Below, piece by piece: positions 1 to 64,000 of a stretch of DNA of 64,000 bases. The stretch is from a virus. How positions within the stretch are numbered: the stretch's first letter is position 1; each line of letters starts with the position of its first letter. Where the stretch lies: the IMG/VR virus record IMGVR_UViG_3300036851_000176, positions 1-64,000 of that record. One strand, 5' to 3'. A model generated the notes under the pieces. It saw only the letters and a list, made by a program, of their open reading frames with translations. It was not told where the DNA came from and searched no databases. Made by a program: the position numbers and the translations under genes.

Positions 1-252
1 GACGGCGATGAGCGCGCGATCTACGACGCTTTCAAGACGCGCCGAGTCGTGGCCGCTCAGATCGCGGCTGCGAGTTACAAGCCCGGAGACCGCGTGCGCT
101 TCACTGACGCGGTTCGGCCGAAGTACCTCATCGGAGTCGAGGCAAATGTCGTCAAAGTCAACGCCAAGACGGTCGTTGTCAAGATGGACTCTGTGCAGGG
201 ACGCTTCGGCGGCGAGACCCGCTGTCCGGCTGAACTGATCGAGGCCGTCTAA
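1..252 (+). CDS. Hypothetical protein, 5' end outside window
   Basis: The frame is open from base 1, so the start lies upstream of the window; an internal GTG at 49 is the first start codon visible. The visible 83 residues contain KPGDRVRF and a run of alternating hydrophobic residues (ANVVKVNAKTVVVKM), which suggests a small SH3/KOW-like beta barrel. Its stop TAA shares a base with the next ATG (TAATG). Function unknown. Confidence 0.6.
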   Translation, partial: DGDERAIYDAFKTRRVVAAQIAAASYKPGDRVRFTDAVRPKYLIGVEANVVKVNAKTVVVKMDSVQGRFGGETRCPAELIEAV

Positions 253-629
253 TGGCTGCCAAGGTCTACAGCCTGCCGGAAGGGTTGCCCGAGCCGGACT
301 TCGACATCTGCATCACGCAGGGATCGGATGCCTACTTCGCGGCATGCGAGGAACACGAAGAGGCCGTGCGCCAGTGGTGCATCGCGAACAGCGATAGCAC
401 GAGGCTACGCGGCAACATCGTCGGCAAGGTCATCAGCTTCGGCGTGGCGGACGGCAGGGCGCAGTACATGATCTACCGCCACTCCCCTCTGTCCCTCATC
501 CACCTGCCCTACGTGGACGCCTATGAGGCTCACCCGCTCATGCTCAAAGGGCTGACGCTCTTGGAGTGCAAGCGCATGGTGCGCGCGGACGAGAACCTTG
601 CCAAGTTGTTCGGACGGAGGGCATCATGA
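252..629 (+). CDS. Hypothetical protein (125 aa)
   Basis: Start ATG overlaps the previous stop by one base and the stop overlaps the next ATG by four, so it is translationally coupled on both sides. The protein is acidic at the N-terminus (EGLPEPDFDICIT) with two cysteines and no recognisable domain or membrane segment. Function unknown. Confidence 0.65.
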   Translation: MAAKVYSLPEGLPEPDFDICITQGSDAYFAACEEHEEAVRQWCIANSDSTRLRGNIVGKVISFGVADGRAQYMIYRHSPLSLIHLPYVDAYEAHPLMLKGLTLLECKRMVRADENLAKLFGRRAS

Positions 630-922
630 GCGCAAGACTTCCGAGTCCTGATAGCACAACCCTTGCGACCTGGGCCGAGAACGAAGCCCTGCCGATCGCA
701 CCGTGGCCCAAGACCGGCGAGTGCTCCTGCGGCTGCGACAACTGGCGCGACGTTGAGCACGGCTACGTCCGATCCTCTGGCGCGACATTCGAGGACGGCG
801 TGCTCACTGTCTACCCTGACGGATGGGACGATCTGAGCGAGAACGGCGACGGCGAGCGCTACGTCCAGTGTGAGTCTTGCGGCAAGCGCTATGACTACAC
901 CGGCGAAGTGAGTTACTTGTGA
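626..922 (+). CDS. Small zinc-ribbon-like protein
   Basis: ATG at 626 lies in an ATGA overlap with the previous stop and has a Shine-Dalgarno GGAGG just upstream, so it is preferred over the upstream in-frame ATG at 566. The 98-residue protein has a CxCxC cluster (ECSCGCDNW) and a later CESCGK pair, consistent with one bound zinc. Function unknown. Confidence 0.65.
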   Translation: MSARLPSPDSTTLATWAENEALPIAPWPKTGECSCGCDNWRDVEHGYVRSSGATFEDGVLTVYPDGWDDLSENGDGERYVQCESCGKRYDYTGEVSYL

Positions 923-1404
923 TCGCCACGGCTCTGACCGAGACCGCGCTGCGCGACTTCCTCGACCAGTACGCAACGGCGTCCGGCGACATTCAGGGCG
1001 ACCCGGCAACGATCGCGGCGGAAGCTGCTGCGGCCGGACTGGTTGAGCGCGACGGCGAGGCAGAGATTGAGGGCGATGCCGTCCTGCTGTATCGGGACAA
1101 GGTTGTTGTCAAGCATGACGACTATGTTGGCGATCCTCCGCTGCGCTGGATCATCGAGGAGTTAATCGCGATCGGCAGCGTGCCAGTCGTGAGCGGCTGC
1201 GAGCATGAGACCATCATCGAGTTTGACATTCCAGTCAAGTCTCTGTGGGTCGCGGCCGAGATGGTCCAGGAGTTGGACGTGACGCTCGCAGGCTACGGGG
1301 TCCATGTCAAAGATCAGCCGTTCGGATTCGCTGAGCGAAACATGGTGCGCGACGTATGGCGAAACACCTGCAACGAGGCCATGCGCCTCATGTACGCGCG
1401 ATGA
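919..1404 (+). CDS. Hypothetical protein (161 aa)
   Basis: GTG start in a GTGA overlap with the previous stop. Soluble, mixed alpha/beta protein; the N-terminal 55 residues are acidic, the middle holds LRWIIEELIAIGSVPVVSGCEHET. No family recognised. Confidence 0.6.
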   Translation: MIATALTETALRDFLDQYATASGDIQGDPATIAAEAAAAGLVERDGEAEIEGDAVLLYRDKVVVKHDDYVGDPPLRWIIEELIAIGSVPVVSGCEHETIIEFDIPVKSLWVAAEMVQELDVTLAGYGVHVKDQPFGFAERNMVRDVWRNTCNEAMRLMYAR

Positions 1405-1577
1405 TCTATCGACTCATGGAGCGGTACGGGCTGAACAGCCTTACGTTCGATCCGGCGAAGCTCGTATTCTCCATCGCGGCGATCGTATGCGCGGCCACGA
1501 CGCACTACACGGCAGGCATCATCCTGGCCGTGAGCGCTGGCACGGTCTCTCTCGGCATGACGTGGCGGCGGCTGTGA
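1401..1577 (+). CDS. Small membrane protein (58 aa)
   Basis: ATG lies in an ATGA overlap with the previous stop, which decides the start over an upstream in-frame ATG at 1356. Residues 15-52 (LVFSIAAIVCAATTHY then AGIILAVSAGTVSLGM) form two closely spaced hydrophobic segments separated by a short turn, so a two-pass inner membrane protein is likely. Role unknown. Confidence 0.6.
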   Translation: MIYRLMERYGLNSLTFDPAKLVFSIAAIVCAATTHYTAGIILAVSAGTVSLGMTWRRL

Positions 1578-1759
1578 GGGACATAGACCTGACCCGCTTG
1601 CAGGAGACCGGCAGCGCTCTACTGCCCCGCGCGAGCGAGACCCTAGCCTCTCTGCTGGAAGGTGTCGAGCAGTTGGGCATAGACCCCTCTCTAGTGACCG
1701 TTACGGGCGCTGGCGCGGCTCTGTGGCTCCGAGTCCAGCCGCTAGAGGACAAGCCCTGA
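1574..1759 (+). CDS. Hypothetical protein (61 aa)
   Basis: GTG start in a GTGA overlap with the preceding membrane-protein gene. Helical protein with a coiled-coil-like stretch (ETLASLLEGVEQLGI). It is the last gene before a 154-base non-coding gap that holds a strong hairpin and two copies of the 18-bp inverted repeat. Confidence 0.5.
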   Translation: MRDIDLTRLQETGSALLPRASETLASLLEGVEQLGIDPSLVTVTGAGAALWLRVQPLEDKP

Positions 1760-1793
1760 GAACGGCTCCTGTGGCTTCCTGGGCCGACAAGAT

Positions 1794-1830
1794 CGAGCCT
1801 GCCGACTCTCTCCTGTGTTCGGCAGGCTCG
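1794..1830 (+). terminator. Strong intergenic hairpin, probable terminator
   Basis: A perfect 12-bp inverted repeat (CGAGCCTGCCGA / TCGGCAGGCTCG) with a 13-base loop lies between the 1574-1759 gene and the ligase promoter. There is no T-tract, only AATATC after the stem, so intrinsic termination is inferred from position and stem strength. It would separate the upstream operon from the ligase unit. Confidence 0.5.
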
Positions 1831-1839
1831 AATATCAAG

Positions 1840-1857
1840 ATCCCCCTTTCGGGTGAG
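1840..1857 (+). promoter_or_regulatory. 18-bp inverted-repeat element, copy a
   Basis: ATCCCCCTTTCGGGTGAG. It is in tandem with copy b, with starts 23 bp apart. It matches the consensus ATCCCCCnnnnGGGTGAT shared by six sites in 1.8-10.2 kb. Unlike the other copies it is not at the fixed 33-34 base distance from a start codon, so it may be an auxiliary site for the ligase promoter. Confidence 0.6.
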
Positions 1858-1862
1858 AGCAG

Positions 1863-1880
1863 ATCCCCCTTTCGGAGGAT
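1863..1880 (+). promoter_or_regulatory. 18-bp inverted-repeat element, copy b
   Basis: ATCCCCCTTTCGGAGGAT ends 33 bases before ATG 1914, the same spacing seen for copies c-f. The element would lie just upstream of, and slightly overlap, the -35 region if transcription starts at the ATG. Confidence 0.65.
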
Positions 1881-1901
1881 GCGAGACTGGCTCCGATGGA
1901 C

Positions 1902-1907
1902 GATGAT
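1902..1907 (+). promoter_or_regulatory. Candidate -10 of leaderless ligase promoter
   Basis: GATGAT followed by 6 bases and ATG 1914. It lacks the first T of TAnnnT, like the other inverted-repeat-linked promoters, which would fit a promoter needing an activator. Inferred only from alignment with the other sites. Confidence 0.4.
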
Positions 1908-1913
1908 GAGAGT

Positions 1914-3056
1914 ATGGAAATGACTCCCCTGCCCACTCTCTACAAGCGAGCCAGCGACGGATCGATCCAGGAATGGACCATCCGCGTGGGCACGGACACG
2001 TCCGGCCACGGCTGGATCGTGACGGACTACGGCAAGGTCGGCGGCAAGATTCAGCGGACCGAGGACGTAGTGACCGAGGGCAAGAACGTGGGCCGCGCGA
2101 ACGAGACCACGGCGGTTGAACAGGCCGAGGCCGAGGCGCTGAGCAAGTGGGAAGGAAAACTCAAGAAGGGCTACGTCAAGACGATCGAGGAAGCGCGCGA
2201 GGGCAAGACGGACGCGCTCATCGTCGGCGGCGTGGCTCCCATGCTCGCGCATCCGTTCGCAAAGTACGGCCACAAGATCAAGTTCCCTGCGCTCGCGCAG
2301 CCGAAGCTCGACGGACACCGCTGCATCGCCGTCTATCAGAACGGCGAGGCGCGGCTGTACTCCCGGACGCGCAAGCCGATCACCGGACTGCCCCACGTCT
2401 GCCGAGCCATTGAATCATTGTGTCGGTCTATCGGCGCGACGAGCGGAGTGTTCGACGGCGAACTTTACAACCACGACTACCACGACAACTTCGAGGACCT
2501 GACGGGCTTCATTCGCTCGCAGACTCCTAAGCCTGGTAGCGAGGTAGTCCAGTATTGGATCTACGACCTTGTGAACGACTCACCGCAGTCCGCTCGCGCG
2601 GAGGCTATCGCTGCTATCTCGGAGCAGAGCGTAGGCGCGCTGGTCGCGGTTCCGACGATCGAGGTTGCAGACGAGGACGAAATGGTCGCGCTGTTCGGGG
2701 AGTTCATGGGCCAGGGCTACGAAGGTCTCATGCTCCGTAACCTGGACGGCCGCTACAAGATCGACGGCCGCAGTTACGACCTACAGAAGGTCAAACTGTT
2801 CCAGGACGCCGAGTACAAACTGGTCCACATCGAATCGGGCCGAGGCAAGATGCAGGGCAAGGCCGTGTTCCACTGTGAGGTTGAGCCTGGCAAGACCTTC
2901 AAGTGCAAGTTGGTCGGTCGCCTGGACGATCTGGAACAGTACCTCAACGAGCCGGACAAGTGGCTTGGCAAGATGGTGACTGTCCAGTTTCAGAACCTCT
3001 CATCGGACGGCATCCCCCGCTTCCCCGTCGCCCTTCGATTCAGGCAGGACGTATGA
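1914..3056 (+). CDS. WGR-domain ATP-dependent DNA ligase
   Basis: Seals nicks in DNA with ATP. Residues about 5-85 resemble a WGR domain (LYKRASDGSIQEWTIRVG, then GWIVTDYGKVGGK), a DNA-end or nucleic-acid-binding fold. From about 105 the ligase core follows, with the adenylation motif KxDG in AQPKLDGHR (lysine near residue 131), FDGELYN, EGLMLRN and, in the OB-fold region, DLQKVKLF. At 380 residues it is typical of small phage ligases plus one extra N-terminal domain. ATG 1914 is chosen because it lies 33 bases after inverted-repeat copy b with a 6-base gap to a -10-like hexamer; an in-frame ATG at 1896 would add six residues. It forms its own transcription unit after a hairpin and is the first gene of the next coupled series. 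Confidence 0.92.
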   Translation: MEMTPLPTLYKRASDGSIQEWTIRVGTDTSGHGWIVTDYGKVGGKIQRTEDVVTEGKNVGRANETTAVEQAEAEALSKWEGKLKKGYVKTIEEAREGKTDALIVGGVAPMLAHPFAKYGHKIKFPALAQPKLDGHRCIAVYQNGEARLYSRTRKPITGLPHVCRAIESLCRSIGATSGVFDGELYNHDYHDNFEDLTGFIRSQTPKPGSEVVQYWIYDLVNDSPQSARAEAIAAISEQSVGALVAVPTIEVADEDEMVALFGEFMGQGYEGLMLRNLDGRYKIDGRSYDLQKVKLFQDAEYKLVHIESGRGKMQGKAVFHCEVEPGKTFKCKLVGRLDDLEQYLNEPDKWLGKMVTVQFQNLSSDGIPRFPVALRFRQDV

Positions 3057-3274
3057 GGGCAACCCCGCTCAGGCGCAGGCTCCCGAGCGTCGGAATCAAA
3101 CTGATCGACACCTTCAACCTTCGCACGGTCGAGGTCCTCGAAATCCACTCAGGCGAGTTGGGTAGCAAGGGCGGCAGTCCGGGCTTGCCACTCCTGTACG
3201 TTCGTGACCTTCTGACGGGCGACACCTACGGACGATGCTCGATCTACTTCTCTGACCTGGCAGAGTGCGCATGA
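3053..3274 (+). CDS. Hypothetical protein (73 aa)
   Basis: ATG in an ATGA overlap with the ligase stop. Basic N-terminus (MRATPLRRRL) followed by a beta-rich body. No family recognised; co-transcribed with the ligase. Confidence 0.6.
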   Translation: MRATPLRRRLPSVGIKLIDTFNLRTVEVLEIHSGELGSKGGSPGLPLLYVRDLLTGDTYGRCSIYFSDLAECA

Positions 3275-3471
3275 CTTTCTTCCTCTGCACTCGGTTCGAG
3301 AACAACAGCGGCATCCAGGCGATCGTCAACGCTCCAAACACAAGGGCTGCGCGGCTGCGCGCGGCTGATCCGTACTATGGCGCTCCTGGCATTGTCCGAC
3401 TCGCCACCCAGGATGAGATTGACTGGCACCTGGGATTCGGCGGCACGATCATCGAGGCGTCATCATCATGA
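3271..3471 (+). CDS. Hypothetical protein (66 aa)
   Basis: ATG 3271 overlaps the previous stop by four bases; a GTG at 3265 is possible but less consistent with neighbours. Small soluble protein (TFFLCTRFENNSGIQAIVN). Function unknown. Confidence 0.55.
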   Translation: MTFFLCTRFENNSGIQAIVNAPNTRAARLRAADPYYGAPGIVRLATQDEIDWHLGFGGTIIEASSS

Positions 3472-3671
3472 CGCCGAGACAGGTATTTGCTGACATCGTG
3501 TCCGAGGCTTTGGCCGAGGCTGTCGAGCGTGAGGTCAAGGTCGCCTATCGCAACGGCTACCGAGACGCGGCTGCGGCCTACGGCAATCCTCTCGAAGCCG
3601 TACAGCGCGCCTACGCGGAGGCCGACCTCAAGTCCGAGGTCTACGCGGCCGAGTTGGCAGAGGATCAATGA
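3468..3671 (+). CDS. Hypothetical helical protein (67 aa)
   Basis: ATGA overlap on both sides. Almost entirely helical, with heptad-like spacing (VSEALAEAVEREVKVAYRNG) and many alanines. No family recognised. Confidence 0.55.
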   Translation: MTPRQVFADIVSEALAEAVEREVKVAYRNGYRDAAAAYGNPLEAVQRAYAEADLKSEVYAAELAEDQ

Positions 3672-4075
3672 TCGATCACGTCAAAGACGACGCCGATCGG
3701 CCGAATGAGTTGGTCACGATCGGGTCGCGCTGGTTCGGCTGGCGACACCATTGGACAGTCATGGAAGAGAGGCGAGGCCACTATGGCGTAAGAGAAGTCC
3801 GGTTCGTCCGTGACGACAAGCCTGGCGTCCCCTCGACCGAGCGCCGCGTCCGAGACCAATGGCTCCCGGCATGGAGAATCCAGAGGTTCTGCGATCGGCA
3901 GGGCGACGTTGAAGTGCCCGAGCGCGAGCGCACGCGATCGAAGAGGATCGCTACGACCGAGCCGAAGGTCAAGCCCGCGCGCAAGGGGATCAAGCGCAAG
4001 GCTCCGGTCAAGCCCGCGACCGCGAAGCGGAAGCGCAAGACGACGGCGCGCAAGCGCCCGAGCGGACGGAATTAG
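3668..4075 (+). CDS. Protein with lysine/arginine-rich tail
   Basis: The 135-residue protein has a folded N-terminal part rich in Trp (SRWFGWRHHWTVMEE, DQWLPAWRI), then from about residue 85 a disordered tail of K/R/P/A/T (VKPARKGIKRKAPVKPATAK). The tail resembles histone H1-like or nucleoid-associated tails, so nucleic-acid binding is a fair inference; the fold of the N-terminal part is unknown. Overlaps both neighbours at ATGA/TAGTG junctions. Confidence 0.6.
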   Translation: MIDHVKDDADRPNELVTIGSRWFGWRHHWTVMEERRGHYGVREVRFVRDDKPGVPSTERRVRDQWLPAWRIQRFCDRQGDVEVPERERTRSKRIATTEPKVKPARKGIKRKAPVKPATAKRKRKTTARKRPSGRN

Positions 4076-4542
4076 TGAAGGCTGGCAACAAAACGGCCGA
4101 GCCGAGAGTGTACGAGCTTTGGCTGACGAAGTACGTCAAGGACGCCTACGAGGACCAGACCGGCGCGAAGCATTGGGGCAACATCGTTTGGGGTCGCATC
4201 CTCGTCACCGAGATTGCGCGCTTCGCTGGCTACGAGGGCTACGGCCAGAAGTGGTACCCCGATGTCAACATCGCGGCCGAGGACGATGATGGTCGCATCT
4301 TCCACGGCATCGCGAACCTGATCGACTATTGGGGAGGGATGTCCTGGCGCATGGTCTACGGCGAGAGCGAGGGTGAGCCCGAGGGTTACTTCTGGCACAG
4401 CGCTCCCCATAAGCCAACAGGGTACGTCTACAAGGACGGCCATGGTCCGGTCGAGAAGTTGCTTGCCCCGAAGCCGAGACCGCTGCGCGAGGCAGAGAAG
4501 TCCACGCATCCCCCGAGACCGCCAAGGCCGTTGAAGGCATGA
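4075..4542 (+). CDS. Hypothetical protein (155 aa)
   Basis: GTG start sharing a base with the previous TAG. Rich in aromatic residues (VYELWLTKYVKDAYEDQ, GYGQKWYPDVN), with a Pro-rich C-terminal tail (THPPRPPRPLKA). No family recognised. Confidence 0.6.
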   Translation: MKAGNKTAEPRVYELWLTKYVKDAYEDQTGAKHWGNIVWGRILVTEIARFAGYEGYGQKWYPDVNIAAEDDDGRIFHGIANLIDYWGGMSWRMVYGESEGEPEGYFWHSAPHKPTGYVYKDGHGPVEKLLAPKPRPLREAEKSTHPPRPPRPLKA

Positions 4543-4622
4543 CGCTGCGAGAATGGCTCACGCACGAAGCCCTGCGGCACAACGTTCCCGTCTACCTCTT
4601 TCTCTCATGCTGCGGTCTCTGA
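4539..4622 (+). CDS. Possible 27-aa peptide gene
   Basis: ATG in an ATGA overlap with the preceding stop opens a short frame ending at TGA 4622; the product ends VYLFLSCCGL and has a hydrophobic second half. It bridges the gap between the 4075 and 4607 genes. Support is only the conserved overlap style. Confidence 0.3.
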   Translation: MTLREWLTHEALRHNVPVYLFLSCCGL

Positions 4623-4741
4623 GATTCATCCTCGACGCGCCTACCGTGCGCTCGTTCTTCTGGCGCATCGCATACTCGCTTGACTTCAAGACCGCAAGGG
4701 TTCTACTTGGCAATCGACCACGAAAGGAAGGGCATCGATGA
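4607..4741 (+). CDS. Hypothetical basic peptide (44 aa)
   Basis: Ends in a TGA that overlaps the next ATG (4738) by four bases, which supports the frame. Start ATG 4607 overlaps the end of the preceding peptide frame; an upstream ATG at 4553 is also in frame. Contains an amphipathic, aromatic stretch (FFWRIAYSLDF) and a basic C-terminus. Confidence 0.4.
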   Translation: MLRSLRFILDAPTVRSFFWRIAYSLDFKTARVLLGNRPRKEGHR

Positions 4742-5055
4742 CCCTCCTAGCACAGGACTGGTTCCAGTCCACGCACTACCATTCCGAGTCGCGAGACGAG
4801 GACGTGGAGATTCAATACATGCCGGTTCCGCATGCTCTGCATGCGCTCAACAAGATCCGGTATGACTACGGACTCGAAGCGCTCAAGACTCCGCTCGCGC
4901 GGGCGCTGGCACTGCGTGTCGCTCAGGCTGGCGACATCGAGGAAGTCCCTGGCTCCCAGGATCGGCGTCACGGCCGCGTCCTGCTGCTCGTGGACGCGCT
5001 GACCCGGACGTTCAAGGGTCTCTACCGGCGCTATCCCCTCGTGGAGTCACGCTGA
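4738..5055 (+). CDS. Hypothetical protein, paralogue of the 7914 gene
   Basis: 105 residues with a good Shine-Dalgarno (GAAAGGAAGGG). The segment NKIRYDYGLEALKTPLARAL aligns with AKIERTLGYEALESPLAQAL of the protein at 7914-8231, and both have a -QD-W- patch before it, so the two genes arose by duplication. Function unknown. Confidence 0.65.
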   Translation: MTLLAQDWFQSTHYHSESRDEDVEIQYMPVPHALHALNKIRYDYGLEALKTPLARALALRVAQAGDIEEVPGSQDRRHGRVLLLVDALTRTFKGLYRRYPLVESR

Positions 5056-5234
5056 TCCTCCCCGTCCTACTTCGGCTCGAAGAGGACGAAGCTCTGGCTC
5101 TCGATGTCGTGCTCGACTGCTTCTTTACGGAGTTGGCCGAGTACGACATTGAGCCGGACGACGCGATCGTTCGGCTGGCCGCAAAGGTCGGCATCGAGAG
5201 GATGCAGAAGATGGAGACAGAATCCCCCATTTAG
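5052..5234 (+). CDS. Hypothetical protein with CTG start (60 aa)
   Basis: A 61-codon frame begins at CTG 5052 in a CTGA overlap with the previous stop, exactly like the ATGA/GTGA junctions elsewhere, and no ATG or GTG occurs at its beginning. The product is acidic and helical (LRLEEDEALALDVVLDCFF, PDDAIVRLAAKVG). Its last codons (TESPI) fall inside inverted-repeat copy c. An internal GTG at 5109 is the alternative start. Confidence 0.5.
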   Translation: MILPVLLRLEEDEALALDVVLDCFFTELAEYDIEPDDAIVRLAAKVGIERMQKMETESPI

Positions 5235-5239
5235 GGGAT
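5222..5239 (+). promoter_or_regulatory. 18-bp inverted-repeat element, copy c
   Basis: ATCCCCCATTTAGGGGAT, with ATCCCC/GGGGAT arms. It ends 33 bases before ATG 5273 and overlaps the 3' end of the preceding gene, so it acts at DNA level rather than as coding sequence. Confidence 0.7.
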
Positions 5240-5260
5240 GGTTCTTCGTCGTTTCCTGAC

Positions 5261-5266
5261 GATACT
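5261..5266 (+). promoter_or_regulatory. Candidate -10 of leaderless promoter
   Basis: GATACT, 6 bases before ATG 5273, which has no Shine-Dalgarno. Paired with inverted-repeat copy c. Confidence 0.4.
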
Positions 5267-5272
5267 TAGGCC

Positions 5273-5713
5273 ATGGCCGAATACACAAACATCACACAGG
5301 ACGAAATGGCGGACTTCCTGGGCGACCAGGGATTCCTACAGATCCTCCTGCCGGGAGTGACGGAGTTGGTCTACGCGCGGCGCGCGAACACCGACGACCT
5401 CAGCCTCTCCCTTCGCGTCTATACCGGCATCGCCCCGAGTGGCGAGAGCAGGGACGTGGGCGAGGATGCGATCCGCTGCGTGATCTTCTGGCGCAAGCCG
5501 AGCGGTGACATCGTGAAGGTAGCGACCACGAAGCGCGTCCATCGCGTCAAGGGCTGGCGCAAGAACCTCCAGGACCGCCTCGACAAGATCGGCGTCGAGA
5601 AGCGCTGCGAGTGCGGCGCTCCGATGATCCGGCGCAAGGCCAAGGCTGGCCGAGGGTCTGAATTTTACGGCTGCTCCACCTTCCCCGAGTGCCGCAAGAC
5701 GAGTTCTGTATGA
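5273..5713 (+). CDS. Protein with C-terminal topoisomerase-type zinc ribbon
   Basis: 146 residues. The first 105 are an unknown mixed alpha/beta domain (ITQDEMADFLGDQGF, then VFWRKPSGDIVKVATTKR). The last 35 (KRCECGAPMIRRKAK, then FYGCSTFPECRKT) match the four-cysteine zinc ribbon found at the C-terminus of bacterial topoisomerase I and many nucleases, so DNA binding is likely. It lacks a Shine-Dalgarno and is first in the unit controlled by inverted-repeat copy c, followed by the glycosyltransferase. Confidence 0.75.
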   Translation: MAEYTNITQDEMADFLGDQGFLQILLPGVTELVYARRANTDDLSLSLRVYTGIAPSGESRDVGEDAIRCVIFWRKPSGDIVKVATTKRVHRVKGWRKNLQDRLDKIGVEKRCECGAPMIRRKAKAGRGSEFYGCSTFPECRKTSSV

Positions 5714-6768
5714 AGATCACTGTCCTGATCCCCTCGCACAACGAGGAAGCCGTGATCGCTCGCTCGATCGAGAGCGTCCTGGCTCAGACTCGACGGCCGG
5801 ACAGGATCATCGTTGTGGCCGACAACTGCACCGACAGGACAGAAGAGATTGCGCGCGAGTGCGGTGCGGAAGTGTTCGAGACCGTGGACAACAAGCATCG
5901 CAAGGCCGGTGGGCAGAATCAGGCGCTCGCGTGGCTGCTGCCGACGCTGAGCGACGAGGACCTCATCGTCTCGATGGACGCGGACACAATGCTCTCGCCG
6001 GAGTTCTTGCGTAACGCCTCTCGCCACTTCTCGATCCGCCCTGGTCTCGGAGCGTGCTCATCGAATCACCTGGTCCACGAGGCGAGCCGACTGGTCGAAA
6101 CTTTGCAGGAAATGGAGTACGAGCGCGACCGGCGCTACACCGGCCGAAAGCGCGGGAGGGTCGGCTGCATGACGGGCATGGCCTCCATGTTCTCCGTGAG
6201 TGCGCTCAGGCGCATCATCGAGTTGCATGGCACCGTCTACGACGAGGGCAACTGGACCGAGGATTGGAAACTGACCTTCGCGCTCAAGCACGCGGGCTAC
6301 CGCTGCATCCGTCCGCAGGACTGCACGGCGGCGACCGTCCCTGTCCCTCGCTGGCGCGAGTTGTTCGTCCAGCGCGAGCGTTGGGGTCGCGGCTACTTCC
6401 AAACGATCTGCGAGTTCGGCCTCACGCGACAGACCCTACAGCCGTGGCTCTCGCAGGCATGGGGAGCGCTCACTTCGATGATCTGGCTGGTCTGGATGAT
6501 CCTCCTGGCGGCGTCGATCGCCCGAGCGCATGAATTTCATTTCCCGCTGTGGTGCTATGCGACGACGGGCATCTTTATCACCGAGCGAGTCGTGACGGTC
6601 AGGAAGGCTGGCTGGCGCGCGGCGCTCATCGCGGGGCTGTACCTGCCCGAGATTCTGTACTCCTGGTGGCTCGTCGGAGCTACCTACTTCGGAGTTGCCA
6701 AGCATCTGCTTGGCCGTCAAGGCCAGTGGGGCGACGTTCGCGCCACCGGCAAAGCCACGATCACCTAG
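5710..6768 (+). CDS. Membrane GT2 glycosyltransferase, processive type
   Basis: 352 residues starting in an ATGA overlap. The cytosolic GT-A domain has the nucleotide-sugar region (ITVLIPSHNEEAVIARSIES), a metal-binding DxD (MDADT, 89-93), the catalytic TED (WTEDW, about 183) and QRERW (about 221-225), the QxxRW motif of processive enzymes such as chitin, hyaluronan and poly-N-acetylglucosamine synthases. Residues about 245-335 hold three hydrophobic segments that would form the export channel. The enzyme should sit in the host membrane and make or extend a surface polysaccharide; the sugar cannot be read from sequence. It is followed at once by the LPYTG protein. Confidence 0.88.
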   Translation: MKITVLIPSHNEEAVIARSIESVLAQTRRPDRIIVVADNCTDRTEEIARECGAEVFETVDNKHRKAGGQNQALAWLLPTLSDEDLIVSMDADTMLSPEFLRNASRHFSIRPGLGACSSNHLVHEASRLVETLQEMEYERDRRYTGRKRGRVGCMTGMASMFSVSALRRIIELHGTVYDEGNWTEDWKLTFALKHAGYRCIRPQDCTAATVPVPRWRELFVQRERWGRGYFQTICEFGLTRQTLQPWLSQAWGALTSMIWLVWMILLAASIARAHEFHFPLWCYATTGIFITERVVTVRKAGWRAALIAGLYLPEILYSWWLVGATYFGVAKHLLGRQGQWGDVRATGKATIT

Positions 6769-6782
6769 AAGGGAGGTACTGC

Positions 6783-6938
6783 ATGTACGGACACTCAGCA
6801 CCGCCAAGCACCGCTGTCGGCGTGGCAGGAGTTCTGCCCTACACCGGACTTGGGCTTATCTGGATCGCCGTGATCGCTTTGACGATTCTGTCGGTCGGGT
6901 TTGCTCTGCTTCGGGTGATTCCTCGGCGCGAGGTCTGA
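6783..6938 (+). CDS. Small LPYTG sortase-substrate-like membrane protein
   Basis: 51 residues with a strong Shine-Dalgarno (AAGGGAGG). Residues 18-22 are LPYTG, followed by a hydrophobic segment (LGLIWIAVIALTILSVGFAL) and a positively charged end (RVIPRREV): the three parts of a Gram-positive cell-wall sorting signal in the right order. The 17 residues before LPYTG are too short to be a normal signal peptide plus mature domain, so it is a minimal tag or a membrane protein that merely resembles one. The window also encodes a sortase at 18064-18540. Confidence 0.75.
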   Translation: MYGHSAPPSTAVGVAGVLPYTGLGLIWIAVIALTILSVGFALLRVIPRREV

Positions 6939-6956
6939 TCGTTGCACGCTGCGGTT

Positions 6957-6975
6957 CCCGGATCGAGGGTCCGGG
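6957..6975 (+). terminator. Intergenic hairpin
   Basis: CCCGGA / TCCGGG arms with a 7-base loop, followed by only two T, in the gap after the LPYTG gene and before the next promoter. Possible terminator of the 5273-6938 unit. Confidence 0.3.
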
Positions 6976-7042
6976 TTCCCGGAGCGCCACGACGGCGATC
7001 CTCTCACAATCCGAGCACAAGGGAGCCAAAAATGAACACAGA

Positions 7043-7060
7043 ATCCCCCGAAAGGGTGAT
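7043..7060 (+). promoter_or_regulatory. 18-bp inverted-repeat element, copy d
   Basis: ATCCCCCGAAAGGGTGAT, ending 34 bases before ATG 7095. If translation began at the upstream ATG 7032 the element would lie inside the coding region. Confidence 0.7.
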
Positions 7061-7082
7061 TGCAAATCAGGTCTCGATGTCA

Positions 7083-7088
7083 CATGCT
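7083..7088 (+). promoter_or_regulatory. Candidate -10 of leaderless promoter
   Basis: CATGCT, 6 bases before ATG 7095. The first base of the hexamer is not T, as at the other inverted-repeat-linked sites. Confidence 0.35.
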
Positions 7089-7094
7089 GAGACC

Positions 7095-7220
7095 ATGAAA
7101 CCAGGAATGACACTCCCCCTCAGCGCTATCGCTCTCGCAGTCGGGATCAGCCTCGTCCTTTGGGCCATCCTCTTCGCGGCCGTGATCGGCGGATACAAGG
7201 CGATTGAGGCCGTCCTGTGA
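7095..7220 (+). CDS. Small single-pass membrane protein (41 aa)
   Basis: A hydrophobic segment (LSAIALAVGISLVLWAILFA) occupies most of the protein. ATG 7095 has no Shine-Dalgarno but sits at the fixed distance from inverted-repeat copy d. ATG 7032 is in frame, has GGGAG upstream and would add 21 residues (MNTESPERVIANQ...); both may be used. Stop overlaps the next GTG. Confidence 0.6.
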   Translation: MKPGMTLPLSAIALAVGISLVLWAILFAAVIGGYKAIEAVL

Positions 7221-7408
7221 ACGATCTGACGCACCCCTTCGCCAGTCGCGAGTTGAAGCGCAAGCCCGCTCCGAGTTACCTCTGGCTCGATCTTCCGGTC
7301 GAGGCCGACGAGGTTACGGACGAGCCTGCGACCATGCCCGTCCACCTGGGGCATGCGCCCCTATCGCATCACGGCCGAGCAACTGGACGCTCTGATCGAG
7401 TCCCATAG
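7217..7408 (+). CDS. Hypothetical protein (63 aa)
   Basis: GTG in a GTGA overlap with the preceding stop. Acidic middle (VEADEVTDEPATM); the last 20 residues (HAPLSHHGRATGRSDRVP) look unlike a natural C-terminus, and a better-looking frame begins at 7353, so a frameshift between the two is possible. Confidence 0.45.
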   Translation: MNDLTHPFASRELKRKPAPSYLWLDLPVEADEVTDEPATMPVHLGHAPLSHHGRATGRSDRVP

Positions 7409-7466
7409 CCGCTTCCCGCAGAAGATCCCCCAAACGGGTGATAGAAAAGGCTCAGAAAATGAGTAA
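7353..7466 (+). CDS. Possible 37-aa protein or 3' part of the 7217 gene
   Basis: ATG 7353 opens MRPYRITAEQLDALIESHSR..., which reads as a normal helical segment and overlaps the end of the 7217 frame by 56 bases. It is either a separate overlapping gene or the true C-terminus of 7217 after a frameshift. Inverted-repeat copy e lies within its 3' end. Confidence 0.4.
   Translation: MRPYRITAEQLDALIESHSRFPQKIPQTGDRKGSENE
7425..7442 (+). promoter_or_regulatory. 18-bp inverted-repeat element, copy e
   Basis: ATCCCCCAAACGGGTGAT, ending 34 bases before ATG 7477. The downstream gene appears displaced by the HNH endonuclease on the opposite strand. Confidence 0.7.
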
Positions 7467-7470
7467 GGAT
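7465..7470 (+). promoter_or_regulatory. Candidate -10 of leaderless promoter
   Basis: AAGGAT (TAAGGAT with the preceding T) followed by GGGACC and ATG 7477. The ATG opens a frame running antisense through the HNH gene, so the promoter may now be separated from its original gene. Confidence 0.4.
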
Positions 7471-7494
7471 GGGACCATGAAGCAGGATGACCAT

Positions 7495-7965
7495 TCAGGA
7501 ACGAGGATGCCAACGAGCCGCCGCGCCTGCGTGAGCGAACTTCCGAATAGGGAAACCATGTTCGGCATGATGAGCAGCCTGATCGACACAGAGCTTCAGG
7601 TTCTCGATCCGGTTGTCGGCCACATCCTCGTTCCTGTGATGGACCTGCTCCTCTGGGTCCAACATTCTGCCAAGATGGTTCGCCATCACCAGACGATGCT
7701 CTCGAACGTATCCATGGCTATCCGCCATCGGATGCTCTGGAATCCTCAGCAGGATGTATCCATCCTTGTCGGTCGTCCACCCCTTTCGATTAGAGTTGTG
7801 TCCTTGGCAATATTCGCGCCAGTCTCCGCGTTTGTATCCAAGGCGAGAGTTAGAACGAGTGTGGCGGCTTACGGGCCTGCCGCAGTTGCACTTGCAGAGA
7901 GGGGCGGGGTCAGATGACGGGGGCAATTCCAGGACTTCCAATTTCTGTTGAGGAATATTTCTCAC
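7495..7965 (-). CDS. HNH homing endonuclease
   Basis: Opposite in strand to all its neighbours. The core (GYVREHRLVMANHLGRML, then EQVHHRNEDVADNRIENLKL) is the HNH_3 type with HH, N and N in the expected places, which cuts DNA using one metal ion. An N-terminal CKCNCGRPV...CQGH cluster may bind zinc. The 5' end is uncertain: GTG 7965 and TTG 7941 are in frame, no good Shine-Dalgarno is visible, and the region overlaps the start of the 7914 gene. It sits between inverted-repeat/promoter copy e and the 7914 gene, as expected for a mobile insertion. Confidence 0.88.
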   Translation of the reverse strand: MRNIPQQKLEVLELPPSSDPAPLCKCNCGRPVSRHTRSNSRLGYKRGDWREYCQGHNSNRKGWTTDKDGYILLRIPEHPMADSHGYVREHRLVMANHLGRMLDPEEQVHHRNEDVADNRIENLKLCVDQAAHHAEHGFPIRKFAHAGAAARWHPRS

Positions 7966-8231
7966 AGGACGAATGGTACTGGTCGGAGAGTAAGCAAGAG
8001 CGGATTCAGATCAAGAAATGTCCATGCCCGGTCGCGATGCGCGCGCTGGCGAAGATCGAGAGGACTCTTGGGTATGAAGCCCTCGAATCCCCGCTCGCTC
8101 AGGCTCTCAAGGCCCGAGCCGAGCAGGGGATCGGGGCAGAGTTGGTCGAGTTCGACGGACCGACCGGCCCGCGCATGATGCTCCGAGACAAAGAGACCAA
8201 GACGTTCCGCGCAGGCGCGAGTCGGATCTAA
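7914..8231 (+). CDS. Hypothetical protein, paralogue of the 4738 gene
   Basis: 105 residues; LAKIERTLGYEALESPLAQA matches the 4738 protein. The paralogue begins close to the shared -QD-W- patch, so the first 20 residues here (TGAIPGLPIS...) may not be original, and insertion of the HNH gene may have replaced the true 5' end. Function unknown. Confidence 0.6.
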   Translation: MTGAIPGLPISVEEYFSQDEWYWSESKQERIQIKKCPCPVAMRALAKIERTLGYEALESPLAQALKARAEQGIGAELVEFDGPTGPRMMLRDKETKTFRAGASRI

Positions 8232-8232
8232 G

Positions 8233-8505
8233 GTGCGATCCGTTGCGGGCATCCTGCTCACACCCATCGCTCTCGTCCTCGGCAGCCTGCCGGGAAAGTG
8301 GTTCGATCCTCCCGAGGTTCCCGAGGAAGCGGACGATGAGACCCGGTGGGACTCCTACCATCCCTGCATGGGCTGCGGGACGCCCCTCTCGACGCGGCGG
8401 AAGTTCTGCGACGATCAGTGTCGGCGCGAGTACCGCATGCGGGAGATCAACGCGGAAGCCCCGACTGAACGAATTGATCCCTCGACTACGGACATTCCCT
8501 TCTGA
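8233..8505 (+). CDS. Small protein with CxxC...CxxxC zinc-binding motif
   Basis: GTG start one base after the previous stop. A hydrophobic N-terminal segment (VAGILLTPIALVLGSLPG) is followed by PCMGCGTPLSTRRKFC and DDQC, a treble-clef-like cysteine arrangement, and a charged tail. Could be membrane-tethered. Function unknown. Confidence 0.6.
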   Translation: MRSVAGILLTPIALVLGSLPGKWFDPPEVPEEADDETRWDSYHPCMGCGTPLSTRRKFCDDQCRREYRMREINAEAPTERIDPSTTDIPF

Positions 8506-8729
8506 TGCCTGACTTCGACAAGAGCGCGAGGAAGCGCATTAACCGAGCCATCCAGACCGCTCGCGAGTGTGCGAGTGCCGACCCCGGACTGGCAGACATT
8601 CGGCTAAAGCGCTTCCACCGCGCCATGGACGATCTTGTGTCCGAGGACGAGGGCTACGAGGTCTACAAGACGCTGCGCACCGAAGGCTGGTACGAGCAAG
8701 CTGCAGCGGCGTTGGAGCGATCGAAGTGA
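8505..8729 (+). CDS. Hypothetical helical protein (74 aa)
   Basis: ATG shares a base with the previous TGA. Helical, charged, no cysteines or membrane segment (INRAIQTARECASADPGLAD). No family recognised. Confidence 0.55.
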   Translation: MPDFDKSARKRINRAIQTARECASADPGLADIRLKRFHRAMDDLVSEDEGYEVYKTLRTEGWYEQAAAALERSK

Positions 8730-9259
8730 AGTCTCGCGACGAGTGCAACTGCCTCTGCCACACGATGCCGAACGTGCGTCACGTCATGGCGTGCTGCGAC
8801 GGCCTGCCGTTTGGCGAAGGTAAGGACGCGATGATTCGCGAGGCCGATCGCCTGCTTGGGTGGGCTGAGTTCAACCTGACCAAGGGCAAGGTCGAGGCCA
8901 CACTCACCCTCATCGCCAAGGCACGGCGCGCTCTCGGAAGCGAGAGCATCAACACTCAGTTTCCTCCGCTCCCCATGGAACCGGCCGAGGCTCCGCATGC
9001 TCGCGTTCCTGTCGCCGGTCGCTTCGTGCTCCTGTCTCACCCCGACGAGGGCTACTGCACGTCTTGGGACACCTGGGAAGAGGCTAGCGTTGCGTTCGAG
9101 CGATCGGACGGGACCGGAGCGGCGCGGCGCATCCCCACAGGCAGGTTCGATCGAGACCTGACTGCGCGCATGCCAGCGGGGTTCAAGTTGTTCGACCAGG
9201 AGACCGGCCGGACGTGGCTCCCTGGCGCTCGTTACTACTGGGAGGACGCGGCAACCTAA
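8726..9259 (+). CDS. Hypothetical protein with Cys/His N-terminus (177 aa)
   Basis: GTG in a GTGA overlap. Begins with ECNCLCHTMPNVRHVMACC, a dense Cys/His cluster like the one ending the protein at 9498 (CGCECHQ), so both may bind zinc. Helical middle followed by a beta-rich C-terminal half (RFVLLSHPDEGYCTSWDTWE). Function unknown. Confidence 0.6.
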   Translation: MKSRDECNCLCHTMPNVRHVMACCDGLPFGEGKDAMIREADRLLGWAEFNLTKGKVEATLTLIAKARRALGSESINTQFPPLPMEPAEAPHARVPVAGRFVLLSHPDEGYCTSWDTWEEASVAFERSDGTGAARRIPTGRFDRDLTARMPAGFKLFDQETGRTWLPGARYYWEDAAT

Positions 9260-9498
9260 TGGCTGCGCGAGACTTCCCAGGATTCTCCGACGCCGAGCAG
9301 AACCTCGTCTTGAGGCTCATGCTGCACAACGCCGAGAGCCGCGAGCGGACGAGGGAAATGCTCTACAACTCGGAACGAGCGGCGCACGAGCGCACGCGAG
9401 CCGAGATGGAGCGCCTGAGCCACATGCTCGACGCACGAGACCGGCGTATGGCCTGGCTCGCGGGCGAAGAGTGGGACGACGATCAAGGAGACTGGTGA
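9259..9498 (+). CDS. Coiled-coil protein (79 aa)
   Basis: TAATG junction with the preceding gene fixes the start. Arg/Glu-rich amphipathic helix (SRERTREMLYNSERAAHERT) consistent with a dimeric coiled coil, and an acidic end (EEWDDDQGDW). Confidence 0.55.
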   Translation: MAARDFPGFSDAEQNLVLRLMLHNAESRERTREMLYNSERAAHERTRAEMERLSHMLDARDRRMAWLAGEEWDDDQGDW

Positions 9499-9713
9499 TG
9501 CCGGAACTTGCCGAGCAGCGGAATCTTTTCTCTCTGCGGGCAGACATCACGTCTGTCTGCCACGACGGGCTGCATGGACTGTGCTCGACGCGCCTCTGCG
9601 TCAACCCGGAGGACGGCTGGCACAACGCTCGCTATCAAGCGTGCGGGTGCGAGTGTCATCAGGTGCCACCGCATCTGGCGTACCTGTACTCCGACGACAA
9701 CGCGCTCGACTGA
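9498..9713 (+). CDS. Cysteine-rich small protein (71 aa)
   Basis: TGATG junction start. Cysteines at CHDGLHGLC, LC and CGCECH could coordinate one or two zinc ions. Function unknown. Confidence 0.55.
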   Translation: MPELAEQRNLFSLRADITSVCHDGLHGLCSTRLCVNPEDGWHNARYQACGCECHQVPPHLAYLYSDDNALD

Positions 9714-9964
9714 TGATCGACTTCAAGGACGCCGTTCTCGGCGTGGTGCAGGGTGATCCCGACGCGGCTCAACTCTTGCATCAGCTTAGAAGCACAATGC
9801 CAGCAGAGTACGAGCGGCTGGTCATGCACCTGTACGAGCGAGGCCCACGAGGTCATGCGCTCTGCGAGCAGTTCGAGGATCGGTGCGACCGAGATGTTCT
9901 CGTCCTGGGCCGGGACCTGATCGCCCGAGCCAGTGAATTTGACAAGGCAGGGTGGGATGCCTGA
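9713..9964 (+). CDS. Hypothetical protein (83 aa)
   Basis: TGATG junction start. Helical and acidic (FKDAVLGVVQGDPDAAQLLH), no recognised domain. Confidence 0.55.
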   Translation: MIDFKDAVLGVVQGDPDAAQLLHQLRSTMPAEYERLVMHLYERGPRGHALCEQFEDRCDRDVLVLGRDLIARASEFDKAGWDA

Positions 9965-10214
9965 AACGAATCCACACAAGAAGAAAAGCAAGGGTTGGGG
10001 TCATGAGAGTGAATACACTCGCCAGTTGCGGGAGAAATCGCTCGACAATGTGATCGTGACCGAATGCCTCTTGTGCGGCAGCAGCGTCAAGAAGCCCGCT
10101 CGCGAAGGGATCGCCTGGTTTCGTAAGCATGCAGAGACCGCTAGACATAAGCGCAACCTCGCGAAACACAAGATCACCCGTTCGGGTGATAGCGCTCCGA
10201 AGAGAAAGAGGTAA
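9957..10214 (+). CDS. Basic protein with C2H2-like zinc finger (85 aa)
   Basis: Lys-rich ends flank TECLLCGSSVKKPAREG...KHAETARH, a CxxC-x17-H-x5-H pattern like single nucleic-acid-binding fingers. Its last 14 codons (KITRSGDSAPKRKR) contain inverted-repeat copy f. Confidence 0.6.
   Translation: MPETNPHKKKSKGWGHESEYTRQLREKSLDNVIVTECLLCGSSVKKPAREGIAWFRKHAETARHKRNLAKHKITRSGDSAPKRKR
10173..10190 (+). promoter_or_regulatory. 18-bp inverted-repeat element, copy f (perfect palindrome)
   Basis: ATCACCCGTTCGGGTGAT: arms ATCACCCG/CGGGTGAT are perfectly complementary around TT. It ends 34 bases before ATG 10225, inside the 3' end of the upstream gene. Confidence 0.72.
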
Positions 10215-10218
10215 TGAT
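10213..10218 (+). promoter_or_regulatory. Candidate -10 of leaderless promoter
   Basis: AATGAT (TAATGAT with the preceding T) followed by CTGACT and ATG 10225, which has no properly spaced Shine-Dalgarno. Confidence 0.4.
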
Positions 10219-10224
10219 CTGACT

Positions 10225-10410
10225 ATGAGCAGGGAGGAATTCAAGGAAGCAACCGGGTTCTACCCCACGCCGAACATGCTGCTTCTCGCCAACGAGATGC
10301 AGGACGTGGCAGTTCGCATGTGCCTCGAAGAGAGCGTGGACTTCACGATCCTCGCTCTCGAAGGAATCGTGATCGGTCTCCGACCGATGTCCACCGGAGG
10401 AATGAACTGA
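10225..10410 (+). CDS. Hypothetical protein (61 aa)
   Basis: First gene after inverted-repeat copy f. Helical protein (MLLLANEMQDVAVRMCLEES) of unknown role. It heads a coupled run of small genes to about 12 kb. Confidence 0.55.
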   Translation: MSREEFKEATGFYPTPNMLLLANEMQDVAVRMCLEESVDFTILALEGIVIGLRPMSTGGMN

Positions 10411-10664
10411 TGGGACGAATTCTTATCTGGCACGACAAGCATGGCCCTGCCCACTACTCGGCTGATACCGATGTTCAGTTGCACGAAGCAGCCCTGACCG
10501 TTTTGGCCGAGCGCGTCGAGTATGGGTACATCTTCTGGCCAGAGAATGCCGAGGAGACCGCTTATGGAATTCTCGATCGCCAAGACGGGGTTGCGGCTCT
10601 GGCGTTCCTTCAAGAACGAAACGACCACGAGTACGAGAGAATCAGCATCGAGGAAACGAGATGA
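10410..10664 (+). CDS. Hypothetical protein (84 aa)
   Basis: TGATG junction start. Acidic, aromatic-rich (MGRILIWHDKHGPAHYSADT; VEYGYIFWPENAEET). No family recognised. Confidence 0.55.
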   Translation: MGRILIWHDKHGPAHYSADTDVQLHEAALTVLAERVEYGYIFWPENAEETAYGILDRQDGVAALAFLQERNDHEYERISIEETR

Positions 10665-10942
10665 ACGAAGGCTCCCGCAAGACTGGACACAAGATCGGCT
10701 CGAATCGCGGCATCCTTTCCGCTCGTCGTGAGCGACGGCGCGAAGAGGCCGAGGCTCGTCAGCGCGAGCACGATAAACTGACTCCCGACGAGAAGCTGCG
10801 CAAGTTGGACAAACGGCACAACGTCGGGAAGGCAAGCGGATTCTCAGAGCGAGAGCGCGCCAAGTTGCGCGCGGCTGCCGAGAAGGTCTCCCTCAAAGAG
10901 CGACGAAAGAAGAAAGGAAGAAAGAATGACTCTGTTTCCTGA
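10661..10942 (+). CDS. Basic, highly charged helical protein (93 aa)
   Basis: ATGA overlap start. Long Arg/Glu/Lys helices (ARRERRREEAEARQREHDKL; SERERAKLRAAAEK) and a KKKGRK end. Likely nucleic-acid or protein scaffold binding, but no family is recognised. Confidence 0.55.
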   Translation: MNEGSRKTGHKIGSNRGILSARRERRREEAEARQREHDKLTPDEKLRKLDKRHNVGKASGFSERERAKLRAAAEKVSLKERRKKKGRKNDSVS

Positions 10943-11156
10943 TTGGGAAGCCCGACACGCAATCGAGCAGATCGTCGAAGCGCTGAACAAGACTGCTCAG
11001 ACGATCGTTACCGTCGCGAACGGCGAGAGAAAAACCGCCGAGAAGTTCCTGGACCTGTTCGAGAAAATCGCGAACAATCAGACGCTACTCGCCACGGCCG
11101 TTTCAGAACTGTCCGGTCGAATCGATCGTCTGGAAAGGCTCAACGAGATCCGGTGA
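10926..11156 (+). CDS. Coiled-coil protein (76 aa)
   Basis: ATG 10926 lies inside the end of the previous gene with AAGGAAG upstream. Heptad pattern in IEQIVEALNKTAQTI and LATAVSELSGRIDRLERLN suggests a coiled coil. Function unknown. Confidence 0.55.
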   Translation: MTLFPDWEARHAIEQIVEALNKTAQTIVTVANGERKTAEKFLDLFEKIANNQTLLATAVSELSGRIDRLERLNEIR

Positions 11157-11362
11157 GGACCGTCGCCTGCAAAGAGTTATCCGCCAGCGAAGGCAAGGTG
11201 GTAGTTGTCGGAACCACCTGCCCCTTCTGCGGCAGGGCGCTCAGCGAGCACAAGGAAGTCGAAGATGTCCCCGAAGTCCACAAAGTCCACACGATCGAGG
11301 CGAAGGAGGTAGGCACCGATGGCGCAGTCGTCCACAAAGCCAAGCGGGAGCGAGCGGCCTGA
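11153..11362 (+). CDS. Small CxxC protein (69 aa)
   Basis: GTG in a GTGA overlap. One CPFC motif, then His- and Glu-rich sequence (EVEDVPEVHKVHTIEAKEVG). Function unknown. Confidence 0.5.
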   Translation: MRTVACKELSASEGKVVVVGTTCPFCGRALSEHKEVEDVPEVHKVHTIEAKEVGTDGAVVHKAKRERAA

Positions 11363-11534
11363 TGCCTCGATGGATGCCAAACTCAACGGCGTGGTCGTAG
11401 GGGAGAACGGCAACGTGATCGTTCCTGTCCCCTACGACAAGTCGGTCGAGGGTAAGGTGGCGTGGGCAGTCGCCTTCCCGCGAGACCACTGGACTCCCGA
11501 GTTCTGGGCGTCTTGCCGACCGGGTGAACTTTAA
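11319..11534 (+). CDS. Hypothetical protein (71 aa)
   Basis: ATG 11319 has AAGGAGG nine bases upstream and begins inside the preceding gene. Disordered Ser/Thr-rich start followed by a beta-rich body (GVVVGENGNVIVPVPYDKS). An ATG at 11370 is a possible shorter start. Confidence 0.5.
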   Translation: MAQSSTKPSGSERPDASMDAKLNGVVVGENGNVIVPVPYDKSVEGKVAWAVAFPRDHWTPEFWASCRPGEL

Positions 11535-11824
11535 TGGGCAAGCGCGCGCCATGGGATCGCACCGTTCACGCCGAGTACCAGGACGTAGAGATCGTGCGCT
11601 ACGACCGACAGGGACACTGGTACATCGAGCCAATCGGTTTCGCAACTCTTCGGCGCCAGAAGGTCAACCTTCGGGCAGCAGTAGAGCAAGCGATCTGGGC
11701 GATCAACTATCCCGGGGTGAACGGACGAGTCTACATCGGCCTTCCGGGAGGCGGCGCATTCGATGCTCGCTTCCGCAAACTCACGGGCATAGACATCAGG
11801 CATGGTCAGGTCTACGGCCAATGA
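11534..11824 (+). CDS. Hypothetical protein (96 aa)
   Basis: TAATG junction start. Mixed alpha/beta, rich in aromatic residues (YQDVEIVRYDRQGHWYIEPI). No family recognised. Confidence 0.55.
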   Translation: MGKRAPWDRTVHAEYQDVEIVRYDRQGHWYIEPIGFATLRRQKVNLRAAVEQAIWAINYPGVNGRVYIGLPGGGAFDARFRKLTGIDIRHGQVYGQ

Positions 11825-12033
11825 AGCCTTGGGAGCACCCCGACGCAGCGGACCAGATTCCGAACCCCGAAGGGAGCGACGACGGCAGCGCATCGGCCAA
11901 GAATTTGTACGACCAGGGAGTCATCAAGGCGATGGAGGCAGTGCTCATCGCCATAGACTCCGGAGCATCCATCTCGCAAATCCGCGAGGCAGCGGAACAG
12001 ACAATCTCACGACTAGGAAAGGAAGACACATGA
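11821..12033 (+). CDS. Hypothetical helical protein (70 aa)
   Basis: ATGA overlap start. Asp/Pro-rich N-terminus, then a helical C-terminal part (VIKAMEAVLIAIDSGASISQ). Function unknown. Confidence 0.5.
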   Translation: MKPWEHPDAADQIPNPEGSDDGSASAKNLYDQGVIKAMEAVLIAIDSGASISQIREAAEQTISRLGKEDT

Positions 12034-12458
12034 GCAGTTTCTACGAGAACCCGACCGAGAGAGGCATCGTGGCCCGAATCATCGGCTACACAGTGCTTGC
12101 TGTCATCGTGGTCGGGATCATCAGCGCAGCCCTATGGGGTGCGGGAGTTCTCTTCGCCGGACCGAAGGGTCAGGGCGAGGCGTACAAGCAGAAGGAGTCG
12201 GCGGTCAATCGCATCGAGAAGCAGGAAATGTTCGTTCAGCTCAATGAGGATTTCCAAGGCTTCATCGCGAAGATCGAGGTTGCCAAGCAGGCTTACCAGC
12301 GCGACCCGAGCGATGTCAACTCGACGAACCTCACCGGCGTGACTCAGATCTGCATCGACACGGCACAGCAGTACAACGCCGAGTCACAGAAGTACACGTC
12401 TCGCGACTTCAAGAGCGCGGGGCTTCCCTATCGACTCGATCCGGCTGATTGCCGGTAG
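12030..12458 (+). CDS. Membrane-anchored protein (142 aa)
   Basis: ATGA overlap start with AAAGGAAG upstream. Residues about 14-42 (ARIIGYTVLAVIVVGIISAA, then LWGAGVLFAG) form one long membrane segment, with the helical remainder probably outside. Followed by a secreted protein and a lipoprotein, so these three form an envelope-directed group. Confidence 0.6.
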   Translation: MSSFYENPTERGIVARIIGYTVLAVIVVGIISAALWGAGVLFAGPKGQGEAYKQKESAVNRIEKQEMFVQLNEDFQGFIAKIEVAKQAYQRDPSDVNSTNLTGVTQICIDTAQQYNAESQKYTSRDFKSAGLPYRLDPADCR

Positions 12459-12469
12459 GAGGACAACAC

Positions 12470-13036
12470 ATGAAGCGCTTTTCCAAGACGACTTTCGTCG
12501 TCGCCCTCGTCGCCCTCATCGTCGTGGCGGTAGCCATTGCCGGAAAGCCGAAGTGGCAGAAGGCCGACGAGAAAGTCTCGGACTACATCGCGACTGTCAT
12601 GGAGCGAGCAGTCCCGTACCCGCAGGCACAGATGAAGGACTCGCAGGAGCGCCGAAACCTGCGAGAGCGCCTGCTCCGCTTCAACAAGCAGAAGAAGATC
12701 GGCTACGTCTACCTGCTGGGAATGAACGGAAACTTCGTCGGCTACTACGCCATCAACGGCAAGGTGTCGAGCACTTCGTCTCAGCTAACGACGACTGAGC
12801 AGACCTGGGACTGCGGCAATGCAGACGGCGCATGCTCTGTCCCTTCGATCGGTGACGATGGCTCGTTCGGACCGAACGAAGGCGGCGATGACGGCGTGTT
12901 CTTCTTCACCACAAACGGAGTCCTAGTCGAGACGACCATGGACTTCATCTACTCCGACAGTCCGCTTCCTGTCCATGCGGCAAGGCTGAACCCTGCCAGG
13001 GGACAGCAGGACCTGTCGAACCGCAAAGGTCGCTGA
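12470..13036 (+). CDS. Secreted/anchored protein of a widespread phage family
   Basis: 188 residues with Shine-Dalgarno GGAGG. A signal-peptide-like start (KRFSKTTFVVALVALIVVAV, then AIAG) is followed by a conserved-looking body (VPYPQAQMKDSQERRNLRER, IGYVYLLGMNGNFVGYY, GKVSSTSSQL). I recall similar hypothetical proteins in other phages but no function. Should act outside the membrane. Confidence 0.62.
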   Translation: MKRFSKTTFVVALVALIVVAVAIAGKPKWQKADEKVSDYIATVMERAVPYPQAQMKDSQERRNLRERLLRFNKQKKIGYVYLLGMNGNFVGYYAINGKVSSTSSQLTTTEQTWDCGNADGACSVPSIGDDGSFGPNEGGDDGVFFFTTNGVLVETTMDFIYSDSPLPVHAARLNPARGQQDLSNRKGR

Positions 13037-13037
13037 C

Positions 13038-13235
13038 CTGAAACGGATCGTGATTCTGTCGGCAGCGGTGGTCGCCTTCGCGGCCACCGCCACCGGCTGC
13101 TCAGTAGATTTTGGCCCATGCAATCAAAGCGATGGACACCGCTATCACCACAAGAGCGGAGACACCGGCTGTAACACCCCCGAACGAACCCGGAGGCATG
13201 AACGAATGATGAACCGAACGGAAGGAAGACAATGA
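13038..13235 (+). CDS. Putative lipoprotein, CTG or GTG start
   Basis: From CTG 13038, one base after the previous stop, the protein reads LKRIVILSAAVVAFAATATG then C: positive residues, hydrophobic core and a lipobox-like ATGC at cysteine 21. From GTG 13050 the positive residues would be lost, which favours CTG. The mature part is short, Cys/His-containing and polar (SVDFGPCNQSDGHRYHH). Confidence 0.5.
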   Translation: MKRIVILSAAVVAFAATATGCSVDFGPCNQSDGHRYHHKSGDTGCNTPERTRRHERMMNRTEGRQ

Positions 13236-13837
13236 TCCCCGAGAAAACCCTCGCAGAAGCCATCCTGCGCCACGCTGACGCCTTTGAATGGTCGATCCAG
13301 GGTCTCGGCATGCTCCGGACGTACATCGACGCAGAGAAGACCCTGCGGCTTCACGTCTGGAGCCGAGAGCACGCCGTCCCAGGAGTGAGCCAGATGCACA
13401 CTCATCCCTGGCACATGAAATCTCACGTCTTGGCCGGAGTGGTCATGCAGTATCGCTACACGCTCGAAGGCACCGAGGCCGAAGTTCCCGATCGTGAAGT
13501 CACGTATCGAATGGGCCTCTACAACCGACAGTCCCTCAAGTGCGGCGTCGGCGGACACCTGGAAGAGGCTCCCGATAAAGTGTGGCTCCGACAGGGAGAC
13601 TTCGAGCAGTACAACGCTGGCGAGGCGTACACGCAGCGCGCGGACGAGATTCACGTCTCGAACCCGCTCAGCGGCACGGTCACGCTGCTCGACCGCAAGG
13701 TCCCCGAGGGAGCGAATCCTGATCTGGCCTACGTGTTCTGGCCCGCAAACGAAGAGTGGGTCTCGGCCGAGCCACGACCGGCAACCGACGAAGAGCGCGA
13801 CGAGATCATCGGCGTAGCTCTGGAGACGTGGTTCTAA
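13232..13837 (+). CDS. Cupin-like protein (201 aa)
   Basis: ATGA overlap start. MHTHPWHMKSHVLAGVVMQY matches cupin motif 1 (HxH with downstream hydrophobics and G), and QRADEIHVSNPLSGTVTLLD could supply the second motif histidine. Cupins are metal-binding beta barrels with varied enzymatic roles; the reaction here cannot be inferred. Confidence 0.6.
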   Translation: MIPEKTLAEAILRHADAFEWSIQGLGMLRTYIDAEKTLRLHVWSREHAVPGVSQMHTHPWHMKSHVLAGVVMQYRYTLEGTEAEVPDREVTYRMGLYNRQSLKCGVGGHLEEAPDKVWLRQGDFEQYNAGEAYTQRADEIHVSNPLSGTVTLLDRKVPEGANPDLAYVFWPANEEWVSAEPRPATDEERDEIIGVALETWF

Positions 13838-13852
13838 TGACGCGAAGAGAAA

Positions 13853-14035
13853 ATGGTCCAACTCCTGCTCGACATCCGATCGCAGGCAACACGCAAAGAT
13901 CGGGCGTCAGAGGACAAGCCCTACCTCCTCACCGACCTGGAAATCATCGCCAGGAAGGCTCAGCAGGCCCTCGACGCGCGAGACGACGGCCCTCGCCCTC
14001 CCTTTTACGGAATGATGGAACTGGTGGGAGACTGA
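13853..14035 (+). CDS. Hypothetical helical protein (60 aa)
   Basis: Start with purine-rich GCGAAGAG upstream; ends in a TGATG junction. Helical (LLTDLEIIARKAQQALDARD). Function unknown. Confidence 0.55.
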   Translation: MVQLLLDIRSQATRKDRASEDKPYLLTDLEIIARKAQQALDARDDGPRPPFYGMMELVGD

Positions 14036-14334
14036 TGACCAGGATCAACGAAGAGGCTCTCGAAGCCGCTCGTCTTGCCGTCGAGGACGCTCTGATCGAA
14101 CTCAGGGATGCCCGCATCGGCATCCTGAACGGCGGCAACGGATTCGTCGTTCGCGAGTACGACGGAAAAGAGTCCTCGATCATGCGCATGAGCACGCGCG
14201 ACGGACTGCGTATTGGAATCAAGGCGTACCTGGCGGCGCTGGACGGCGAGTACGAAATGGAGCATGCTGACAACTGCAACGACTACACTGGATGCCAGGA
14301 AGGGTGCCGGTGGGTGCGAAAGGTGAGCGTATGA
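14035..14334 (+). CDS. Hypothetical protein (99 aa)
   Basis: TGATG junction start. Helical N-terminal half (EEALEAARLAVEDALIELRD), then a beta segment and three cysteines near the C-terminus (NCNDYTGCQEGCRW). Confidence 0.55.
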   Translation: MTRINEEALEAARLAVEDALIELRDARIGILNGGNGFVVREYDGKESSIMRMSTRDGLRIGIKAYLAALDGEYEMEHADNCNDYTGCQEGCRWVRKVSV

Positions 14335-14747
14335 TCCTGTTCGCGACCATTCTCGGCGCGGCCGTATTCTGCGCTCCGGCGAACGATGAAGGCCCAAGTC
14401 GGTTCTATCCAGGCTATGGGATCGTCATGGATCACACGCTTTGCCAGTCGTTGAAGCGCGCGCCAAAGGTGGATCAGAACACGGCCATCGCGGTTTACGT
14501 TCTCGCTCATGAAGAGGGTCACGCGCACGATCCAAGCGCTCTCGCCGAAGTAGAGGCTGGCGATTGCAATAGGCGAGGGAAGTGCGAAGGATTCGCCGAC
14601 TGTTGGGCTGTCGGGAACCTTGTGCTGGTCGCCCGCGCGGTCGGGTACTCGCAGAAGAACGCCCTGCGGATCCGCCGCCAAGTCCATGAATTTTTGTCCA
14701 ACGCCGTATCGAACTACGGCCCGATCCCGAGGAGCTGCTGGAGATGA
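14331..14747 (+). CDS. Secreted HExxH zinc metalloprotease-like protein
   Basis: 138 residues starting in an ATGA overlap. A short signal-like stretch (ILFATILGAAVFCA) is followed by VYVLAHEEGHAHD, a HExxH active site (His 60, Glu 61, His 64), and about 25 residues later by GKCEGFADCWAVGN, which matches the E/xxAD third-ligand region of neutral zinc metallopeptidases. Six cysteines fit an extracytoplasmic protein. It is small for a protease, so substrate and activity are unproven. A second HExxH protein is at 31450-31863. Confidence 0.68.
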   Translation: MILFATILGAAVFCAPANDEGPSRFYPGYGIVMDHTLCQSLKRAPKVDQNTAIAVYVLAHEEGHAHDPSALAEVEAGDCNRRGKCEGFADCWAVGNLVLVARAVGYSQKNALRIRRQVHEFLSNAVSNYGPIPRSCWR

Positions 14748-14905
14748 AATTCCGAGCAGAAATCGACGTGGAGATCGAGGCAGACTCAATCGAGACAGCC
14801 GACCGGCTGGCCGAAGAGGCTGCTGCGACGATCTTCCGAGCCAACAACAGCGGCACGATCGTGAGCGGCACTGTCGCCGCCGTCGCGCCCAGGAGGGAAT
14901 CATGA
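14744..14905 (+). CDS. Hypothetical protein (53 aa)
   Basis: A 54-codon frame with ATGA overlaps at both ends. Reads as one acidic helix (IEADSIETADRLAEEAAATI) after a beta strand; the pattern RAEIDVEIEADSIETADRLA resembles small phage proteins of the Arc/YcfA size class but is not identified. Confidence 0.55.
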   Translation: MKFRAEIDVEIEADSIETADRLAEEAAATIFRANNSGTIVSGTVAAVAPRRES

Positions 14906-15090
14906 AGATCCAGGACCACGAAATCGAATTGCGAGAGGGAGTCGTGATCGACCTCGACAGCGACCTCCAGCGCTCTACGTTCAAGTACATCATCGATTGC
15001 GGCCTGCGCGAAATCGCCGGTCCCGGCAACGAGGCCGCATACGGACAGATGCTCGTCTGGAAGGAACTCGCCCAGGAGGGTAAGACCTGA
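14902..15090 (+). CDS. Hypothetical protein (62 aa)
   Basis: ATGA overlap start, Shine-Dalgarno AGGAGG just upstream. Acidic protein (IQDHEIELREGVVIDLDSDL). Function unknown. Confidence 0.55.
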   Translation: MKIQDHEIELREGVVIDLDSDLQRSTFKYIIDCGLREIAGPGNEAAYGQMLVWKELAQEGKT

Positions 15091-15716
15091 TGAGCGCGCC
15101 AATGAAGGACTCTCCGCTGGTCTGGATCGATCTGGAGACAACCGGACTTGTGCCGGGTGTGGACCAGGTGATCGAGATCGGACTCGTCGCCACCGATGGT
15201 GATCTGCTTCCTCTTTTGGATGCGACGGATCGTCCGATCATTCCGTTCCAGACCATCCTCAGGCCAGAAGGTCTTCAGCTCGAGGACCTGGATCCGTTCA
15301 TCGTCGAGATGCACACGAAGAGCGGCCTGCTTCCGCAACTCTTCGATCGGGAGCCGGAGTCTGCGGCCGACCTGCTCGACCTCGATGAAGCCATCGCTGA
15401 TTGGGTACGCGTCGTGGCCTGTCAGCAAGAGGACTACCGACAGGGAGTGCTCATGGCCGGAAGCACGGTCGGTCAGTTCGACCGGCAGTTCTTCAAGATT
15501 CTCTGCCCGCAGGCGCACGCCATGTTTCAGTACAGGAACGTGGACGTGTCAAGCGTCAAGGAGATCGTCCGGCGATGGTATGGCGAGGAAGCCCTCTACA
15601 CGCATGGCAAGAAACTCCACCGTGCGCTGCCGGACATCGATGACTCGATCGCAGAACTTCGGCATTACCGAGCGGGCGCGTTCCGTTCGGAATGGAGAGG
15701 AATCACGATCAGGTAG
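15090..15716 (+). CDS. orn: Oligoribonuclease-like DEDDh 3'-5' exonuclease
   Basis: 208 residues. Motif I is VWIDLETTGL (Asp 14, Glu 16), GSTVGQFDRQFF supplies the motif II aspartate, and KLHRALPDIDDSIAELRHYR supplies the HxxxxD of motif III, closely following the oligoribonuclease signature. The family degrades 2-5 nt RNAs, and in a phage it may recycle nucleotides from degraded host RNA. TGATG junction with the upstream gene. Confidence 0.85.
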   Translation: MSAPMKDSPLVWIDLETTGLVPGVDQVIEIGLVATDGDLLPLLDATDRPIIPFQTILRPEGLQLEDLDPFIVEMHTKSGLLPQLFDREPESAADLLDLDEAIADWVRVVACQQEDYRQGVLMAGSTVGQFDRQFFKILCPQAHAMFQYRNVDVSSVKEIVRRWYGEEALYTHGKKLHRALPDIDDSIAELRHYRAGAFRSEWRGITIR

Positions 15717-15775
15717 TTGTCAGTTTAGGCAACGAAACCCTCGAGCTACCAATCCAAAATTTCGAAGGAGACTCA

Positions 15776-15976
15776 ATGCTCGAAAACCGAAAACCAGTAA
15801 GTGAAAAGTTCCTGGCCGATCTGGAACTGAGGCTCCGAACCCTGCACGAACGCCCCGTTCTGATCGACGCCGGTCTTGTGACCGACGACGGCCATTTCGT
15901 GAAAGGCACTCGTACTGAGGAGCCGATGAGCGAAACCGCGATCCAGAGGATCGTCGAGAGTTACCGTGATCGCTGA
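15776..15976 (+). CDS. Hypothetical protein (66 aa)
   Basis: Clear Shine-Dalgarno GAAGGAG before ATG 15776; an upstream in-frame start at 15692 would run into the orn gene. Charged, helical. The 59 bases between orn and this gene hold only the ribosome-binding site. Confidence 0.55.
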   Translation: MLENRKPVSEKFLADLELRLRTLHERPVLIDAGLVTDDGHFVKGTRTEEPMSETAIQRIVESYRDR

Positions 15977-16148
15977 TCGCCTCAAGGAAGCGCCCGAAGA
16001 TGTCCAGGATACGTTCGCTCGCGGGCGCGCGGCGCTTCAAGGACTCGAAGTCAACGACGGCAAACTCTCAAATCTGGACGAGGACGGCGTGGAGGCTCTG
16101 CGAGAGATGCTTCTTCTGCGCCAGGAACTAGGATGGGACGACGAATGA
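15966..16148 (+). CDS. Hypothetical helical protein (60 aa)
   Basis: GTG start overlapping the previous gene by 11 bases. Acidic, helical (GVEALREMLLLRQELGWDDE). Function unknown. Confidence 0.5.
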   Translation: MIADRLKEAPEDVQDTFARGRAALQGLEVNDGKLSNLDEDGVEALREMLLLRQELGWDDE

Positions 16149-16252
16149 ACGATCGGATGAACAAGAAGTACATGCGAGTGAAAGCCGAGCAGTGCGCGGG
16201 TCTGCTCGCCATGCGCCAGACTTTCACACCAAAGGAGTTGAAGCATGTTTAG
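16145..16252 (+). CDS. Hypothetical small basic protein (35 aa)
   Basis: Frame with an ATGA overlap upstream and an 8-base overlap with the deaminase start. Product MNDRMNKKYMRVKAEQCAGL... is basic and helical. Confidence 0.45.
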   Translation: MNDRMNKKYMRVKAEQCAGLLAMRQTFTPKELKHV

Positions 16253-16700
16253 TGAGAAATGGGAGCGCTACTTCATGGGCATGGCCCAATACGTCTCGAC
16301 CATCTCGAAGGACCCGAGCACTAAAGTCGGTGCTGTCATCGTCAACGAACTCAAAGAGATCGTCGGCACGGGCTACAACGGCTTCCCTCGCGGTGTCGAT
16401 GACCGAGAGGATCGGCTGAACGACAGGCCGACCAAGTACGCACTGGTCGTCCACGCCGAACTGAATGCGATCATTCAGGCCGGACATCGCGCTCGCGGCG
16501 GGACAATCTACGTATGGCCTCCGTTCGGACAACCTCCGTGCTGCTCCGGGTGCGCCAAGGCGATCATCCAGGCTGGCATCAAGCGAGTCGTCGGCTACAC
16601 GCCGGAAGGGACAGTTGAGCGTTGGTCGGAGGACCTGGCCGTCGCTCGTAGTCTGCTCGAAGAGGCAGGCGTGATGATGAACTACTGGAGCGAATCATGA
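16245..16700 (+). CDS. dCMP deaminase-like zinc enzyme
   Basis: 151 residues. ALVVHAELNAI carries the zinc-binding HAE with the catalytic glutamate (His 70, Glu 72) and PPCCSGCAKAII the PCxxC zinc ligands (Cys 100, Cys 103), the arrangement of deoxycytidylate deaminases. It converts dCMP to dUMP, the precursor of dTMP. Shine-Dalgarno AAGGAG lies just upstream. Confidence 0.88.
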   Translation: MFSEKWERYFMGMAQYVSTISKDPSTKVGAVIVNELKEIVGTGYNGFPRGVDDREDRLNDRPTKYALVVHAELNAIIQAGHRARGGTIYVWPPFGQPPCCSGCAKAIIQAGIKRVVGYTPEGTVERWSEDLAVARSLLEEAGVMMNYWSES

Positions 16701-17065
16701 ACATTCTGCTCGTAGATGACCATGACGTTGAGTCGCTTTCGTCGTTGCTCGAAATGCGCGACTACAGAGTGCAGACAGCGAAGTCGCTTCAAGGAGCGAT
16801 GGACGTACTCCTGCTCGATCAGGATGATCCTCAGTGCGACCCCGTCCACGTCGTGATCACGGATTACGACCTCGGCCCTCTGAGCAACGGTGACGGAGAT
16901 CAACTCTTGGCTGCGGTCAAGAGAAACTGGCCGACGATCGGAACGTGTCTTTGGAGTGGACTCGATCGCCCTCCGTGCGATGCTGCTGACCTCCAAATCA
17001 CCAAGATGGACATCGACGACCTCCTCGACTGGCTTAGGGAAGAGGCGCTGATTCATGGAGAGTGA
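16697..17065 (+). CDS. Stand-alone response-regulator receiver domain
   Basis: 122 residues covering one CheY-like fold: ILLVDDHDVESLSSLLEMRD gives the acidic pocket (Asp 7, Asp 8), VVITDYDLGPLSNGDGDQLL the phospho-acceptor (Asp 56), CLWSG the Thr/Ser switch (Ser 87) and ITKMDIDDLLDWL the conserved lysine (Lys 103). No output domain follows. Receiver domains accept phosphate from host histidine kinases, so it could intercept a host two-component pathway. ATGA overlap with the deaminase gene. Confidence 0.8.
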   Translation: MNILLVDDHDVESLSSLLEMRDYRVQTAKSLQGAMDVLLLDQDDPQCDPVHVVITDYDLGPLSNGDGDQLLAAVKRNWPTIGTCLWSGLDRPPCDAADLQITKMDIDDLLDWLREEALIHGE

Positions 17066-17071
17066 TAGAAC

Positions 17072-17326
17072 ATGATTGGCCACGAAGAATTTGCTCGCTT
17101 CCAGGCTCAGTGCTGCACAATGGAGAGCGCCGACGAAGTGCTGGCGGCGTGGGGAATCGACATGGAGGCATTCGCCATCATGGTCGATCAGTTCGCGCAC
17201 ATGCAGGCGGCTCAGGTTGAACCGATCGGGCCGTTGGCTCCGTATCAGGCTCTATACACGATGTTCCTGTCGGGGTTCGAGATGGGCTACCTGTCACGGC
17301 TCGAAGCGGAGTTGCAACAGGCATGA
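17072..17326 (+). CDS. Hypothetical protein (84 aa)
   Basis: ATG six bases after the receiver-domain gene, with GATAG rather than a Shine-Dalgarno upstream. Met-rich, mostly helical (MEAFAIMVDQFAHMQAAQVE). Function unknown. Confidence 0.55.
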   Translation: MIGHEEFARFQAQCCTMESADEVLAAWGIDMEAFAIMVDQFAHMQAAQVEPIGPLAPYQALYTMFLSGFEMGYLSRLEAELQQA

Positions 17327-17562
17327 AGACCATCGTTGCGTCCACGATCCGGCAGGCCGACCTAGCTGCTCGAATTCTTATGCTCGACCGCAAAGAGTGG
17401 CGCTATGCGAGCCGTATTGAGCACCTTAACGGCGTGTTCGCCGAGGACATCGTGATCGCGTACCCGACTCTCGGATTTGACTCAGCCATCGCGGAGATCT
17501 ATAGGTTCGCCCTTTATCGCTGCAATATGGCGATGATCGAACCAACCACGGTCACCACCTAA
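17323..17562 (+). CDS. Hypothetical protein (79 aa)
   Basis: ATGA overlap start. Alternating strands and helices (KTIVASTIRQADLAARILML). No family recognised. Followed by 68 non-coding bases before the secreted-protein gene. Confidence 0.5.
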   Translation: MKTIVASTIRQADLAARILMLDRKEWRYASRIEHLNGVFAEDIVIAYPTLGFDSAIAEIYRFALYRCNMAMIEPTTVTT

Positions 17563-17630
17563 GCGGCATTTCTGCCTCTTCACGTACCATGACGATGTCG
17601 ATCGACAAGCAAGACGAAAGGAGCAACTGA

Positions 17631-18062
17631 ATGAAGAAGTACCTCAGGTGGCTTCCTTTGCTGCTCGCTGCGGTGTCACTGGCTTTCGCCAGTGTCGCTG
17701 TCGCGGGTTCGCTGGACAAGCCACCGTCGCCACCCGGCCAGGATCCGTGCTCGCACGGAAACACCGGCAAGCCATGCAAACCCGATCCCCAGCCAACGAA
17801 TGGCAAGGACTGCGACAAGCATGGCAACAACGGAGGGGTGAACGAGGATCACTGCGCTGGCGTAACCACGCCACCAACGACCTCGTCGAATCCGCCGAGC
17901 AATCCACCGGCGAATCCTCCGGCAAAGCCGAACACGCCTTCGACTCCCGGCAAGCCTCCGGTCAACAAGCCTCCGGTCGCAAAGCCAGGAAAGCCGAAGC
18001 CGCAGGCTCCACCCGCTCGTCCGAATCGCCCCGCAACGGCGAAGCTGGCCCACACGACCTAA
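17631..18062 (+). CDS. Secreted Pro-rich protein adjacent to sortase
   Basis: 143 residues, Shine-Dalgarno AAAGGAG. A classical signal peptide (KKYLRWLPLLLAAVSLAFAS, cleavage near AVAG) is followed by two Cys/His/Gly/Asn-rich units (CSHGNTGKPC; CDKHGNNGGVNEDHC) and a long P/K/N/A tail (NPPSNPPANPPAKPNTPSTP) like wall-spanning regions. It ends KLAHTT; class E sortases recognise LAxTG, so this resembles a truncated sorting signal without the membrane segment. The sortase begins one base after its stop. Confidence 0.7.
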   Translation: MKKYLRWLPLLLAAVSLAFASVAVAGSLDKPPSPPGQDPCSHGNTGKPCKPDPQPTNGKDCDKHGNNGGVNEDHCAGVTTPPTTSSNPPSNPPANPPAKPNTPSTPGKPPVNKPPVAKPGKPKPQAPPARPNRPATAKLAHTT

Positions 18063-18063
18063 C

Positions 18064-18540
18064 GTGGGCATCGGCTGGCTACTAGCGGCAGCACTCGCGA
18101 TCTCGTCTCCTCCGGCGCACATACCGGAGGGGGCGCGGATCGGGGTCATAACTGTCCCTCGAATTCATCTGCGCGCCCGCGTCCTACAGGGCGGGATGAA
18201 TCTTTACACGAAAGACTGGCCTCGCACTCTTAACGGAGGTCCGGCTCACTACCCTGACACGTCTCTGCCCTGGCAGTACGGCACCATGGGCATCGCCGGT
18301 CACCGAGTCACACACACGCATCCATTCCTTCATCTGGATCGCATGCGTCGAGGCGACAAGATCTATCTCAAAACTCGCTATGGGACGTATACCTATCGGG
18401 TATACAAAGTGATCGTCGTACCGCCAAATGCGCTCTGGATTCTGAATGGGCGTAAGGTTCAGCACCTGGTTCTCACGGCCTGCAACCCGCCGCACTTCGC
18501 AACGACTCGCATCGCCGTGTTCGCTCGCCTGGTTACTTAA
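18064..18540 (+). CDS. Phage-encoded sortase, class E-like
   Basis: 158 residues from GTG. A hydrophobic signal anchor (GIGWLLAAALAI) precedes the sortase barrel: TMGIAGHRVTHTHPFLHLDR holds the catalytic His (about 80), LVLTACNPP the catalytic Cys (about 140) and FATTRIAVFARL the Arg (about 149). The GHR-x-PF-x-LD-x-GD layout is most like class E sortases of high-GC Gram-positives, which link LAxTG or LPxTG proteins to peptidoglycan. It faces the outside of the host membrane. Last + strand gene; its end overlaps a minus-strand gene tail-to-tail by 8 bases. Confidence 0.85.
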   Translation: MGIGWLLAAALAISSPPAHIPEGARIGVITVPRIHLRARVLQGGMNLYTKDWPRTLNGGPAHYPDTSLPWQYGTMGIAGHRVTHTHPFLHLDRMRRGDKIYLKTRYGTYTYRVYKVIVVPPNALWILNGRKVQHLVLTACNPPHFATTRIAVFARLVT

Positions 18541-18859
18541 CCGGTGCCGACCGACCGGAATTAGTCGGCTGCACGCAGTTGTCTTTCGGTCCTGCGATGT
18601 GAGTTCCTCCTGACCGAGAGCCTGCGTTAGCGATTCTCTCGCCACAAGTCGGAGGAGTGTATGTGCCAGCCGTCCCGGCCATGATCGCCATGAGGACGAC
18701 GAAGATCGTGAAGCCCCAGACGAGCCACGCGGTTGTCTCCCACGGCATCCACTTGCAATGGTCGCAGCCCTTCTCCTCCCTCTTCGATTTTCGGTCGTGT
18801 CTCCAGTCATCCCGGTCGGGGTCTGGATCGACAGGCGGGAATTGATGCGGTGAAAACAT
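18533..18859 (-). CDS. Single-pass membrane protein (108 aa)
   Basis: Charged N-terminal half with a CDHCK pair (DPDPDRDDWRHDRKSKREEK), then a membrane segment (AWLVWGFTIFVVLMAIMAGT) and an external tail with two cysteines. Converges with the sortase gene. Function unknown. Confidence 0.6.
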   Translation of the reverse strand: MFSPHQFPPVDPDPDRDDWRHDRKSKREEKGCDHCKWMPWETTAWLVWGFTIFVVLMAIMAGTAGTYTPPTCGERIANAGSRSGGTHIAGPKDNCVQPTNSGRSAPVK

Positions 18860-18872
18860 GGGTTACCAAAGT

Positions 18873-19136
18873 TTACACATCAATGGCAGCCTCGATGGCA
18901 GAAATCTCTCGCTGAGCGAACTCGATAACCATCTCTAGGAAGTCGATCAATTCCTTCTTCGAGGAACCACGAGCGGAGAAGGCCGTATCGCAGAGCATCG
19001 GATCGACCTGATCGTAGTCACCGCGCAGGAGAACGACAAAACCTCGCTTCTCTTTCCGCAAAGCTGAAAGAGCACGAGCCTGGACCTGATCAAACTCGTG
19101 GATCGCCTTTCCTCCCAGGGCGAACTCTCCCACCAT
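18873..19136 (-). CDS. Hypothetical protein (87 aa)
   Basis: AAGGA five bases before the ATG. Mixed alpha/beta (QARALSALRKEKRGFVVLLR, then a helical C-terminus). No family recognised. Probably co-transcribed with the 19144 gene seven bases upstream. Confidence 0.55.
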   Translation of the reverse strand: MVGEFALGGKAIHEFDQVQARALSALRKEKRGFVVLLRGDYDQVDPMLCDTAFSARGSSKKELIDFLEMVIEFAQREISAIEAAIDV

Positions 19137-19143
19137 GAGATCC

Positions 19144-20046
19144 TTATTTCAGGACTCGTGTGAGCGTGATCGTCTTCGCCGCACGTACCGTGTCAAGATG
19201 GGAGTCCAACCAGTCGATACAGCGCGTGAGTCCAGTGTCAAGCGGACTGGTCGAGAATGTGACCGCACGCTGCTCGAATAGAACCTGAGTTCCTACCTTG
19301 ACCTGCCACCAGCCGACCTTGGGAGACGGCGGAGGGGGAGGCGGAGGTGGCTGCTCTGGATTGACCTTGCCCCATGCGACCCACTGATCGCCCGTCATTG
19401 GCTCAGCAAGATAGACACCAAAGATCCGCCCCTGCTTATCGAGGCCAGCATAGGCGCTTGGCATCTCACCCCGATACGTCCCGCAGAGAGAGATGAGTGC
19501 ATCCTTCGGGATGCCGTAAATCTCTCCTTGCCCGAGCATCTGATCCAAGTTCGCGTGGCTGTCGGCGTCCGCCTTGTAGCACTCGACGAAGGCAGCCTTG
19601 ACGCCAAGAGAGGCAATCTTCTTCCACTTCGAGCCAGATCGGATCGTCGTATCGTTCGTCGGATCGTACAGGCCCCAGTAGGTCGTGACCACAGCGAGAG
19701 GCAGCGTGTTCCCCGCCGCCTTCAGTGCTTCTAGCGCCTGGACGCACGAGTCGTACTGCCCTGGCCCTTCGATCTGCGGCATGATTCCGTTCGGCTTGAA
19801 GTCGCGCACGATCTGAACGATGCTAGCGTCCATGACGTTCCAGAGAACGACAAAGATCCCTCCGTCCTGAAGGGTCTTCACATCGGCGGGCGTACACTGG
19901 CCGGTCTGGAGGCACACGGTCTTGAAGCCGGTGCTCTTCGCCCAATCGCGCAGAGCGCTGGCGTCCCCGAACCGATCACCCGGAGTGCCTGACATAAGCC
20001 CCCAGGCGACGAAAATCAACGGAGAAGGAAAGGGCGAAATTGGCAT
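19144..20046 (-). CDS. TIM-barrel-like protein with C-terminal beta domain
   Basis: 300 residues. Residues 1-225 show repeating strand/helix units (FKTVCLQTGQCTPADVKTLQ; GIFVVLWNVMDASIVQIVRD; TLPLAVVTTYWGLYDP; IFGVYLAEPMTGDQW) like glycoside-hydrolase-type barrels. An eight-proline linker (about 232-239) joins a small C-terminal domain. No catalytic pair can be named with confidence. Starts at a leaderless-type promoter and stands near the lysis genes, so a wall- or polysaccharide-directed role is possible. Confidence 0.5.
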   Translation of the reverse strand: MPISPFPSPLIFVAWGLMSGTPGDRFGDASALRDWAKSTGFKTVCLQTGQCTPADVKTLQDGGIFVVLWNVMDASIVQIVRDFKPNGIMPQIEGPGQYDSCVQALEALKAAGNTLPLAVVTTYWGLYDPTNDTTIRSGSKWKKIASLGVKAAFVECYKADADSHANLDQMLGQGEIYGIPKDALISLCGTYRGEMPSAYAGLDKQGRIFGVYLAEPMTGDQWVAWGKVNPEQPPPPPPPPSPKVGWWQVKVGTQVLFEQRAVTFSTSPLDTGLTRCIDWLDSHLDTVRAAKTITLTRVLK

Positions 20047-20052
20047 GCCCTC

Positions 20053-20058
20053 AGTGTA
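20053..20058 (-). promoter_or_regulatory. Leaderless-type promoter -10 (TACACT)
   Basis: TGaTACACT then GAGGGC then ATG 20046; extended -10 form with TG two bases before the hexamer, and no Shine-Dalgarno at the start. Confidence 0.55.
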
Positions 20059-20082
20059 TCACCTTCATCCTCGATACGCCAC

Positions 20083-20700
20083 TTACGAAGTCAGCGCGTT
20101 GAACGCCTTTCTGAACTCGCGGCGAGCGATCTTTGGCTCCCAGCAGTGAGGCTTGGGCGTGCTCGGATCGGGCACCGGCCAGCGGGCCGAGAACTCCGGC
20201 CCAAACAGATTGTAGATCTCCGAGGCGAGCATCATGTTGTCTGCCGTCTTCACTACTTCCGGATACGGGAAGATCAGGTTGAACCTCTCGGCGATGGCGA
20301 TTTCGAGTCGCTCCTCCGCCGCGAGGTAGAACTCACCGAAGCCCTCGGCCTTCTTGACTGGACGCGCCATGTCGCTGAGGTAGCCCTCGCTGCCGTCGTG
20401 CAGAAGCGTCGTCAGTAGCAGACGTACCGAAGCATTCGGCTTCAGGATCTCGCGGACGATCTTCAGGCACAGCGTGCAATGTTCAGCTACGGAATAAAAT
20501 TCCTTAGTATGGCCGGTGAAGCGACACTGGTTCGACAGCGAGTGGGCGATGTCGTCGATGTTGATGTCCTCTGGGTCGGGGTCCAGCGGGCGAATCCATC
20601 CGCCTGAGTACGTAGCGATGGCGTCCGGTGTGCTGGTCAGCAGGCCGTCCGCGTTCAGGACGGCGATCCCCTCTGCTGGCAGTTGTTCGGCTGCCCTCAT
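20083..20700 (-). CDS. HD-domain nucleotidase (YfbR-like)
   Basis: 205 residues; ATG 20700 has GGAAGGAG upstream. CRFTGHTKEFYSVAEHC, then LLHDGSEGYLSDMARPVK, then the later helical aspartate give the H...HD...D metal site of YfbR-type 5'-deoxynucleotidases, which remove phosphate from dNMPs. It is followed upstream by the GMP-reductase-like gene, pointing to purine or dNTP pool control. Confidence 0.78.
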   Translation of the reverse strand: MRAAEQLPAEGIAVLNADGLLTSTPDAIATYSGGWIRPLDPDPEDINIDDIAHSLSNQCRFTGHTKEFYSVAEHCTLCLKIVREILKPNASVRLLLTTLLHDGSEGYLSDMARPVKKAEGFGEFYLAAEERLEIAIAERFNLIFPYPEVVKTADNMMLASEIYNLFGPEFSARWPVPDPSTPKPHCWEPKIARREFRKAFNALTS

Positions 20701-20713
20701 GATCTGCTCCTTC

Positions 20714-21649
20714 CTAGGTTCGCTCGCGGAACGATTCTGCTCTCGCTCCGTCCGTGAGTTTGATCCACTCGGCATTCGTGTAGAGTTCGTAGAGGTTGCG
20801 CGCACCGGCATAACTGATGCCGGAGCGCAATCCCCACGCGAGCCTCTTCACGATGTCTTCGAGTGGCTCTTTCTCCTGTGTGATCGTAATGCTTACACCT
20901 TCTGGCGCGCGATGCCCGTTAAGCACGTTAGACGCGCAGCCGTAAAACTCTCCGTTGTTTGGAGCCTCCTTGGCGGAGGCGAAGAGACTCCCGATCATGA
21001 CCGCGACAGCACCAGCGGCCAGAGCCTTCACTACGTCCCCTGAGTTTCGGATCCCTCCGTCCGCGATGATCGGGGCCTCTGCGGCCTCGGCGCATTCCAT
21101 GATCGCAGAGAGTTGTGGCACTCCGAACCCGGTTACGGTGCGCGTCATGCACGCAGCTCCCGGACCGATGCCTACCTTGATCGTATCTGCTCCCGCCTCT
21201 TCCAGATCGAGCGTGCCCTCGGCGGTCGCGACGTTTCCGACCATCCAAGTCTCTCCTCGAATGCTCGCGTTGGTTGCGACAAATTCGAGCACAGGATCCG
21301 AATGGGCATGAGCAACGTCCAGACAGAATCGATAGCATCCAGCAAGCCGCAAGGCGTCAAGTCGGCGCTCGTCCAGACCGATCGCGCAATATGCATCGAA
21401 CCCGGCAACCGCCAGTTCTCGAATCTGGCTGGCGACATCTTGGAAGCGATGAATCACACCGATGCCTCCTAGTCCCCACATCTCACTCGCCAAATAGCCG
21501 TCCGTCACGCTCGGCATCGGTGCGGAGACAAAAGGAACCTCGTACTGGTCTCCTCCGAAACTTGTGGAAATGTCTGCGTCTGCGCGCGTGCGCAGGAGAC
21601 CTCTTTTAGGTCGGAGAAGTACGTCGTCGAAGGTGAGATAGTCTCTCAT
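20714..21649 (-). CDS. GMP reductase/IMP dehydrogenase family enzyme
   Basis: 311 residues. The [16 protein letters not shown] start, the active-site loop [20 protein letters not shown] (catalytic Cys 167), [20 protein letters not shown] and [18 protein letters not shown] define the IMPDH/GMPR barrel. There are no CBS domains, and the length and the end ([17 protein letters not shown]) suit GMP reductase, which makes IMP from GMP with NADPH; direction cannot be settled by sequence. ATG 21649 directly abuts the next gene. Confidence 0.85.
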
Positions 21650-21829
21650 TTACAGGATCAAGTGCGGCATGCCAGCAGCGCTACCGGGACAGGGTGCTCC
21701 TGCGACGGGATTGCGTTGACCACACGTAGCACATTCTAGCCCCTTTGCGACCTGTCCGGTAGCCCCTAGAACCCGTCGCTCCTTCTCGGCTCGCTTGCGT
21801 TTCCTTTTGTCACCGTGTTTCGGAGCCAC
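21650..21829 (-). CDS. Small basic CxxC protein (59 aa)
   Basis: GTG 21829 has GGAAGG upstream and is preferred over the ORF maximum at 21862. Basic stretch (KHGDKRKRKRAEKERR), then CATCG and one further Cys. Possibly binds nucleic acid; unidentified. Confidence 0.5.
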   Translation of the reverse strand: MAPKHGDKRKRKRAEKERRVLGATGQVAKGLECATCGQRNPVAGAPCPGSAAGMPHLIL

Positions 21830-21977
21830 CAGGGACCTTCCAGTTCGTCTGCTGAGGGACAATGCGCACCGCTGTTGGGCAGTGATGGATGAGATTCTCG
21901 TACATCTGATAGCCGCACTTCGGGCAGTTTCCAGCCGGTCGCGGGGTAGTCGTCGATGGCGGACAAAGATGGCACAT
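21810..21977 (-). CDS. Small zinc-binding protein (55 aa)
   Basis: ATG 21977 in an ATGA overlap with the preceding stop. MCHLC and CPKCGYQMYENLIHHC give two Cys/His pairs, a probable zinc ribbon. Overlaps the 21829 gene by 20 bases. Confidence 0.55.
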   Translation of the reverse strand: MCHLCPPSTTTPRPAGNCPKCGYQMYENLIHHCPTAVRIVPQQTNWKVPGGSETR

Positions 21978-22150
21978 CAGCAGCGACACTTTCCGATTGC
22001 CTTCAGACAACCTGAGCAGCGAAGGGTATACCCATCTGCATCCCAGGTGTGGATTCGAGTCCCCCATTTGCCGCAAGGGCATCTGGGAGCCGCCCTTCGC
22101 CTCGTCAGTTCGTCCAGTAACTCTTGGACTGAGTAGTTAGACAGGCTCAT
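21977..22150 (-). CDS. Small zinc-ribbon protein (57 aa)
   Basis: ATG 22150 overlaps the methyltransferase stop (ATGA). PRCPCGKWGTRIHTWDADG, then LRCSGCLKAIGKCRC gives two CxxC-type knuckles. Third of a run of tiny Cys-rich genes after the methyltransferase. Confidence 0.6.
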   Translation of the reverse strand: MSLSNYSVQELLDELTRRRAAPRCPCGKWGTRIHTWDADGYTLRCSGCLKAIGKCRC

Positions 22151-22974
22151 GCGGCGACCGCTCCCGTCCAACGATCGATCGTGTCATCCAGGAAGTCACT
22201 CCGCAAGTCAATCCCTATACAGCGCCGACCGGAAGTCTTAGCGGCTGCGGCTGTGGATCCAGAACCGATGAAGGGATCGAGCACGATGCCTTTGGGCTTA
22301 CAGCCCAGGCGCATGCATCGTTCAGCTAGGGCAGGAGGGAAGGCGGCGTCATGCCGTCCCCTGTAGGGCTTCGTGGGCATAGACCAGACCGTACGGACGG
22401 GCTTGCCCTCCTGGCGACGCCGATCCAGCGAATTCATGTCGATTGGCTTGATGCCTCGGTACTCCTTCACGATGGTCTGCTTGCCCCATCGCTCCCACTT
22501 CGCCGGGACCATAACCGCGCGGCGGTCGTAGTCGTAGTCAGCATTCTTCGCGAGCAGGAACACGTACTCATGATCCTGCGTCTGACGGCGCTTGGCTCCG
22601 TACGGGGTGACGTTGGTCTTGTGCCAGATAAAGGTCTGTGCCAGGAGCCACCCGGATTGTCGCAGGGCCGTCATTACGTCGTACGCAGGCATGAGTTCGT
22701 TCTTCTCCCATTTATCTCCGATATTCAACCAGCAAGTTCCGTGTGGTCTCAGCACACGAAGGGCCTCTTCGAAAATCGAGCCAATGGCGTTGCAGTAATC
22801 TGACCAGGAATCTTCTTGTCCAACCTGATCTGAGTGACCGTAATCGCGCAAGCGGAAATACGGAGGAGAGGTCACGATACAGTCCACTGAGTTCTTGCGG
22901 AACTCAGACAGAGTGGCTGACGCCTCTCCTTCGTACAGCGTCAGCCCCTTCTGAAGATGATACGGAGCGACCAT
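22147..22974 (-). CDS. Orphan DNA methyltransferase, SPPY (beta-class) type
   Basis: 275 residues. DCIVTSPPYFRLRDYG holds the catalytic SPPY (36-39) and GIVLDPFIGSGSTAAAA the SAM-binding FxGxG motif (233-239); motif IV precedes motif I, the beta-class order. SPPY is typical of N4-cytosine enzymes, although some N6-adenine enzymes share it. No restriction endonuclease is adjacent, so it is probably an anti-restriction or regulatory methylase. Confidence 0.85.
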   Translation of the reverse strand: MVAPYHLQKGLTLYEGEASATLSEFRKNSVDCIVTSPPYFRLRDYGHSDQVGQEDSWSDYCNAIGSIFEEALRVLRPHGTCWLNIGDKWEKNELMPAYDVMTALRQSGWLLAQTFIWHKTNVTPYGAKRRQTQDHEYVFLLAKNADYDYDRRAVMVPAKWERWGKQTIVKEYRGIKPIDMNSLDRRRQEGKPVRTVWSMPTKPYRGRHDAAFPPALAERCMRLGCKPKGIVLDPFIGSGSTAAAAKTSGRRCIGIDLRSDFLDDTIDRWTGAVAA

Positions 22975-23186
22975 CAGTCGATCAGGTAAGCCCAGACCCA
23001 GACCGTGCCAGTCTCTGGGTCAGACTCGACATTGATCGGAGTCCAGCGCTTGCGGATGCCTCGCTCGACCGTGTCTGGGATCTTGAAGAAGCTCGCATCC
23101 TCGATGTCGAGGAGACCGTCCTCGCCGACGACGGTCATGTCGAGGTCCTTCAGATTGAACGCGAACTTCGTGACGTAGGCAGGCAT
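22974..23186 (-). CDS. Hypothetical protein (70 aa)
   Basis: Directly coupled to the methyltransferase. Beta-rich (FNLKDLDMTVVGEDGLLDIE; TGTVWVWAYLID). No family recognised. Confidence 0.55.
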   Translation of the reverse strand: MPAYVTKFAFNLKDLDMTVVGEDGLLDIEDASFFKIPDTVERGIRKRWTPINVESDPETGTVWVWAYLID

Positions 23187-23374
23187 CAGGTTCCAGCGGG
23201 GTCGGACTGTTCGTCCTCGTCTACCTGTGGACGCTTCGGTGCGTCCGGGGGAGACGGGGTGATCGGCTCGTCCGGGTCTTCGGGCGGCGTCGTGTTGATC
23301 GCTCCGCCGATGCTCTGACCTTCGTCCGCGTCGTCGTTGTACTCTTCGTCTGAGATTTCGAAACTGATTCCCAT
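23186..23374 (-). CDS. Acidic disordered protein (62 aa)
   Basis: AAGGA precedes the ATG. Almost entirely D/E/P/S (DEEYNDDADEGQSIGG, TPPEDPDEPITPSPPDAPKR). Likely disordered. Function unknown. Confidence 0.5.
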   Translation of the reverse strand: MGISFEISDEEYNDDADEGQSIGGAINTTPPEDPDEPITPSPPDAPKRPQVDEDEQSDPAGT

Positions 23375-23375
23375 C

Positions 23376-23663
23376 TCATCGTCCTTTCAGTTGGGCGAGG
23401 TCTGCGACACTCGCGACATGGATCCCGCCGGTAAGTCCGGCGCCGAGTTCCTTGGTCTGGTTCTCGCTGAGTTTGATCGTGTAGATCATCCCCGGCGTGA
23501 GAACCTTGATAAGGGCGATCTGCCCCTCGACAGGGTGGTTGATCTTCTCCACGCGCATGCCGAACGGGGTGATGAACAGTTCGGGGAGATCAGGCATCCC
23601 CTGCGGCGGGCCGACCTCTACGTCTTCGGCCTGACCGTTACCTTCCTGTGCTTCGTCGTTCAT
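23376..23663 (-). CDS. Hypothetical protein (95 aa)
   Basis: Shine-Dalgarno AAAGG. Disordered acidic start, then a compact beta-rich part (LFITPFGMRVEKINHPVEGQ, MIYTIKLSENQTKELG). Unidentified. Confidence 0.55.
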   Translation of the reverse strand: MNDEAQEGNGQAEDVEVGPPQGMPDLPELFITPFGMRVEKINHPVEGQIALIKVLTPGMIYTIKLSENQTKELGAGLTGGIHVASVADLAQLKGR

Positions 23664-23721
23664 TTCTACCTTTCTGTCGTCTATTTTGACAACGTTACTT
23701 CGTATACAGCTTCAGAAAATT

Positions 23722-23835
23722 TCAGGATCCACAACATCCCTCATGCCACCCGCACTTCGAGCAGTGAAACGAACTCGTGGCCCACACGAGTTGATTCCCA
23801 CAACGCGGACATCTGCGCTTGGTCTCGCAGGTCAC
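23722..23835 (-). CDS. Tiny zinc-ribbon protein (37 aa)
   Basis: A 38-codon frame from GTG in a GTGA overlap with the 23832 stop. RRCPRCGNQLVWATSSFHCS, then KCGWHEGCC is a complete CxxC-x13-CxxC ribbon. The remaining 58 bases before 23663 hold only a ribosome-binding site. Confidence 0.55.
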   Translation of the reverse strand: MTCETKRRCPRCGNQLVWATSSFHCSKCGWHEGCCGS

Positions 23836-24140
23836 AGGGCGGAAAGCATTTCGGGAACAGACTCAGGAGAGCAGCCAGATGCGAGCATGTCGCAGGCGAC
23901 GTGCAGATCAATTGACTCATCTGCTGCGCAAGACTTCGCGAGTTCCTTGGGCATCCCGGCGAGTTCGAGTTGCTCTTTCCGCCAGAGATAGACCCGGTGT
24001 GCCTCTTGCTCCTTGGAATCGGCGCGAGCCTTCTGGATTCGGACAGGAATCTTCTTTGGCGGCTCCTTGCCGCCTCGATCCTCTAGCCCTCTCCCGGTTG
24101 GACGCCGACCCCCTGGCACGCGACCGCTCTCCTTTGTCAT
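23832..24140 (-). CDS. Hypothetical protein (102 aa)
   Basis: Basic, Gly/Arg-rich N-terminus, then a helical part (KARADSKEQEAHRVYLWRKE; EQLELAGMPKELAKSCAADE). No Shine-Dalgarno visible. Could be a regulatory or packaging protein, but nothing is diagnostic. Confidence 0.5.
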   Translation of the reverse strand: MTKESGRVPGGRRPTGRGLEDRGGKEPPKKIPVRIQKARADSKEQEAHRVYLWRKEQLELAGMPKELAKSCAADESIDLHVACDMLASGCSPESVPEMLSAL

Positions 24141-24145
24141 GTGAC

Positions 24146-24568
24146 TTAGCCGATGCCCTTGAACGGCGGCTCACCCTTAGTGAACAGCCCTTCGACGGCT
24201 CGGACTCCTGATGTTGCTGCGCCGACGATCGCAGCCGAGATGGCTGCGCGCTCTAGGTGCAGATCCGGCGCCTGAAGCACTCCGATTCCGAACACGGTGA
24301 GGCTGGACAGGAACGCTCTTGCGAACGAGTCCACGATCGCGGTGTAATCCGCGAGTCCGACCTTGGCGAGCAGACGGCCGAACGACAGGGCCGGGAACTT
24401 CACCTGGAGCAGACGCAGAACGGCAGTACCGCCAGCGGTGAGAGCCGCGAGATAGGCGGCGCCCTTCTGACCAACATCCGGGACCTGGTAAAGACCGATG
24501 TACGTGACGATGGCAGTTCCGACAAAGGCTCGGACAGCTGACCTCGCCGCGACGCTGAAATTGCTCAT
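24146..24568 (-). CDS. Holin-like protein with tandem duplication
   Basis: 140 residues, Shine-Dalgarno AAAGGAGG. Two halves align: SAVRAFVGTAIVTYIGLYQV, then ALTAGGTAVLRLLQ, with SFARAFLSSLTVFGIGVLQA, then AIVGAATSGVRAVE. Each half has two hydrophobic segments, so four membrane passes in total. Directly downstream of three wall-lytic enzymes, which supports a holin role, but no holin family signature is certain. Confidence 0.6.
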   Translation of the reverse strand: MSNFSVAARSAVRAFVGTAIVTYIGLYQVPDVGQKGAAYLAALTAGGTAVLRLLQVKFPALSFGRLLAKVGLADYTAIVDSFARAFLSSLTVFGIGVLQAPDLHLERAAISAAIVGAATSGVRAVEGLFTKGEPPFKGIG

Positions 24569-24595
24569 GATCCTCCTTTCGACATGTCTCTGAGT

Positions 24596-25243
24596 TTAGC
24601 AGGCCGAGACGAGAGAGACATATTCAGCGGCTCGACTGAACGAATCTTTTCCGCCTAGTTGGGGGCCTCCAGAGTCGGGCTTTCCGGCTTCTACCCAGTC
24701 CTTCGAAAAGATCCTGCCGATGGTCCAGGCTGCAATCCCGCCCTGTTCATCGCCCCCGCAGAACTCGATCGCGGCTTTGAGCCTGCGCACCCCATAGTCC
24801 AACGCCCACGCCGGATCCCAGGCATCCTCGATCGAGATCGAAGGATTGAAGTGCAACTCTACTTGCACAAGACCCTCTTCGTCCTGGGGACCCTGTGCAA
24901 CGGGGTCATTCTGGCTTCGAGCATTCTTCAACTTGAGAAGCCAATTGTTCTTGATCCCGAATCGTTTCTCAATCTCTCTCGTACGCGCGTCGAACAATGC
25001 AGCAGCCGTAATTGGTCCAATCAAACCATCGGGATCTAGATCGCGAGCCTTCTGAAAGTCGATCGTCTGCTTGAGCGTTGAGGAACAGAACACCGGCTCT
25101 CGCACATCGATCCCGATCGCGAATCCGTTGTAGACCAACTCCTTCTTGACAGCGTACAATCCGAAGGCGGACCGGCCGTACGGATCTGAAGTGAAGTTGT
25201 CGTCGCGTCCATACGACTCCGGCCAGATTCCTCGTCCAGGCAT
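24596..25243 (-). CDS. Endolysin with peptidoglycan-binding and SLT-like domains
   Basis: 215 residues; ATG 25243 in a TAATG junction. Residues about 22-80 (FGLYAVKKELVYNGFAIGID, then TIDFQKARDLDPDGLIGPIT, then AAAL) form a peptidoglycan-binding type 1 module. The rest (EEGLVQVELHFNP, EDAWDPAWALDYGVRRLKAA) matches the C-terminal part of lytic transglycosylase/muramidase folds. Degrades or binds the wall during lysis. Confidence 0.7.
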   Translation of the reverse strand: MPGRGIWPESYGRDDNFTSDPYGRSAFGLYAVKKELVYNGFAIGIDVREPVFCSSTLKQTIDFQKARDLDPDGLIGPITAAALFDARTREIEKRFGIKNNWLLKLKNARSQNDPVAQGPQDEEGLVQVELHFNPSISIEDAWDPAWALDYGVRRLKAAIEFCGGDEQGGIAAWTIGRIFSKDWVEAGKPDSGGPQLGGKDSFSRAAEYVSLVSAC

Positions 25244-25497
25244 TAGCGAGCCAGAGTTCTCCGGATCGGCGTTAGATCTTTGACTGCCGTGTAGTCCCAG
25301 TCCTTGCCAGCGGAGCCGTCCGGGTACTGGGCGACCTCCTCCTCGGTCACGGGGAGGAACTGAACGACGCAGTTGCAAGCGTCTCCCTCCGATGTGATCC
25401 GAGCGATGATGCCCTCGCGCACGTCCGGCTGGTTGTACGTCGGCCCCTTCACCCAGTCTCCGGGCTTCGCCAGTGTTCCGTCAGCGTAGTGGGGCAT
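25243..25497 (-). CDS. Hypothetical protein (84 aa)
   Basis: ATG 25497 overlaps the previous stop (ATGA). Small beta-barrel-like protein (HYADGTLAKPGDWVKGPTYN, then GIIARITSEGDACNCVVQFL). Lies inside the lysis cluster. Function unknown. Confidence 0.55.
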   Translation of the reverse strand: MPHYADGTLAKPGDWVKGPTYNQPDVREGIIARITSEGDACNCVVQFLPVTEEEVAQYPDGSAGKDWDYTAVKDLTPIRRTLAR

Positions 25498-25664
25498 CAG
25501 AAGTCCCTCCATGACCTGTAGATGCGGCTACCGACGAAGATCTCGAAGAGAAGTTCGAAGATGCCGACGATGAGAAGGATCGCTCCGATGGTGTGAATGT
25601 CCACCTTGTCGGTCTGGACGTTCACGGCCCACAGGAGGATCGCTCCAACTGCGATGAGAAACAT
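25497..25664 (-). CDS. Two-pass membrane protein (DUF6458-like)
   Basis: 55 residues: FLIAVGAILLWAVNV and IGAILLIVGIFELLFEIFVG flank a short polar loop (QTDKVDIHT). The layout matches a small actinobacterial membrane family (DUF6458) from memory. In the lysis cluster, so it could be an accessory holin. Confidence 0.55.
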   Translation of the reverse strand: MFLIAVGAILLWAVNVQTDKVDIHTIGAILLIVGIFELLFEIFVGSRIYRSWRDF

Positions 25665-26329
25665 TACGCCTCCTTCTTGATCTTGCGAAGTACGACGGTC
25701 AACTGTGCATTCGACTGAGAACCCCACTTGCCATCGACCTTCTGGTGGTATTCCTTCTGGAATGCCTTTACGGCATCCTCTGTCACCGAGTCGTAGTTCC
25801 AGCGAGCGCCCTTGAGAAACCCGGCTCGCTTCAGTCGTCTCGTGAGGTTCACCACGCGCGGCCCCTTGCTTCCACGCTTGAGCGCAGGCAGTTTAAGGAC
25901 CGGCATCTTGCGAAAGTTGAGGTGGTGGTACTCGGAGCGCGAGCCTGGGTAGGTCACCGTGACCCGGTACCCGAACTTCGCCGCCGAGCGAATGAAAGCC
26001 TGGACGTGTCCATCGTCCACGTCAATACCGACCTGCCAGTAGAGGAGTTTGCGTCCGGCGGGGCCGGGGTAGGCCACTCCGTCTGAGCGCAGTTCATGTG
26101 TCGATCGACCCGGAGGGTTCGCGGGGTTCGGCTGCTCAGGGCGACCCTGGTGCTGATACAGCCAGGTCTGTGAGTGCTTTCCGCACTTGGCGAGCAGCGC
26201 TGCGGCGTCGTTGGCCCGGTAGCACGACTGAAGGTGTGCGCCGGAGTCGTCGAGGATCTGTTGCATCACCGGGGCCAGTTTCCTTGGGACCGGACAACAC
26301 TGAATGAGCACGTAAGGAGAATCGGTCAT
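25664..26329 (-). CDS. M15-type peptidase with C-terminal wall-binding domain
   Basis: 221 residues; ATG 26329 overlaps the lysozyme stop (ATGA). GRSTHELRSDGVAYPG supplies the first zinc His (78), VGIDVDDG the Asp (103) and SEYHHLNF the final His pair: the D-Ala-D-Ala carboxypeptidase/L-Ala-D-Glu endopeptidase (M15) pattern. Residues about 155-215 (SKGPRVVNLTRRLKRAGFLK, VTEDAVKAFQKEY) are a peptidoglycan-binding type 1 domain. Cuts wall peptides. Confidence 0.72.
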   Translation of the reverse strand: MTDSPYVLIQCCPVPRKLAPVMQQILDDSGAHLQSCYRANDAAALLAKCGKHSQTWLYQHQGRPEQPNPANPPGRSTHELRSDGVAYPGPAGRKLLYWQVGIDVDDGHVQAFIRSAAKFGYRVTVTYPGSRSEYHHLNFRKMPVLKLPALKRGSKGPRVVNLTRRLKRAGFLKGARWNYDSVTEDAVKAFQKEYHQKVDGKWGSQSNAQLTVVLRKIKKEA

Positions 26330-26877
26330 CGATACTGGCCTGTGGCGAAGAGATGCGCCTCGCGCTCTCGGCGAGCCAGGAGTCCGGGCAGGTGATGACC
26401 GCCAGCCACGTCCCATTTGTCCAGTTCGCGGCGAACAGCGGCCTTGTCCAGGTCACCGACCTTGCCGTCCTTCGACACTCTCGTGAGGGTTCTTTCGAGG
26501 CCAGAGTCGTCCAGCCAGCCCGTCCCGACGTTGAATGAGAAGGAGACCAGCGCATCGAACTGCGGCTGGTTCAGCTTCCACTTGCGTTTCTTGGCGTGCG
26601 TCGCCAGGGGGCGAGCGTATCGTTCCGCGTCGGTGATGAGTAGATTGATTGCCTGCTTGACTGTCATCGGCTTCTTGTAGACCTTCTTCACTGGGTCGTA
26701 GCCGTACTTGGCCCTATCCGCCGCAGTCACATTTCCATAGTGCATCAGATGTCCGTATCCGATGGTTGCATGCCCAACTGCGTCGTTATACGGAGTCAGG
26801 CGCAGACCCTCGGAGCGGCCGATGAACTCGGCACCCTTCTTAGAGAGATGCTTCGGTCGTACGAACGGAACTTTCAT
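26326..26877 (-). CDS. GH24 (T4-type) lysozyme
   Basis: 183 residues. RSEGLRLTPYNDAVGHATIG then YGH carries the E-8x-D-5x-T triad (Glu 23, Asp 32, Thr 38), and FDALVSFSFNVGTG is the second family signature. Hydrolyses the glycan strands of peptidoglycan. Starts at a leaderless-type promoter and heads the lysis operon. Confidence 0.93.
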   Translation of the reverse strand: MKVPFVRPKHLSKKGAEFIGRSEGLRLTPYNDAVGHATIGYGHLMHYGNVTAADRAKYGYDPVKKVYKKPMTVKQAINLLITDAERYARPLATHAKKRKWKLNQPQFDALVSFSFNVGTGWLDDSGLERTLTRVSKDGKVGDLDKAAVRRELDKWDVAGGHHLPGLLARREREAHLFATGQYR

Positions 26878-26883
26878 GCTCTC

Positions 26884-26889
26884 AGTTTA
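26884..26889 (-). promoter_or_regulatory. Leaderless-type promoter -10 (TAAACT)
   Basis: TAAACT then GAGAGC then ATG 26877; no Shine-Dalgarno. Nearly identical to the element before 20046 (TACACT GAGGGC). Would drive the lysis operon. Confidence 0.55.
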
Positions 26890-27196
26890 CCTGACGCACG
26901 GAACAGATTTCGGCGGATTCAGGCCAAAGTAAAGTGCCAACACGACTCCGACCGCCAAGATCATGTACGCGATCACAATCAAGGGCCACCCTTTTACTCT
27001 GGAAATAACGATCTCGACAGGATCGACCACGGCCACGGGGACATTTGATGCTCCACCCGATCCGCCGGTACCCCCCCGCACCGCCAGTTGTCTGGCCCTC
27101 CCCTCCGGTGCCACCAGCACCGCCGGTCCCGCCTTGGATGCCCGTGGCATCCCTTCCTGGCTCACCCGGCCTTCCCTTGCTCTTGTCCTCTTCCAT
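26887..27196 (-). CDS. Collagen-like membrane protein split by a G7-tract frameshift
   Basis: ATG 27196 has GGAGG upstream. The first frame reads [20 protein letters not shown] and G-G-T/G-G-A triplets, reaches a run of seven G (27070-27076) and would then read non-protein-like sequence to a stop at 26882. One base fewer joins it in frame to [16 protein letters not shown] and a membrane segment ([20 protein letters not shown]), ending at 26887. So the intended product is about 102 residues: a cytosolic collagen-like part, one membrane pass and a short tail. Cause unresolved: phase-variable tract, programmed +1/-2 slippage or sequencing error. Confidence 0.6.
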
Positions 27197-27207
27197 CACT
27201 CCTCCTC

Positions 27208-28008
27208 TCAGCATCCAGGGAACGATGGAGCCACATCGCAGACGCCAGTCCCTCTAGGCCCCGGCGGTCCTGGAGGTCCTGGGGGTCCTGGGATTCCAGG
27301 GACGCCGGGAAGGCCGCGAGGTCCGGCTTCACCAGGCAACCCTCGCTCTCCAGGAATTCCTCGTTCGCCAGCCGGACCGGGGAGTCCGCGAGATCCACGC
27401 GCCCCGGGCGCGCCTTTAGGCCCTGTGTCTCCTGCCGGTCCGCGCGCGCCTCTTGGTCCAGCAGGGCCTGCTGGACCGCGAGGTCCAGCGGGGCCAGCAG
27501 GTCCTGGCCTTCCGGCGGGACCGACTGATCCTTGTCCGGGAGGAATGTCGGTGAGTGCCGTCGCGGGGATGCCCTCGGCTACGAACTTGTTGCAGTTGAG
27601 CGGCCTCAACTTCGCGATGGTCGCTTCAGCGTTCATAATTGCGCGTCGGCGTTCGGCTTCCGTGAAACCTGGGAGTTGAATCGTTCGCAACTGCGCGATT
27701 GACGCCCTCTTGTCGTCGCGGATGATCTTGTAAGAGACGTTCTGTCGATTGCAAATCGTGCGCAAGATGTGCGCCTCCCGCACGCTGCTGGCTTTCTGCT
27801 CCGCCCTCAAGTCCTTGTTGGCGTTTTGCGCCATATACAACCCGGCGACCATTCCAGCAGCAAGAATGAGGTAGCCGAGGGTGGCCGCTCCGCGTCTCGC
27901 GGATACGCCTCGTTGTCCGCGCTTTCCTGTCCGTCCGCGCTCGCCCGTCTCGCCTGCCTGTCCGCGCTCGCCCGTCTCGCCTGCCTGTCCGCGCTCGCCC
28001 GTCTTCAC
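27208..28008 (-). CDS. Collagen-like type II membrane protein
   Basis: 266 residues from GTG 28008 (GTGA overlap). A basic G-x-y repeat of about 30 residues ([14 protein letters not shown]) precedes one membrane segment ([18 protein letters not shown]), an alpha-helical stalk of about 85 residues with cysteines, then about 105 residues of Pro-rich G-X-Y repeats ([16 protein letters not shown]) ending [12 protein letters not shown]. Proline-rich G-X-Y can form a collagen triple helix; the protein would project from the host membrane. Confidence 0.75.
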
Positions 28009-28103
28009 GTTAGTCCCTGAATGAAGAAGTAGAGGTAGGCCCCGCCTGAGATGGCGCACCAGGCGGCGGTGAAGCGGCAGCGGTGCCACACGTCAGTCGC
28101 CAT
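28005..28103 (-). CDS. Tiny membrane protein (32 aa)
   Basis: ATG 28103 to a TGA that overlaps the next GTG by four bases. One hydrophobic segment ([18 protein letters not shown]). Supported mainly by the overlap pattern. Confidence 0.5.
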
Positions 28104-28266
28104 TCCGCGCCCGGTCCGCCTTGAGCACGAGCGGCAGTCCCATCAACGCACAAGAAGCCGCGATAATCGTTGGTCGGTCGATCGGACCGAAGAAGACTTC
28201 GTGAATAAAGCCCATCGCGCCGAGCACGAACATGAATGCGTCTCTGAGGGTTTTGGAATTCCACAC
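28093..28266 (-). CDS. Small membrane protein with GTG leaderless start (57 aa)
   Basis: GTG 28266 follows TACACT by 6 bases. WNSKTLRDAFMFVLGAMGFI then HEVFFG and IIAASCALMGLPLVL give two hydrophobic segments; I recall similar short phage proteins of unknown role. ATG 28233 is an alternative internal start. It precedes the 32-aa and collagen-like genes in one unit. Confidence 0.55.
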   Translation of the reverse strand: MWNSKTLRDAFMFVLGAMGFIHEVFFGPIDRPTIIAASCALMGLPLVLKADRARNGD

Positions 28267-28272
28267 CCGTAG

Positions 28273-28278
28273 AGTGTA
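28273..28278 (-). promoter_or_regulatory. Leaderless-type promoter -10 (TACACT)
   Basis: TGaTACACT then CTACGG then GTG 28266, identical over nine bases to the element at 20053. It overlaps the stop region of the upstream glycosyltransferase. Confidence 0.5.
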
Positions 28279-28836
28279 TCAGGTGCCCCACTTGAGATTG
28301 AAGCGTCGTTCATTGGCCTCGAAATTCTCCTGCTCTCCATTGGGGCTGGGATTCCCATCCTGGCCGACATGCTTAATCGTATTTCCGCCTCCATCTCGGT
28401 GGGATACCCGTACCTCCGGAAGAGTTCGATAGGAAACTCCCGCCTCTTCCCACCTTCGAATCAGATCGTCATCCTCGAAGTACCCGATTTTGAAGCGCTC
28501 ATCGTAACCACCCACTCGCTCGTAGACCCATCGGGGCATGCAGTAGAAAGCGCGAGGTTTCTGGTCAGGCTGACCATGAATGTAGGGCTTCGTCACCGCG
28601 TCGTTCTGAGCCAGATCCCGCAGGCTGCCTCTTGTGAGCACGATGTCGTTGTTCGACATCACGAGGTAATCTCCTCGCGCGCTCTGAAATCCGAGATTAC
28701 AAGCCGCTCCGAACCCCAGACCATCGTTGGCGATCACAATCAATTCGTCGTACCCCTCCAGGCTAGCGATACACTCAGCCAGCCATTCTTCGGCGCCCGG
28801 AATGCCGTAGTGGTGTGGAATGATGACGCTAATCAC
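28279..28836 (-). CDS. GT2 family glycosyltransferase (short)
   Basis: 185 residues. GTG 28836 in a GTGA overlap with AGAGGA upstream is preferred. SVIIPHHYGIPGAEEWLAEC opens a GT-A fold, LIVIANDGLGFGAACNLGF and VMSNNDIVL (the metal-binding acidic region) follow, with ERVGGYDERFKIGYFEDDDL as the acceptor-side motif. Transfers a sugar from a nucleotide donor; acceptor unknown. Confidence 0.8.
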   Translation of the reverse strand: MISVIIPHHYGIPGAEEWLAECIASLEGYDELIVIANDGLGFGAACNLGFQSARGDYLVMSNNDIVLTRGSLRDLAQNDAVTKPYIHGQPDQKPRAFYCMPRWVYERVGGYDERFKIGYFEDDDLIRRWEEAGVSYRTLPEVRVSHRDGGGNTIKHVGQDGNPSPNGEQENFEANERRFNLKWGT

Positions 28837-29302
28837 CACTGCCATTCCTCTACTGGACAAGAAATCCGTTCCAGAATGCTGGACGGATCATCATGAAACT
28901 CGACAAGCAAAAGGGATACTCGATTGTCTGTTCCGTCCGAGATCATCTTCTCGATGATCGGAAACTCCGCTCCCTCGATGTCCATTTTCACGATGATCGA
29001 TTCGGGTTGGTCTAGAAGCCAGCGGGAGAAGTCAAAGCATCGCACTAGAGGTCCACCCATGACTGTCGTTGAGGACGCTGGCGAAGGATGCTTTAGGTAA
29101 GGGCACAGGCCGTCCTCCGTCCAGGCAGCCAAATTGCTCAACATCACCCGAGTGCCGTTCTGCATGTAATGCGCGCCATCCTTCAATTCGGGCCATGGAT
29201 CGAACCCATACAAGATGTCCGGATGAAATCTCTCGATCAGGATCGAGATCGAGTCCGTCACCGGCTCTGGTTGGGATAGCACCCAAGATCGACAACGATC
29301 AT
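28833..29302 (-). CDS. FkbM-like SAM methyltransferase, apparently frameshifted
   Basis: ATG 29302 overlaps the upstream glycosyltransferase stop (ATGA) and starts MIVVDLGCYPNQSR, the SAM-binding DxG region, but hits a stop at 29258. A -1 shift (or one missing base) there joins it to VTDSISILIERFHPDILYGF, then DPWPE and the FkbM-type end IIVKMDIEGAEFPIIEKMI. The downstream frame alone begins at ATG 29282 and would lack the first strand. Likely an O-methyltransferase of glycan or glycosyl groups; inactive or slippage-dependent. Confidence 0.62.
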
Positions 29303-30012
29303 TTCAGTAGCGCGCCAATCTCGTCCGGAACTGGGGCGCGGGCAGTCTCCGCAAACTGATGGGGCACCACCGGATGAAGATTCCTGGACTCCGGAGTCCA
29401 TCGAAGCCAGACCTCTTCGTACCAGTTTGGGCGAATCTCGTGAGCATGGGGCCAAGTGTTGAGCTTGATCTCCATCTCTTCGTCCGTACGCACATAAGAC
29501 AGGTGATGCAAAGTCGCAGGCGTAATGCTTCGAAAATGAGTGTGCGCGGCGAGTCGATCCTTCGTGAATCGTTGGTCTGTCCTGATCGCGACGATCGGGG
29601 TGTCGGGCTGCGGGTCAGGGAACAGTCTGTATTCCGGCGTCTTCCAGTACACACTCATCTTAGGCGCGACTACGGCATGTGTGGGAGTATGAATGCTTTG
29701 CAACAACGTCAGGATGCTAGTACGGGTGTAGAACTCGTCGGCGTCTACCACGAGCGCCCATTCGATTCCGTTCTCTCTCATCCGGTCCAGCCCCCAGTTG
29801 CGTTGAACCTCCGCGCTCTCCCACGATTCCGTCCACACGATCGCGCCAGACTTGCTGGCGATCTCATGCGTATCGTCTGGCTTCACATCGCCAAAATAAG
29901 GGACGGTAGAGACGAGGACATAGTGAGGCAGACCCAGACCCTCGAACTGACGCACGCAAGCCCCGATAAGTCGGCGTTCCCTGAACGCGATCGTGAGAAC
30001 TGCGACGTTCAA
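29299..30012 (-). CDS. GT2-like glycosyltransferase
   Basis: 237 residues from TTG 30012, in a TTGA overlap with the upstream LAGLIDADG remnant; a GTG at 30075 would extend it through that remnant and is less likely. NVAVLTIAFRERRLIGACVR opens the fold, and WALVVDADEFYTRTSIL carries the DxD metal site. Part of the surface-glycan cluster. Confidence 0.72.
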   Translation of the reverse strand: MNVAVLTIAFRERRLIGACVRQFEGLGLPHYVLVSTVPYFGDVKPDDTHEIASKSGAIVWTESWESAEVQRNWGLDRMRENGIEWALVVDADEFYTRTSILTLLQSIHTPTHAVVAPKMSVYWKTPEYRLFPDPQPDTPIVAIRTDQRFTKDRLAAHTHFRSITPATLHHLSYVRTDEEMEIKLNTWPHAHEIRPNWYEEVWLRWTPESRNLHPVVPHQFAETARAPVPDEIGALLK

Positions 30013-30128
30013 TCTGCCAGTTTCAATCGAACCAGTGAAGCGTGGCCCTCTCCATCGAAGAAGCCTGCTGCCCACGCTAGTTCAATTACATCTCGATCGA
30101 TCACTGGGTTCGTTGCCCTCGTTGTCAT
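30009..30128 (-). pseudogene. Truncated LAGLIDADG homing endonuclease remnant
   Basis: A 39-codon frame contains LAWAAGFFDGEGHASLVR, a clear LAGLIDADG helix, and then stops; the rest of the endonuclease is missing. The stop overlaps the TTG of the next glycosyltransferase. Probably the decayed end of a homing gene inserted between two glycosyltransferases. A full-length relative is at 31052. The 72 bases from 30129 to 30200 hold no gene. Confidence 0.6.
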
Positions 30129-30200
30129 TTTGTGGGATGGCGTCCCTTGGAGGCTGGCCCCGTGGTCGGTCTGCGCCTCCAATGATACCTGTTCAGGCGA

Positions 30201-31055
30201 TCATCGTTGTCCGGTACGCAAAAACTCTACCCCACCGTACAGCGATTTGTGATAGTGCTGGTTGGCGTCACGGTGTACTTGCTGCTCCTCCCATTCCTCA
30301 GCAAAATAGTGCCGGTGAGGGAGGCTGACCGCGTGATTCTCTGGCTGGATGAAGACTTTTCGATCATCCTTGAGCGAGCACGCCCATGCAAACTGAACAT
30401 TCTCGTGCCCGATGTGCTCGCCATAGGTTTCGTCAAACTCAACGCCTCTCTCGAAAACCTCCAAAGGAAAGCAGGACCAGTTCATCTCCCAGACCTTCGG
30501 GCTGACCTCGATCAGACCCTCCATGGTGGGTAGCATCCCCGCCCTCACATCAGGCCACTCCAGATCAACCGCTCCGCCCCAGGTCTTGATCGTGAACGGG
30601 TCCTTGAAAACGGTCCAGAGTCCCTTCGGATCGTAAACCTCCTCAGCAGTCGGAGTCCTCGACATCGAGCAGAGTCCGGTGACGATCGATCCTGGCTGAT
30701 CCTTCTGTGCCTCTAGGAAGAGTTCGATGCCGTCAGAGGGCGTGGCGATGTAGTCCTGGAGGCTGATCGCCAGATCGCAGCCGTGGTCTATCGCGCGACG
30801 GGCCATGTAGTTATAGATCGCGGGCAGGTTCGAGTAGTACCCCGGTGTCTTGGTCAGCGGCTCGAAGTGCTCGACCGATGTCCCCTTCTCCCGGATGAGT
30901 TCCCGCGCCATCTTCATGACCGTATCCATGCGCTCGTACTGGTGCTCGTCCGCGATGATCCAAACATCAGCGGGAACGGTCTGCGCCATCAGGGAGGCGA
31001 AGGTCACGTCCAGACCTCCGTACCGCTTCGTCGCGGTGAGGACCGCTGTTCTCAT
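30201..31055 (-). CDS. GT2-like glycosyltransferase (284 aa)
   Basis: ATG 31055 overlaps the homing-endonuclease stop. RTAVLTATKRYGGLDVTFAS opens a GT-A fold; CDLAISLQDYIATPSDG and LEWPDVRAGMLPTMEGL resemble acceptor loops, and an ENVQFAW segment near the end is typical of the family. Catalytic residues are less clear than in neighbours. Part of the surface-glycan cluster. Confidence 0.6.
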   Translation of the reverse strand: MRTAVLTATKRYGGLDVTFASLMAQTVPADVWIIADEHQYERMDTVMKMARELIREKGTSVEHFEPLTKTPGYYSNLPAIYNYMARRAIDHGCDLAISLQDYIATPSDGIELFLEAQKDQPGSIVTGLCSMSRTPTAEEVYDPKGLWTVFKDPFTIKTWGGAVDLEWPDVRAGMLPTMEGLIEVSPKVWEMNWSCFPLEVFERGVEFDETYGEHIGHENVQFAWACSLKDDRKVFIQPENHAVSLPHRHYFAEEWEEQQVHRDANQHYHKSLYGGVEFLRTGQR

Positions 31056-31450
31056 GCCGCCCACCTCACCCTGGCCGCACGAGCCTTCGAGGGATCCATT
31101 TGTTCCTCGTGGCTCTTGATTTCTGCCATCATTTCTGCGATCTTGGCTGATCTTCGAGAACCCATGTGGGGAAGAATCAACTCACAGAGGGTTACTACTT
31201 CCTGCCTGCGAGAGACTGTCCAGTACCACTGATCCTTGTGGTTCGTGTTCTTCAGAGAGATAGGTCCTGTCACTCGGCCCACACCAGTTTTCTTGTGCAG
31301 TCTGCGAACAACATCTTCGTCCGTCATCCCCACCCTCACTCTGGCGTAGAAGGGTCTGGTTCTGGGCTTCAGGGGGTCGCGTCGTTGCCAGTTAAAGGTG
31401 CCCTCCCCTTCCAAGAGAGCAACCACCCAACCAAGGTCGAAGCCGTCCAT
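31052..31450 (-). CDS. LAGLIDADG homing endonuclease
   Basis: 132 residues; ATG 31450 in an ATGA overlap. DLGWVVALLEGEGTFNWQRR is the LAGLIDADG helix with its metal-binding acidic end; later VRRLHKKTGVGRVTGPIS and WYWTVSRRQEVVTLCELI are the DNA-contacting strands and second helix. A single motif implies a homodimer. Sits between structural and glycan genes as a mobile element. Confidence 0.8.
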   Translation of the reverse strand: MDGFDLGWVVALLEGEGTFNWQRRDPLKPRTRPFYARVRVGMTDEDVVRRLHKKTGVGRVTGPISLKNTNHKDQWYWTVSRRQEVVTLCELILPHMGSRRSAKIAEMMAEIKSHEEQMDPSKARAARVRWAA

Positions 31451-31863
31451 CACGCGGCCTCTGGAATGGCGGCAAGGATGTATTCGGTAACCCAAACAGC
31501 AAACCTGGCCTCCTCTTCGAATGGATTCTTGTCGTACCCGACCCTCAAATACGACAGGCTCACCTTCAGCCATCCTTCGCTCTGGAATTGCCAGACGTGG
31601 GTGAGTTCGTGCGTGTACAGGTCGTTGTTGCGCTCGAAGCCCGGGCGCATGATGATGAGCCACGGGCAGAGGGTGAATCCGTCGAAGCGGCGCAGTCCTG
31701 GGATCTTGAAGAACCAGTCCCAGAACACGATGCGGAGCCTGTCCGTTCGGACTGGTTCCGGGTACGTCAGACCAGCGGCGTCGAGCCGGATCGCGGCGAA
31801 GGCGAGGTTGATCGCCACGTCGTCACGCATCCAGTTACCGGGATAGAGCCACCGGTCCTTCAT
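31450..31863 (-). CDS. HExxH zinc metallopeptidase-like protein
   Basis: 137 residues; ATG 31863 in an ATGA overlap. DLYTHELTHVWQFQ contains HExxH (His 85, Glu 86, His 89), similar to the HELTHVxQ helix of DUF4157-type peptidases. No signal peptide. May be a virion or host-modifying peptidase; the third zinc ligand is not obvious. Confidence 0.6.
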   Translation of the reverse strand: MKDRWLYPGNWMRDDVAINLAFAAIRLDAAGLTYPEPVRTDRLRIVFWDWFFKIPGLRRFDGFTLCPWLIIMRPGFERNNDLYTHELTHVWQFQSEGWLKVSLSYLRVGYDKNPFEEEARFAVWVTEYILAAIPEAA

Positions 31864-32150
31864 CAGTCCCACTTACGGCTCTGCTTCATCCACGATGAGC
31901 CGAATCGGCGCTCGGCGTAGTTCCGGTAGTCAGAATTCGGGTCTCCGAAGATTGCACGGACTCCTTGATCCCGACCTAGCGCTCTGCGAACCGAAGCGGA
32001 CCAGTTCGCTGTGATGAACTCATGGGGCATGCAAGACTCACCGCATTCTGGACAGCGAGGCGGGTAACTGGGACGGGTCCCGTCACAGGCGTAGTAGTCC
32101 TGCCACAAACATTCGGAACAGGACACCACTCGGTAGGTTCGGTCACTCAT
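31863..32150 (-). CDS. Zinc-ribbon protein (95 aa)
   Basis: Starts with CSECLWQDYYACDG and PPRCPECGESCM, two CxxC knuckles with an extra Cys each. C-terminal basic helices (SASVRRALGRDQGVRA). Stop overlaps the next start. Function unknown. Confidence 0.55.
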   Translation of the reverse strand: MSDRTYRVVSCSECLWQDYYACDGTRPSYPPRCPECGESCMPHEFITANWSASVRRALGRDQGVRAIFGDPNSDYRNYAERRFGSSWMKQSRKWD

Positions 32151-32455
32151 CGCTTCCTTTCTTTCCGTTTGCCGACCAATCCCTTTCCATCCACATCTTC
32201 GATCTCTTCGAGCAGTCGGTCAAGCTTCTCCTGAATGGCCTCCGTGTCAGCGTTCTGGGACGACTGGACGAGGAAGATCATGAGGAAGGTGACGATCGTC
32301 GTGGCGGTGTTGGCGATGAGTTGCCAGGTATCTGAAAAGTGAAAGGCTGGACCTGCGAGACCCCACAGCAGGCAGAGGACCAGAGCGATGACGAAGACAA
32401 CCGGCTCACCGAGTTTCTCCGAGGCCCAGTCGGCAAACTTGTCGAAATGTTTCAT
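32147..32455 (-). CDS. Low-affinity iron permease-like membrane protein
   Basis: 102 residues matching the bacterial small form of this family (PF04120) from memory: an FDKFADWASEKLGEP start, membrane segment VFVIALVLCLLWGLAGPAF, the FSDTWQLIANTATTIVTFLM segment, and the SSQNADTEAIQEKLDRLLEE tail. Metal transport by these short proteins is not established. An accessory gene with its own leaderless-type promoter. Confidence 0.7.
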   Translation of the reverse strand: MKHFDKFADWASEKLGEPVVFVIALVLCLLWGLAGPAFHFSDTWQLIANTATTIVTFLMIFLVQSSQNADTEAIQEKLDRLLEEIEDVDGKGLVGKRKERKR

Positions 32456-32462
32456 GGTCCAT

Positions 32463-32468
32463 ATCCTA
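32463..32468 (-). promoter_or_regulatory. Leaderless-type promoter -10 (TAGGAT)
   Basis: TAGGAT then ATGGACC (7 bases) then ATG 32455. No Shine-Dalgarno. Confidence 0.4.
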
Positions 32469-34796
32469 CCGCCCCGCGTTCGGGTAAACCGCTCGGATCA
32501 GTTCGTTCCATTTCTCGTAACTGGCATCGACACTCTGAGTCTCAGCGAATGCCCGTCCCTCTCGCCGGAACTGTGCTCGCTGTAGAGCGGCAGGCTCAGA
32601 ATCCTCGAAGATCGCTCCCATCATCCGTAGGAATCGCGTCTGGTAATCGCTGTTGCGCGGCCACCCGGAGAGTCGAAGATGTCGGCTCGCCACGTTGTCT
32701 TTCAGAGCCGCCAGATCGGTCGTGATGGGCAAGCAGCCAGCGGCCTGAGCCTGAACAGCGGTGAGACAGTATGTCTCCATGAAGTTCGTCGGATAGGCCC
32801 AGATGTCGGCCGTGAGTTGGTGCTTGGCGAGAACCTCCGGAGGCTGACGACCCATCCACACAAGACCGGCCTCTTCTGCTCCTAGCGATTCCCACTGATT
32901 CAGGATCGTTTCTTTGAGGTTAGCGATGTAGTGTCCAGGGTTCTGAGCGAGGATCTTATCGATGTAGTTCCACCCATAGAACACTTCGAGAGTCGCATCG
33001 GGCATCATCTGACGCAGACTCGGCCAAAGCGCGAGTAGCGTCTCCAGCCCTCGATCAGGAGAGGAAGACCAGATGAATTTATGGCCGTCATCGCTGCGTG
33101 CTTCCGGGTACAAACTAAGATCAATCCCATTGGGAATGACGACCATCTTGTCTACGGGAATCCCGTAGAGGTTGTGAAGATGTGTCCGATGCCAATTCGA
33201 GATGGGCACGATCGCATCCGGCTGACCGGCCACCTCTCGCAACGATGGACCAATGTTCACGTCGTGTAGCCAAAGGAACTTGGCCTTAGCGGCGATTGGT
33301 CCTGCGAAAGGGATAGCCGCGCGACTGGAGATGAAAACCGTGTGTGGCTCGTTTGGAATGAAGTCCTCTGACTTCCAGTATTCCACTCCGTCTGGACCGA
33401 TCCCTTCAGCGTCCCCCGGGCAGCCGAAGACGCTCACTCGCCACCCGTCCGCTGCGAATCGGGGAGCGAGTTCGAGCACGAGCGTCTCGGCGCCTCCGTG
33501 GCCTCCGGCGCGAAGGGTGTTCTGATTCCAGGGCTCGGCGATCGGGTTCGTGAAGAAGCAAATGCTCTTGTCTGGCTTCGTACCTCGCCGCTTTTCGAGT
33601 TGCTGTTCCGGCTTCGACTTCTTGCCCTGATCTGCGATCTTCTTGCGCAGAGCCTTGATACGCCCGCCGAGATCGTTGTTCGGGTCGTCCCAAATCTTCC
33701 TCGCCGCCGTGTAGTCAACCAAAGCGGGATCGTAAGCCCCCATCGCCTCAGCGGCGATTGCTCTCAGGAAGAGAGGGTTGAAGTCGTAGTTGTGCGGCTC
33801 CAGGGCCACCGTTGTCTCTGGACGCTCCAGATTGACAGCGATGTCCGCGAAAGAGTGCATGCGCGGCCAGTCTCGCAAGGACAGACAAGCCTTGGCGCAT
33901 CCGATCCAGCAGTCAGGCCAATCCGGTCGCTGACGAGCGGTCTGTAAATAGGCATCGATCGCCCCCGTATAGTCGCCCTTGACATGGAAGAGTTCTCCCA
34001 TGTGATAACCGGCCTTGTACTCCTGGTCGGGACTCTTCGGTGCATCCATCGAGAGGTAGCGTTTCCATGCGACGATCGCCGCCTCCGCTAGCATGACCTG
34101 ACGCATTGGATCCTTCTCGTGCAGCGCCGCCCCGTTCGCCTCATTGGCGAAGTAATAGGCATGACGAGGCTCGTTCGGCTCCTCCTTCAGCGCTCGCATA
34201 ATGATCTTCCGGTTCCGCTCGCGAGTCCCGCGCTCTTCCGACGAGTTGCGCAGATGCTTGATGAAAACTGGACCCTTGTACCGAAGCATCGGAGTGCCGT
34301 GCGGGGATCGAACGGTTTCATGGATCGGCCACTTCCAGGCCCAAGGCCAGTCCGTGCTGAAGATCCGCTCGCGCCACTGATCGATGACGACAGCTCCAGT
34401 CTTCGGCTCAATCGAGTAGGCGTAGCGCATGGTCGCGCCTTTGACGTAGGGGTTCTTCTCCAGGGCGTCAAACAGAGGGGAGAGACCTTCGGGTGCTTCC
34501 AGAACGTCGTCCTTGTCAACCCACAACCACCAGCCGTACTTATCCATCGGGATCATGTCGAGAGCGAGGTTGCGAGAGTAGGCAAAGTTTTCGATCCACT
34601 CACTGCGCGCCCAGGTAATCGGAGTTTCCGACCAGCGATTCCAAGAAGGGACATGAGACTTCTTGCCGTTGTAGTTGACGTAGATCGCCTCGATCTCTGG
34701 CTGTGCATCGAGAGAAGCCAAGAGGGGTTTCACTTCATCGGCGCGCCAGTCATCGCCCACGATCATGCTGATTGCTACGGTGCGGGGTCTGATCAT
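32466..34796 (-). CDS. Large fusion: GT2-like, TPR-like and GT4 domains
   Basis: 776 residues. Residues 1-190 are a GT2-like domain with WVDKDDVLEA as its acidic metal motif. Residues about 210-380 form TPR-like helical pairs (DQEYKAGYHMGELFHVKGDY, then TGAIDAYLQTA). From about 410 a GT-B (GT4) enzyme follows: GGAETLVLELAPRF, DAIVPISNWHRTHL, MVVIPNGIDLSLYP, SSPDRGLETLLALWPSLRQM and the EX7E-like region METYCLTAVQAQAAGCLPIT. It could add two sugars in sequence, probably to a virion or host-surface acceptor. ATG 34796 overlaps the next gene's stop. Confidence 0.82.
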   Translation of the reverse strand: MIRPRTVAISMIVGDDWRADEVKPLLASLDAQPEIEAIYVNYNGKKSHVPSWNRWSETPITWARSEWIENFAYSRNLALDMIPMDKYGWWLWVDKDDVLEAPEGLSPLFDALEKNPYVKGATMRYAYSIEPKTGAVVIDQWRERIFSTDWPWAWKWPIHETVRSPHGTPMLRYKGPVFIKHLRNSSEERGTRERNRKIIMRALKEEPNEPRHAYYFANEANGAALHEKDPMRQVMLAEAAIVAWKRYLSMDAPKSPDQEYKAGYHMGELFHVKGDYTGAIDAYLQTARQRPDWPDCWIGCAKACLSLRDWPRMHSFADIAVNLERPETTVALEPHNYDFNPLFLRAIAAEAMGAYDPALVDYTAARKIWDDPNNDLGGRIKALRKKIADQGKKSKPEQQLEKRRGTKPDKSICFFTNPIAEPWNQNTLRAGGHGGAETLVLELAPRFAADGWRVSVFGCPGDAEGIGPDGVEYWKSEDFIPNEPHTVFISSRAAIPFAGPIAAKAKFLWLHDVNIGPSLREVAGQPDAIVPISNWHRTHLHNLYGIPVDKMVVIPNGIDLSLYPEARSDDGHKFIWSSSPDRGLETLLALWPSLRQMMPDATLEVFYGWNYIDKILAQNPGHYIANLKETILNQWESLGAEEAGLVWMGRQPPEVLAKHQLTADIWAYPTNFMETYCLTAVQAQAAGCLPITTDLAALKDNVASRHLRLSGWPRNSDYQTRFLRMMGAIFEDSEPAALQRAQFRREGRAFAETQSVDASYEKWNELIRAVYPNAGR

Positions 34797-35431
34797 CCCT
34801 CGATCCCTTCAACACCCAGGTACGTCTCGACGCCATAGGCTTCTTCGATCATGTATGCGATCTCGCGAGGATCGATGATGGGTTTTCCGGCGTGAGCCGT
34901 CCCGTCTGCCTGGACGTAGAAATCGTAATTGTCAGGGACATAGAAATTGAGAGGGTAAGCGTACTCTGCGATGTACCCGTCTTGGTACTGAAGCACCCGG
35001 CCCCATAGTTGAACCTCGCCGATGATCGAGAACTTGGTGGTATAGAACGTGCTCCACTTGACCGCCGTCTCTACTTCCTTGACCGCGTAAATTCCGCATC
35101 CGTGCGTCTGATCCGGAGCACAATGATGAAGAGAGGACTGATCAATTCCCAGGTTCTTCTTCCACCTTCCTAGGCAGTGAGCGCGAGTGGCTCGCTTTCG
35201 GAGCCAAGGAATCGGGTGAGTGATTGATCTGATGAGAGCACGCCCTCGACCCGTTTTCTCGAAGCAGTCACAAACTCCCGGAGCGCAGACATTCCACGCT
35301 CGCCAAGCGATGATCGGTTCGATGTAGAAAGGAGCTTCGAGTTCGAAGGTGGCTTCGAGATTCTCGTCCGGCTGAGTCGATGCCATGGGTAGCGACGGTC
35401 GCCTTCCCATCATCCCCCATCCGTCAGGCAT
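34793..35431 (-). CDS. Hypothetical protein (212 aa)
   Basis: ATG 35431 in a TAATG junction. Central APGVCDCFEK, ARAHCLGRW, HHCAPDQTHGCGIYAVKE suggest Cys/His metal binding; FSIIGEVQLWGRVLQYQDGY is beta-rich. Family not recognised. Inside the glycan/tail-fibre region. Confidence 0.55.
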   Translation of the reverse strand: MPDGWGMMGRRPSLPMASTQPDENLEATFELEAPFYIEPIIAWRAWNVCAPGVCDCFEKTGRGRALIRSITHPIPWLRKRATRAHCLGRWKKNLGIDQSSLHHCAPDQTHGCGIYAVKEVETAVKWSTFYTTKFSIIGEVQLWGRVLQYQDGYIAEYAYPLNFYVPDNYDFYVQADGTAHAGKPIIDPREIAYMIEEAYGVETYLGVEGIEG

Positions 35432-35586
35432 TAGGCCGGAACAAGTTCGGGATCACGTTCGCGCGTGGGCGCGCGTTCGGGCAACGGATTCTCCTCAGGA
35501 ACAGGTCGTGGGTTCTCACGCGGAACCGGATCCTGCACCGGCTCAATCTCGATCTGCGGGACCTCAGAGGGCTTGCCAATCTCCAC
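35431..35586 (-). CDS. Short Pro/Glu-rich protein (51 aa)
   Basis: GTG 35586 with AAGGAGG upstream, stop in a TAATG junction. Composed of Pro-acidic repeats (QIEIEPVQDPVPRENPRPVP) and ending in RERDPELVPA; likely disordered. Lies directly after the tail-fibre module gene at 35596. Confidence 0.5.
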   Translation of the reverse strand: MEIGKPSEVPQIEIEPVQDPVPRENPRPVPEENPLPERAPTRERDPELVPA

Positions 35587-35595
35587 TCGTCCTCC

Positions 35596-35844
35596 TTACC
35601 CGCTGACGTACATGCCAGCAAGAGCGATTGAGCGCTTCTTCTGTGCGGCTGCGGCATCACCGGTCAAGTCGGCAATAACCGCCACATTCCGTTTGCCGAA
35701 GGTGCTGCCGTCCAGGAGAGCGGCCAACTCGGTCGCGTTGAGGGTCACCCCATCCTTGTAAGAAAACGCCTCCACGTCTACCCCGGCTCCGTTCACGTTC
35801 GCCAACTGCTCATCGGATCCGTTGATGATGGTGTAATTCGTCAC
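35596..35844 (-). CDS. YTVINGT-module protein, copy 1
   Basis: 82 residues from GTG: NYTIINGSDEQLANVNGAGV, then SYKDGVTLNATELAALLDG. The same module forms the whole 39268-39507 protein and the C-terminus of the 39527-40483 protein. Probably a small virion fibre or capping domain, judged only by its neighbours. Confidence 0.6.
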   Translation of the reverse strand: MTNYTIINGSDEQLANVNGAGVDVEAFSYKDGVTLNATELAALLDGSTFGKRNVAVIADLTGDAAAAQKKRSIALAGMYVSG

Positions 35845-35855
35845 TCTAGCAGACC

Positions 35856-36293
35856 TTACGTGTAGGAGAGCTTAAAGGTCGTAACGAGGGAGAACGTGGA
35901 CTGCTTGGTCAGAGACAGACCGTCAATCCCGAACATGAGGGTGGATGAGGTGGCCGAAGGGGCGCCGTTGTGGAGCGCGATCCTCGTGATCGTCTTCGTG
36001 TTCAGGTTCACGTCGGCTGCGGGCAGCGTGTAAACGTGCGTCACAACGTGGGGAGTCGCCGCCGCTGGGCTGGTTGGCGTGGAGTCCAGAACAGCCGATG
36101 AAGACTGAAGGGTAGGTCCACCCGTGCCTCCGTTTCGGAGCGTGGTGTCCGTGTTCACGAAGTTGGTGTGCCCGCCGCCGGTTACTGCCCCGTCGTCCAG
36201 AGACATGTGCGTGATTGCGGCACCCGCTCCCGCCACACCGGAGGCGCGGTCGCCCACCATTTTGAGTCCCTGCGTGAAGTTGACGTTCGCCAT
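35856..36293 (-). CDS. Putative virion structural protein (145 aa)
   Basis: Beta-rich Ser/Thr/Gly protein (NVNFTQGLKMVGDRASGVAG; TKTITRIALHNGAPSATSST; STFSLVTTFKLSYT), typical of tail-fibre or decoration proteins. GGAG eight bases upstream. Specific role unknown. Confidence 0.55.
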   Translation of the reverse strand: MANVNFTQGLKMVGDRASGVAGAGAAITHMSLDDGAVTGGGHTNFVNTDTTLRNGGTGGPTLQSSSAVLDSTPTSPAAATPHVVTHVYTLPAADVNLNTKTITRIALHNGAPSATSSTLMFGIDGLSLTKQSTFSLVTTFKLSYT

Positions 36294-36470
36294 TTAGTTC
36301 TCCGCCCGCTTATACCACGTAATGATGGCGTGACTTCCATCCTCGGCGCACTCGATGTTTTCGAAGCCAGCCAGTTTGGCGTCGGCGATGGCCTGATCGA
36401 GGGTCACACCCTCAGCCGGGGTAAGGATGCTGGAGACCTCTTCGATCCGGACTTCTGGAGTTGTTTGCAT
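36294..36470 (-). CDS. Hypothetical protein (58 aa)
   Basis: ATG 36470 follows TATGAT by 7 bases; ATG 36479 in frame would add three residues. Acidic alpha/beta protein (LTPAEGVTLDQAIADAKLAG). Function unknown. Confidence 0.5.
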   Translation of the reverse strand: MQTTPEVRIEEVSSILTPAEGVTLDQAIADAKLAGFENIECAEDGSHAIITWYKRAEN

Positions 36471-36477
36471 GGGCCAC

Positions 36478-36483
36478 ATCATA
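36478..36483 (-). promoter_or_regulatory. Leaderless-type promoter -10 (TATGAT)
   Basis: TGaTATGAT, an extended -10, then GTGGCCC and ATG 36470. Lies just after the stop of the glycine-rich gene. Confidence 0.5.
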
Positions 36484-37782
36484 TCAGAGAGTAAAGGTGA
36501 TTCGAACTTCGCCCTTAGCTCCCGCCGAAGCAGCCTGGAGGGTCGAAGCCCCGCCTCCGCCCCCACCAATGATGTTTCCCGGGGTGGCAGGGACAGATCC
36601 GACCGCCGGGGAGGACGCTCCTGTGCCGCCCGTGCCAGATGTCCGGCCATCGATCGTCCCTGTTCCAGAGGCGTTCCCCATCGCCCCGGCTGTGCCGCCC
36701 GCTCCGCCAGCACCGGCAGCGACACCAGTGCCTCCCGTGCCGCCAGCGCCGTTATCACCGGCCCCTCCGCCGCCCCCGCCTCCAGACGTGTTAGCGCCGC
36801 CTCCGCCTCCGCCTGTTCCCCCGTTGAAGTTGCCGTTCGTGCCGGTACCGCCGGTCCCTCCCAGTCCGCCCGCTCCCTGTCCACCCACGGCGCCAGCGAC
36901 TCCCTTCAATCCCTTCTTGGCGACGACTACCGTGCTGTCGTAGGTGGAGTCGTTTCCGTCAGCGTCTACCGCTCCGCCTGCGCCGACGACGATGGCCTTG
37001 ACCTCACCTCCTGTGACCGTAACAGCGTTCGTTCGCCGATATTCTCCGCCTCCGCCTCCGCCGGATCCGTTAATGGTACCCATAGAGGCTCCTCCTCCGC
37101 CGCCTCCCCAAGCCTCCACCTTCAGAGATGTCACTCCGGAGGGGACAGTGAAGTTGTCGTTTGCAGTGTAGGCGAACGTATAGGTCCTGGCGGGAATCGT
37201 GATGGGGATACCAAGTTCGGTGTGAGTAATGTCGAAATTGGATACTGATGGAGCGATAGCGACCGAGTTGGTCGGTTCAATCTGGAACTTGTCCACGGTC
37301 GGAGAAACAGCGATCGAGGGCGCGTCAGGATTGATACTGATCTTGTCCACAGTCGGCGATACTGCAACTCCTAGAGCATCGTGGGTCGCCTCAAATTTGT
37401 CGATGGTGGGCGAGACAGAAACCAGCACAGCGTCCGGATTGATGGCGAACATGATCGACAGGGCAATGGCAACATTAAGAGCGCTGAAGAACATCTCCAG
37501 TTTGTCCACAGTCGGGGAAATGGAAACCCCATTGACGGTCACCACTTCAAAATTGTCAATGAACGCCGAGACCGCAATCATATGAGGATCGACTGCTCCG
37601 AAGCCAGGAATCCAGCGCACGATGGCATCGCCTCCTCCTCCTGCTCCTGGGACATCGATCCACGTTGTGCCGTTATAGAGCCTTCCCTTCTGGGAGGCCG
37701 TGTTGTAGTAGAACGCCCCCTCGTCTACTCCGGTCGGATCGGTGTCGGAAGGAGCGAGGACAAGGATGTCAAGAATCTTCAT
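36484..37782 (-). CDS. Glycine-rich tail protein with SPTVDK repeats
   Basis: 432 residues. Residues 1-45 (LDILVLAPSDTDPTGVDEGA, YYNTASQKGRLYNGTTWIDV) match the separate 47-aa protein encoded just upstream. Residues about 85-195 hold about five units of SISPTVDKLE / AVSPTVDKFQ type, each with a short linker. From about 205 a glycine-rich domain (VPSGVTSLKVEAWGGGGGG) runs to the end, as in phage receptor-binding Gly-rich fibres. Likely a host-contact fibre subunit. Confidence 0.72.
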   Translation of the reverse strand: MKILDILVLAPSDTDPTGVDEGAFYYNTASQKGRLYNGTTWIDVPGAGGGGDAIVRWIPGFGAVDPHMIAVSAFIDNFEVVTVNGVSISPTVDKLEMFFSALNVAIALSIMFAINPDAVLVSVSPTIDKFEATHDALGVAVSPTVDKISINPDAPSIAVSPTVDKFQIEPTNSVAIAPSVSNFDITHTELGIPITIPARTYTFAYTANDNFTVPSGVTSLKVEAWGGGGGGASMGTINGSGGGGGGEYRRTNAVTVTGGEVKAIVVGAGGAVDADGNDSTYDSTVVVAKKGLKGVAGAVGGQGAGGLGGTGGTGTNGNFNGGTGGGGGGANTSGGGGGGGAGDNGAGGTGGTGVAAGAGGAGGTAGAMGNASGTGTIDGRTSGTGGTGASSPAVGSVPATPGNIIGGGGGGASTLQAASAGAKGEVRITFTL

Positions 37783-37922
37783 GCTACGTCAGTCCATACG
37801 CCAGCAATGAGAATGCGCAACTTGTGTGAGGTCGTGTTGTAGTAGAGGCTTCCGTCGTCGAGTCCGGTCGTGTCCGGGTCACTCGACTTCTGTCCCAAGT
37901 AGATCACGTCAAGCAACTTCAT
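37779..37922 (-). CDS. Tail-fibre module protein (47 aa)
   Basis: ATGA overlaps at both ends. [20 protein letters not shown], then LDDGSLYYNTTSHKLRILIA is clearly homologous to the N-terminus of the 36484 protein, so one arose by duplication. A stand-alone copy of the module. Confidence 0.65.
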   Translation of the reverse strand: MKLLDVIYLGQKSSDPDTTGLDDGSLYYNTTSHKLRILIAGVWTDVA

Positions 37923-38839
37923 CAGTGAACCACCGCTCGGTAAGCATTGGAGGCCGGAGGAAGCAGGAAGATGATGTCCACCGTGTTCGTCGTGGTGTGC
38001 TGAACGGTCGGGAAGACCTCATCCCATGGCGATGAGTTTCGGTAGACGCGAACGTCCAAGTCGCGAGTGCCGAGGTTGTGAGTGACCGTGATGGTCGTGC
38101 TCGTTCCGTCTCCGATCGTTGCCGAGAATCGCGGGGCGTTCGATCCCGTCGCTCCTGCGGGGCCTGTAGCTCCTGTTGCTCCTTGAGTTCCCGCTGATCC
38201 GGTGGCACCAGTGAATCCTCTATCTCCCTGAAGTCCTTCTGGGCCGAGCGGTCCGGTCGCGCCTGTAGATCCTGGCCCTCCATCGCTACCAGCAGGTCCG
38301 GTCGCGCCTGTAGATCCGCTCGCGCCCACCTGTCCCGTCGCACCCGTCGATCCACTCCCGGTAGCACCAGTTGCACCGACAGTTCCAGCAACCCCGACTG
38401 GACCCGTCGCTCCAGTCGCGCCTGCGCCAGTAGCGCCCGTTGATCCCCGTGGACCAGTTTCTCCAGTCGATCCAGTTGCTCCAGTTGTTCCTGCCCCGGT
38501 TGCCCCTGTGGCACCAGTTGCTCCACCGGGATCTCCTTGCGGGCCAGTGGCTCCGGTGGCACCAGTCGGTCCACCGGGGTCTCCGGGATCCCCTTTGGGT
38601 CCTACGACAGGAGCAATTTCAACAACAGAAGTTCCCAGTTCAAGGACGCTAACTTCGGCGTCTCCCTCCTGGCGAATGACAACCTTCGTGATCGTCTCTT
38701 CAGTGACGATATCTGTATCGTCCCCCGACTCGATAACGACCTGCGCGGGAAGTTCCTCGACGCGCAGTTCGGAGCCAGAGGGGTTCTGGACTACGAGTTT
38801 CTCATCGGACTCGTTGATCTCGATTTTCGGATCGCTCAT
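37922..38839 (-). CDS. Collagen-like tail-fibre protein A (305 aa)
   Basis: Acidic beta-rich N-terminal domain of about 75 residues ([20 protein letters not shown]), then about 155 residues of G-A-T/G-P-x collagen-like repeats ([13 protein letters not shown]), then a compact C-terminal domain ([20 protein letters not shown]) like trimerising fibre heads. Start overlaps the next stop. Probably a trimeric fibre. Confidence 0.75.
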
Positions 38840-39231
38840 GCGCCCTGCCGTCTATGAAGAACAATTCCTCCCTCCATGAGGCGAACCACGTCGCCGCTCC
38901 CGAAGGTGATGTAGAGGTCATAGACGCCCTGCGCTCGATGCTTGTCCCAATCGAGAGCGGCAGTCGTCTCGTCGTCCATCTCGATCTCGATCGTTCCGGC
39001 CACTCCTCCGAGAGTGATTCCATCTCCGGTTGTGAGGGTGAGAAGCGTCGCTGTCTCCGCGCCAGGGTTGGGACTTCTGTCGCGCTCGCGCTTCGTGATC
39101 ACCAGAGAAGCCGTGCATCCGGTGAGGTTTTCGGGGTCCCCGTTCTCGTCGAGCCAGGTTCCCTGGAAGCGAAAGGTTGCCCCCTGGTTGACCGTCAGGG
39201 CGTATTTAGCTGGTCGGGTCGGCAGAGCCAT
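38836..39231 (-). CDS. Putative baseplate/fibre protein (131 aa)
   Basis: [20 protein letters not shown], then [11 protein letters not shown] and [20 protein letters not shown] form a beta-sandwich-like protein of a kind often found beside phage fibre genes. Starts at a leaderless-type promoter and is coupled to the collagen-like gene. Exact role unknown. Confidence 0.55.
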
Positions 39232-39237
39232 AGCACA

Positions 39238-39243
39238 ATCCTA
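39238..39243 (-). promoter_or_regulatory. Leaderless-type promoter -10 (TAGGAT)
   Basis: TGgTAGGAT then TGTGCT then ATG 39231; no Shine-Dalgarno. Confidence 0.55.
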
Positions 39244-39267
39244 CCAGGATCGCAAATTCCCTGGAGG

Positions 39268-39507
39268 TTACGGCAGCGTGTTCGCGTACGTCGAAGCGAT
39301 AGCGATGACTCGCTTGATGGCCTTGGCGTCTACGGCGCCCGTCTGATCCTTGATCACGGCAACGCCCTTCAGGACGCAGAGGGCAGCCAGTTCAGCGTCA
39401 GTGAGGGTTACTCCGTCTCGATAGGAGAGGGAACCCACGTCTACGCCTCCGACGTTAACGTTCAGGAGGTCAGCCTCGGTTCCGTTGATCACGGTGTAAG
39501 CTACCAT
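39268..39507 (-). CDS. YTVINGT-module protein, copy 2
   Basis: 79 residues: AYTVINGTEADLLNVNVGGV, DVGSLSYRDGVTLTDAELAA, then LKGVAVI. Aligns along its full length with copy 1 (35596) and with the end of the LamG protein at 39527. Starts at its own leaderless-type promoter. Confidence 0.62.
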   Translation of the reverse strand: MVAYTVINGTEADLLNVNVGGVDVGSLSYRDGVTLTDAELAALCVLKGVAVIKDQTGAVDAKAIKRVIAIASTYANTLP

Positions 39508-39513
39508 GGCGGC

Positions 39514-39519
39514 AGTGTA
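39514..39519 (-). promoter_or_regulatory. Leaderless-type promoter -10 (TACACT)
   Basis: TGgTACACT then GCCGCC then ATG 39507. A weak -35-like TGAACA lies 18 bp upstream. Confidence 0.55.
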
Positions 39520-39526
39520 CCACGGC

Positions 39527-40483
39527 CTAGGCCAGGGTGTTCAGGTACTTTCCGGCCTTCCAGATCGCCTTAGTCTCGGCATGGGTGAGGTCATCGGCGA
39601 AAACCATTACCCCCTTCGTGGCGCAGAGCGCCGCCAGTTCCGTATCGTTGAGAGCGACTCCCTGTCGATAAGACATGCTGGCTACATCTACTCCCGCAGC
39701 ATTCACATTCGAGAGAGTCTCCAGAGTTCCGTTGACGACCGTGTAGGTGACTGCTGCTGCGGCTGATCCGGCTGTCCACAGGTCCGAAATGTTCTGTGCG
39801 GTGAAGAGGGTACTGTGATACGAAACCTCATCCACGATCGCGTCAGGCTGGCCGAGAAGTTGGAACGAGTCGAGCGCGATGGACGTTCCGACGATGAACG
39901 GCGTGTTCGCGGCGACACCCGCCAGCACACCCTGTGACGCGCCCCCGTTCGCGCCCACGTTGTCAAAGTAGAGGTTGACATCTCCAGCGCTGTCGTACGT
40001 CACCGCGCACATATGCCGGACGCCAACAGATGGACTCACCTTGATTTGGTAATCAGTCTGCGTGGTCGGAGCCGTGAAAACAGAGAATCCCAGGAGGTCT
40101 CCGATGTCAGGGTTGGCATACTGAACTACCCATCCCTCCGCGTTCGCTCCCCCGCCTCCGATGTCCTGGTCCACGCAGTTAACGATGTCTCCGGAGACGG
40201 CCGTGCGCAGTTTGAGCCAGAAGATGAGGGTGAAGTTGGTGGGCAGGAACGCGGCCTCACCCGCGCGTCGAACTCCGCCGGAGGCGTCTCCGGTCGCGGC
40301 CTCTAGCCCAAGCGCCTTGACTGAATCGTTGACGATCCCGTCCGGGTGCGTGAACGTCTCAACGTACGTGCCGTCGCGGTTGTCGATGCCGCTGTCCTCG
40401 GCGACTGTTCCCGACGTTTCTTCTAGGCGCCAGATGAGGATCGGGTCGGCATCAATCGCAAGAAGTTCATCCAGGTAACTCAC
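39527..40483 (-). CDS. LamG-like fibre protein with C-terminal YTVINGT module
   Basis: 318 residues. Residues 1-235 form a concanavalin/LamG-like sandwich (PILIWRLEETSGTVAEDSGI; TNFTLIFWLKLRT; HMCAVTYDSAGDVNLYFDNV; IVDEVSYHSTLFTAQNISDL), a carbohydrate-binding fold. Residues about 243-318 are copy 3 of the YTVINGT module. Probably a glycan-binding fibre component. ATG overlaps the endonuclease VII stop. Confidence 0.75.
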   Translation of the reverse strand: MSYLDELLAIDADPILIWRLEETSGTVAEDSGIDNRDGTYVETFTHPDGIVNDSVKALGLEAATGDASGGVRRAGEAAFLPTNFTLIFWLKLRTAVSGDIVNCVDQDIGGGGANAEGWVVQYANPDIGDLLGFSVFTAPTTQTDYQIKVSPSVGVRHMCAVTYDSAGDVNLYFDNVGANGGASQGVLAGVAANTPFIVGTSIALDSFQLLGQPDAIVDEVSYHSTLFTAQNISDLWTAGSAAAAVTYTVVNGTLETLSNVNAAGVDVASMSYRQGVALNDTELAALCATKGVMVFADDLTHAETKAIWKAGKYLNTLA

Positions 40484-40839
40484 AGTTCGTACCTCTGTAG
40501 GTATTCAGCACCGGCTTTGAGTAGGGCCGGGTCGTCCTGAAGGAGGCCCAAACCTCGATTGCAGGTGTTGCAAAGGAGTCCCCTGACCTGTCCTGTCTTG
40601 TGGCAATGATCCACTGACAGATGGCGCCGTCCTTGCGCCTGCTCCTCCGGCTTGCGAGGACAAAGAGCACAATGCCCTCCCTGAGCGGCCAGCATGGCGT
40701 AGTAGTCCTCCTGCGTCAGACCGTGCTTCCTGAGGATTCCGCGCCAGCGCGAGTTTCTGTTGTGCTCAGCGGCTCTCTCCGGATTTCGCGCGCACCATCT
40801 CTGATGTGGAGTCAGACCGTCCTCGATCTTGTGGCTCAT
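40480..40839 (-). CDS. Endonuclease VII-like HNH nuclease
   Basis: 119 residues. GGHCALC, then HLSVDHCHKTGQVRGLLCNT, then CNRGLGLLQDDPALL is the recombination endonuclease VII signature: four zinc Cys plus the DHxH catalytic loop. The N-terminal helix part (YYAMLAAQGG) is also typical. Lone copies between fibre genes generally behave as mobile homing nucleases. Overlaps both neighbours at ATGA junctions. Confidence 0.85.
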   Translation of the reverse strand: MSHKIEDGLTPHQRWCARNPERAAEHNRNSRWRGILRKHGLTQEDYYAMLAAQGGHCALCPRKPEEQAQGRRHLSVDHCHKTGQVRGLLCNTCNRGLGLLQDDPALLKAGAEYLQRYEL

Positions 40840-41966
40840 AGCTCATACCATCCGGCTCCCCACAGCGTGTACAACTGCTTGAACCAGCGATCAAACTCCT
40901 TGCCGACCACTTCGAGGCTGTAGTTCTTCTCGGCGTACTTGCGGATCTGCGCGGGCTTGCACTTCTTGATCGCCTCTTCGGTGGCGTCCATCCCCTGCTT
41001 CAGCGTGCGGAAGCGCCGACCAGCTACCGGCTGCACGGTTTCCGCGAACGCGCCCCAGTCTGAGGCCACGACAGGCGTGCCAGAGAACATAGCCTCGACG
41101 GCCACTCCGCCGAACGGTTCGATGTAGATCGTTGGGACGATCACCGCTGCTGCACGAGACATCAAGTCAGCTCTCTGCTGAGCGCCCACCTCACCGGCGT
41201 AGAACAGATCTCCTTCCAGCCGACCTTCAGAATAGGCAATGTGATTAGGACCCCATTCCAGCGCGCCAGGTCCGGCGACAACGAGTTTGCGTCCAACTTG
41301 ACGAGCGATTTCAGCCGCGATGTGCGGCCCCTTTCGCTCGACAAGTCTCCCGATGTAAAGAAGGTAGTCGTCCTTCTTGTCCGAAACGTAGAAGTCGTCC
41401 GGATCGAAGAAGTTCGGGATCACTTGATCGAACGCCCGTCCGTTGATGAACTCTCGATTCTGGTGATAGACGCTCTGTTTGCCGTAGACGTGGTGCATCC
41501 ACGCATAGGACTCGAACGCACAGAATTTCGTGAAAATCCCCTCGTATCCAACGCCCCACTCGATCGCCAACAGGTTCGTCGCGTCAGCGATCGGCTTTTG
41601 ACAGTTACCACCGATGAGGAGAAGCAAATCTTGATCGTCTTGCACCCGCTCGCGAATCGCCGAGATGGCGCGATCGTTCATCGTTTTCCAGTAGATCTGG
41701 TTTGGATCCCAAATGAGAGGAGTCAGAACGGTGTCGAATCCTTCACCGCCAAACCAACCGGCTCTCTCTTCCTCGGTGATGAGCATGACATGCTCAGCCT
41801 GGTCGGCAGGAACCTCGTTCTGCTCACCGGCATAGAGGACGATGTCGTACATAGACGACATCATCTTGCAAAATTTGAGAACCTTCATGGTATACGCGCA
41901 ACTTAGATATTCCCTCGTTGTTGCGGTATGGGGAAGGCTCACCAGGTGCAACCTCTTCTTGCTCAT
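40836..41966 (-). CDS. GT4 family glycosyltransferase
   Basis: 376 residues; ATG 41966 with GAGGAG upstream (the frame extends to 42050 but would overlap the LamG gene). GT-B signatures: YLLYIGRLVERKGPHIAAEI, KLVVAGPG, FYAGEV, then the EX7E region IYIEPFGGVAVEAMFSGTPV. Uses a nucleotide-sugar donor. It lies among fibre genes, so glycosylation of virion proteins is a reasonable guess. Confidence 0.85.
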   Translation of the reverse strand: MSKKRLHLVSLPHTATTREYLSCAYTMKVLKFCKMMSSMYDIVLYAGEQNEVPADQAEHVMLITEEERAGWFGGEGFDTVLTPLIWDPNQIYWKTMNDRAISAIRERVQDDQDLLLLIGGNCQKPIADATNLLAIEWGVGYEGIFTKFCAFESYAWMHHVYGKQSVYHQNREFINGRAFDQVIPNFFDPDDFYVSDKKDDYLLYIGRLVERKGPHIAAEIARQVGRKLVVAGPGALEWGPNHIAYSEGRLEGDLFYAGEVGAQQRADLMSRAAAVIVPTIYIEPFGGVAVEAMFSGTPVVASDWGAFAETVQPVAGRRFRTLKQGMDATEEAIKKCKPAQIRKYAEKNYSLEVVGKEFDRWFKQLYTLWGAGWYEL

Positions 41967-41994
41967 CCGCACTCCTCGAACTCGTGAAGTCGCA

Positions 41995-42687
41995 TCATGC
42001 AACCTGAGAAAAGCCGAATTGTCTTTGAACAGATGGGTGTTTGGTTTCATCAGCGACGAAGTTTGCGTCCGTTCCTTGCTTGATGAGATGACGACCGTTG
42101 CCCGAAAAGTCAGGTAGTGGAGCGGCCATGCCGTAGATCGGCGCGTAGATCATCAAACCCGATCGACGAATGAGAAGAGGAGAAACTCCCTTGTAGAGAA
42201 GACCGATCTGCGCATCCGTAAGAATTGCGTTCCAGAGAGAAAACTCAGCAATCCATCCTGCCATCCCTGATCCGGCGGAACCGCCAGAGTAGGCGTTGGC
42301 AACTCCCAACGCAACCGGCCCATCGTTAACTCCTCCAGTTCCATCTCCAGAAGTGGTCTGAATGACTCCATCCAGAGCACATGTGATCTCGTCACTTCCA
42401 CGTCTGCCGACGATGTGATGCCAAGCGTTCAGGGTAACCGCCGTCGAGTGCATCTTGTTCGGGTGCCCAGAGTTTGTCTTGGCCCCGAACTGAACTTGGT
42501 TTGTCCCTCCGCCCACACCGGCGTCCAGGTTCCAGCGCGGCTCACCTCCGCCTGGGTTCTTGCGAACCAACATCCCTGCTGTGGTCATGTAGACCCAAAT
42601 AGACACTGTGATGTTGCTGTCTACCTGCCAAGTGGTGTCGGTAGTGCCGAACCCCTTGTCGTTTCCTCCGGGAACTTTCCAGGACAT
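41995..42687 (-). CDS. LamG-like fibre protein (230 aa)
   Basis: Concanavalin/LamG-like sandwich: NITVSIWVYMTTAGMLVRKN; WHHIVGRRGSDEITCALDGV; AEFSLWNAILTDAQIGLLYK. The last helices and the fold match the N-terminal domain of the 39527 protein. Likely binds surface glycans. Confidence 0.72.
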   Translation of the reverse strand: MSWKVPGGNDKGFGTTDTTWQVDSNITVSIWVYMTTAGMLVRKNPGGGEPRWNLDAGVGGGTNQVQFGAKTNSGHPNKMHSTAVTLNAWHHIVGRRGSDEITCALDGVIQTTSGDGTGGVNDGPVALGVANAYSGGSAGSGMAGWIAEFSLWNAILTDAQIGLLYKGVSPLLIRRSGLMIYAPIYGMAAPLPDFSGNGRHLIKQGTDANFVADETKHPSVQRQFGFSQVA

Positions 42688-43545
42688 TTAGTTCACATCA
42701 CAGACCAGCCAAGCACCGTGCAGTTCAGTGTTGACTGTCAGATCGTCATTGGCGTGAGCGCCATCGTGTTTCACTTGGACAATGAGAAGGTCTCCGGCAG
42801 AAGGAGCGTTTGTAAGTGTAAAGGTAACCTTCTTGCGAAGACGAGCAGTCGCCGGAACGGTGATGTCCTGAGCAGTTTCGGCTGTCAACGTCGCCGGATT
42901 AAGGGATCCTCCATCAGCTACGTTCTTGCTCAGAACAATCAAACGTGTCACACCGGAAGTAGCGTTCGCACTGATTTCAAGCACGATCTTCGCAGCCGGA
43001 GTTGCGGCGAGATTCTCTGGCACGCGCACTCGTCCAAAAAGGTTGCCCAACACATCCTTCGTAAATTCCCAGTGCCAGTTCTCGTAAGCGGTCAGGACAG
43101 AAGCCGTTGGGAATACGTTTCCTTGGTTCGCATTTTGCTCAGGATTCTGAAGATCGATCGGTCGATCTTCGGTATGGGTGGCAGCGCCCGCACCCGTCGC
43201 TCCTGCGGGTCCGGTTGCTCCAGTGGATCCAACACCTCCTGATGCGCCAGTGGCTCCTGTTGCCCCAGCGGCTCCGGCTGATCCGGCTGTTCCGGTTGCT
43301 CCTGTTGATCCTTGTGGACCCGTGGCTCCCGTGTTTCCGTCAATTCCGTCTGTTCCATCCGCACCAGTCGGGCCTGTTGTTCCTTGCGGGCCAGTTGCTC
43401 CTGTTGCCCCAGCAGATCCGTTCGACCCTGCTGGTCCTGTTGCGCCCGTAACTCCCGCACCCGTCGCTCCCGTCGCACCAGTGGCACCATCTCCTGAGCC
43501 GCCCAGTGGCCCTCGGAGTTGCTCGTTGTCAATAAGAGTCGCCAT
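42688..43545 (-). CDS. Collagen-like tail-fibre protein B (285 aa)
   Basis: About 105 residues of [16 protein letters not shown] repeats after a short N-terminus ([14 protein letters not shown]), then a beta-rich C-terminal domain of about 165 residues ([56 protein letters not shown]), like trimeric fibre heads. Starts at a leaderless-type promoter. Confidence 0.75.
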
Positions 43546-43551
43546 TTCTAG

Positions 43552-43557
43552 ATCATA
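43552..43557 (-). promoter_or_regulatory. Leaderless-type promoter -10 (TATGAT)
   Basis: TATGAT then CTAGAA then ATG 43545; no Shine-Dalgarno. Confidence 0.55.
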
Positions 43558-43560
43558 CCT

Positions 43561-44541
43561 CTACCACGAAATCACAATGACTTCGCCACGAGCGCCAGCG
43601 CCGCCCACTGCGGACCCTGACGTTCCGGTGCCCGCCCCACCGCCACCGCCGCCGGGGATTCCTCCCGCTCCTCCTGTTGCTCCGGTACCTGATTTCCCGT
43701 TTCCGCCACCCCCGCCACCGTTAGCCAATCCCGTGCCGGTACGGGACGCTGGTGTTCCTCCTGGGTCTCCTGCGTTTCCCCCATCCCCGGCAGTTCCAGT
43801 GACGGCAAAGTGAGATCCACCGCCTGAATCTCCCACAGATGCACTGTCATTCCCCCCGCCGCCGCCACCGCCTCCGCCATACTGAGAGATGCAAGCACTT
43901 CCGATATTTCCACTTGAACCTCCTCCGCCGCCGAAGACGGGGATGCCCATGGCTTGCCCGATAGAGTAGTCTCCTCTTCGTCCGCTTGACCCACCGAACA
44001 TGGAAGCAGGCATGTTGGCTTGACCCGCAACTCCTGCGCCGCCTCCGGGTCCTCCACCCGCTCCCGGAGTAATGGTCGCATTGTTAGTTGATCCGTTTCC
44101 TCCGACCCCAAATCGTCCGCCCCCGCCTCCGCCAGCGCCCTGAGCGGTTCCACCACCGCCGCCACCCGCTCCGCCCCCAAACGCTTTGATCCAGTTTCCG
44201 AATGATGATGGATTTCCTGCTGTTCCCGCCGCGCTTCCTGTTCCTCCAGCTGCCTGAGCGCCGACCGTGACAGACTCGGTAACTGCTAGTGAAGACGTGG
44301 ATACCAATAGCCCAGCCCAGGCTCCGCCTCCACCTCCGCCTCCGCCTCTCGTGGTAGTTGTTCCGCCTCCTCCACCACCACCTCCGATGCAGATGATGTA
44401 TGACCAACGTGCGCCGAGCGGACGAATCCAAGTTCCGTTTCCAGTGAACACCTGAACATCGACCCCTTGACCAGCATTTTTTCCCATTAGTCGGGAGTCG
44501 AGAATTTCAAGAAGCCAAGGTGGTGGTGTGATGTTCTGCAT
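43561..44541 (-). CDS. Glycine-rich fibre protein, paralogue 1
   Basis: 326 residues. GVDVQVFTGNGTWIRPLGAR, then WSYIICIGGGGGGGG begins a Gly-rich domain that fills the protein and ends GARGEVIVISW. It aligns with the 44548 protein throughout and with the C-terminal half of the 36484 protein. Such domains fold as polyglycine-helix sandwiches in phage adhesins; receptor binding is inferred. No Shine-Dalgarno is visible. Confidence 0.75.
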   Translation of the reverse strand: MQNITPPPWLLEILDSRLMGKNAGQGVDVQVFTGNGTWIRPLGARWSYIICIGGGGGGGGTTTTRGGGGGGGGAWAGLLVSTSSLAVTESVTVGAQAAGGTGSAAGTAGNPSSFGNWIKAFGGGAGGGGGGTAQGAGGGGGGRFGVGGNGSTNNATITPGAGGGPGGGAGVAGQANMPASMFGGSSGRRGDYSIGQAMGIPVFGGGGGSSGNIGSACISQYGGGGGGGGGNDSASVGDSGGGSHFAVTGTAGDGGNAGDPGGTPASRTGTGLANGGGGGGNGKSGTGATGGAGGIPGGGGGGAGTGTSGSAVGGAGARGEVIVISW

Positions 44542-44547
44542 CGCGTC

Positions 44548-45513
44548 TTACCAGCAAATGACGATCACTTCGCCGCGACCTCCTGAGCCACTGACGCCAC
44601 CCGTCGTCGTTCCAGCCCCTCCGCCACCACCGCCACCCCCTGGAACCTGTCCGCTGCCTCCAATTCCTCCTGTGGTGGTGCTACCACCTCCGCCACCGCC
44701 ACCAGATCCCGCTAGACCAGATCCCGTTCTTGACGCAGGAGTCGTTCCATTTGCTCCGGTAGCGCCACCGGCGCCGCCTCCTCCGACGTTAGTGGTTGGT
44801 ACTCCACCACTTCCTCCTCCGGCGCCGCCAGAGACCGCTGCGTTTCCTCCTCCTGATCCTCCCCCTCCTCCGCCAAACACGGATGCCCCGGCCGAGTTAC
44901 CGGCCGCACCGGAAGCGCATCCTGCCCCGCCGCCACCGCCGTAATGGGGCACGCCCAGGTTCGTGGTAAGAAATGCCGTGCTGCTGGTTTGCCCTGCCCC
45001 TCCACCTCCGACTCCTGTGGGCATAGCTCCAGCCGCAGTAGCTCCCCCAGGGTTACCACCCGCGCCACCCGCTGTAGATCCGACAGACCCTCCGCCCTGT
45101 AGTCCTCCGCCGCCACCACCCCCAGATGTTGTGGATGATCCACCAGCGCCGCCTCCCCCGCCACCACCAGCCTGCAACCATCCTCCGAACGATGAAGTTC
45201 CTCCAGCCCCTCCTGCGCTGTTTGCAGCAGCATTTGAACCAGCCGCTCCGACCGTAACGGATTCGGTAACGCCTAGAGAGGAAACAAGAACAAGAGCATC
45301 CTGTCTAGCTCCACCTCCACCTCCACCCCCACCGGAGCCTGTTCCGGATCGACCACCACCACCTCCACCGCCGCCTCCGATACAGATGATCCATGCCCAG
45401 CGCTTTCCGAGCGGTCTCGTCCATGTACCGCTGATGGTGAAAACCTGAACGTCAACCTCGTCGAGCGATCCGAGGTTCGCGTCGAACAGACCCAGTGCTG
45501 GCTGCTTAGCCAA
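44548..45513 (-). CDS. Glycine-rich fibre protein, paralogue 2
   Basis: 321 residues from TTG 45513, three bases after the previous stop. DEVDVQVFTISGTWTRPLGK, then WAWIICIGGGGGGGG and the end GRGEVIVICW mirror the 43561 protein, so this is a tandem duplicate. The start codon is inferred from alignment with the paralogue. Confidence 0.72.
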   Translation of the reverse strand: MAKQPALGLFDANLGSLDEVDVQVFTISGTWTRPLGKRWAWIICIGGGGGGGGGRSGTGSGGGGGGGGARQDALVLVSSLGVTESVTVGAAGSNAAANSAGGAGGTSSFGGWLQAGGGGGGGAGGSSTTSGGGGGGGLQGGGSVGSTAGGAGGNPGGATAAGAMPTGVGGGGAGQTSSTAFLTTNLGVPHYGGGGGAGCASGAAGNSAGASVFGGGGGGSGGGNAAVSGGAGGGSGGVPTTNVGGGGAGGATGANGTTPASRTGSGLAGSGGGGGGGSTTTGGIGGSGQVPGGGGGGGGAGTTTGGVSGSGGRGEVIVICW

Positions 45514-45516
45514 GGC

Positions 45517-45834
45517 TTAACTCTGATCGAGACCGGATACCGTGAGAGTCAAACCAGTCCCGCCCGTGTTCGCCTGAAGAGTTTCAGTTCCAGCCATGAC
45601 AATGAAGCAATCATGATTGAGAATTCCGCCTGCTGGAATCGAGATTTGAGGGATGATGAGGTTGGCGTCAAGAACTCCACCGATTCCCAACTTGAAGAGA
45701 ATTGCGGCAGCACTCCCGTTCACAACTCGGATGTTCCGCAGCGTATAGGTATGTCCAGTTGTTCCAGTAAACGGTGTGCTCGTACCGCTGGCGAGGTTCG
45801 CAGGTCCGAAGATTCGTGAAAGGATGTTAGGCAT
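45517..45834 (-). CDS. Putative virion protein (105 aa)
   Basis: Beta-rich, Gly/Thr-rich protein (GTTGHTYTLRNIRVVNGSAA, LIIPQISIPAGGILNHDCFI), similar in character to small decoration or fibre-linker proteins. Starts at a leaderless-type promoter. Specific role unknown. Confidence 0.58.
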   Translation of the reverse strand: MPNILSRIFGPANLASGTSTPFTGTTGHTYTLRNIRVVNGSAAAILFKLGIGGVLDANLIIPQISIPAGGILNHDCFIVMAGTETLQANTGGTGLTLTVSGLDQS

Positions 45835-45840
45835 AGCGGT

Positions 45841-45846
45841 ATCTTA
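45841..45846 (-). promoter_or_regulatory. Leaderless-type promoter -10 (TAAGAT)
   Basis: TGtTAAGAT then ACCGCT then ATG 45834; no Shine-Dalgarno. Confidence 0.55.
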
Positions 45847-45857
45847 ACAGCCCGGAA

Positions 45858-47423
45858 TCATGAGATGGCCCATTGAGTAGCGAAATCCGCTGCTCCTGTT
45901 GCTCCAACGGGTCCGGTCGCTCCTGTCGCGCCCGCAACACCGGCCGGTCCAGTTGATCCGGTCGCTCCAGCGGTTCCTGTAGCACCAGCAGGACCGGTGG
46001 CTCCCGTTGCACCGTCGAATCCATCGTCTCCATCTGCTCCGCTCGCTCCCACCGGGCCTGTCGCTCCTGTTACTCCTGCTCCCGTTGCCCCGGTCGCCCC
46101 TACTGCACCAGCCGAACCAGTGGCTCCTGTGGCACCAGCCGCGCCCGCCGATCCTGCCGAGCCAGTTGCTCCTGTGGCTCCCGCTGTACCTGCGCCCGTC
46201 GCACCGGTTGCTCCAAGTGAAACAGTCGCCATCGCAAACTGGTATGTCGCCAGAAGTGTGTCTCCCGTTAGAGGGGCCGTAACAAATGTGATCGTGCTTC
46301 CGGACAGCGTGTAGTCTGCGCCACCAGCGCTCTGAAGAACTCCGTTGCGGTACAACTCCAGAGTTGTGCTTGGAGTCGGAGAATTTGCCAGCGTGTACAT
46401 GACGTTGGCTCCATTGATTGCGCCTCCGGGCGTCTCGTTCCAGATGATGTTGGCTGCTGAGAGTGCTCCCGTCGCTCCTGTGGATCCGTCAATCCCATCT
46501 GTTCCATCTACTCCCGCCGGACCGACAGGGCCAGTGGCGCCCGAGGCCCCGATGTCACCGGTTGGACCTGTTGCGCCTGTGGCGCCATTTGCGCCCGTGG
46601 CGCCCGTAGCACCGTCAATTCCGTCAATTCCGTCAATGCCCGCTGGCCCCGTTGCTCCGGTCGCTCCACCCGATCCTGTGGCGCCTGTGGCTCCGGCCGA
46701 TCCAGCCGCGCCAGTAGCTCCCGTCGCTCCGTCCACTCCCGTTCCGGTACCTCCGCCTCCGCCCGCTCCTCCAACAACCATGCTGGTCGGGCCGGGAGCG
46801 CCAATCGGGCCAGGGTCTCCTCGACGGGCTACGAGTTGCCAGTATTCGTTCGAGCGCTTGTTGTCGGCGGCGGGATCAATTCCCGCTGGAACATCCTTCT
46901 TCGGCTGATACGTGCTACCGAGACGGAAGACAAGAGGAGCAAGGGCCTTGTACTCGTCCTTGCGATTCCACGTTACGACTTCAGGGAACTCTCCAGCGGG
47001 TCCGGTCGCTCCATCCGCACCGGGCGCTCCGTCAGCGCCGTCACGACCATCCTTTCCATCCGCTCCGTCCCGACCGGCCGGTCCCGTCGCACCGGGCGTC
47101 CCATCTTCACCGTCCTTGCCATCTGCTCCGGTCGATCCCTTCGGTCCCTGCGGCCCAGTTTCTCCCTTCGGCCCCTGCGCTCCCGTTGGACCTCGACGAC
47201 CGGTCGGACCGAAGAACCCCTGCGGTCCAGGAGGGCCTTCGCCTCCCGGAGGTCCTTCTGGCCCGGTCGCGCCGGGAGGTCCAGTCGGCCCGACATCTCC
47301 TGGATCGCCCTTCTTGCCCGGAGCGCCGAACTGACCCGCAGGGCCGGTAGCGCCTGTCGCGCCGGTCTCTCCGGGCTTGGGGGCGACCACACGAGTTGGA
47401 ATCGTGTAGTTCTTCTTACCCAT
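45858..47423 (-). CDS. Collagen-like tail-fibre protein C (521 aa)
   Basis: Three G-X-Y blocks separated by folded domains: about 20-145 ([20 protein letters not shown]), a globular insert about 148-200 ([20 protein letters not shown]), a block to about 325, a compact domain of about 75 residues ([31 protein letters not shown]) and a final block of [10 protein letters not shown] repeats. GGAAGG lies just before the start. First gene after the portal, which is an unusual position for a fibre. Confidence 0.75.
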
Positions 47424-47455
47424 TTTCCACGACCTTCCCCAGGCCGGGAATCACT

Positions 47456-49375
47456 TTAACCGCCCCCGTCATCGGGAGCGGTTTCCTCTGGGTCTGGAGC
47501 GATGGGAACACCATCGATGTTCACAGTGGTGTCCGGGACGTGGACATGAATGTCTGGTTCTTTGCGAGAGAAGAATGCCTTGACAGCCTCCATGAACCCG
47601 CGACGCTCTTCGGCATCTCGCTCGATCAAAGCGCGATCTTCTTCGGACAATCCGATCGGCTTCTCTTCCAGATCTGGATTCTGAACAGTAACGTTCACGA
47701 CCGGATCACGATTGAGAAGGCGAGATAGCAAACCGCTGAAACGGTTGAAGTCGCCATCGATCTTCTCCGACAGTTCGACGCTCTTGCTTTCCACAACCTC
47801 GCCAGCGACCTCTCGAATCCTGTCCTCCAGTCCGACCTTAATCTCTTCGATCTCCTCTTCCTTGAAATAGCGACCATTCTCGTCCACGCCAGCGAAGTTT
47901 CCGCGAGCGCTCTGGGGAGGTGGCTTCATCGACTGGAGATGCTCGATCAGGTCCTCCTGCTGCTTCTTCGCCTCGATTGGATTCAGGATCGGTACGCCTA
48001 GTCGCTTCAGAAGTTCACGAATGTCCACGGACGCGAGTTCTGCGGGAGCATTCTGCGCGAGCGCCTGCACGATCGCGCGACCCGTTTCCACATCCTGATC
48101 CTCGAAGCCGGTCGTGACGATCTCACACGTTGGTCCGCCAGGACCGAAGTTCGCTTCGAGCAACTGCGGGATCATGTAGCGGTTGATCTGGTCATCGATC
48201 TCGGCCTTGATGATCGCCTGCCCGTCCTCAAAGGTCGAACCAAGAGTGGCTGCGACGTTGCGCGATGATGTTCCGCCCTTGCCCTCGAAGAATGCCTGCT
48301 CCGGAACCATGAGCGCTCGGAGGCGAGATACGTCGAGATACTCAAACGACTCATTCAACGCGTCGAAGTTCGTGTTGACTTCCATGTGCTTCAGTTCCCA
48401 CGAACGGAGGTTGAGGGTGCGTCCATCCATCTGACTCTCGACAGCGCTACTCGGCAGCGAAACATTTGCGCCAGAGCGGAGTTTCTCGGCGAGACCCAGA
48501 GCCTCCTGCGTGAAGTTGCGAGGGTTGCCCTCGTCGTCAGTCGCGAGTTCGGTTGGGTGATACGCGATCACCGGCGGATCGGCCCACTTCTCGAATGCTC
48601 GGTCAGCCAAGCCGAAGCGATACCAGTACGCCCACCAGAATCGGTATGCGTAACCCAGGCGCGGCCAGCCATAGAGGGAGCCGAACACGGAGTCCTTCTC
48701 GTTGGTCGCCCAGAGCGCCCAGTCGAGACCAATCTTTCCGTCTGAATCTGCTTTCTCCTCGAATGGGAACCGGGACCCTGCCTGCGTGTTTCGGTAGTTG
48801 ATCCCTGCGAAGTTTCCATCTGCGTCCCATGCTGGAGTGACGTGGCGCGGGTTGAGAGGACTGAACGGTTTCCAGAGCAGAGGATCAGCGCTCGAACTCC
48901 AGACTCTTACCTCCTGCGCGTCCGGTCCATTTCCGCTCAGGTAGACCCAATCGACCGGAGCGCGCTCGAAGTTCTTGACCATGGCCTGAAAGCCGAAATC
49001 GAGACTGCCTCCGTACTGGAGGATGAAGCGGCCGTAGATCCTGCGCAGCGCTCCGTCGATGAACGCGGCTCGACGAGGGTCTGTACTCTTGATGTACCAG
49101 TTGGCGCGAGCGAGATACGCCTTGATGAACGATAGTCCGAACGAGAGGATCGGATCACGACGCATCTGTTCCAGGTCGCCGATCGTGACCTTCGTAGCAT
49201 CCGGGGTGCGTCCACCAGCTCGGAAAATATCGCCCCCAGTCTTCCACCGAGAGGTCGAGGAGGCGGTGCTAGGTCCCTTGTCAGCGGCCAGACGGTCTCT
49301 CAGCCGCTCACGGGCCTCTTCGCTATCACCTTCCGCGAAGTGTGCTCCGCCCACGCTGAGGTCGTCATCTGGCAT
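47456..49375 (-). CDS. Portal protein
   Basis: 639 residues. LEQMRRDPILSFGLSFIKAY, WALWATNEKDSVFGSLYGWP then RLGYAYRFWWAYWYRFGLADRAFEKWADPPVIAY-type sequence and the C-terminal stem region (DRIREVAGEVVESKSVELSE) fit DUF935/Mu gp29-like portal proteins, the ring through which DNA enters the head. ATG 49375 is chosen because GGGAGG lies eight bases upstream; the frame extends to 49396. A hairpin encloses that ribosome-binding site. Directly downstream of the large terminase. Confidence 0.82.
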   Translation of the reverse strand: MPDDDLSVGGAHFAEGDSEEARERLRDRLAADKGPSTASSTSRWKTGGDIFRAGGRTPDATKVTIGDLEQMRRDPILSFGLSFIKAYLARANWYIKSTDPRRAAFIDGALRRIYGRFILQYGGSLDFGFQAMVKNFERAPVDWVYLSGNGPDAQEVRVWSSSADPLLWKPFSPLNPRHVTPAWDADGNFAGINYRNTQAGSRFPFEEKADSDGKIGLDWALWATNEKDSVFGSLYGWPRLGYAYRFWWAYWYRFGLADRAFEKWADPPVIAYHPTELATDDEGNPRNFTQEALGLAEKLRSGANVSLPSSAVESQMDGRTLNLRSWELKHMEVNTNFDALNESFEYLDVSRLRALMVPEQAFFEGKGGTSSRNVAATLGSTFEDGQAIIKAEIDDQINRYMIPQLLEANFGPGGPTCEIVTTGFEDQDVETGRAIVQALAQNAPAELASVDIRELLKRLGVPILNPIEAKKQQEDLIEHLQSMKPPPQSARGNFAGVDENGRYFKEEEIEEIKVGLEDRIREVAGEVVESKSVELSEKIDGDFNRFSGLLSRLLNRDPVVNVTVQNPDLEEKPIGLSEEDRALIERDAEERRGFMEAVKAFFSRKEPDIHVHVPDTTVNIDGVPIAPDPEETAPDDGGG

Positions 49376-49381
49376 GCGAAA

Positions 49382-49403
49382 GCCTCCCAGGGTCACGGGA
49401 GGC
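49382..49403 (-). promoter_or_regulatory. Hairpin enclosing the portal ribosome-binding site
   Basis: GCCTCCC / GGGAGGC 7-bp arms with an 8-base loop; the 3' arm contains the GGGAGG Shine-Dalgarno, six bases before ATG 49375. On the mRNA it would hide the ribosome-binding site, or, with the TTT that follows, act as a weak terminator after the terminase gene. Confidence 0.45.
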
Positions 49404-49478
49404 CATGGGTACTCCCTGGTTTTGCCAGTGGGTGATGTTCGAACACTCCGATCGAATTGCTAGCCACGAAAGTGTACA

Positions 49479-51335
49479 TCATCGAGGCGTAGGCCAGCCC
49501 GGTGGTCTGGGGAAATTCGTGCTTCGAGCCGGTTCCCCGCCTCCTGGGAGATACCTGCTCGGACCGGATCCGGTTCCGGTACTTCCTCCGTATCCTGATT
49601 CTCCCGCTCCTGTTGGCGCCGCTGCGGACTGCTGGCTGCGCTTGATCGTTCGCACATTTGCGATCAGATAGCGCGTCGCGTCTACTGCATGATCGAAGTC
49701 TTTGACGGGTCGATCCGGAATGTCAATCTGTCCCGGCTTTGGGTCGGGGTTGTGCCAGACCTCGATCTCGTCGCAGAGCATGTCGCAGCGCGTCACGTCC
49801 ACGTAGAACTGGTTCTCTTCGATGAGGTCGCGCCAGTAGGTCGTGTGCAGATCTACGTCCTTCGTGGCGTAGTTGACCAACGGGATAGGAGGGTCATGCG
49901 CTCTCCATTCGAGCATCGCTCCGCGAGCCTGCACGTCATAGAAGAAGCGCTTGATGTGGAACTCAGGGAATCGCATCTTCCAGTATCCGATTCGCTTGAT
50001 CACCAGATCCGCCATCTTCGATGGGGCGAGGTTGGCCTTGTAGATCTCGTCGAACACAACGTGCGATCCTGCGGGAAGAACGATCGCTGGCTCCTCTCTA
50101 TCGGCCTGGTGGAAGCCAAGCACGATCACCGGCTTGTTGAGCACCTGGACGAACTCAATAGCTGTTGGGTTCGTTCCTCCGAAGTCCACGCTCGCGAAGA
50201 CCATTCCATTCGATGGATCGGGCATGAAATGTCGGATGCCATGACGTTGGCGGTCGAAGTCAGGGAGTCTCAGACCAGATGCGGACGGGCGCGAGCACTC
50301 CTGCTGAGCCTCCCACACGTCCCTGGTCGTCGTTCGGAAAGTCTTATGGAGGTCTCCAAGCGGGAGCCATCCTCTGCTACGCGCGAGGCGACCATTACAC
50401 ACGTCCTCGAACGTGCGGTCCTCGCCCGATTCCCACTTGCCCTTGACAACACGATTGCATTCACACTTCTCCTCTTCGGGGAGATCTGGATACGCCTTGC
50501 GGCAGTTGGGCACTTCCTGAGCGCACTCGAAGATGCACCAGGTGTAGAGACGATACGGAGGATCGAAGCCCGCCTTCTCCGCGTCGCGGATTTCGTTGAG
50601 AAGCGTCTGCATCGGACCGTGCGCGCGCTTTCGTGTTGACGTAATAAGGTCTTGCGCTCGATTGCCGCCCTTGGACAGAGAGATGTTCCGTGACTCCTGG
50701 AACACGCCAGGCTTCATGAGTTCCTGCTCGTCAACGTGGCAATGAGGGTGATGCGGCCCGTTCACCGCAGCCTCGGTGCCAGGAACGATCTCGACCTTCG
50801 CCCCGTTGTTGAAAATCGTCTCTGACATGAGGCACTTCTCTACGTCGGGATGATCTTCGGCCTGCTGAACCTTACCGTCAGTCTTGATCAATTCAGTCAG
50901 TCGGTCGTAACAGCGACCGGCGTGCTCAAGAATGGCCCCGACGCTGATTCCATCGCAGCCCTTGAACTTAGCGCTGAGCATGTGCCACAGTGCGGCCATC
51001 TGCGTCTTCGATCCGCCACGGTTCGTCATCCAGAGCGCTGAATAGTCGCGTTCGAAGTAGAGATTGCTGAACGCCTCGAACGGAGATTGATGTTCAGGAC
51101 ACACGCGCGTGCGGGGAATGTCTAGCCCATATGTGTCCAGAATGTAAGCGTGTAATTCGTCGTCAGTCTGCGGCCCTTTCGCCGACTTCCAACTCTGGTA
51201 GGCCAGCAGGCAGTCGTCCTGCTGATCCGTTGTCAATGACGGAAAACTCTCCGTCCAGAATTTCTCCGCCCTCGGACGATCCGAGGCCAAGATCCCGAAG
51301 AACTCCGGCCAAGAGATCTGTTCGTTGCTGATCAT
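49479..51335 (-). CDS. Terminase large subunit
   Basis: 618 residues. The ATPase has Walker A TNRGGSKTQ (about 105-111) and Walker B HCHVDEQE (about 199-203). The RNase H-like nuclease starts at FASVDFGGTNPTAIEF (Asp near 384), with its second acidic cluster in DFDHAVDATRYLI near residue 570. A Cys-rich insert (CIFECAQEVPNC...CEC) lies between the domains. It packages DNA into the head with the portal. The C-terminal 45 residues are Gly/Pro/Ser-rich and disordered. The first 173 bases overlap the small-subunit gene in another frame. Confidence 0.9.
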   Translation of the reverse strand: MISNEQISWPEFFGILASDRPRAEKFWTESFPSLTTDQQDDCLLAYQSWKSAKGPQTDDELHAYILDTYGLDIPRTRVCPEHQSPFEAFSNLYFERDYSALWMTNRGGSKTQMAALWHMLSAKFKGCDGISVGAILEHAGRCYDRLTELIKTDGKVQQAEDHPDVEKCLMSETIFNNGAKVEIVPGTEAAVNGPHHPHCHVDEQELMKPGVFQESRNISLSKGGNRAQDLITSTRKRAHGPMQTLLNEIRDAEKAGFDPPYRLYTWCIFECAQEVPNCRKAYPDLPEEEKCECNRVVKGKWESGEDRTFEDVCNGRLARSRGWLPLGDLHKTFRTTTRDVWEAQQECSRPSASGLRLPDFDRQRHGIRHFMPDPSNGMVFASVDFGGTNPTAIEFVQVLNKPVIVLGFHQADREEPAIVLPAGSHVVFDEIYKANLAPSKMADLVIKRIGYWKMRFPEFHIKRFFYDVQARGAMLEWRAHDPPIPLVNYATKDVDLHTTYWRDLIEENQFYVDVTRCDMLCDEIEVWHNPDPKPGQIDIPDRPVKDFDHAVDATRYLIANVRTIKRSQQSAAAPTGAGESGYGGSTGTGSGPSRYLPGGGEPARSTNFPRPPGWPTPR

Positions 51336-51690
51336 TCAGCGCCCTCCTCTCTGCGAGTTGCTGTTTCTTGTGGGTCTCCAGCACCTCGACGAGACCCTTA
51401 GCGGCGCGCAACTTCTCGGCGCGCGTTCCATTAGCAAGGGCGTCAACGTATGCCTGAATGACCAGAACCTGAACATCCTCGGCTCCGGTCGCATCGACAA
51501 TCGACTTGATCAGATCGTCAGAAGTCTTCTTGACGGCAATCGATTTCTGAGCGCCGCCGAACTTCGCTCGCTCCTCTCCTGTCTCGGGATCCACCACTTT
51601 CTCGCGGTGCATCGCTTTGGCGCGATCAGAGCGCCGCTTGCGCTCCTCGTCTGACAGGTTGAGTTTCTCGCCTTTGTGTGATCGGCCCAT
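51163..51690 (-). CDS. Putative terminase small subunit
   Basis: 175 residues immediately upstream of the large subunit. Basic N-terminus (HKGEKLNLSDEERKRRSDRA), a helical core (DLIKSIVDATGAEDVQVLVI; RAEKLRAAKGLVEVLETHKK) that could form the oligomer, and an acidic C-terminus. Assigned by position and composition; no family signature was recognised. Its last 57 codons overlap the large-subunit start. Confidence 0.58.
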   Translation of the reverse strand: MGRSHKGEKLNLSDEERKRRSDRAKAMHREKVVDPETGEERAKFGGAQKSIAVKKTSDDLIKSIVDATGAEDVQVLVIQAYVDALANGTRAEKLRAAKGLVEVLETHKKQQLAERRALNDQQRTDLLAGVLRDLGLGSSEGGEILDGEFSVIDNGSAGRLPAGLPELEVGERAAD

Positions 51691-51756
51691 GCACGACCAC
51701 CCTACGCTAAAGATTTCTCTAGCGGCGAATTAAAGTGTCGTCTTCTGACCCAAATC

Positions 51757-51951
51757 CTACTCGGCGGCCAGACCATGATTGCGAGAGGATGCCTCGTCCG
51801 AAATCGCGCTCTGTTCGGATGAATGAGACCCAACTCCGTCTCCGCCGCGCGTCGCTCGACGATGTTTCGTGGGGTTCCCGTCTCCGTCCAGGACGCCTTC
51901 GATCTCTTCGTAAGAGTCTCCGTACGGATCGTTTCCTGTTCCAGTCATCAT
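51757..51951 (-). CDS. Acidic small protein (64 aa)
   Basis: Shine-Dalgarno AAAGGAGG before two ATGs (51951, 51948). Polar and Gly/Asp/Ser-rich (GNDPYGDSYEEIEGVLDGDG), likely disordered. Precedes the terminase genes. Confidence 0.5.
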   Translation of the reverse strand: MMTGTGNDPYGDSYEEIEGVLDGDGNPTKHRRATRGGDGVGSHSSEQSAISDEASSRNHGLAAE

Positions 51952-51976
51952 TTGCCTCCTTTCGACTCGTAAGAGT

Positions 51977-52342
51977 CTACCTGCTCAGATAGGCGAGCAC
52001 TGCTCGCGCCTCATCGATAGTGATTCCGCCGAGTAGGCGCTTGTTGTGTCGGAAGCAGAGGAGACCGCGCGCCTTGCCTGTTTTGTGGTCGTGATCGCGA
52101 TGGAATCTGCCATTCTCATTTGGCTTGCAATCGATTCCAAGATAGCGGCCGATCCAGCAGAAGTTTCCGCCATTGACTTCGACGAAGAATTCATATGGCT
52201 CAGATAGAACCGCGCGGTGTGCGGGCGGAGCTGATTTCTTCGGCTGCAAGCGCCCGCACACCACTCCATCGACAACAGCATCGCAACGCTTCTTGTTGCG
52301 CGTCGGATGCTTCGTCTTACATTTGGTGCATGTCCACGGCAC
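51977..52342 (-). CDS. Endonuclease VII-like HNH nuclease 2
   Basis: 121 residues from GTG 52342, 6 bases after TACTCT. WTCTKCKTKHPTRNKKRC and VVCGRLQ give zinc cysteines; GRFHRDHDHKTGKARGLLCF, then RHNKRLLGG is the endonuclease VII DHxH loop. The frame runs to 52627 but that would overlap the membrane-protein gene. Second member of this family in the window, here just upstream of the terminase block. Confidence 0.75.
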   Translation of the reverse strand: MPWTCTKCKTKHPTRNKKRCDAVVDGVVCGRLQPKKSAPPAHRAVLSEPYEFFVEVNGGNFCWIGRYLGIDCKPNENGRFHRDHDHKTGKARGLLCFRHNKRLLGGITIDEARAVLAYLSR

Positions 52343-52344
52343 TC

Positions 52345-52605
52345 CTAAAGAGTACCGTTTCGCCTCCGAGCCAGAGTCTTGCGGCGCTTTCGCGCGCGAC
52401 GGGTATCGAGCGCGGCTCCTCCGACCACGTATGTAACGAGGCCGAGCAGGAGTCCGCCGACGATGAATGCGACCGGACCCCAGAATGGCAGTGTTACCCA
52501 CCACCATGACCAGTCGATCACGCCGACGAGTTTGAGGACCACGAACGCCACTCCGAGAAGACTGAGCGTGCTCGGTCCACCGCGAGATTGAACAGTGTCG
52601 GCCAT
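52345..52605 (-). CDS. Small membrane protein (86 aa)
   Basis: ATG 52605 shares a base with the previous TGA. LLGVAFVVLKLVGVIDWSWW and WVTLPFWGPVAFIVGGLLLG form two membrane segments; the VLKLxGVIxWSWWWVxxPxW pattern recurs in a small transmembrane family common in phages. Basic C-terminus. Function unknown. Confidence 0.6.
   Translation of the reverse strand: MADTVQSRGGPSTLSLLGVAFVVLKLVGVIDWSWWWVTLPFWGPVAFIVGGLLLGLVTYVVGGAALDTRRARKRRKTLARRRNGTL
52349..52354 (-). promoter_or_regulatory. Leaderless-type promoter -10 (TACTCT)
   Basis: TACTCT then TTAGGA then GTG 52342; it overlaps the stop of the upstream membrane-protein gene. Confidence 0.45.
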
Positions 52606-52736
52606 CAGAGTGCCCTCGAACTTCCACCAGTGAGGTCGAGAACGAGAACTACGATGAGCGACACCAGCCATGCGTTCCACTGGTGCAACGGCGGGGTGCC
52701 GCTAACCAGCCAAACGATGAGCCAGATGATTGTCAT
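52605..52736 (-). CDS. Tiny membrane protein (43 aa)
   Basis: ATG 52736 in an ATGA overlap, stop sharing a base with the next ATG. TIIWLIVWLVSGTPPLHQW and AWLVSLIVVLVLDL are two hydrophobic segments. Function unknown. Confidence 0.55.
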   Translation of the reverse strand: MTIIWLIVWLVSGTPPLHQWNAWLVSLIVVLVLDLTGGSSRAL

Positions 52737-53449
52737 GTGTTTCTTACCTTTCCTGATCGCTTGTACTCATCATCCCGAAGTGTTGCTTCTCGGCTGAGTC
52801 TCGACACGTTGCCCTCATAAATTTCCTTGAGGGCCTTGTAGTCGCCGACTTGACGTTCGAGATCGAACACTTCGTCGTCGAGTTTCTTGTACTCCGGGGA
52901 TTCCTTTGCCGCCAGGTCGAGGGCTTCCTTGGTCGGCTTGACCCCGTTCTCGCGCGCCGCGACTTCTTCGGCGAGATACGCCTTGCGATAAGCGCTCTCG
53001 CGTAGTTGACGCGCACGTAGCACTCGATCCATCGTCTGCTTCAGCTGCCAGATCGCTCGGTTGAGACACGCCTGGAACTGACTCGCGAGACGACGAATCT
53101 CCTTGTCGGAGCAGTCCGAGATGTCGAACGGCATCTCCGGCGGATCGCCCTCGATCTGCCGAGGAACTGGCAGATGCTCGGCCTTGATCTCTGCCGGAGC
53201 GGGAGCGTCGTCCTCCGTCGTGGGCACGGCTTCCGGCTCCTCGTCGGTGTAGCCCGCGCCATCGCGTCCGATCGCGACGATCTGCTTGATCGTGTTGTCG
53301 GCGTCCTTCGTCTCCGCAGCCGCCTCAGCGTGCTGGAAGTAGAACTTCGCCTCCTTGATCAGTTCCTCCTCGGCCTCCGGAATCGGGTCGTCGTAATACC
53401 CGCCCTCTTTCGCACATTCGAGGATCGCGAGGGCGGTCTTAGCCTTCAC
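52733..53449 (-). CDS. Coiled-coil protein (238 aa)
   Basis: GTG start at 53449. Acidic N-terminal half (DEEPEAVPTTEDDAPAPAEI) and a long helical C-terminal half with heptads (LDDEVFDLERQVGDYKALKE). No family recognised. Between the replication and packaging blocks. Confidence 0.55.
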   Translation of the reverse strand: MKAKTALAILECAKEGGYYDDPIPEAEEELIKEAKFYFQHAEAAAETKDADNTIKQIVAIGRDGAGYTDEEPEAVPTTEDDAPAPAEIKAEHLPVPRQIEGDPPEMPFDISDCSDKEIRRLASQFQACLNRAIWQLKQTMDRVLRARQLRESAYRKAYLAEEVAARENGVKPTKEALDLAAKESPEYKKLDDEVFDLERQVGDYKALKEIYEGNVSRLSREATLRDDEYKRSGKVRNT

Positions 53450-53591
53450 GAGCGTCCTCGATCCGAAGCATGCCCTCTTCCGCGATCGAGAGCAGGAGTG
53501 GAGATTCCACGTTCGCCAGTTCTGGCACAGCCGCGTTCAGGTAGCCGACGAGTTGAATGACCTCTCCTTCGGTGAAGATGCGCTCGCTCAT
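53439..53591 (-). CDS. Hypothetical small protein (50 aa)
   Basis: ATG 53591 shares a base with the previous stop; the frame overlaps the next gene's GTG by 11 bases. SERIFTEGEVIQLVGYLNAA, then a helical end. Supported by coupling only. Confidence 0.5.
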   Translation of the reverse strand: MSERIFTEGEVIQLVGYLNAAVPELANVESPLLLSIAEEGMLRIEDAREG

Positions 53592-53911
53592 CAGACTTCG
53601 ATGAGGTCGATGAGGTCACGAACTCGGCTGGTCGCCTTTGCGATCAGGCGATTGTTGTCCTCGAACTTCTCGGCGAGCGGGACCTTGATCTCGCGCAAGT
53701 CCTTGTCGCTCTTCTCGCCTGGCTCGGTCTCGATGCTGCGAAGGACGCCACCGAGACGTAGTCGCATTTCGAGAGCGTCGAGGTTGTTGTGCAGCGTCTC
53801 CAGTTCCTCGACCTGACGCAGATATTCGCCGGAGACCTGACCGCGAGGGAACTCGATGTCAGGCTCGGCAGCCTTTTCCTGCTGGTCCACGTACATCTCT
53901 CCTAGGCCCAT
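53591..53911 (-). CDS. Helical protein (106 aa)
   Basis: AAGGAG seven bases before ATG 53911. Long charged helix (EYLRQVEELETLHNNLDALE; DNNRLIAKATSRVRDLIDLI) suggests a coiled coil. Function unknown. Confidence 0.55.
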   Translation of the reverse strand: MGLGEMYVDQQEKAAEPDIEFPRGQVSGEYLRQVEELETLHNNLDALEMRLRLGGVLRSIETEPGEKSDKDLREIKVPLAEKFEDNNRLIAKATSRVRDLIDLIEV

Positions 53912-53936
53912 CACTTACTCCTTCGTTGGTAGGGAC

Positions 53937-54509
53937 TCACAGATTATAGCCTAAAGGTAGGCAAATGTTCTGCTCGGTGGTGCCCTCTTCTGGCATCTCG
54001 TTTGGGAGAGGCCCGCCCTCTCGGATGAAGTCCTCGCCTAGCGCCCAGCCAAGCAGGGTTCCCTCCTTGCCGTAGAAGATGAACAGCCACTTTTCTTTGC
54101 CCGACAGGTCGCAGCGCTTGACGTAGAGGTTGTACCTCTCCGGGTTGCCGATGAACTTGTAGTCGATGTCGTACCCGAACAGATGAGCCTCGGGCTTGCC
54201 GTCCCGCCCCGCTCCGTTCAGACGGGGCCGGGGATCTTGGCCCATGTGATCCAAGGCCGCAGACTCGATCACCCATCCGTGCAGCGCACTCCTCTGCCGA
54301 CCACTGAGAGCCTGCAAGACATCAAATCTAGAGGCTCCATCCTTGTACCGCCGCATCGCCAGGTAGCCAGGGTCGTATCCAAGTCCGCGCGTGCCGGGAT
54401 CGCTCCCGTTCGCAATTGCGACATCGAAGAACTGCTGGTACCCCAGTTTGTGGTGCTTCGTCTCGACGGTGATGTCGGTGAGAAGGGACAGCAACTCTGG
54501 CGGCATCAT
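53937..54509 (-). CDS. Hypothetical protein (190 aa)
   Basis: ATG 54509 overlaps the preceding stop (ATGA). Mixed alpha/beta (YNLYVKRCDLSGKEKWLFIF) with an acidic end; no known motif. Co-transcribed with the 54506 gene. Confidence 0.55.
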   Translation of the reverse strand: MMPPELLSLLTDITVETKHHKLGYQQFFDVAIANGSDPGTRGLGYDPGYLAMRRYKDGASRFDVLQALSGRQRSALHGWVIESAALDHMGQDPRPRLNGAGRDGKPEAHLFGYDIDYKFIGNPERYNLYVKRCDLSGKEKWLFIFYGKEGTLLGWALGEDFIREGGPLPNEMPEEGTTEQNICLPLGYNL

Positions 54510-55492
54510 GACAGCCCGTCCTGGTACGGAGCCTTCTCGCCCTTCTTGCTCTCCCATCGACGCAGGCCCCACCGGTCGTACCAGCCCTGGATCGTTTCTG
54601 GCCGTTGATCGGGAGGGATCGCGTCGTGGTAGTAGATGCCACGAGCCTCTCCGGTGTCCAGCGGCTCTGCCTCGTCGGGGTACACAGTGAACAGGAACTT
54701 GACGAGGCGCAACTTGGCCGACGATCCGTCGCCCCCGGTGCAAGTGCATTTCTGATCCGGATCCGGAACGATTTCGGGGACCGGCTCTCCCTCGAACCAG
54801 GCGTGCTTCAAACACGGCGTCGTGTACTTCCCTTTCGGACGCCAGCGGTTGCTGGGCAATGTCTTGGTCTCGATGTCGCCGTACCGGGCGAGCGGATGTC
54901 CGATACCCACATCGGCCTTCGTGAATCCGTCAGCGATAGCTCGAGCCTTGAGCCGCTCGAACTTTCCTGGAGTGATACCAGTGTGCGTGTGCCCGCCCTT
55001 GTCGGTGACGCCCAGGTACTCGTAGATCCGGTTGTACTGACTGCCCTTGCCCCACAGGGACGTGGTGATGATGCCGCGAAGGTCGTGCCCATAACGCCCC
55101 TCGAACACGTCTCCGAGCGTGGGTGCAATCAGCGCGAGCATCTTGCCCAGGTTCCAGTACCAGGAGACCGGCTGCGCGCCGACAAGGACGCTCGCGTTGG
55201 CGTAGTGATAGGACAACTCCTGGCTTGAAATTCCGCCCAGGCGAGCCGTGATCGGCTTCATCGCCAACGGCGACGACAGATGAATGAGTCCGAGCAGGTG
55301 CTCGTCCTGAGTCACGAGGAACGACAACTTCCGGAACGATGGCGCCCAGGGAGCCTTGCTCATCTTCGGCTGCAAGACTTTCATCACGGTCGTGCTTGTC
55401 GTGAGTACCTGCACGCGCTCAGGGATGATCTCCATCGCCGGAGTCTTGACCGGGAACTGGTCTGAGTCGGTTACATCGTACTCGTAAGACAT
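54506..55492 (-). CDS. Protein with weak DUF4338/DruA-like layout (328 aa)
   Basis: Central part LSFLVTQDEHLLGLIHLSSP, WYWNLGKMLALIAPTLGDVF, LRGIITTSLWGKGSQYNRIY, EYLGVTDKGGH follows the order of features in DUF4338 proteins (which include DruA of the Druantia defence system), but the similarity is by eye and weak. C-terminal KCTCTGGDG may bind metal. Function unknown. GAGG lies nine bases before the ATG. Confidence 0.45.
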   Translation of the reverse strand: MSYEYDVTDSDQFPVKTPAMEIIPERVQVLTTSTTVMKVLQPKMSKAPWAPSFRKLSFLVTQDEHLLGLIHLSSPLAMKPITARLGGISSQELSYHYANASVLVGAQPVSWYWNLGKMLALIAPTLGDVFEGRYGHDLRGIITTSLWGKGSQYNRIYEYLGVTDKGGHTHTGITPGKFERLKARAIADGFTKADVGIGHPLARYGDIETKTLPSNRWRPKGKYTTPCLKHAWFEGEPVPEIVPDPDQKCTCTGGDGSSAKLRLVKFLFTVYPDEAEPLDTGEARGIYYHDAIPPDQRPETIQGWYDRWGLRRWESKKGEKAPYQDGLS

Positions 55493-55516
55493 GGGGACTA
55501 CCTCATTCTACAGGAA

Positions 55517-55535
55517 AGGCCCGCAAAGCGGGCCT
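55517..55535 (-). terminator. Intrinsic terminator-like hairpin
   Basis: AGGCCCGC / GCGGGCCT, 8-bp perfect arms around TTT, followed on the minus strand by TTCC. It lies between the replication operon (ending at 55562) and the 55492 gene. Confidence 0.6.
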
Positions 55536-55561
55536 CTCCCTGGGTCGATCAGGTTCCCTCT

Positions 55562-56497
55562 TTAGGCGGCGCGGGCGCGCTGGGCCTTCTGCGTGATGCT
55601 CTTCTGCTGTGTGATGCTCTGATGGTTCTTGACCATCCCGCTACCGCTGAGAAGGTTGTCGATGAGCGCCTGCTTCTCCGGGGTGCGCTGCTTCTCCGAG
55701 AGACGCTTCCAGATCTCGTCGATCAGAAGTCCAGTGAACTCATCGCGCCGACCACCAGCCTGCTTCTCGCGCCATGCGTAATGACGCTCTTTCCTCTTGC
55801 CACGAAGGGCCAGTTTGTTCCCTGCGCGATCACGGTTCGGGGGATCCACCAGTTCGGCGAGTTCGCGAGCGATGGACTCGTCTCCGAACGTGTCATCGAG
55901 CAGTTCGCGGTAGATACCCATGATCTTCGCCTTCGGGGCGAGACCGTTCTGGACGAGCCAGATGAGAGCGCCGGTGCTTCCGGCCTGCGGGATTTTGAAC
56001 TCCTTGTTGAGTTCGGAGGCGACTGAGTAGATCGAGAGATCCGTGAAGATCGGATCGCTCAGAACCAGTTGCTCCCGCTCATAGGCGGAAAGAGCATCGC
56101 CATACGGCAGGCCGTTCAGTTGGTTGACGTAGTTCGCCGCGCCGGTGATGGCCGTGAACTGCTGGCTATGTCCCGCCAACCTCGTCATCTCTGCCCCTGT
56201 GCGAGCGCGACCCGTGTCCTGGAAGATGAACGTCTCGGGATCGACGTTCTCCTGGACATAGGTCTTGAGGGGCACCGCACACCGAGAAACGGCGATCAAG
56301 CGATGCCGACCGTTGTAGACCGCTCCATCGGGACCGAGGCGGATCGGGTCAGCGACTTCCCAACGCCAGAAACCGCCTTCGAGGGCGCGAATGTGCTTCT
56401 GCACCGCAACCTCCGAGATTCTCCGGGAGAACCCCGTCGCGGTGGGGATGGCAAGCGCCTCGTCGGCGAGACGCTTGGTGTAGGTACGAATCTTCAT
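55562..56497 (-). CDS. ParB-like protein A (311 aa)
   Basis: ATG 56497 with AGGAGG upstream. DPIRLGPDGAVYNGRHRLIA is the ParB/Srx-like motif (GRHR) that binds or hydrolyses nucleotide in ParB-type proteins; TYVQENVDPETFIFQDTGRA, then RT follows. C-terminal 80 residues are basic (KLALRGKRKERHYAWREKQA). Could have DNA-binding, nuclease or regulatory roles. Last gene of the replication operon. Confidence 0.7.
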   Translation of the reverse strand: MKIRTYTKRLADEALAIPTATGFSRRISEVAVQKHIRALEGGFWRWEVADPIRLGPDGAVYNGRHRLIAVSRCAVPLKTYVQENVDPETFIFQDTGRARTGAEMTRLAGHSQQFTAITGAANYVNQLNGLPYGDALSAYEREQLVLSDPIFTDLSIYSVASELNKEFKIPQAGSTGALIWLVQNGLAPKAKIMGIYRELLDDTFGDESIARELAELVDPPNRDRAGNKLALRGKRKERHYAWREKQAGGRRDEFTGLLIDEIWKRLSEKQRTPEKQALIDNLLSGSGMVKNHQSITQQKSITQKAQRARAA

Positions 56498-56560
56498 TCT
56501 TCCTCCTGAGGGGATGGATTCCTGCTTCACGATCTCAACTTAGCAGAAAGGCCCGGAAAG

Positions 56561-57580
56561 TCAACCCTCTTCTTTCCACCGCTCGATCACCTTCTGCCGG
56601 ATGGCTTCGGGGTCATAATCTGGATCCTGCCTCTGGGCGATCTTGATGGTCGTGGACTCGAACAGATCGGTCACCCCATCCTTGTTGTCCTGCTTGCAGC
56701 GCTTCTTGAAATCACAAAATTTGCAGGGATTTTCTGTCCACCGCCAATCCTTCGGGCGCTGCGGAAGTTGGTTCTTGAGGAAGGAGTCCCGCCACTCTTC
56801 GAGGAGAGCCAGCGCTCCGGCTACCTCTTCCTCGACGTAGGGAACCCAGATCGCCACGGCGTTCGATGGGTTGTCGCGCGAGACGTAGTAAACGAAGCCA
56901 CCCTGACTCCGCTCCAATCCCATTTTGTCCCAGCCCATCTCCTCGTGCCGGAGTCGGCAGACATGGATGTAGCCGATGACCTGAGCCTTGTGCTTCGGGT
57001 CGGCTACCTGATTGCGCTTGATCGAGTTGAGCACATCCTCCTTCTTCGACTTGATGTCTACCGGGACAACAAAGTTGACCTCAGGTCGAAGGTCTAGCAC
57101 GTCATCGATCGCAGACGAGTACCAGTAGCGTGGATCCTGGAGTCGGAGTTGCTGTGAGTGATCAACCGGACAGCCGATGCCGCCCTTGAGACACACGACC
57201 GGCTGCTTCGTCTCGGGATCGATCTCTTGCTTCTCGGTATGACAGATCTGCACGAGCGAGATCCCCAACTTGTCCCACAAGGCCGTGATCTGTGCTTCAA
57301 CATCGGATCCAGCCCTCGATGTGGCGAGCAGATGCGGACTTGGCTTCTCGTCGAGAGTCTTCGGGAGGTTCAGCAGCCCGTAGAGAGCCTTGCGACCACA
57401 GTGCTTCTCGTCGATACCGGCCGGAAACATGCCGCCCCAGAACGATGTTCTGAAACGTCCGTTCTCCATCTCGTGATCGCCACGCATCTGCCAAGCCTTG
57501 ATCGTCAACTTGTGCAGGCTCGGAGCGTCCGGGTGATCGATGATCCCCAGACGAGCGAAGAGTTCCTTGCGGGATACCAC
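56561..57580 (-). CDS. Cas4/RecB-like PD-(D/E)XK nuclease with Fe-S cysteines
   Basis: 339 residues from GTG 57580. One Cys near residue 61 (KHCGRKALYGLL) and a C-terminal CKFCDFKKRC make the four-cysteine iron-sulphur arrangement of Cas4/AddB nucleases. The nuclease core is AIDDVLDLRPEVNFVVPVDI then KSKK (D...xxK), with QVIGYIHVCRL as the following Q-containing motif. A likely single-strand exonuclease in phage recombination. No CRISPR array is nearby. Confidence 0.82.
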   Translation of the reverse strand: MVSRKELFARLGIIDHPDAPSLHKLTIKAWQMRGDHEMENGRFRTSFWGGMFPAGIDEKHCGRKALYGLLNLPKTLDEKPSPHLLATSRAGSDVEAQITALWDKLGISLVQICHTEKQEIDPETKQPVVCLKGGIGCPVDHSQQLRLQDPRYWYSSAIDDVLDLRPEVNFVVPVDIKSKKEDVLNSIKRNQVADPKHKAQVIGYIHVCRLRHEEMGWDKMGLERSQGGFVYYVSRDNPSNAVAIWVPYVEEEVAGALALLEEWRDSFLKNQLPQRPKDWRWTENPCKFCDFKKRCKQDNKDGVTDLFESTTIKIAQRQDPDYDPEAIRQKVIERWKEEG

Positions 57581-58074
57581 TAGTTGTCGTCGGGAGAACC
57601 CGGACCTGGACCTTCATCCTGCGGAGGAGGAACAGTGAAGATGTCTGACACATCATGAAGTTCTACTGGCGGTCCTTGCTCAGCCTCGCGAGCCTTCCGT
57701 TCAGAGCGAGCGGCTTGGGCCTGCAATCGAAGTTCTTGTTCGATGTTCTTGACCAGTTCACACGAATCTGCATATCCGGTCATGAGAGTGGACAGCATGG
57801 CAATGACCTGAGGGCGCGTTAGTCCGCTACCGCTGGCGGCAGCTGTGTCCAAACCAGCGAGAAAGTGCTCGATCATCGTGGCCGACATCGCCTGAAGGCC
57901 AAGAGGGAGATGATTCGTGTACATACGCTCCTGGGGACTGATCGGGTCATCCTGCGCATATTGCGACTCGTCTTCCTCCGAAGGCTCTCCTTCCTCCCAA
58001 TCACAGGTACAACCTTCTCCGTGTGGGCCGAATGGTCTCTTGCTTCCTCCGCCAGCGTCCATCTCGTCATTCAT
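57580..58074 (-). CDS. Hypothetical protein (164 aa)
   Basis: ATG 58074 overlaps the resolvase gene end by eight bases. Acidic and helical with a CTCDWEEGEP patch; no membrane segment. Sits between the resolvase-like and Cas4-like genes, so it may help recombination. Function unknown. Confidence 0.55.
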   Translation of the reverse strand: MNDEMDAGGGSKRPFGPHGEGCTCDWEEGEPSEEDESQYAQDDPISPQERMYTNHLPLGLQAMSATMIEHFLAGLDTAAASGSGLTRPQVIAMLSTLMTGYADSCELVKNIEQELRLQAQAARSERKAREAEQGPPVELHDVSDIFTVPPPQDEGPGPGSPDDN

Positions 58075-58480
58075 CTTCGTCCACCTCCCTGAGCAGTTCG
58101 GGGATCGCGGCGCGCGCCATGCGCTCCTGCGACTTGCTGTTCGGAACCGTGAGTTCGAGATCTCCGGCAACGAGCCGGAAAAACTCGTCCTTGCGCATCA
58201 TGACGAGATCCAATTCCTCTTCGCTCTCGGCGAAGAACCGAACCGCCATCAGAGCGAGCCTACCATCTCCGCCAGGGCCGAGGGTCGCCATGATCGCTTC
58301 TCGGAAATCCTCACCACTGATCTGAGCCGAGCGCGTGGCCTTGAGGCTCCAGAGGGTTCCGCGACCGCGAACGTCAAGTTTGCTGTGCCATTGATTCCCT
58401 GACCCCTGAACGCGCGAGAGATCCATTTCTTGAGCGAAGTCCTCTTCGAACTTGCGGCCGATATTGACTACGTCGCTCAC
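58067..58480 (-). CDS. Holliday-junction-resolvase-like nuclease (137 aa)
   Basis: GRKFEEDFAQEMDLSRVQGS, then KLDVRGRGTLWSLKATRSAQ follows the PD-(D/E)XK order E...D...xxK (Glu 12, Asp 36, Lys 47) seen in archaeal/phage Hjc-type resolvases. It would resolve branched recombination or packaging intermediates. Encoded next to RecA. Confidence 0.7.
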   Translation of the reverse strand: MSDVVNIGRKFEEDFAQEMDLSRVQGSGNQWHSKLDVRGRGTLWSLKATRSAQISGEDFREAIMATLGPGGDGRLALMAVRFFAESEEELDLVMMRKDEFFRLVAGDLELTVPNSKSQERMARAAIPELLREVDEDE

Positions 58481-58683
58481 ACCGGCTCGATCTTCACCTG
58501 GAGAGTGCTCGGGTCAGCCCAATCGATGGCTTCGCCGAGGTATCCCTCTTCGATGCTCTTCTGGTCGATCGCGGCCATCTGGGCGGGCGTCACGTCATCA
58601 TCCGGTGCGTCCCGATAGTTCTCCGGGATAGCGTCATACTCGCCGATGACGGTGATTCGTAGGCGAACCGTATCGTCACTCAT
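58477..58683 (-). CDS. Hypothetical acidic protein (68 aa)
   Basis: ATG 58683 overlaps the recA stop (ATGA). Acidic, with a short beta start (VRLRITVIGEYDAI). Unknown. Confidence 0.55.
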   Translation of the reverse strand: MSDDTVRLRITVIGEYDAIPENYRDAPDDDVTPAQMAAIDQKSIEEGYLGEAIDWADPSTLQVKIEPV

Positions 58684-59705
58684 GCTGCCTCCTTGAACAT
58701 CTCGGCCTTGATCTTGTCCTGGAGTTTCTTGTCGCCCTCGATCAGTTCGCGGACTCCGTTTTTGCCCTGAACCTTCTGATCCCCGTACACATACCAGGAA
58801 GAGCCCTTGCCGGTTGGTTCGACGATCTTGTGGTAGATCGCGCCCTTCATAAGCGACCACAGTTCGTCGTATTGACCGGTGGCATAGTCGAGGCGGAGCC
58901 GCGCGGTTGCATTTTCCTTGCCGAACCCTCCGCTCTTGGCGACGCGAATCGCGTACTCGATCCCATCTGGCTCTTTGTCGCCAGTCAGGGATTCGCCTGC
59001 CTTCGTGTCGGGGTCGAGCACCCCGTCAGCGGTGTAGTACAGCCAGTGGGACTTGCGGAACGCCAGCGACAGACGAGAGATGTACTCGATGGCTGCGCCG
59101 CCTGTGGGATTCTCGCTCCCCCCGTACCCGAACGCGCTGCGGGTCTGGTTGATCATGATGATCGTGTTCTCGGTGTCATCGAAACGCTCGTTGACGCGCC
59201 GAATCGTCTTTCCCCACACGCGGGCACTGATGCCGGGACGCCACTCGTTCGCCTTCATGGAAAGTTCCTCCTCGGCCACGCCGAACGCGATCGAGTCAAT
59301 GACGTGGACGTGGGCTGAGGACAGGAGAGTTTCGAGCTTCGCTCCGACATGCTCGATCACCGTGCCCTCGACGACCTCCAGTTTGTTCGTGTCGATGCCA
59401 TGCTTCTTACACCACGCCTCCGAGAACTGCTTCTCGATGTTGTAGTACGCGCAAGTGAGTCCCATCGCCTGAGCATTGGCAATCACGTTATAGGCCGTCA
59501 GCGTCTTGCCACTGGCCTTCGGCCCGAAGAAGTGGCACCAGCGTCCGAGCGGTACTCCGCCGCCAATCGCGTAGTCCAGTTCCATGCTTCCGGTCGGAAT
59601 ACGCCGCAGCGCTGGCTTGTCTGAACCCTTGACGACGGCCTTCTCCCCGTACAACTTCCTGATGATCGACAGATGCTTGTCGAGATTGCTTGGATCCACA
59701 GGCAT
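58680..59705 (-). CDS. recA: RecA-family recombinase
   Basis: 341 residues. Walker A FGPKASGKTL (61-68), Walker B AHVHVIDSIAF, and the L2 region MINQTRSAFGYGGSENPTGG, then A place it in RecA. The C-terminal domain (SWYVYGDQKVQGKNGVRELI) contains the basic patch seen in bacterial RecA. Strand exchange for recombination-dependent replication. TAATG junction with the polymerase gene. Confidence 0.93.
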   Translation of the reverse strand: MPVDPSNLDKHLSIIRKLYGEKAVVKGSDKPALRRIPTGSMELDYAIGGGVPLGRWCHFFGPKASGKTLTAYNVIANAQAMGLTCAYYNIEKQFSEAWCKKHGIDTNKLEVVEGTVIEHVGAKLETLLSSAHVHVIDSIAFGVAEEELSMKANEWRPGISARVWGKTIRRVNERFDDTENTIIMINQTRSAFGYGGSENPTGGAAIEYISRLSLAFRKSHWLYYTADGVLDPDTKAGESLTGDKEPDGIEYAIRVAKSGGFGKENATARLRLDYATGQYDELWSLMKGAIYHKIVEPTGKGSSWYVYGDQKVQGKNGVRELIEGDKKLQDKIKAEMFKEAA

Positions 59706-62700
59706 TAGTTATCCTCCTCGGCTAGTTGGGCTGCGAGACGGCTCACGGAGTCGGCTCGGGTGACGGTGAGGGAGCGACGATCTTCCTGCCACTTACCTCT
59801 TAGAAGGATAGCGTTCCCCTCGGTCAGCAGATCCTTGTATCGGCTCAATTGCTCGGACCAGAACACCGTCTCAATGTCCTGCCCGTCGAACCACAGGCGG
59901 ACGAACGCATAGGGGTCGCCCTTCTTCGTCTTCTTGCGCTTGACTTCGACGACCTCACCGGCGACGTTCACGCGCTGGCCGTCCTCTGCCTCGTCCAGAA
60001 TGTCGAGGAGGCAGAACTCGTCGAGGAACTCTCTGTACTCGGCCAGTTGAGACTTCTGGCTCGGGGAGAATCCGAGCAGGTTGCGCTCGTACTCGCCCTT
60101 CACTTCGTCGTGCATGCCGTCGCGCTGGCCGTCGAAGTCGAATGCTCCGCAGTCGATGAGCGACTGCCGAACTCGCGAATTGATCATGCGCTTGGCTTTG
60201 GCGGCGGCGATCTTCTCGTCAAACTCTTCGAGATTGGCGAAGGGACGAAGTTCCATGATCTTGCTGGCAGCGGTGTCTCCGACGTTCTGGATCCCCAGCA
60301 GTCCGAATCGGATGCTGTCGCCATCCAGCGTGAAGCCGATGCCCGACGAGTTCACGTCCGGAGGCATGACCTCGATCTTGTACGCGCGCGCCTCGCGAAT
60401 CGCCGAGTCGGCCTCCTTCGGCTTCACGGTCATGATCGCTGCGTAATACTCGACCGGGTAGTGGGTCTTGAGCCACTGATCCTGGTACGCCTGGAGCGCG
60501 TAACCGGCGGCGTGCGCGCGGTTGAACGAGTACGTGGACATCTCCAGGATGTCGGCGAAGAGTTGCTTCGCATACTCGGTCGCGACGCCACTCTTCTTGC
60601 ATCCGTCCATCCAGATCTTCCGGAACTCCTCGAGCTTCTTGCGTCCCTCGATGTCGCGAGCGACACCCTTGCCGACGACCTTGCGCGCTTTGTCCGCGAT
60701 GCCAGGGTCCACGCCCGCGAGCACGATGAAGAGCATCATCACTTGCTCCTGGTACGTGATGACTCCGTAAGTGCGTCCGAGCACGCTCTCGGCCTGCTCC
60801 GGGATCTCGTACTCCTCCTTGCCGTTCTTGCGCTTGGAGAACTTGCCGATGTAGGCCATTGGACCCGGGCGAGCCATCGCGTTCGCCGCGATCAGATGCT
60901 CAATCTCTGTCGGCTTGATCTCTGCGGCAGCGCGCATAGCGGCGGGGCCAGCGAACTGGAAGATGCCTAGATTCGATCCCTTGCCGAATCTCTCGCAGAC
61001 CTCGCGCTCTCCAACAGGAGTGACGATCTCCGGGTGGGTGATCGGATCCTCGAAGTCCACGACGACTCCGTGGCGCTCTTTGATGAACTCGATGCACTTC
61101 TGCTGGATCGTCAGCGCTTCTGTCACCAGCATGTCGATCTTGAGGAAGCCGTAGGTCGCGATCAGTTCGTTGTTCGCTCGCGCGCTCCACTGAGTCACGG
61201 CCTCCTGACCCTTGGTCTCGTCGGAATCGCCGCGCATCGACTTGAGGCCAGGGATGCGCATCGTCGGCATCAGTTCGCGCACCGGGCCGTCCGTAACGAC
61301 CACCGCTGCGGCGTGCTTCGACATGTTCTTGATCTGTCCTTCGAGACGAGTGGCCGTATCCCATGCGTCGGGATGATCCTCCCGCCACTTGGCGACCCTC
61401 TCGTGCCCCGGCTTGTCTACGACATCTTCGAGCGTCGTGCCGATCGCCTCGTCATCGAGTTCTTTCGAGACGGACTCGCCCTCCATGTACTCGAAGCGGA
61501 ACACTCGGCCGAGATCTTTGATCACAGACTTCATGCCGAACGACTGGAACGCGGCCACGTCCGCGACTTGCTCCTCTCCGTACTTGTCTACGAGGTACTG
61601 ACGCACTTCGTCGCGCCGGTCAGCCTGAAAGTCGATGTCAACGTCCGGCATCTCCGCGCGCGCGTCGTTCATAAAGCGCTCGAACAGGAGGTCGTACCCG
61701 ATGGGATCGATCGCCGTGACGCGGATCAAGTACAGAACGAGCGAGGCCCCCGCCGAACCTCGACAGGGGCCGACTCGGATACCCTGGAGTTTCGCCCAGC
61801 GTACCATGTCGCCGATGATGTAGAAGTAGTCGAACGCGTCCTTGCGATCGAACATCGCGAGTTCGTGGGCCAGGCGCTCTTCGTACTCCTGCACGCCTTC
61901 CTTACCAATTCTGGTAAGCCCTTCACGGCACCATTCGGTGATCGTCTTCTTGGCGTCAACTTCGACGCGAGGGAACTTCGGCGCATCAGAGAAAGTGAAG
62001 GCGTCTACGCTCTTCGCGATGTCGAGAGAGGTCGCAATCCCTTCATCCACGTACTTCTCTGCGACACCCATGCTTGCGAAATGCTTGCGCACCTCCTCTT
62101 CGCTCATCATCCACTGAGTCGGATAGGCATAGTCGATCGCAGTCTTATCCTTGTCCTCTTCCTTCTCGGACTTCGTTCCCATGCTCGACCTCATCGCGCG
62201 CACGGCTCCCTGAGACAAGCGCCAGTCCTCGTCGGGGTAGTGGGCATCGCACGTCGCCAGCAGCGGAACGCCACGCTCTTGAGCCATAGAAATGATGGCA
62301 TCGTTGGCGATGTTCTGTCCGTCGAAATCGTGTGGCTGGATCTCCATGTAGAAGTCATCGCCGAACAGGCCGAGGAATCGGCCGAGGATTTCTTCCGGGT
62401 CGCCGTCGATGCGCTGCTCCCACGGCTGGAGGATCAGGCGGGGGATGTACCCGTTCACGCAGCCAGAAGTGCAAATGAGACCTTCCCGGAATTTGGAAAG
62501 TAGTTCCCAGTCAATGAGAGGATTCCGGTAGAAGCGATCGTGCTCGAAGCTGACGCTCGACAGCCGCATCAGGTTCTGGAATCCCTGCGCGTTCTTCGCC
62601 AACAACAGAAGATGGTGCCCGCGCGTCTGAGTCTCTTTCGCCCATCCCTGGTACGGCTCGAAGTACGTCTCGATGCCGATGATTGGCTTGATGTCCGCGT

Positions 62701-62866
62701 CGTCGCACGCCTGCGCGTGATACAGCGCACCGGCCAGGTTCTCGTGGTCAGTCAGAGCGAAGGCGTCCTGCTTGATCTCCTTGGCGCGCTCGGCGTAGTT
62801 CTCCGCCTTGCCGCAGCCGTCCAGGAGGGAGAACTCGCCATGCAAGTGCAGGTGGCAAAAACTCAA
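59705..62866 (-). CDS. dnaE: DNA polymerase III alpha subunit (DnaE type)
   Basis: 1053 residues from TTG 62866, a TTGA overlap with the upstream stop. N-terminal PHP domain (CHLHLHGEFSLLDGCG), the C-family palm with GPCRGSAGASLVLYLIRVTA and the catalytic MPDVDIDF (about 407-413), fingers with SRYKHAA-like KNMSKHAAAVVVTDGP, the helix-hairpin-helix region (IQNVGDTAASKIMELRPFAN) and a C-terminal OB fold (RVNVAGEVVEVKRKKTKKGD). Shorter than typical 1150-1200 aa DnaE, lacking most of the C-terminal tau-binding tail. Replicative polymerase of the phage. Confidence 0.95.
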   Translation of the reverse strand: MSFCHLHLHGEFSLLDGCGKAENYAERAKEIKQDAFALTDHENLAGALYHAQACDDADIKPIIGIETYFEPYQGWAKETQTRGHHLLLLAKNAQGFQNLMRLSSVSFEHDRFYRNPLIDWELLSKFREGLICTSGCVNGYIPRLILQPWEQRIDGDPEEILGRFLGLFGDDFYMEIQPHDFDGQNIANDAIISMAQERGVPLLATCDAHYPDEDWRLSQGAVRAMRSSMGTKSEKEEDKDKTAIDYAYPTQWMMSEEEVRKHFASMGVAEKYVDEGIATSLDIAKSVDAFTFSDAPKFPRVEVDAKKTITEWCREGLTRIGKEGVQEYEERLAHELAMFDRKDAFDYFYIIGDMVRWAKLQGIRVGPCRGSAGASLVLYLIRVTAIDPIGYDLLFERFMNDARAEMPDVDIDFQADRRDEVRQYLVDKYGEEQVADVAAFQSFGMKSVIKDLGRVFRFEYMEGESVSKELDDEAIGTTLEDVVDKPGHERVAKWREDHPDAWDTATRLEGQIKNMSKHAAAVVVTDGPVRELMPTMRIPGLKSMRGDSDETKGQEAVTQWSARANNELIATYGFLKIDMLVTEALTIQQKCIEFIKERHGVVVDFEDPITHPEIVTPVGEREVCERFGKGSNLGIFQFAGPAAMRAAAEIKPTEIEHLIAANAMARPGPMAYIGKFSKRKNGKEEYEIPEQAESVLGRTYGVITYQEQVMMLFIVLAGVDPGIADKARKVVGKGVARDIEGRKKLEEFRKIWMDGCKKSGVATEYAKQLFADILEMSTYSFNRAHAAGYALQAYQDQWLKTHYPVEYYAAIMTVKPKEADSAIREARAYKIEVMPPDVNSSGIGFTLDGDSIRFGLLGIQNVGDTAASKIMELRPFANLEEFDEKIAAAKAKRMINSRVRQSLIDCGAFDFDGQRDGMHDEVKGEYERNLLGFSPSQKSQLAEYREFLDEFCLLDILDEAEDGQRVNVAGEVVEVKRKKTKKGDPYAFVRLWFDGQDIETVFWSEQLSRYKDLLTEGNAILLRGKWQEDRRSLTVTRADSVSRLAAQLAEEDN

Positions 62867-63177
62867 CGCTCTGGCTCCGGGGGAATGTCATGAGGGAACG
62901 CGACGTGACCAAGACGAAGAGAGCAACCGTCGTAATCACAAACTGCGCTCGCTGTATTGGAGGGGGCGTTCGCCCAGTCGCGAATGTCCTGAAAGATGTC
63001 GTGCTCTGGGTCGTCCCATGGGCGCTCCATCAGTTTCGCCAAGGGATCGTTGATCGGCACGGAGATCGTCGCCGTTCGCGGGCGAGTCAGTCCGCCCTCG
63101 ATCACAACTGCTTCCTCGGGGACGTAACCCATGAAGAGCGTGTCTCCGTTCAGGTTCTGGATCTTGACTGTGAGCAT
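62863..63177 (-). CDS. Hypothetical protein (104 aa)
   Basis: ATG 63177 in a TAATG junction; the frame upstream to 63201 is less likely. Beta-rich (TVKIQNLNGDTLFMGYVPEE), with a C-terminal CDYDGCS pair and conserved-looking His (HVAFPHDIPPEPER). Encoded directly before the polymerase. Confidence 0.55.
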   Translation of the reverse strand: MLTVKIQNLNGDTLFMGYVPEEAVVIEGGLTRPRTATISVPINDPLAKLMERPWDDPEHDIFQDIRDWANAPSNTASAVCDYDGCSLRLGHVAFPHDIPPEPER

Positions 63178-63626
63178 TACGCGAAATCCTCCTCTCCCCA
63201 CATCGACAAGTGGAGTGCGGGATCCGTCGGGTGAACCAGACGCAAGATGAGGATCGCGAACTCGAACCCACCGAGCATACAGGCGACCGAGCGATGGTTT
63301 CCGTCCATGATCGTATTGCCGAGAGCGGGAAGCACAAGAGCGATCTTCTGATTCTCTCCTTCCATCTCTGCGGCGAGATCAAAGACCTCCTTGCGCCAGT
63401 CCTGACCGAACAAACTCATGTCTCCGATCACTTCGTGCAGAGAGATCTTCTGGCCTCCATCGCCCAGGATGCCACCCTTCGTGACGACGATCTTCCAGTC
63501 TCCTAGAGCCTTTCGATCATCAACCACACAATGAGCCACGCGCCATTGTTCCGCTTTTGCGCGGTCCCAGTTGATCCGGGGCATGCACCCCTTGAACAGC
63601 ATTTCGAATTCTTCGATTGAAAGCAT
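63177..63626 (-). CDS. ParB-like protein B (149 aa)
   Basis: NTIMDGNHRSVACMLGGFEF contains the ParB/Srx-type G-N/R-H-R motif, so it is a second ParB-domain protein, shorter than that at 55562. No Shine-Dalgarno is visible; the 63634-63661 hairpin ends seven bases before its ATG. Possible DNA-binding or nucleotide-hydrolysing role in replication. Confidence 0.62.
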   Translation of the reverse strand: MLSIEEFEMLFKGCMPRINWDRAKAEQWRVAHCVVDDRKALGDWKIVVTKGGILGDGGQKISLHEVIGDMSLFGQDWRKEVFDLAAEMEGENQKIALVLPALGNTIMDGNHRSVACMLGGFEFAILILRLVHPTDPALHLSMWGEEDFA

Positions 63627-63633
63627 GAGAAGT

Positions 63634-63661
63634 GGGAGCGGAGTCGTGACACTCCGCTCCC
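63634..63661 (-). terminator. Perfect hairpin between SSB-like and ParB-like genes
   Basis: GGGAGCGGAGT / ACTCCGCTCCC, 11-bp perfect arms with a 6-base loop, and no T-tract. It lies 13 bases after the SSB-like stop and 7 bases before the next ATG, so it is either a terminator or an attenuator that limits expression of downstream replication genes. Confidence 0.5.
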
Positions 63662-63674
63662 TGACGTGCCGGAT

Positions 63675-64000
63675 TTACTCTTCCTTCTTCTTGTTGCGCT
63701 TCAGGAAGGGACTCTCCTCGCCCTCTTCCTCGTCGTCGTCCGGAGCCTCGGCCTTGGACTTCTTTACCTGGCCCCAGTCCTCGACGGACTTCATCGCGAC
63801 GCGCGCGCTCAGGTCCGGCTTCTTCTCGACGAGTTCCTTGTCGTCCTTCGTGAGCGGGGTCTTGACCGCATCACCCTCGTCGTTGGTTGCCGGATTGAGC
63901 GTGTACGTCGTGTCGAAGCCGGTGCCGCGCCGCTTCACGACGAAGTCGCGGGACGTGAGATCCTTGTATGTCAGGTGCGCCTGTTCCAGAGCATCCTGGA
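63675..64000 (-). CDS. Probable single-stranded DNA-binding protein, 3' part
   Basis: The frame is open to the window edge, so the 5' end lies beyond 64000. The visible 108 residues end in a highly acidic, then basic tail (EAPDDDEEEGEESPFLKRNK); acidic tails are typical of phage SSBs. HLTYKDLTSRDFVVKRRGTG, then FDTTYTLNP is beta-rich as in an OB fold. Position at the head of the replication operon supports the assignment. Confidence 0.55.
   Translation of the reverse strand, partial: QDALEQAHLTYKDLTSRDFVVKRRGTGFDTTYTLNPATNDEGDAVKTPLTKDDKELVEKKPDLSARVAMKSVEDWGQVKKSKAEAPDDDEEEGEESPFLKRNKKKEE

Follow-up and report, generated by a model that had tools for sequence, protein, structure and literature searches.

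What reads a short inverted repeat that recurs, at a nearly invariant distance, just upstream of phage start codons? The question is raised by the window analysed here, i.e., a 64,000-nucleotide stretch (positions 1 to 64,000) of the virus record IMGVR_UViG_3300036851_000176. An earlier note, made from the sequence alone, had described six copies of an 18-bp inverted repeat, five of them at a set distance from a leaderless-type start, and had interpreted them as an operator or activator site of a phage regulon. The source of the record (hereafter G000) is a large, uncultured soil phage.

Palindromes and promoters in the phage genome

The positions given for the six copies, all in the plus orientation, proved correct on rechecking. 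The first, ATCCCCCTTTCGGGTGAG (1840..1857; 21.2 bits), is a tandem upstream copy situated 23 bp before the second, ATCCCCCTTTCGGAGGAT (1863..1880; 22.0 bits); these are followed by ATCCCCCATTTAGGGGAT (5222..5239), ATCCCCCGAAAGGGTGAT (7043..7060; 26.1 bits), ATCCCCCAAACGGGTGAT (7425..7442; 26.1 bits) and the perfect dyad ATCACCCGTTCGGGTGAT (10173..10190; 27.4 bits). The re-measured gaps between the palindrome end and the ATG are, as claimed, 33, 33, 34, 34 and 34 nt for the copies at 1863, 5222, 7043, 7425 and 10173. The hexamers in front of these five ATGs likewise stand as described. They comprise GATGAT (1902..1907) and GATACT (5261..5266), each 21 nt after its palindrome, and, at 22 nt, the divergent CATGCT (7083..7088), AAGGAT (7465..7470; the identical hexamer is found in the host promoter of L413) and AATGAT (10213..10218), all on the plus strand. 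The further claim that three copies reside inside the 3' ends of upstream genes holds clearly for 10173, whereas for 5222 it is valid only if a short ORF is real, so it hinges on gene calls. Outside the window, the copies at 138829, 139576 and 143197 sit within gene 3' ends in more than one reading frame.

The six palindromes of the window are the tail of a larger set. The 146.6-kb record harbors about 27 strong copies, at 132.0–146.6 kb and 1.8–10.2 kb, and these two stretches represent a single block, since the ends of the record overlap. Over the entire record, 30 sites exceed 12 bits, nearly all of them in this block, against 1.4 expected in Markov-random sequence; hence, chance is excluded. 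Beyond the window, twelve strong copies are located at 136.2–145.4 kb, and nine or ten additional ones form an array at 132.07–132.47 kb. The whole-genome search proposed earlier for palindromes with the same spacing returned twelve copies ending exactly 33–34 nt before an ATG. In twelve G000 copies, the palindrome is followed after 21–22 nt by a −10 hexamer, mostly GATAMT, which itself precedes the ATG by 6 nt. Outside the window this element is the well conserved (G)CCGATAMT, whereas the five hexamers of the window are mostly divergent. The −35 region of the palindrome promoters displayed neither a conserved −35 element nor any further motif.

At least a dozen phage genes appear to start from these promoters, the transcription start being inferred. 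In the window, putatively leaderless plus-strand ATGs open the genes of an ATP-dependent DNA ligase (1914..3056; Pfam PF01068, E 7e-19), a zinc-ribbon protein (5273..5713), a 41-aa membrane protein (7095..7220), a 146-aa protein of unknown family (7477..7917) and a 61-aa protein (10225..10410). The zinc-ribbon gene heads an operon with PF01396 and PF13641 matches that includes a glycosyltransferase gene (5710–6768). The regulon also takes in a UvrD-like helicase and rIIA/rIIB-like genes. A megablast search of window positions 1–12000 against 50,697 phages gave no match, tblastn with the terminase yielded a single weak one, and an Rfam search of the palindrome block returned nothing credible. 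For the exact perfect palindrome, known phages yielded nothing beyond isolated matches of a chance-like kind, none of them in Streptomyces phages.

Recurrence in unrelated phages and in Thermoleophilia

The same layout was found in phages whose proteomes barely overlap with that of G000 or with each other in the all-against-all blastp, namely G007 and G009. GATAMT-N6-ATG strings are accompanied by the palindrome in 9/9 cases in G000, 11/11 in G007 and 6/7 in G009. In these three phages, the hexamer follows the palindrome at 20 nt once, at 21 nt in 20 cases, at 22 nt in seven and at 23 nt once (i.e., 27 cases at 21 or 22 nt), with approximately 0.012 expected per offset. It had been proposed that the initial interpretation would fall if related phages kept the genes but lost the repeat or its spacing; the opposite was seen, as unrelated phages keep both with different genes. 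The phage G002 possesses the palindrome and −10 as in G000 but without leaderless ATGs, and at the G000 sites 140449 and 142357 the −10 is likewise present and the ATG absent; thus, the unit is a promoter and not a translation element. An apparent non-coding transcript after site 140449 showed no unusual folding (z −0.62). In the phage L423, a single palindrome feeds two divergent leaderless promoters at 21/22 nt, and in G009 a single palindrome (site 840) is situated between divergent promoters. Overall, the site, its spacing, the −10, the ATG position, the lack of any other conserved element, the recurrence and the shared divergent palindrome can be read directly from the sequences. Viral matches to a GGGTGAT composite pattern (L425–L432) were discarded as non-palindromic; two unrelated sequences, found repeatedly among contigs that resemble one another, account for them.

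A known site of this kind is the 16-bp palindrome TCACcCgnncGgGTGA, footprinted in Streptomyces as the binding site of the BldM homodimer (Group I), a LuxR-type HTH dimer acting mainly as an activator (PMC4125116). The best phage copies (10173 and 138829) are identical to it at 16/16 positions, and the remaining copies vary at the C/A and C/T positions. In contrast to BldM Group I, the phage sites belong to phage promoters and not to developmental genes, and their consensus tolerates ATCCCYC halves. The perfect BldM 16-mers of Streptomyces (1–2 per genome, degenerate sites left out) lack a −10 at 21–22 nt.

No BldM ortholog was found in Thermoleophilia (best match, 43% identity). Instead, these bacteria encode a BldM-like stand-alone LuxR-type HTH protein of ~110–125 aa adjoining a sigma-70 gene, with 57% identity to the BldM HTH over 68 aa. 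Palindromes occur 29–173 nt downstream of its gene in 17/18 loci (in L400, the gene is present without a clear palindrome), and their density is 23 sites in 6.3 kb at the HTH loci vs. one in 52 kb elsewhere. Bacterial promoters built like those of the phage stand ahead of c-di-GMP (GGDEF/HD-GYP) genes in five genomes; in G016 and G019, GATACT follows the palindrome after 21 nt, in front of a putative PilB-like gene named by eye from its sequence. In Thermoleophilia chromosomes, the composite promoter in its exact form is seldom found (4/249). Among the cellular proteins sampled, the closest relatives of the FtsH-like phage protein come from Thermoleophilia (57–58%) and not from Streptomyces. 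Judging from the promoter matches and this one protein, Thermoleophilia, a class of soil Actinomycetota, may be inferred as the phage host. Palindrome matches in Stenotrophomonas, Acinetobacter and beta-proteobacteria were considered unrelated, since the surrounding sequence differs and some resemble terminators.

Nature and origin of the regulator

The initial interpretation, in which leaderless promoters of a phage regulon are marked by an operator or activator site acting as DNA just ahead of the −35 position, withstood every comparative test. The palindrome, centered ~42–43 bp ahead of the inferred transcription start and adjoining the −35 position, would be bound by a symmetric dimeric LuxR/NarL (BldM-like) HTH activator; the promoters concerned have an extended −10, (G)CCGATAMT, and no conserved −35. 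The bound dimer would recruit RNA polymerase (class-II activation), and the first transcribed base would be the A of the ATG, so that the mRNAs are leaderless. LuxR-type class-II activation involves a lux box near −42.5; the phage dyad is similarly centered at about −42.5/−43.5 if transcription starts at the ATG. Unrelated phages share the layout, which is also present next to a regulator gene of possible host bacteria, so the phage probably ties its expression to a host protein. The leading candidate would be the ~110–125-aa Thermoleophilia HTH protein, whose own locus carries the palindrome. That a host-encoded BldM-like activator drives the regulon in this way is considered rather likely, albeit without RNA 5'-end, binding or reporter data: the transcription start, the binding, activation rather than repression and the host origin of the activator are all inferred.

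Alternatively, the activator could be phage-encoded and operate a classic early-to-middle switch. Phage-encoded middle-gene activators are common, e.g., T4 MotA, and G000 does possess a weak GerE/LuxR-type HTH ORF of 96 aa (108,760–109,050, minus strand; 20 bits and 19.7 bits). Still, this possibility seems unlikely: a LuxR-like HTH was not detected in G009, G002, G004 or G006 and scored just 11.5 bits in G007 (some records may be incomplete), yet the site and spacing are common to them. No regulator shared by the phages emerged from the all-against-all blastp, the GerE search, the Pfam search of G007 and G009 or an HMM of the host HTH. Moreover, the recognition helix of the G000 ORF is unlike those of the host HTH and BldM (30% over 61 aa), and host chromosomes display the same promoter design beside their own HTH gene.

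Even less support exists for an operator at which a phage immunity repressor or a host silencer, as a dimer over the −35 region, would block the promoters. A dyad overlapping the −35 is compatible with such a role, and the array at 132.07–132.47 kb is reminiscent of arrays with many operators, like the L5 stoperators. At the same time, the fixed distance of 21–22 nt to the −10 in several phages and hosts, the lack of a −35 to be blocked and the mainly activating role of BldM, the owner of the matching site, speak against repression. A better repressor operator would be the extra dyad TGTACCCGGGTACA, located in G009 between the palindrome and the −10. Alternative sigma factor promoters, with the palindrome as the −35 determinant and GCCGATAMT as the −10, are hardly credible: the strongly conserved extended −10 resembles that of sigma28/WhiG, GCCGATAA, but TAAA is absent at −35, most copies read GATACT rather than GATAA, and sigma −35 elements do not take the form of an 18-bp dyad. 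In addition, the palindrome and its spacing are retained in G004, G006 and the HD-GYP promoters of the host, although the hexamers there read TAGACT, CAGACT or GAGGAT. An RNA-level or translation element, i.e., a leader hairpin with a GNRA/UUCG-like loop, can be dismissed for practical purposes: CCC-GAAA-GGG and CCC-TTTC-GGG are foldable, but sites also precede transcripts without an ATG, one palindrome serves two divergent promoters, and the hairpin would not be transcribed from its own promoter because the −10 is downstream of the palindrome.

Relation to known systems

With a host-encoded activator, the early/middle genes of the phage (helicase, ligase, rIIA/rIIB-like and glycosyltransferase genes) would be tied to a host c-di-GMP/pilus regulator. 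A comparable situation, termed “lytic deferment”, is known for CtrA sites in phages of Alphaproteobacteria that target pili or flagella (PMC9437464); in both cases, unrelated phages have independently come to carry clustered promoter sites of an appendage-linked host regulator. Regulator sites are indeed enriched in promoters of unrelated phages here, and a host site at an appendage gene is present as well, the latter at the sequence level alone and for few genes. The differences include the phylum, the regulator family and the site, and the phages studied here display one rigid, mostly leaderless geometry without binding data. It is suggested only tentatively, and may well not hold, that several unrelated Actinomycetota phages, each on its own, placed their early/middle regulons under a BldM-like c-di-GMP/pilus regulator of the host, so that the developmental or surface state of the host gates phage transcription. 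If true, a developmental/c-di-GMP regulator of the host would be required for phage expression in abundant soil Actinomycetota. This would be the actinobacterial equivalent of the lytic deferment based on CtrA, with one geometry common to the host promoters and the leaderless promoters of the phages. The palindrome–promoter layout provides a readable, portable signature for uncultured actinobacterial phages; through it, phages that lack isolates can be connected with a candidate host class, and a small HTH protein of the host, so far uncharacterised, is singled out as the likely phage activator.

Inverted repeats close upstream of many actinophage start codons are also known as SAS/ESAS in Cluster K mycobacteriophages and Cluster EF Microbacterium phages, SAS being 13-bp repeats at the ribosome-binding position and ESAS paired 17-bp repeats with a 4–13 bp spacer (PMC3203893, PMC7302621). 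In contrast, the arrangement described here combines one 18-bp dyad with a −10 and leaderless ATGs; no 13-bp SAS was found at the ribosome-binding position before the phage starts, where 6 nt separate the −10 and the ATG. The L5-type stoperators, asymmetric 13-bp repressor sites scattered over the genome, are unlike the promoter-tied 18-bp dyad confined to one block. The rIIA-like protein is akin to those of Stanwilliamsviridae; the palindrome is absent from these phages and from L131. The Streptomyces phage Mildred21 (L132), which has a related rIIA gene, harbors a repeated intergenic 17-bp palindrome upstream of TAGACT promoters, but its sequence differs (TGTCCG...CGGACA) and it is located ~35 nt from the −10.

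Palindrome promoters of the phage record

The earlier note had placed six copies of the 18-bp palindrome in the window (1840, 1863, 5222, 7043, 7425 and 10173); all were re-found, and its hexamers and palindrome-to-ATG gaps of 33, 33, 34, 34 and 34 nt proved correct. The whole record (G000) comprises 146,625 bp, the window being its bases 1–64,000. Its first and last 174 bases overlap with one mismatch, which makes a circular or terminally redundant record probable, with 132–146.6 kb joining 1–12 kb. A symmetric weight matrix built from 16 promoter copies returned 30 sites above the 12-bit threshold vs. 1.4 in Markov-random sequence, confined, except for two weak ones (12.1 bits), to 132.0–146.6 kb and 1.8–10.2 kb, a block of rightward small genes.

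An ATG follows 33 or 34 nt after the palindrome at twelve copies, and the hexamers beyond the window conform closely to (G)CCGATAMT. All nine leaderless promoter strings of the record (GATAMT-N6-ATG) carry the palindrome. Counted over three phages, the −10 hexamer GATAMT lies at an offset of 21 nt after a palindrome in 20 cases and 22 nt in 7 (0.012 expected per offset). Alignment of 31 leaderless promoters revealed no conserved −35 between palindrome and −10. Since the copies at 140449 and 142357 retain the −10 without an ATG, the conserved unit is the promoter, not a start-codon feature. The stretches that these two copies precede (L130:5509–6110 and L130:7412–7560) contain no obvious gene and are possibly non-coding transcripts; a folding check of the first found no unusual folding.

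Palindrome promoters head, among others, the DNA ligase gene, the zinc-ribbon/glycosyltransferase operon, a UvrD-like helicase (136,284), an rIIB-like gene (ATG 145,442) and a 12-codon leaderless leader ORF, MESSTNTGGTTV (L130:8248–8283; record 143,248–143,283), running into an rIIA-like gene; its overlap with the start of that gene and its internal Shine-Dalgarno suggest translational coupling. Where leftward genes give way to rightward ones, nine or ten palindromes with a consensus near ATCCCTCGWWCGAGGGAT form an array without start codons (L129:12075–12474; record 132,075–132,474), which may act as an enhancer, an origin or a sponge. The record also harbors clustered tRNA genes (about 25) and a tmRNA (L127:16641–19602 and L128:605–2755).

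The BldM site and the candidate host

The phage motif equals the Group I site of the Streptomyces regulator BldM, TCACcCgnncGgGTGA, two G000 copies matching it at 16/16 positions; that site came out of a motif search of ChIP-Seq targets, and DNase I footprinting confirmed it (PMC4125116). The SAS/ESAS identity of the palindrome was rejected (PMC3203893, PMC7302621).

Scanning bacterial genomes for the palindrome followed at 21/22 nt by GATAMT gave 35 matches, five labelled Thermoleophilia and two Actinomycetota. Five of these seven represent one orthologous promoter upstream of a GGDEF/HD-GYP membrane protein gene (domains named from sequence; HD domain Pfam-confirmed in related genes); a second, upstream of a PilB-like gene, occurs in two genomes. 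The bare palindrome was found 19 times in seven such genomes vs. none for the reversed control, twice adjoining the 3′ side of a gene for a stand-alone LuxR-type HTH protein of ~110–125 aa, in the order sigma-70, HTH, HD-GYP. This HTH is encoded by 16 of the 119 Thermoleophilia genomes sampled, and in 17 of 18 loci a palindrome lies 29–173 nt beyond its stop codon (23 sites/6.3 kb vs. 1/52 kb elsewhere), with −10-like hexamers (CAGACT, GAGGAT, AAGGAT, GACGAT) at 21 nt, as in the phages. It shares 57% identity with the BldM HTH across 68 residues, the recognition helix being near-identical; the BldM sequence used as probe had a 100% identical match in three sampled genomes.

An FtsH-like membrane AAA protein of the phage (L128:9505–11643; record 113,505–115,643), 60% identical to one in the phage contig G007, has its closest sampled cellular relatives in two Thermoleophilia class sample genomes (57–58% identity); similarity to Streptomyces is at housekeeping level only. 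Together with the promoter match, these relatives point to, without establishing, a host in Thermoleophilia or a neighbouring group.

Candidate regulators of the palindrome promoters

Provided that transcription begins at the ATG, the centre of the dyad would fall at about −42.5 or −43.5, a class-II position next to the missing −35. The site, its spacing, the −10, their recurrence and the host neighbourhood are observed; start site, activation and protein identity are inferred, and activation by a host BldM-like dimer is the reading that we favour with some reserve. In their working the promoters would resemble a BldM Group I promoter and the CtrA sites carried by pili/flagellotropic phages (PMC9437464). 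They are not claimed to belong to the BldM regulon, because BldM was not found in the candidate host and perfect BldM sites of Streptomyces lack the phage −10 spacing.

An activator encoded by the phage itself seems unlikely: none of the phages encodes the host-type HTH, only a weak, different LuxR-like ORF being present in G000. Still more doubtful is a repressor bound to the palindrome; BldM action is mainly activating (PMC4125116). That an alternative sigma factor uses these promoters is hardly credible, the conserved upstream element being a dyad.

The same design in other phages

Contigs of the same design were traced by IMG/VR pattern scans and whole-record searches. G007 (93.8 kb, 67% GC) and G009 (54.9 kb, 62% GC) are leaderless like G000, the palindrome accompanying 11/11 and 6/7 of their GATAMT-N6-ATG strings, respectively. 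The contig G002 combines the same palindrome and GATAAT with a leader, and G004 and G006 keep palindrome and spacing with TAGACT-type −10s. According to all-against-all blastp, the three leaderless phages have few proteins in common, and almost none with the latter three. In the contig L423, one palindrome serves two divergent leaderless promoters, with offsets of 21 and 22 nt; a symmetric dimer would be expected to act in this way. Between palindrome and −10, nearly every leaderless promoter of G009 (L309–L311) also bears the 14-bp dyad TGTACCCGGGTACA, inferred to be probably a second, separate (repressor) operator.

Among the products of G007 (L304–L308) are a proteasome subunit-like protein, a sortase and a phage integrase, a set that makes a temperate lifestyle in an actinobacterium probable. 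In Streptomyces phage Mildred21 (L132, 34958–41760), a different 17-bp palindrome of the TGTCCG-nnnnn-CGGACA type occurs nine times in the terminal early region, often ~35 nt upstream of TAGACT promoters, apparently marking another family of regulated phage promoters.
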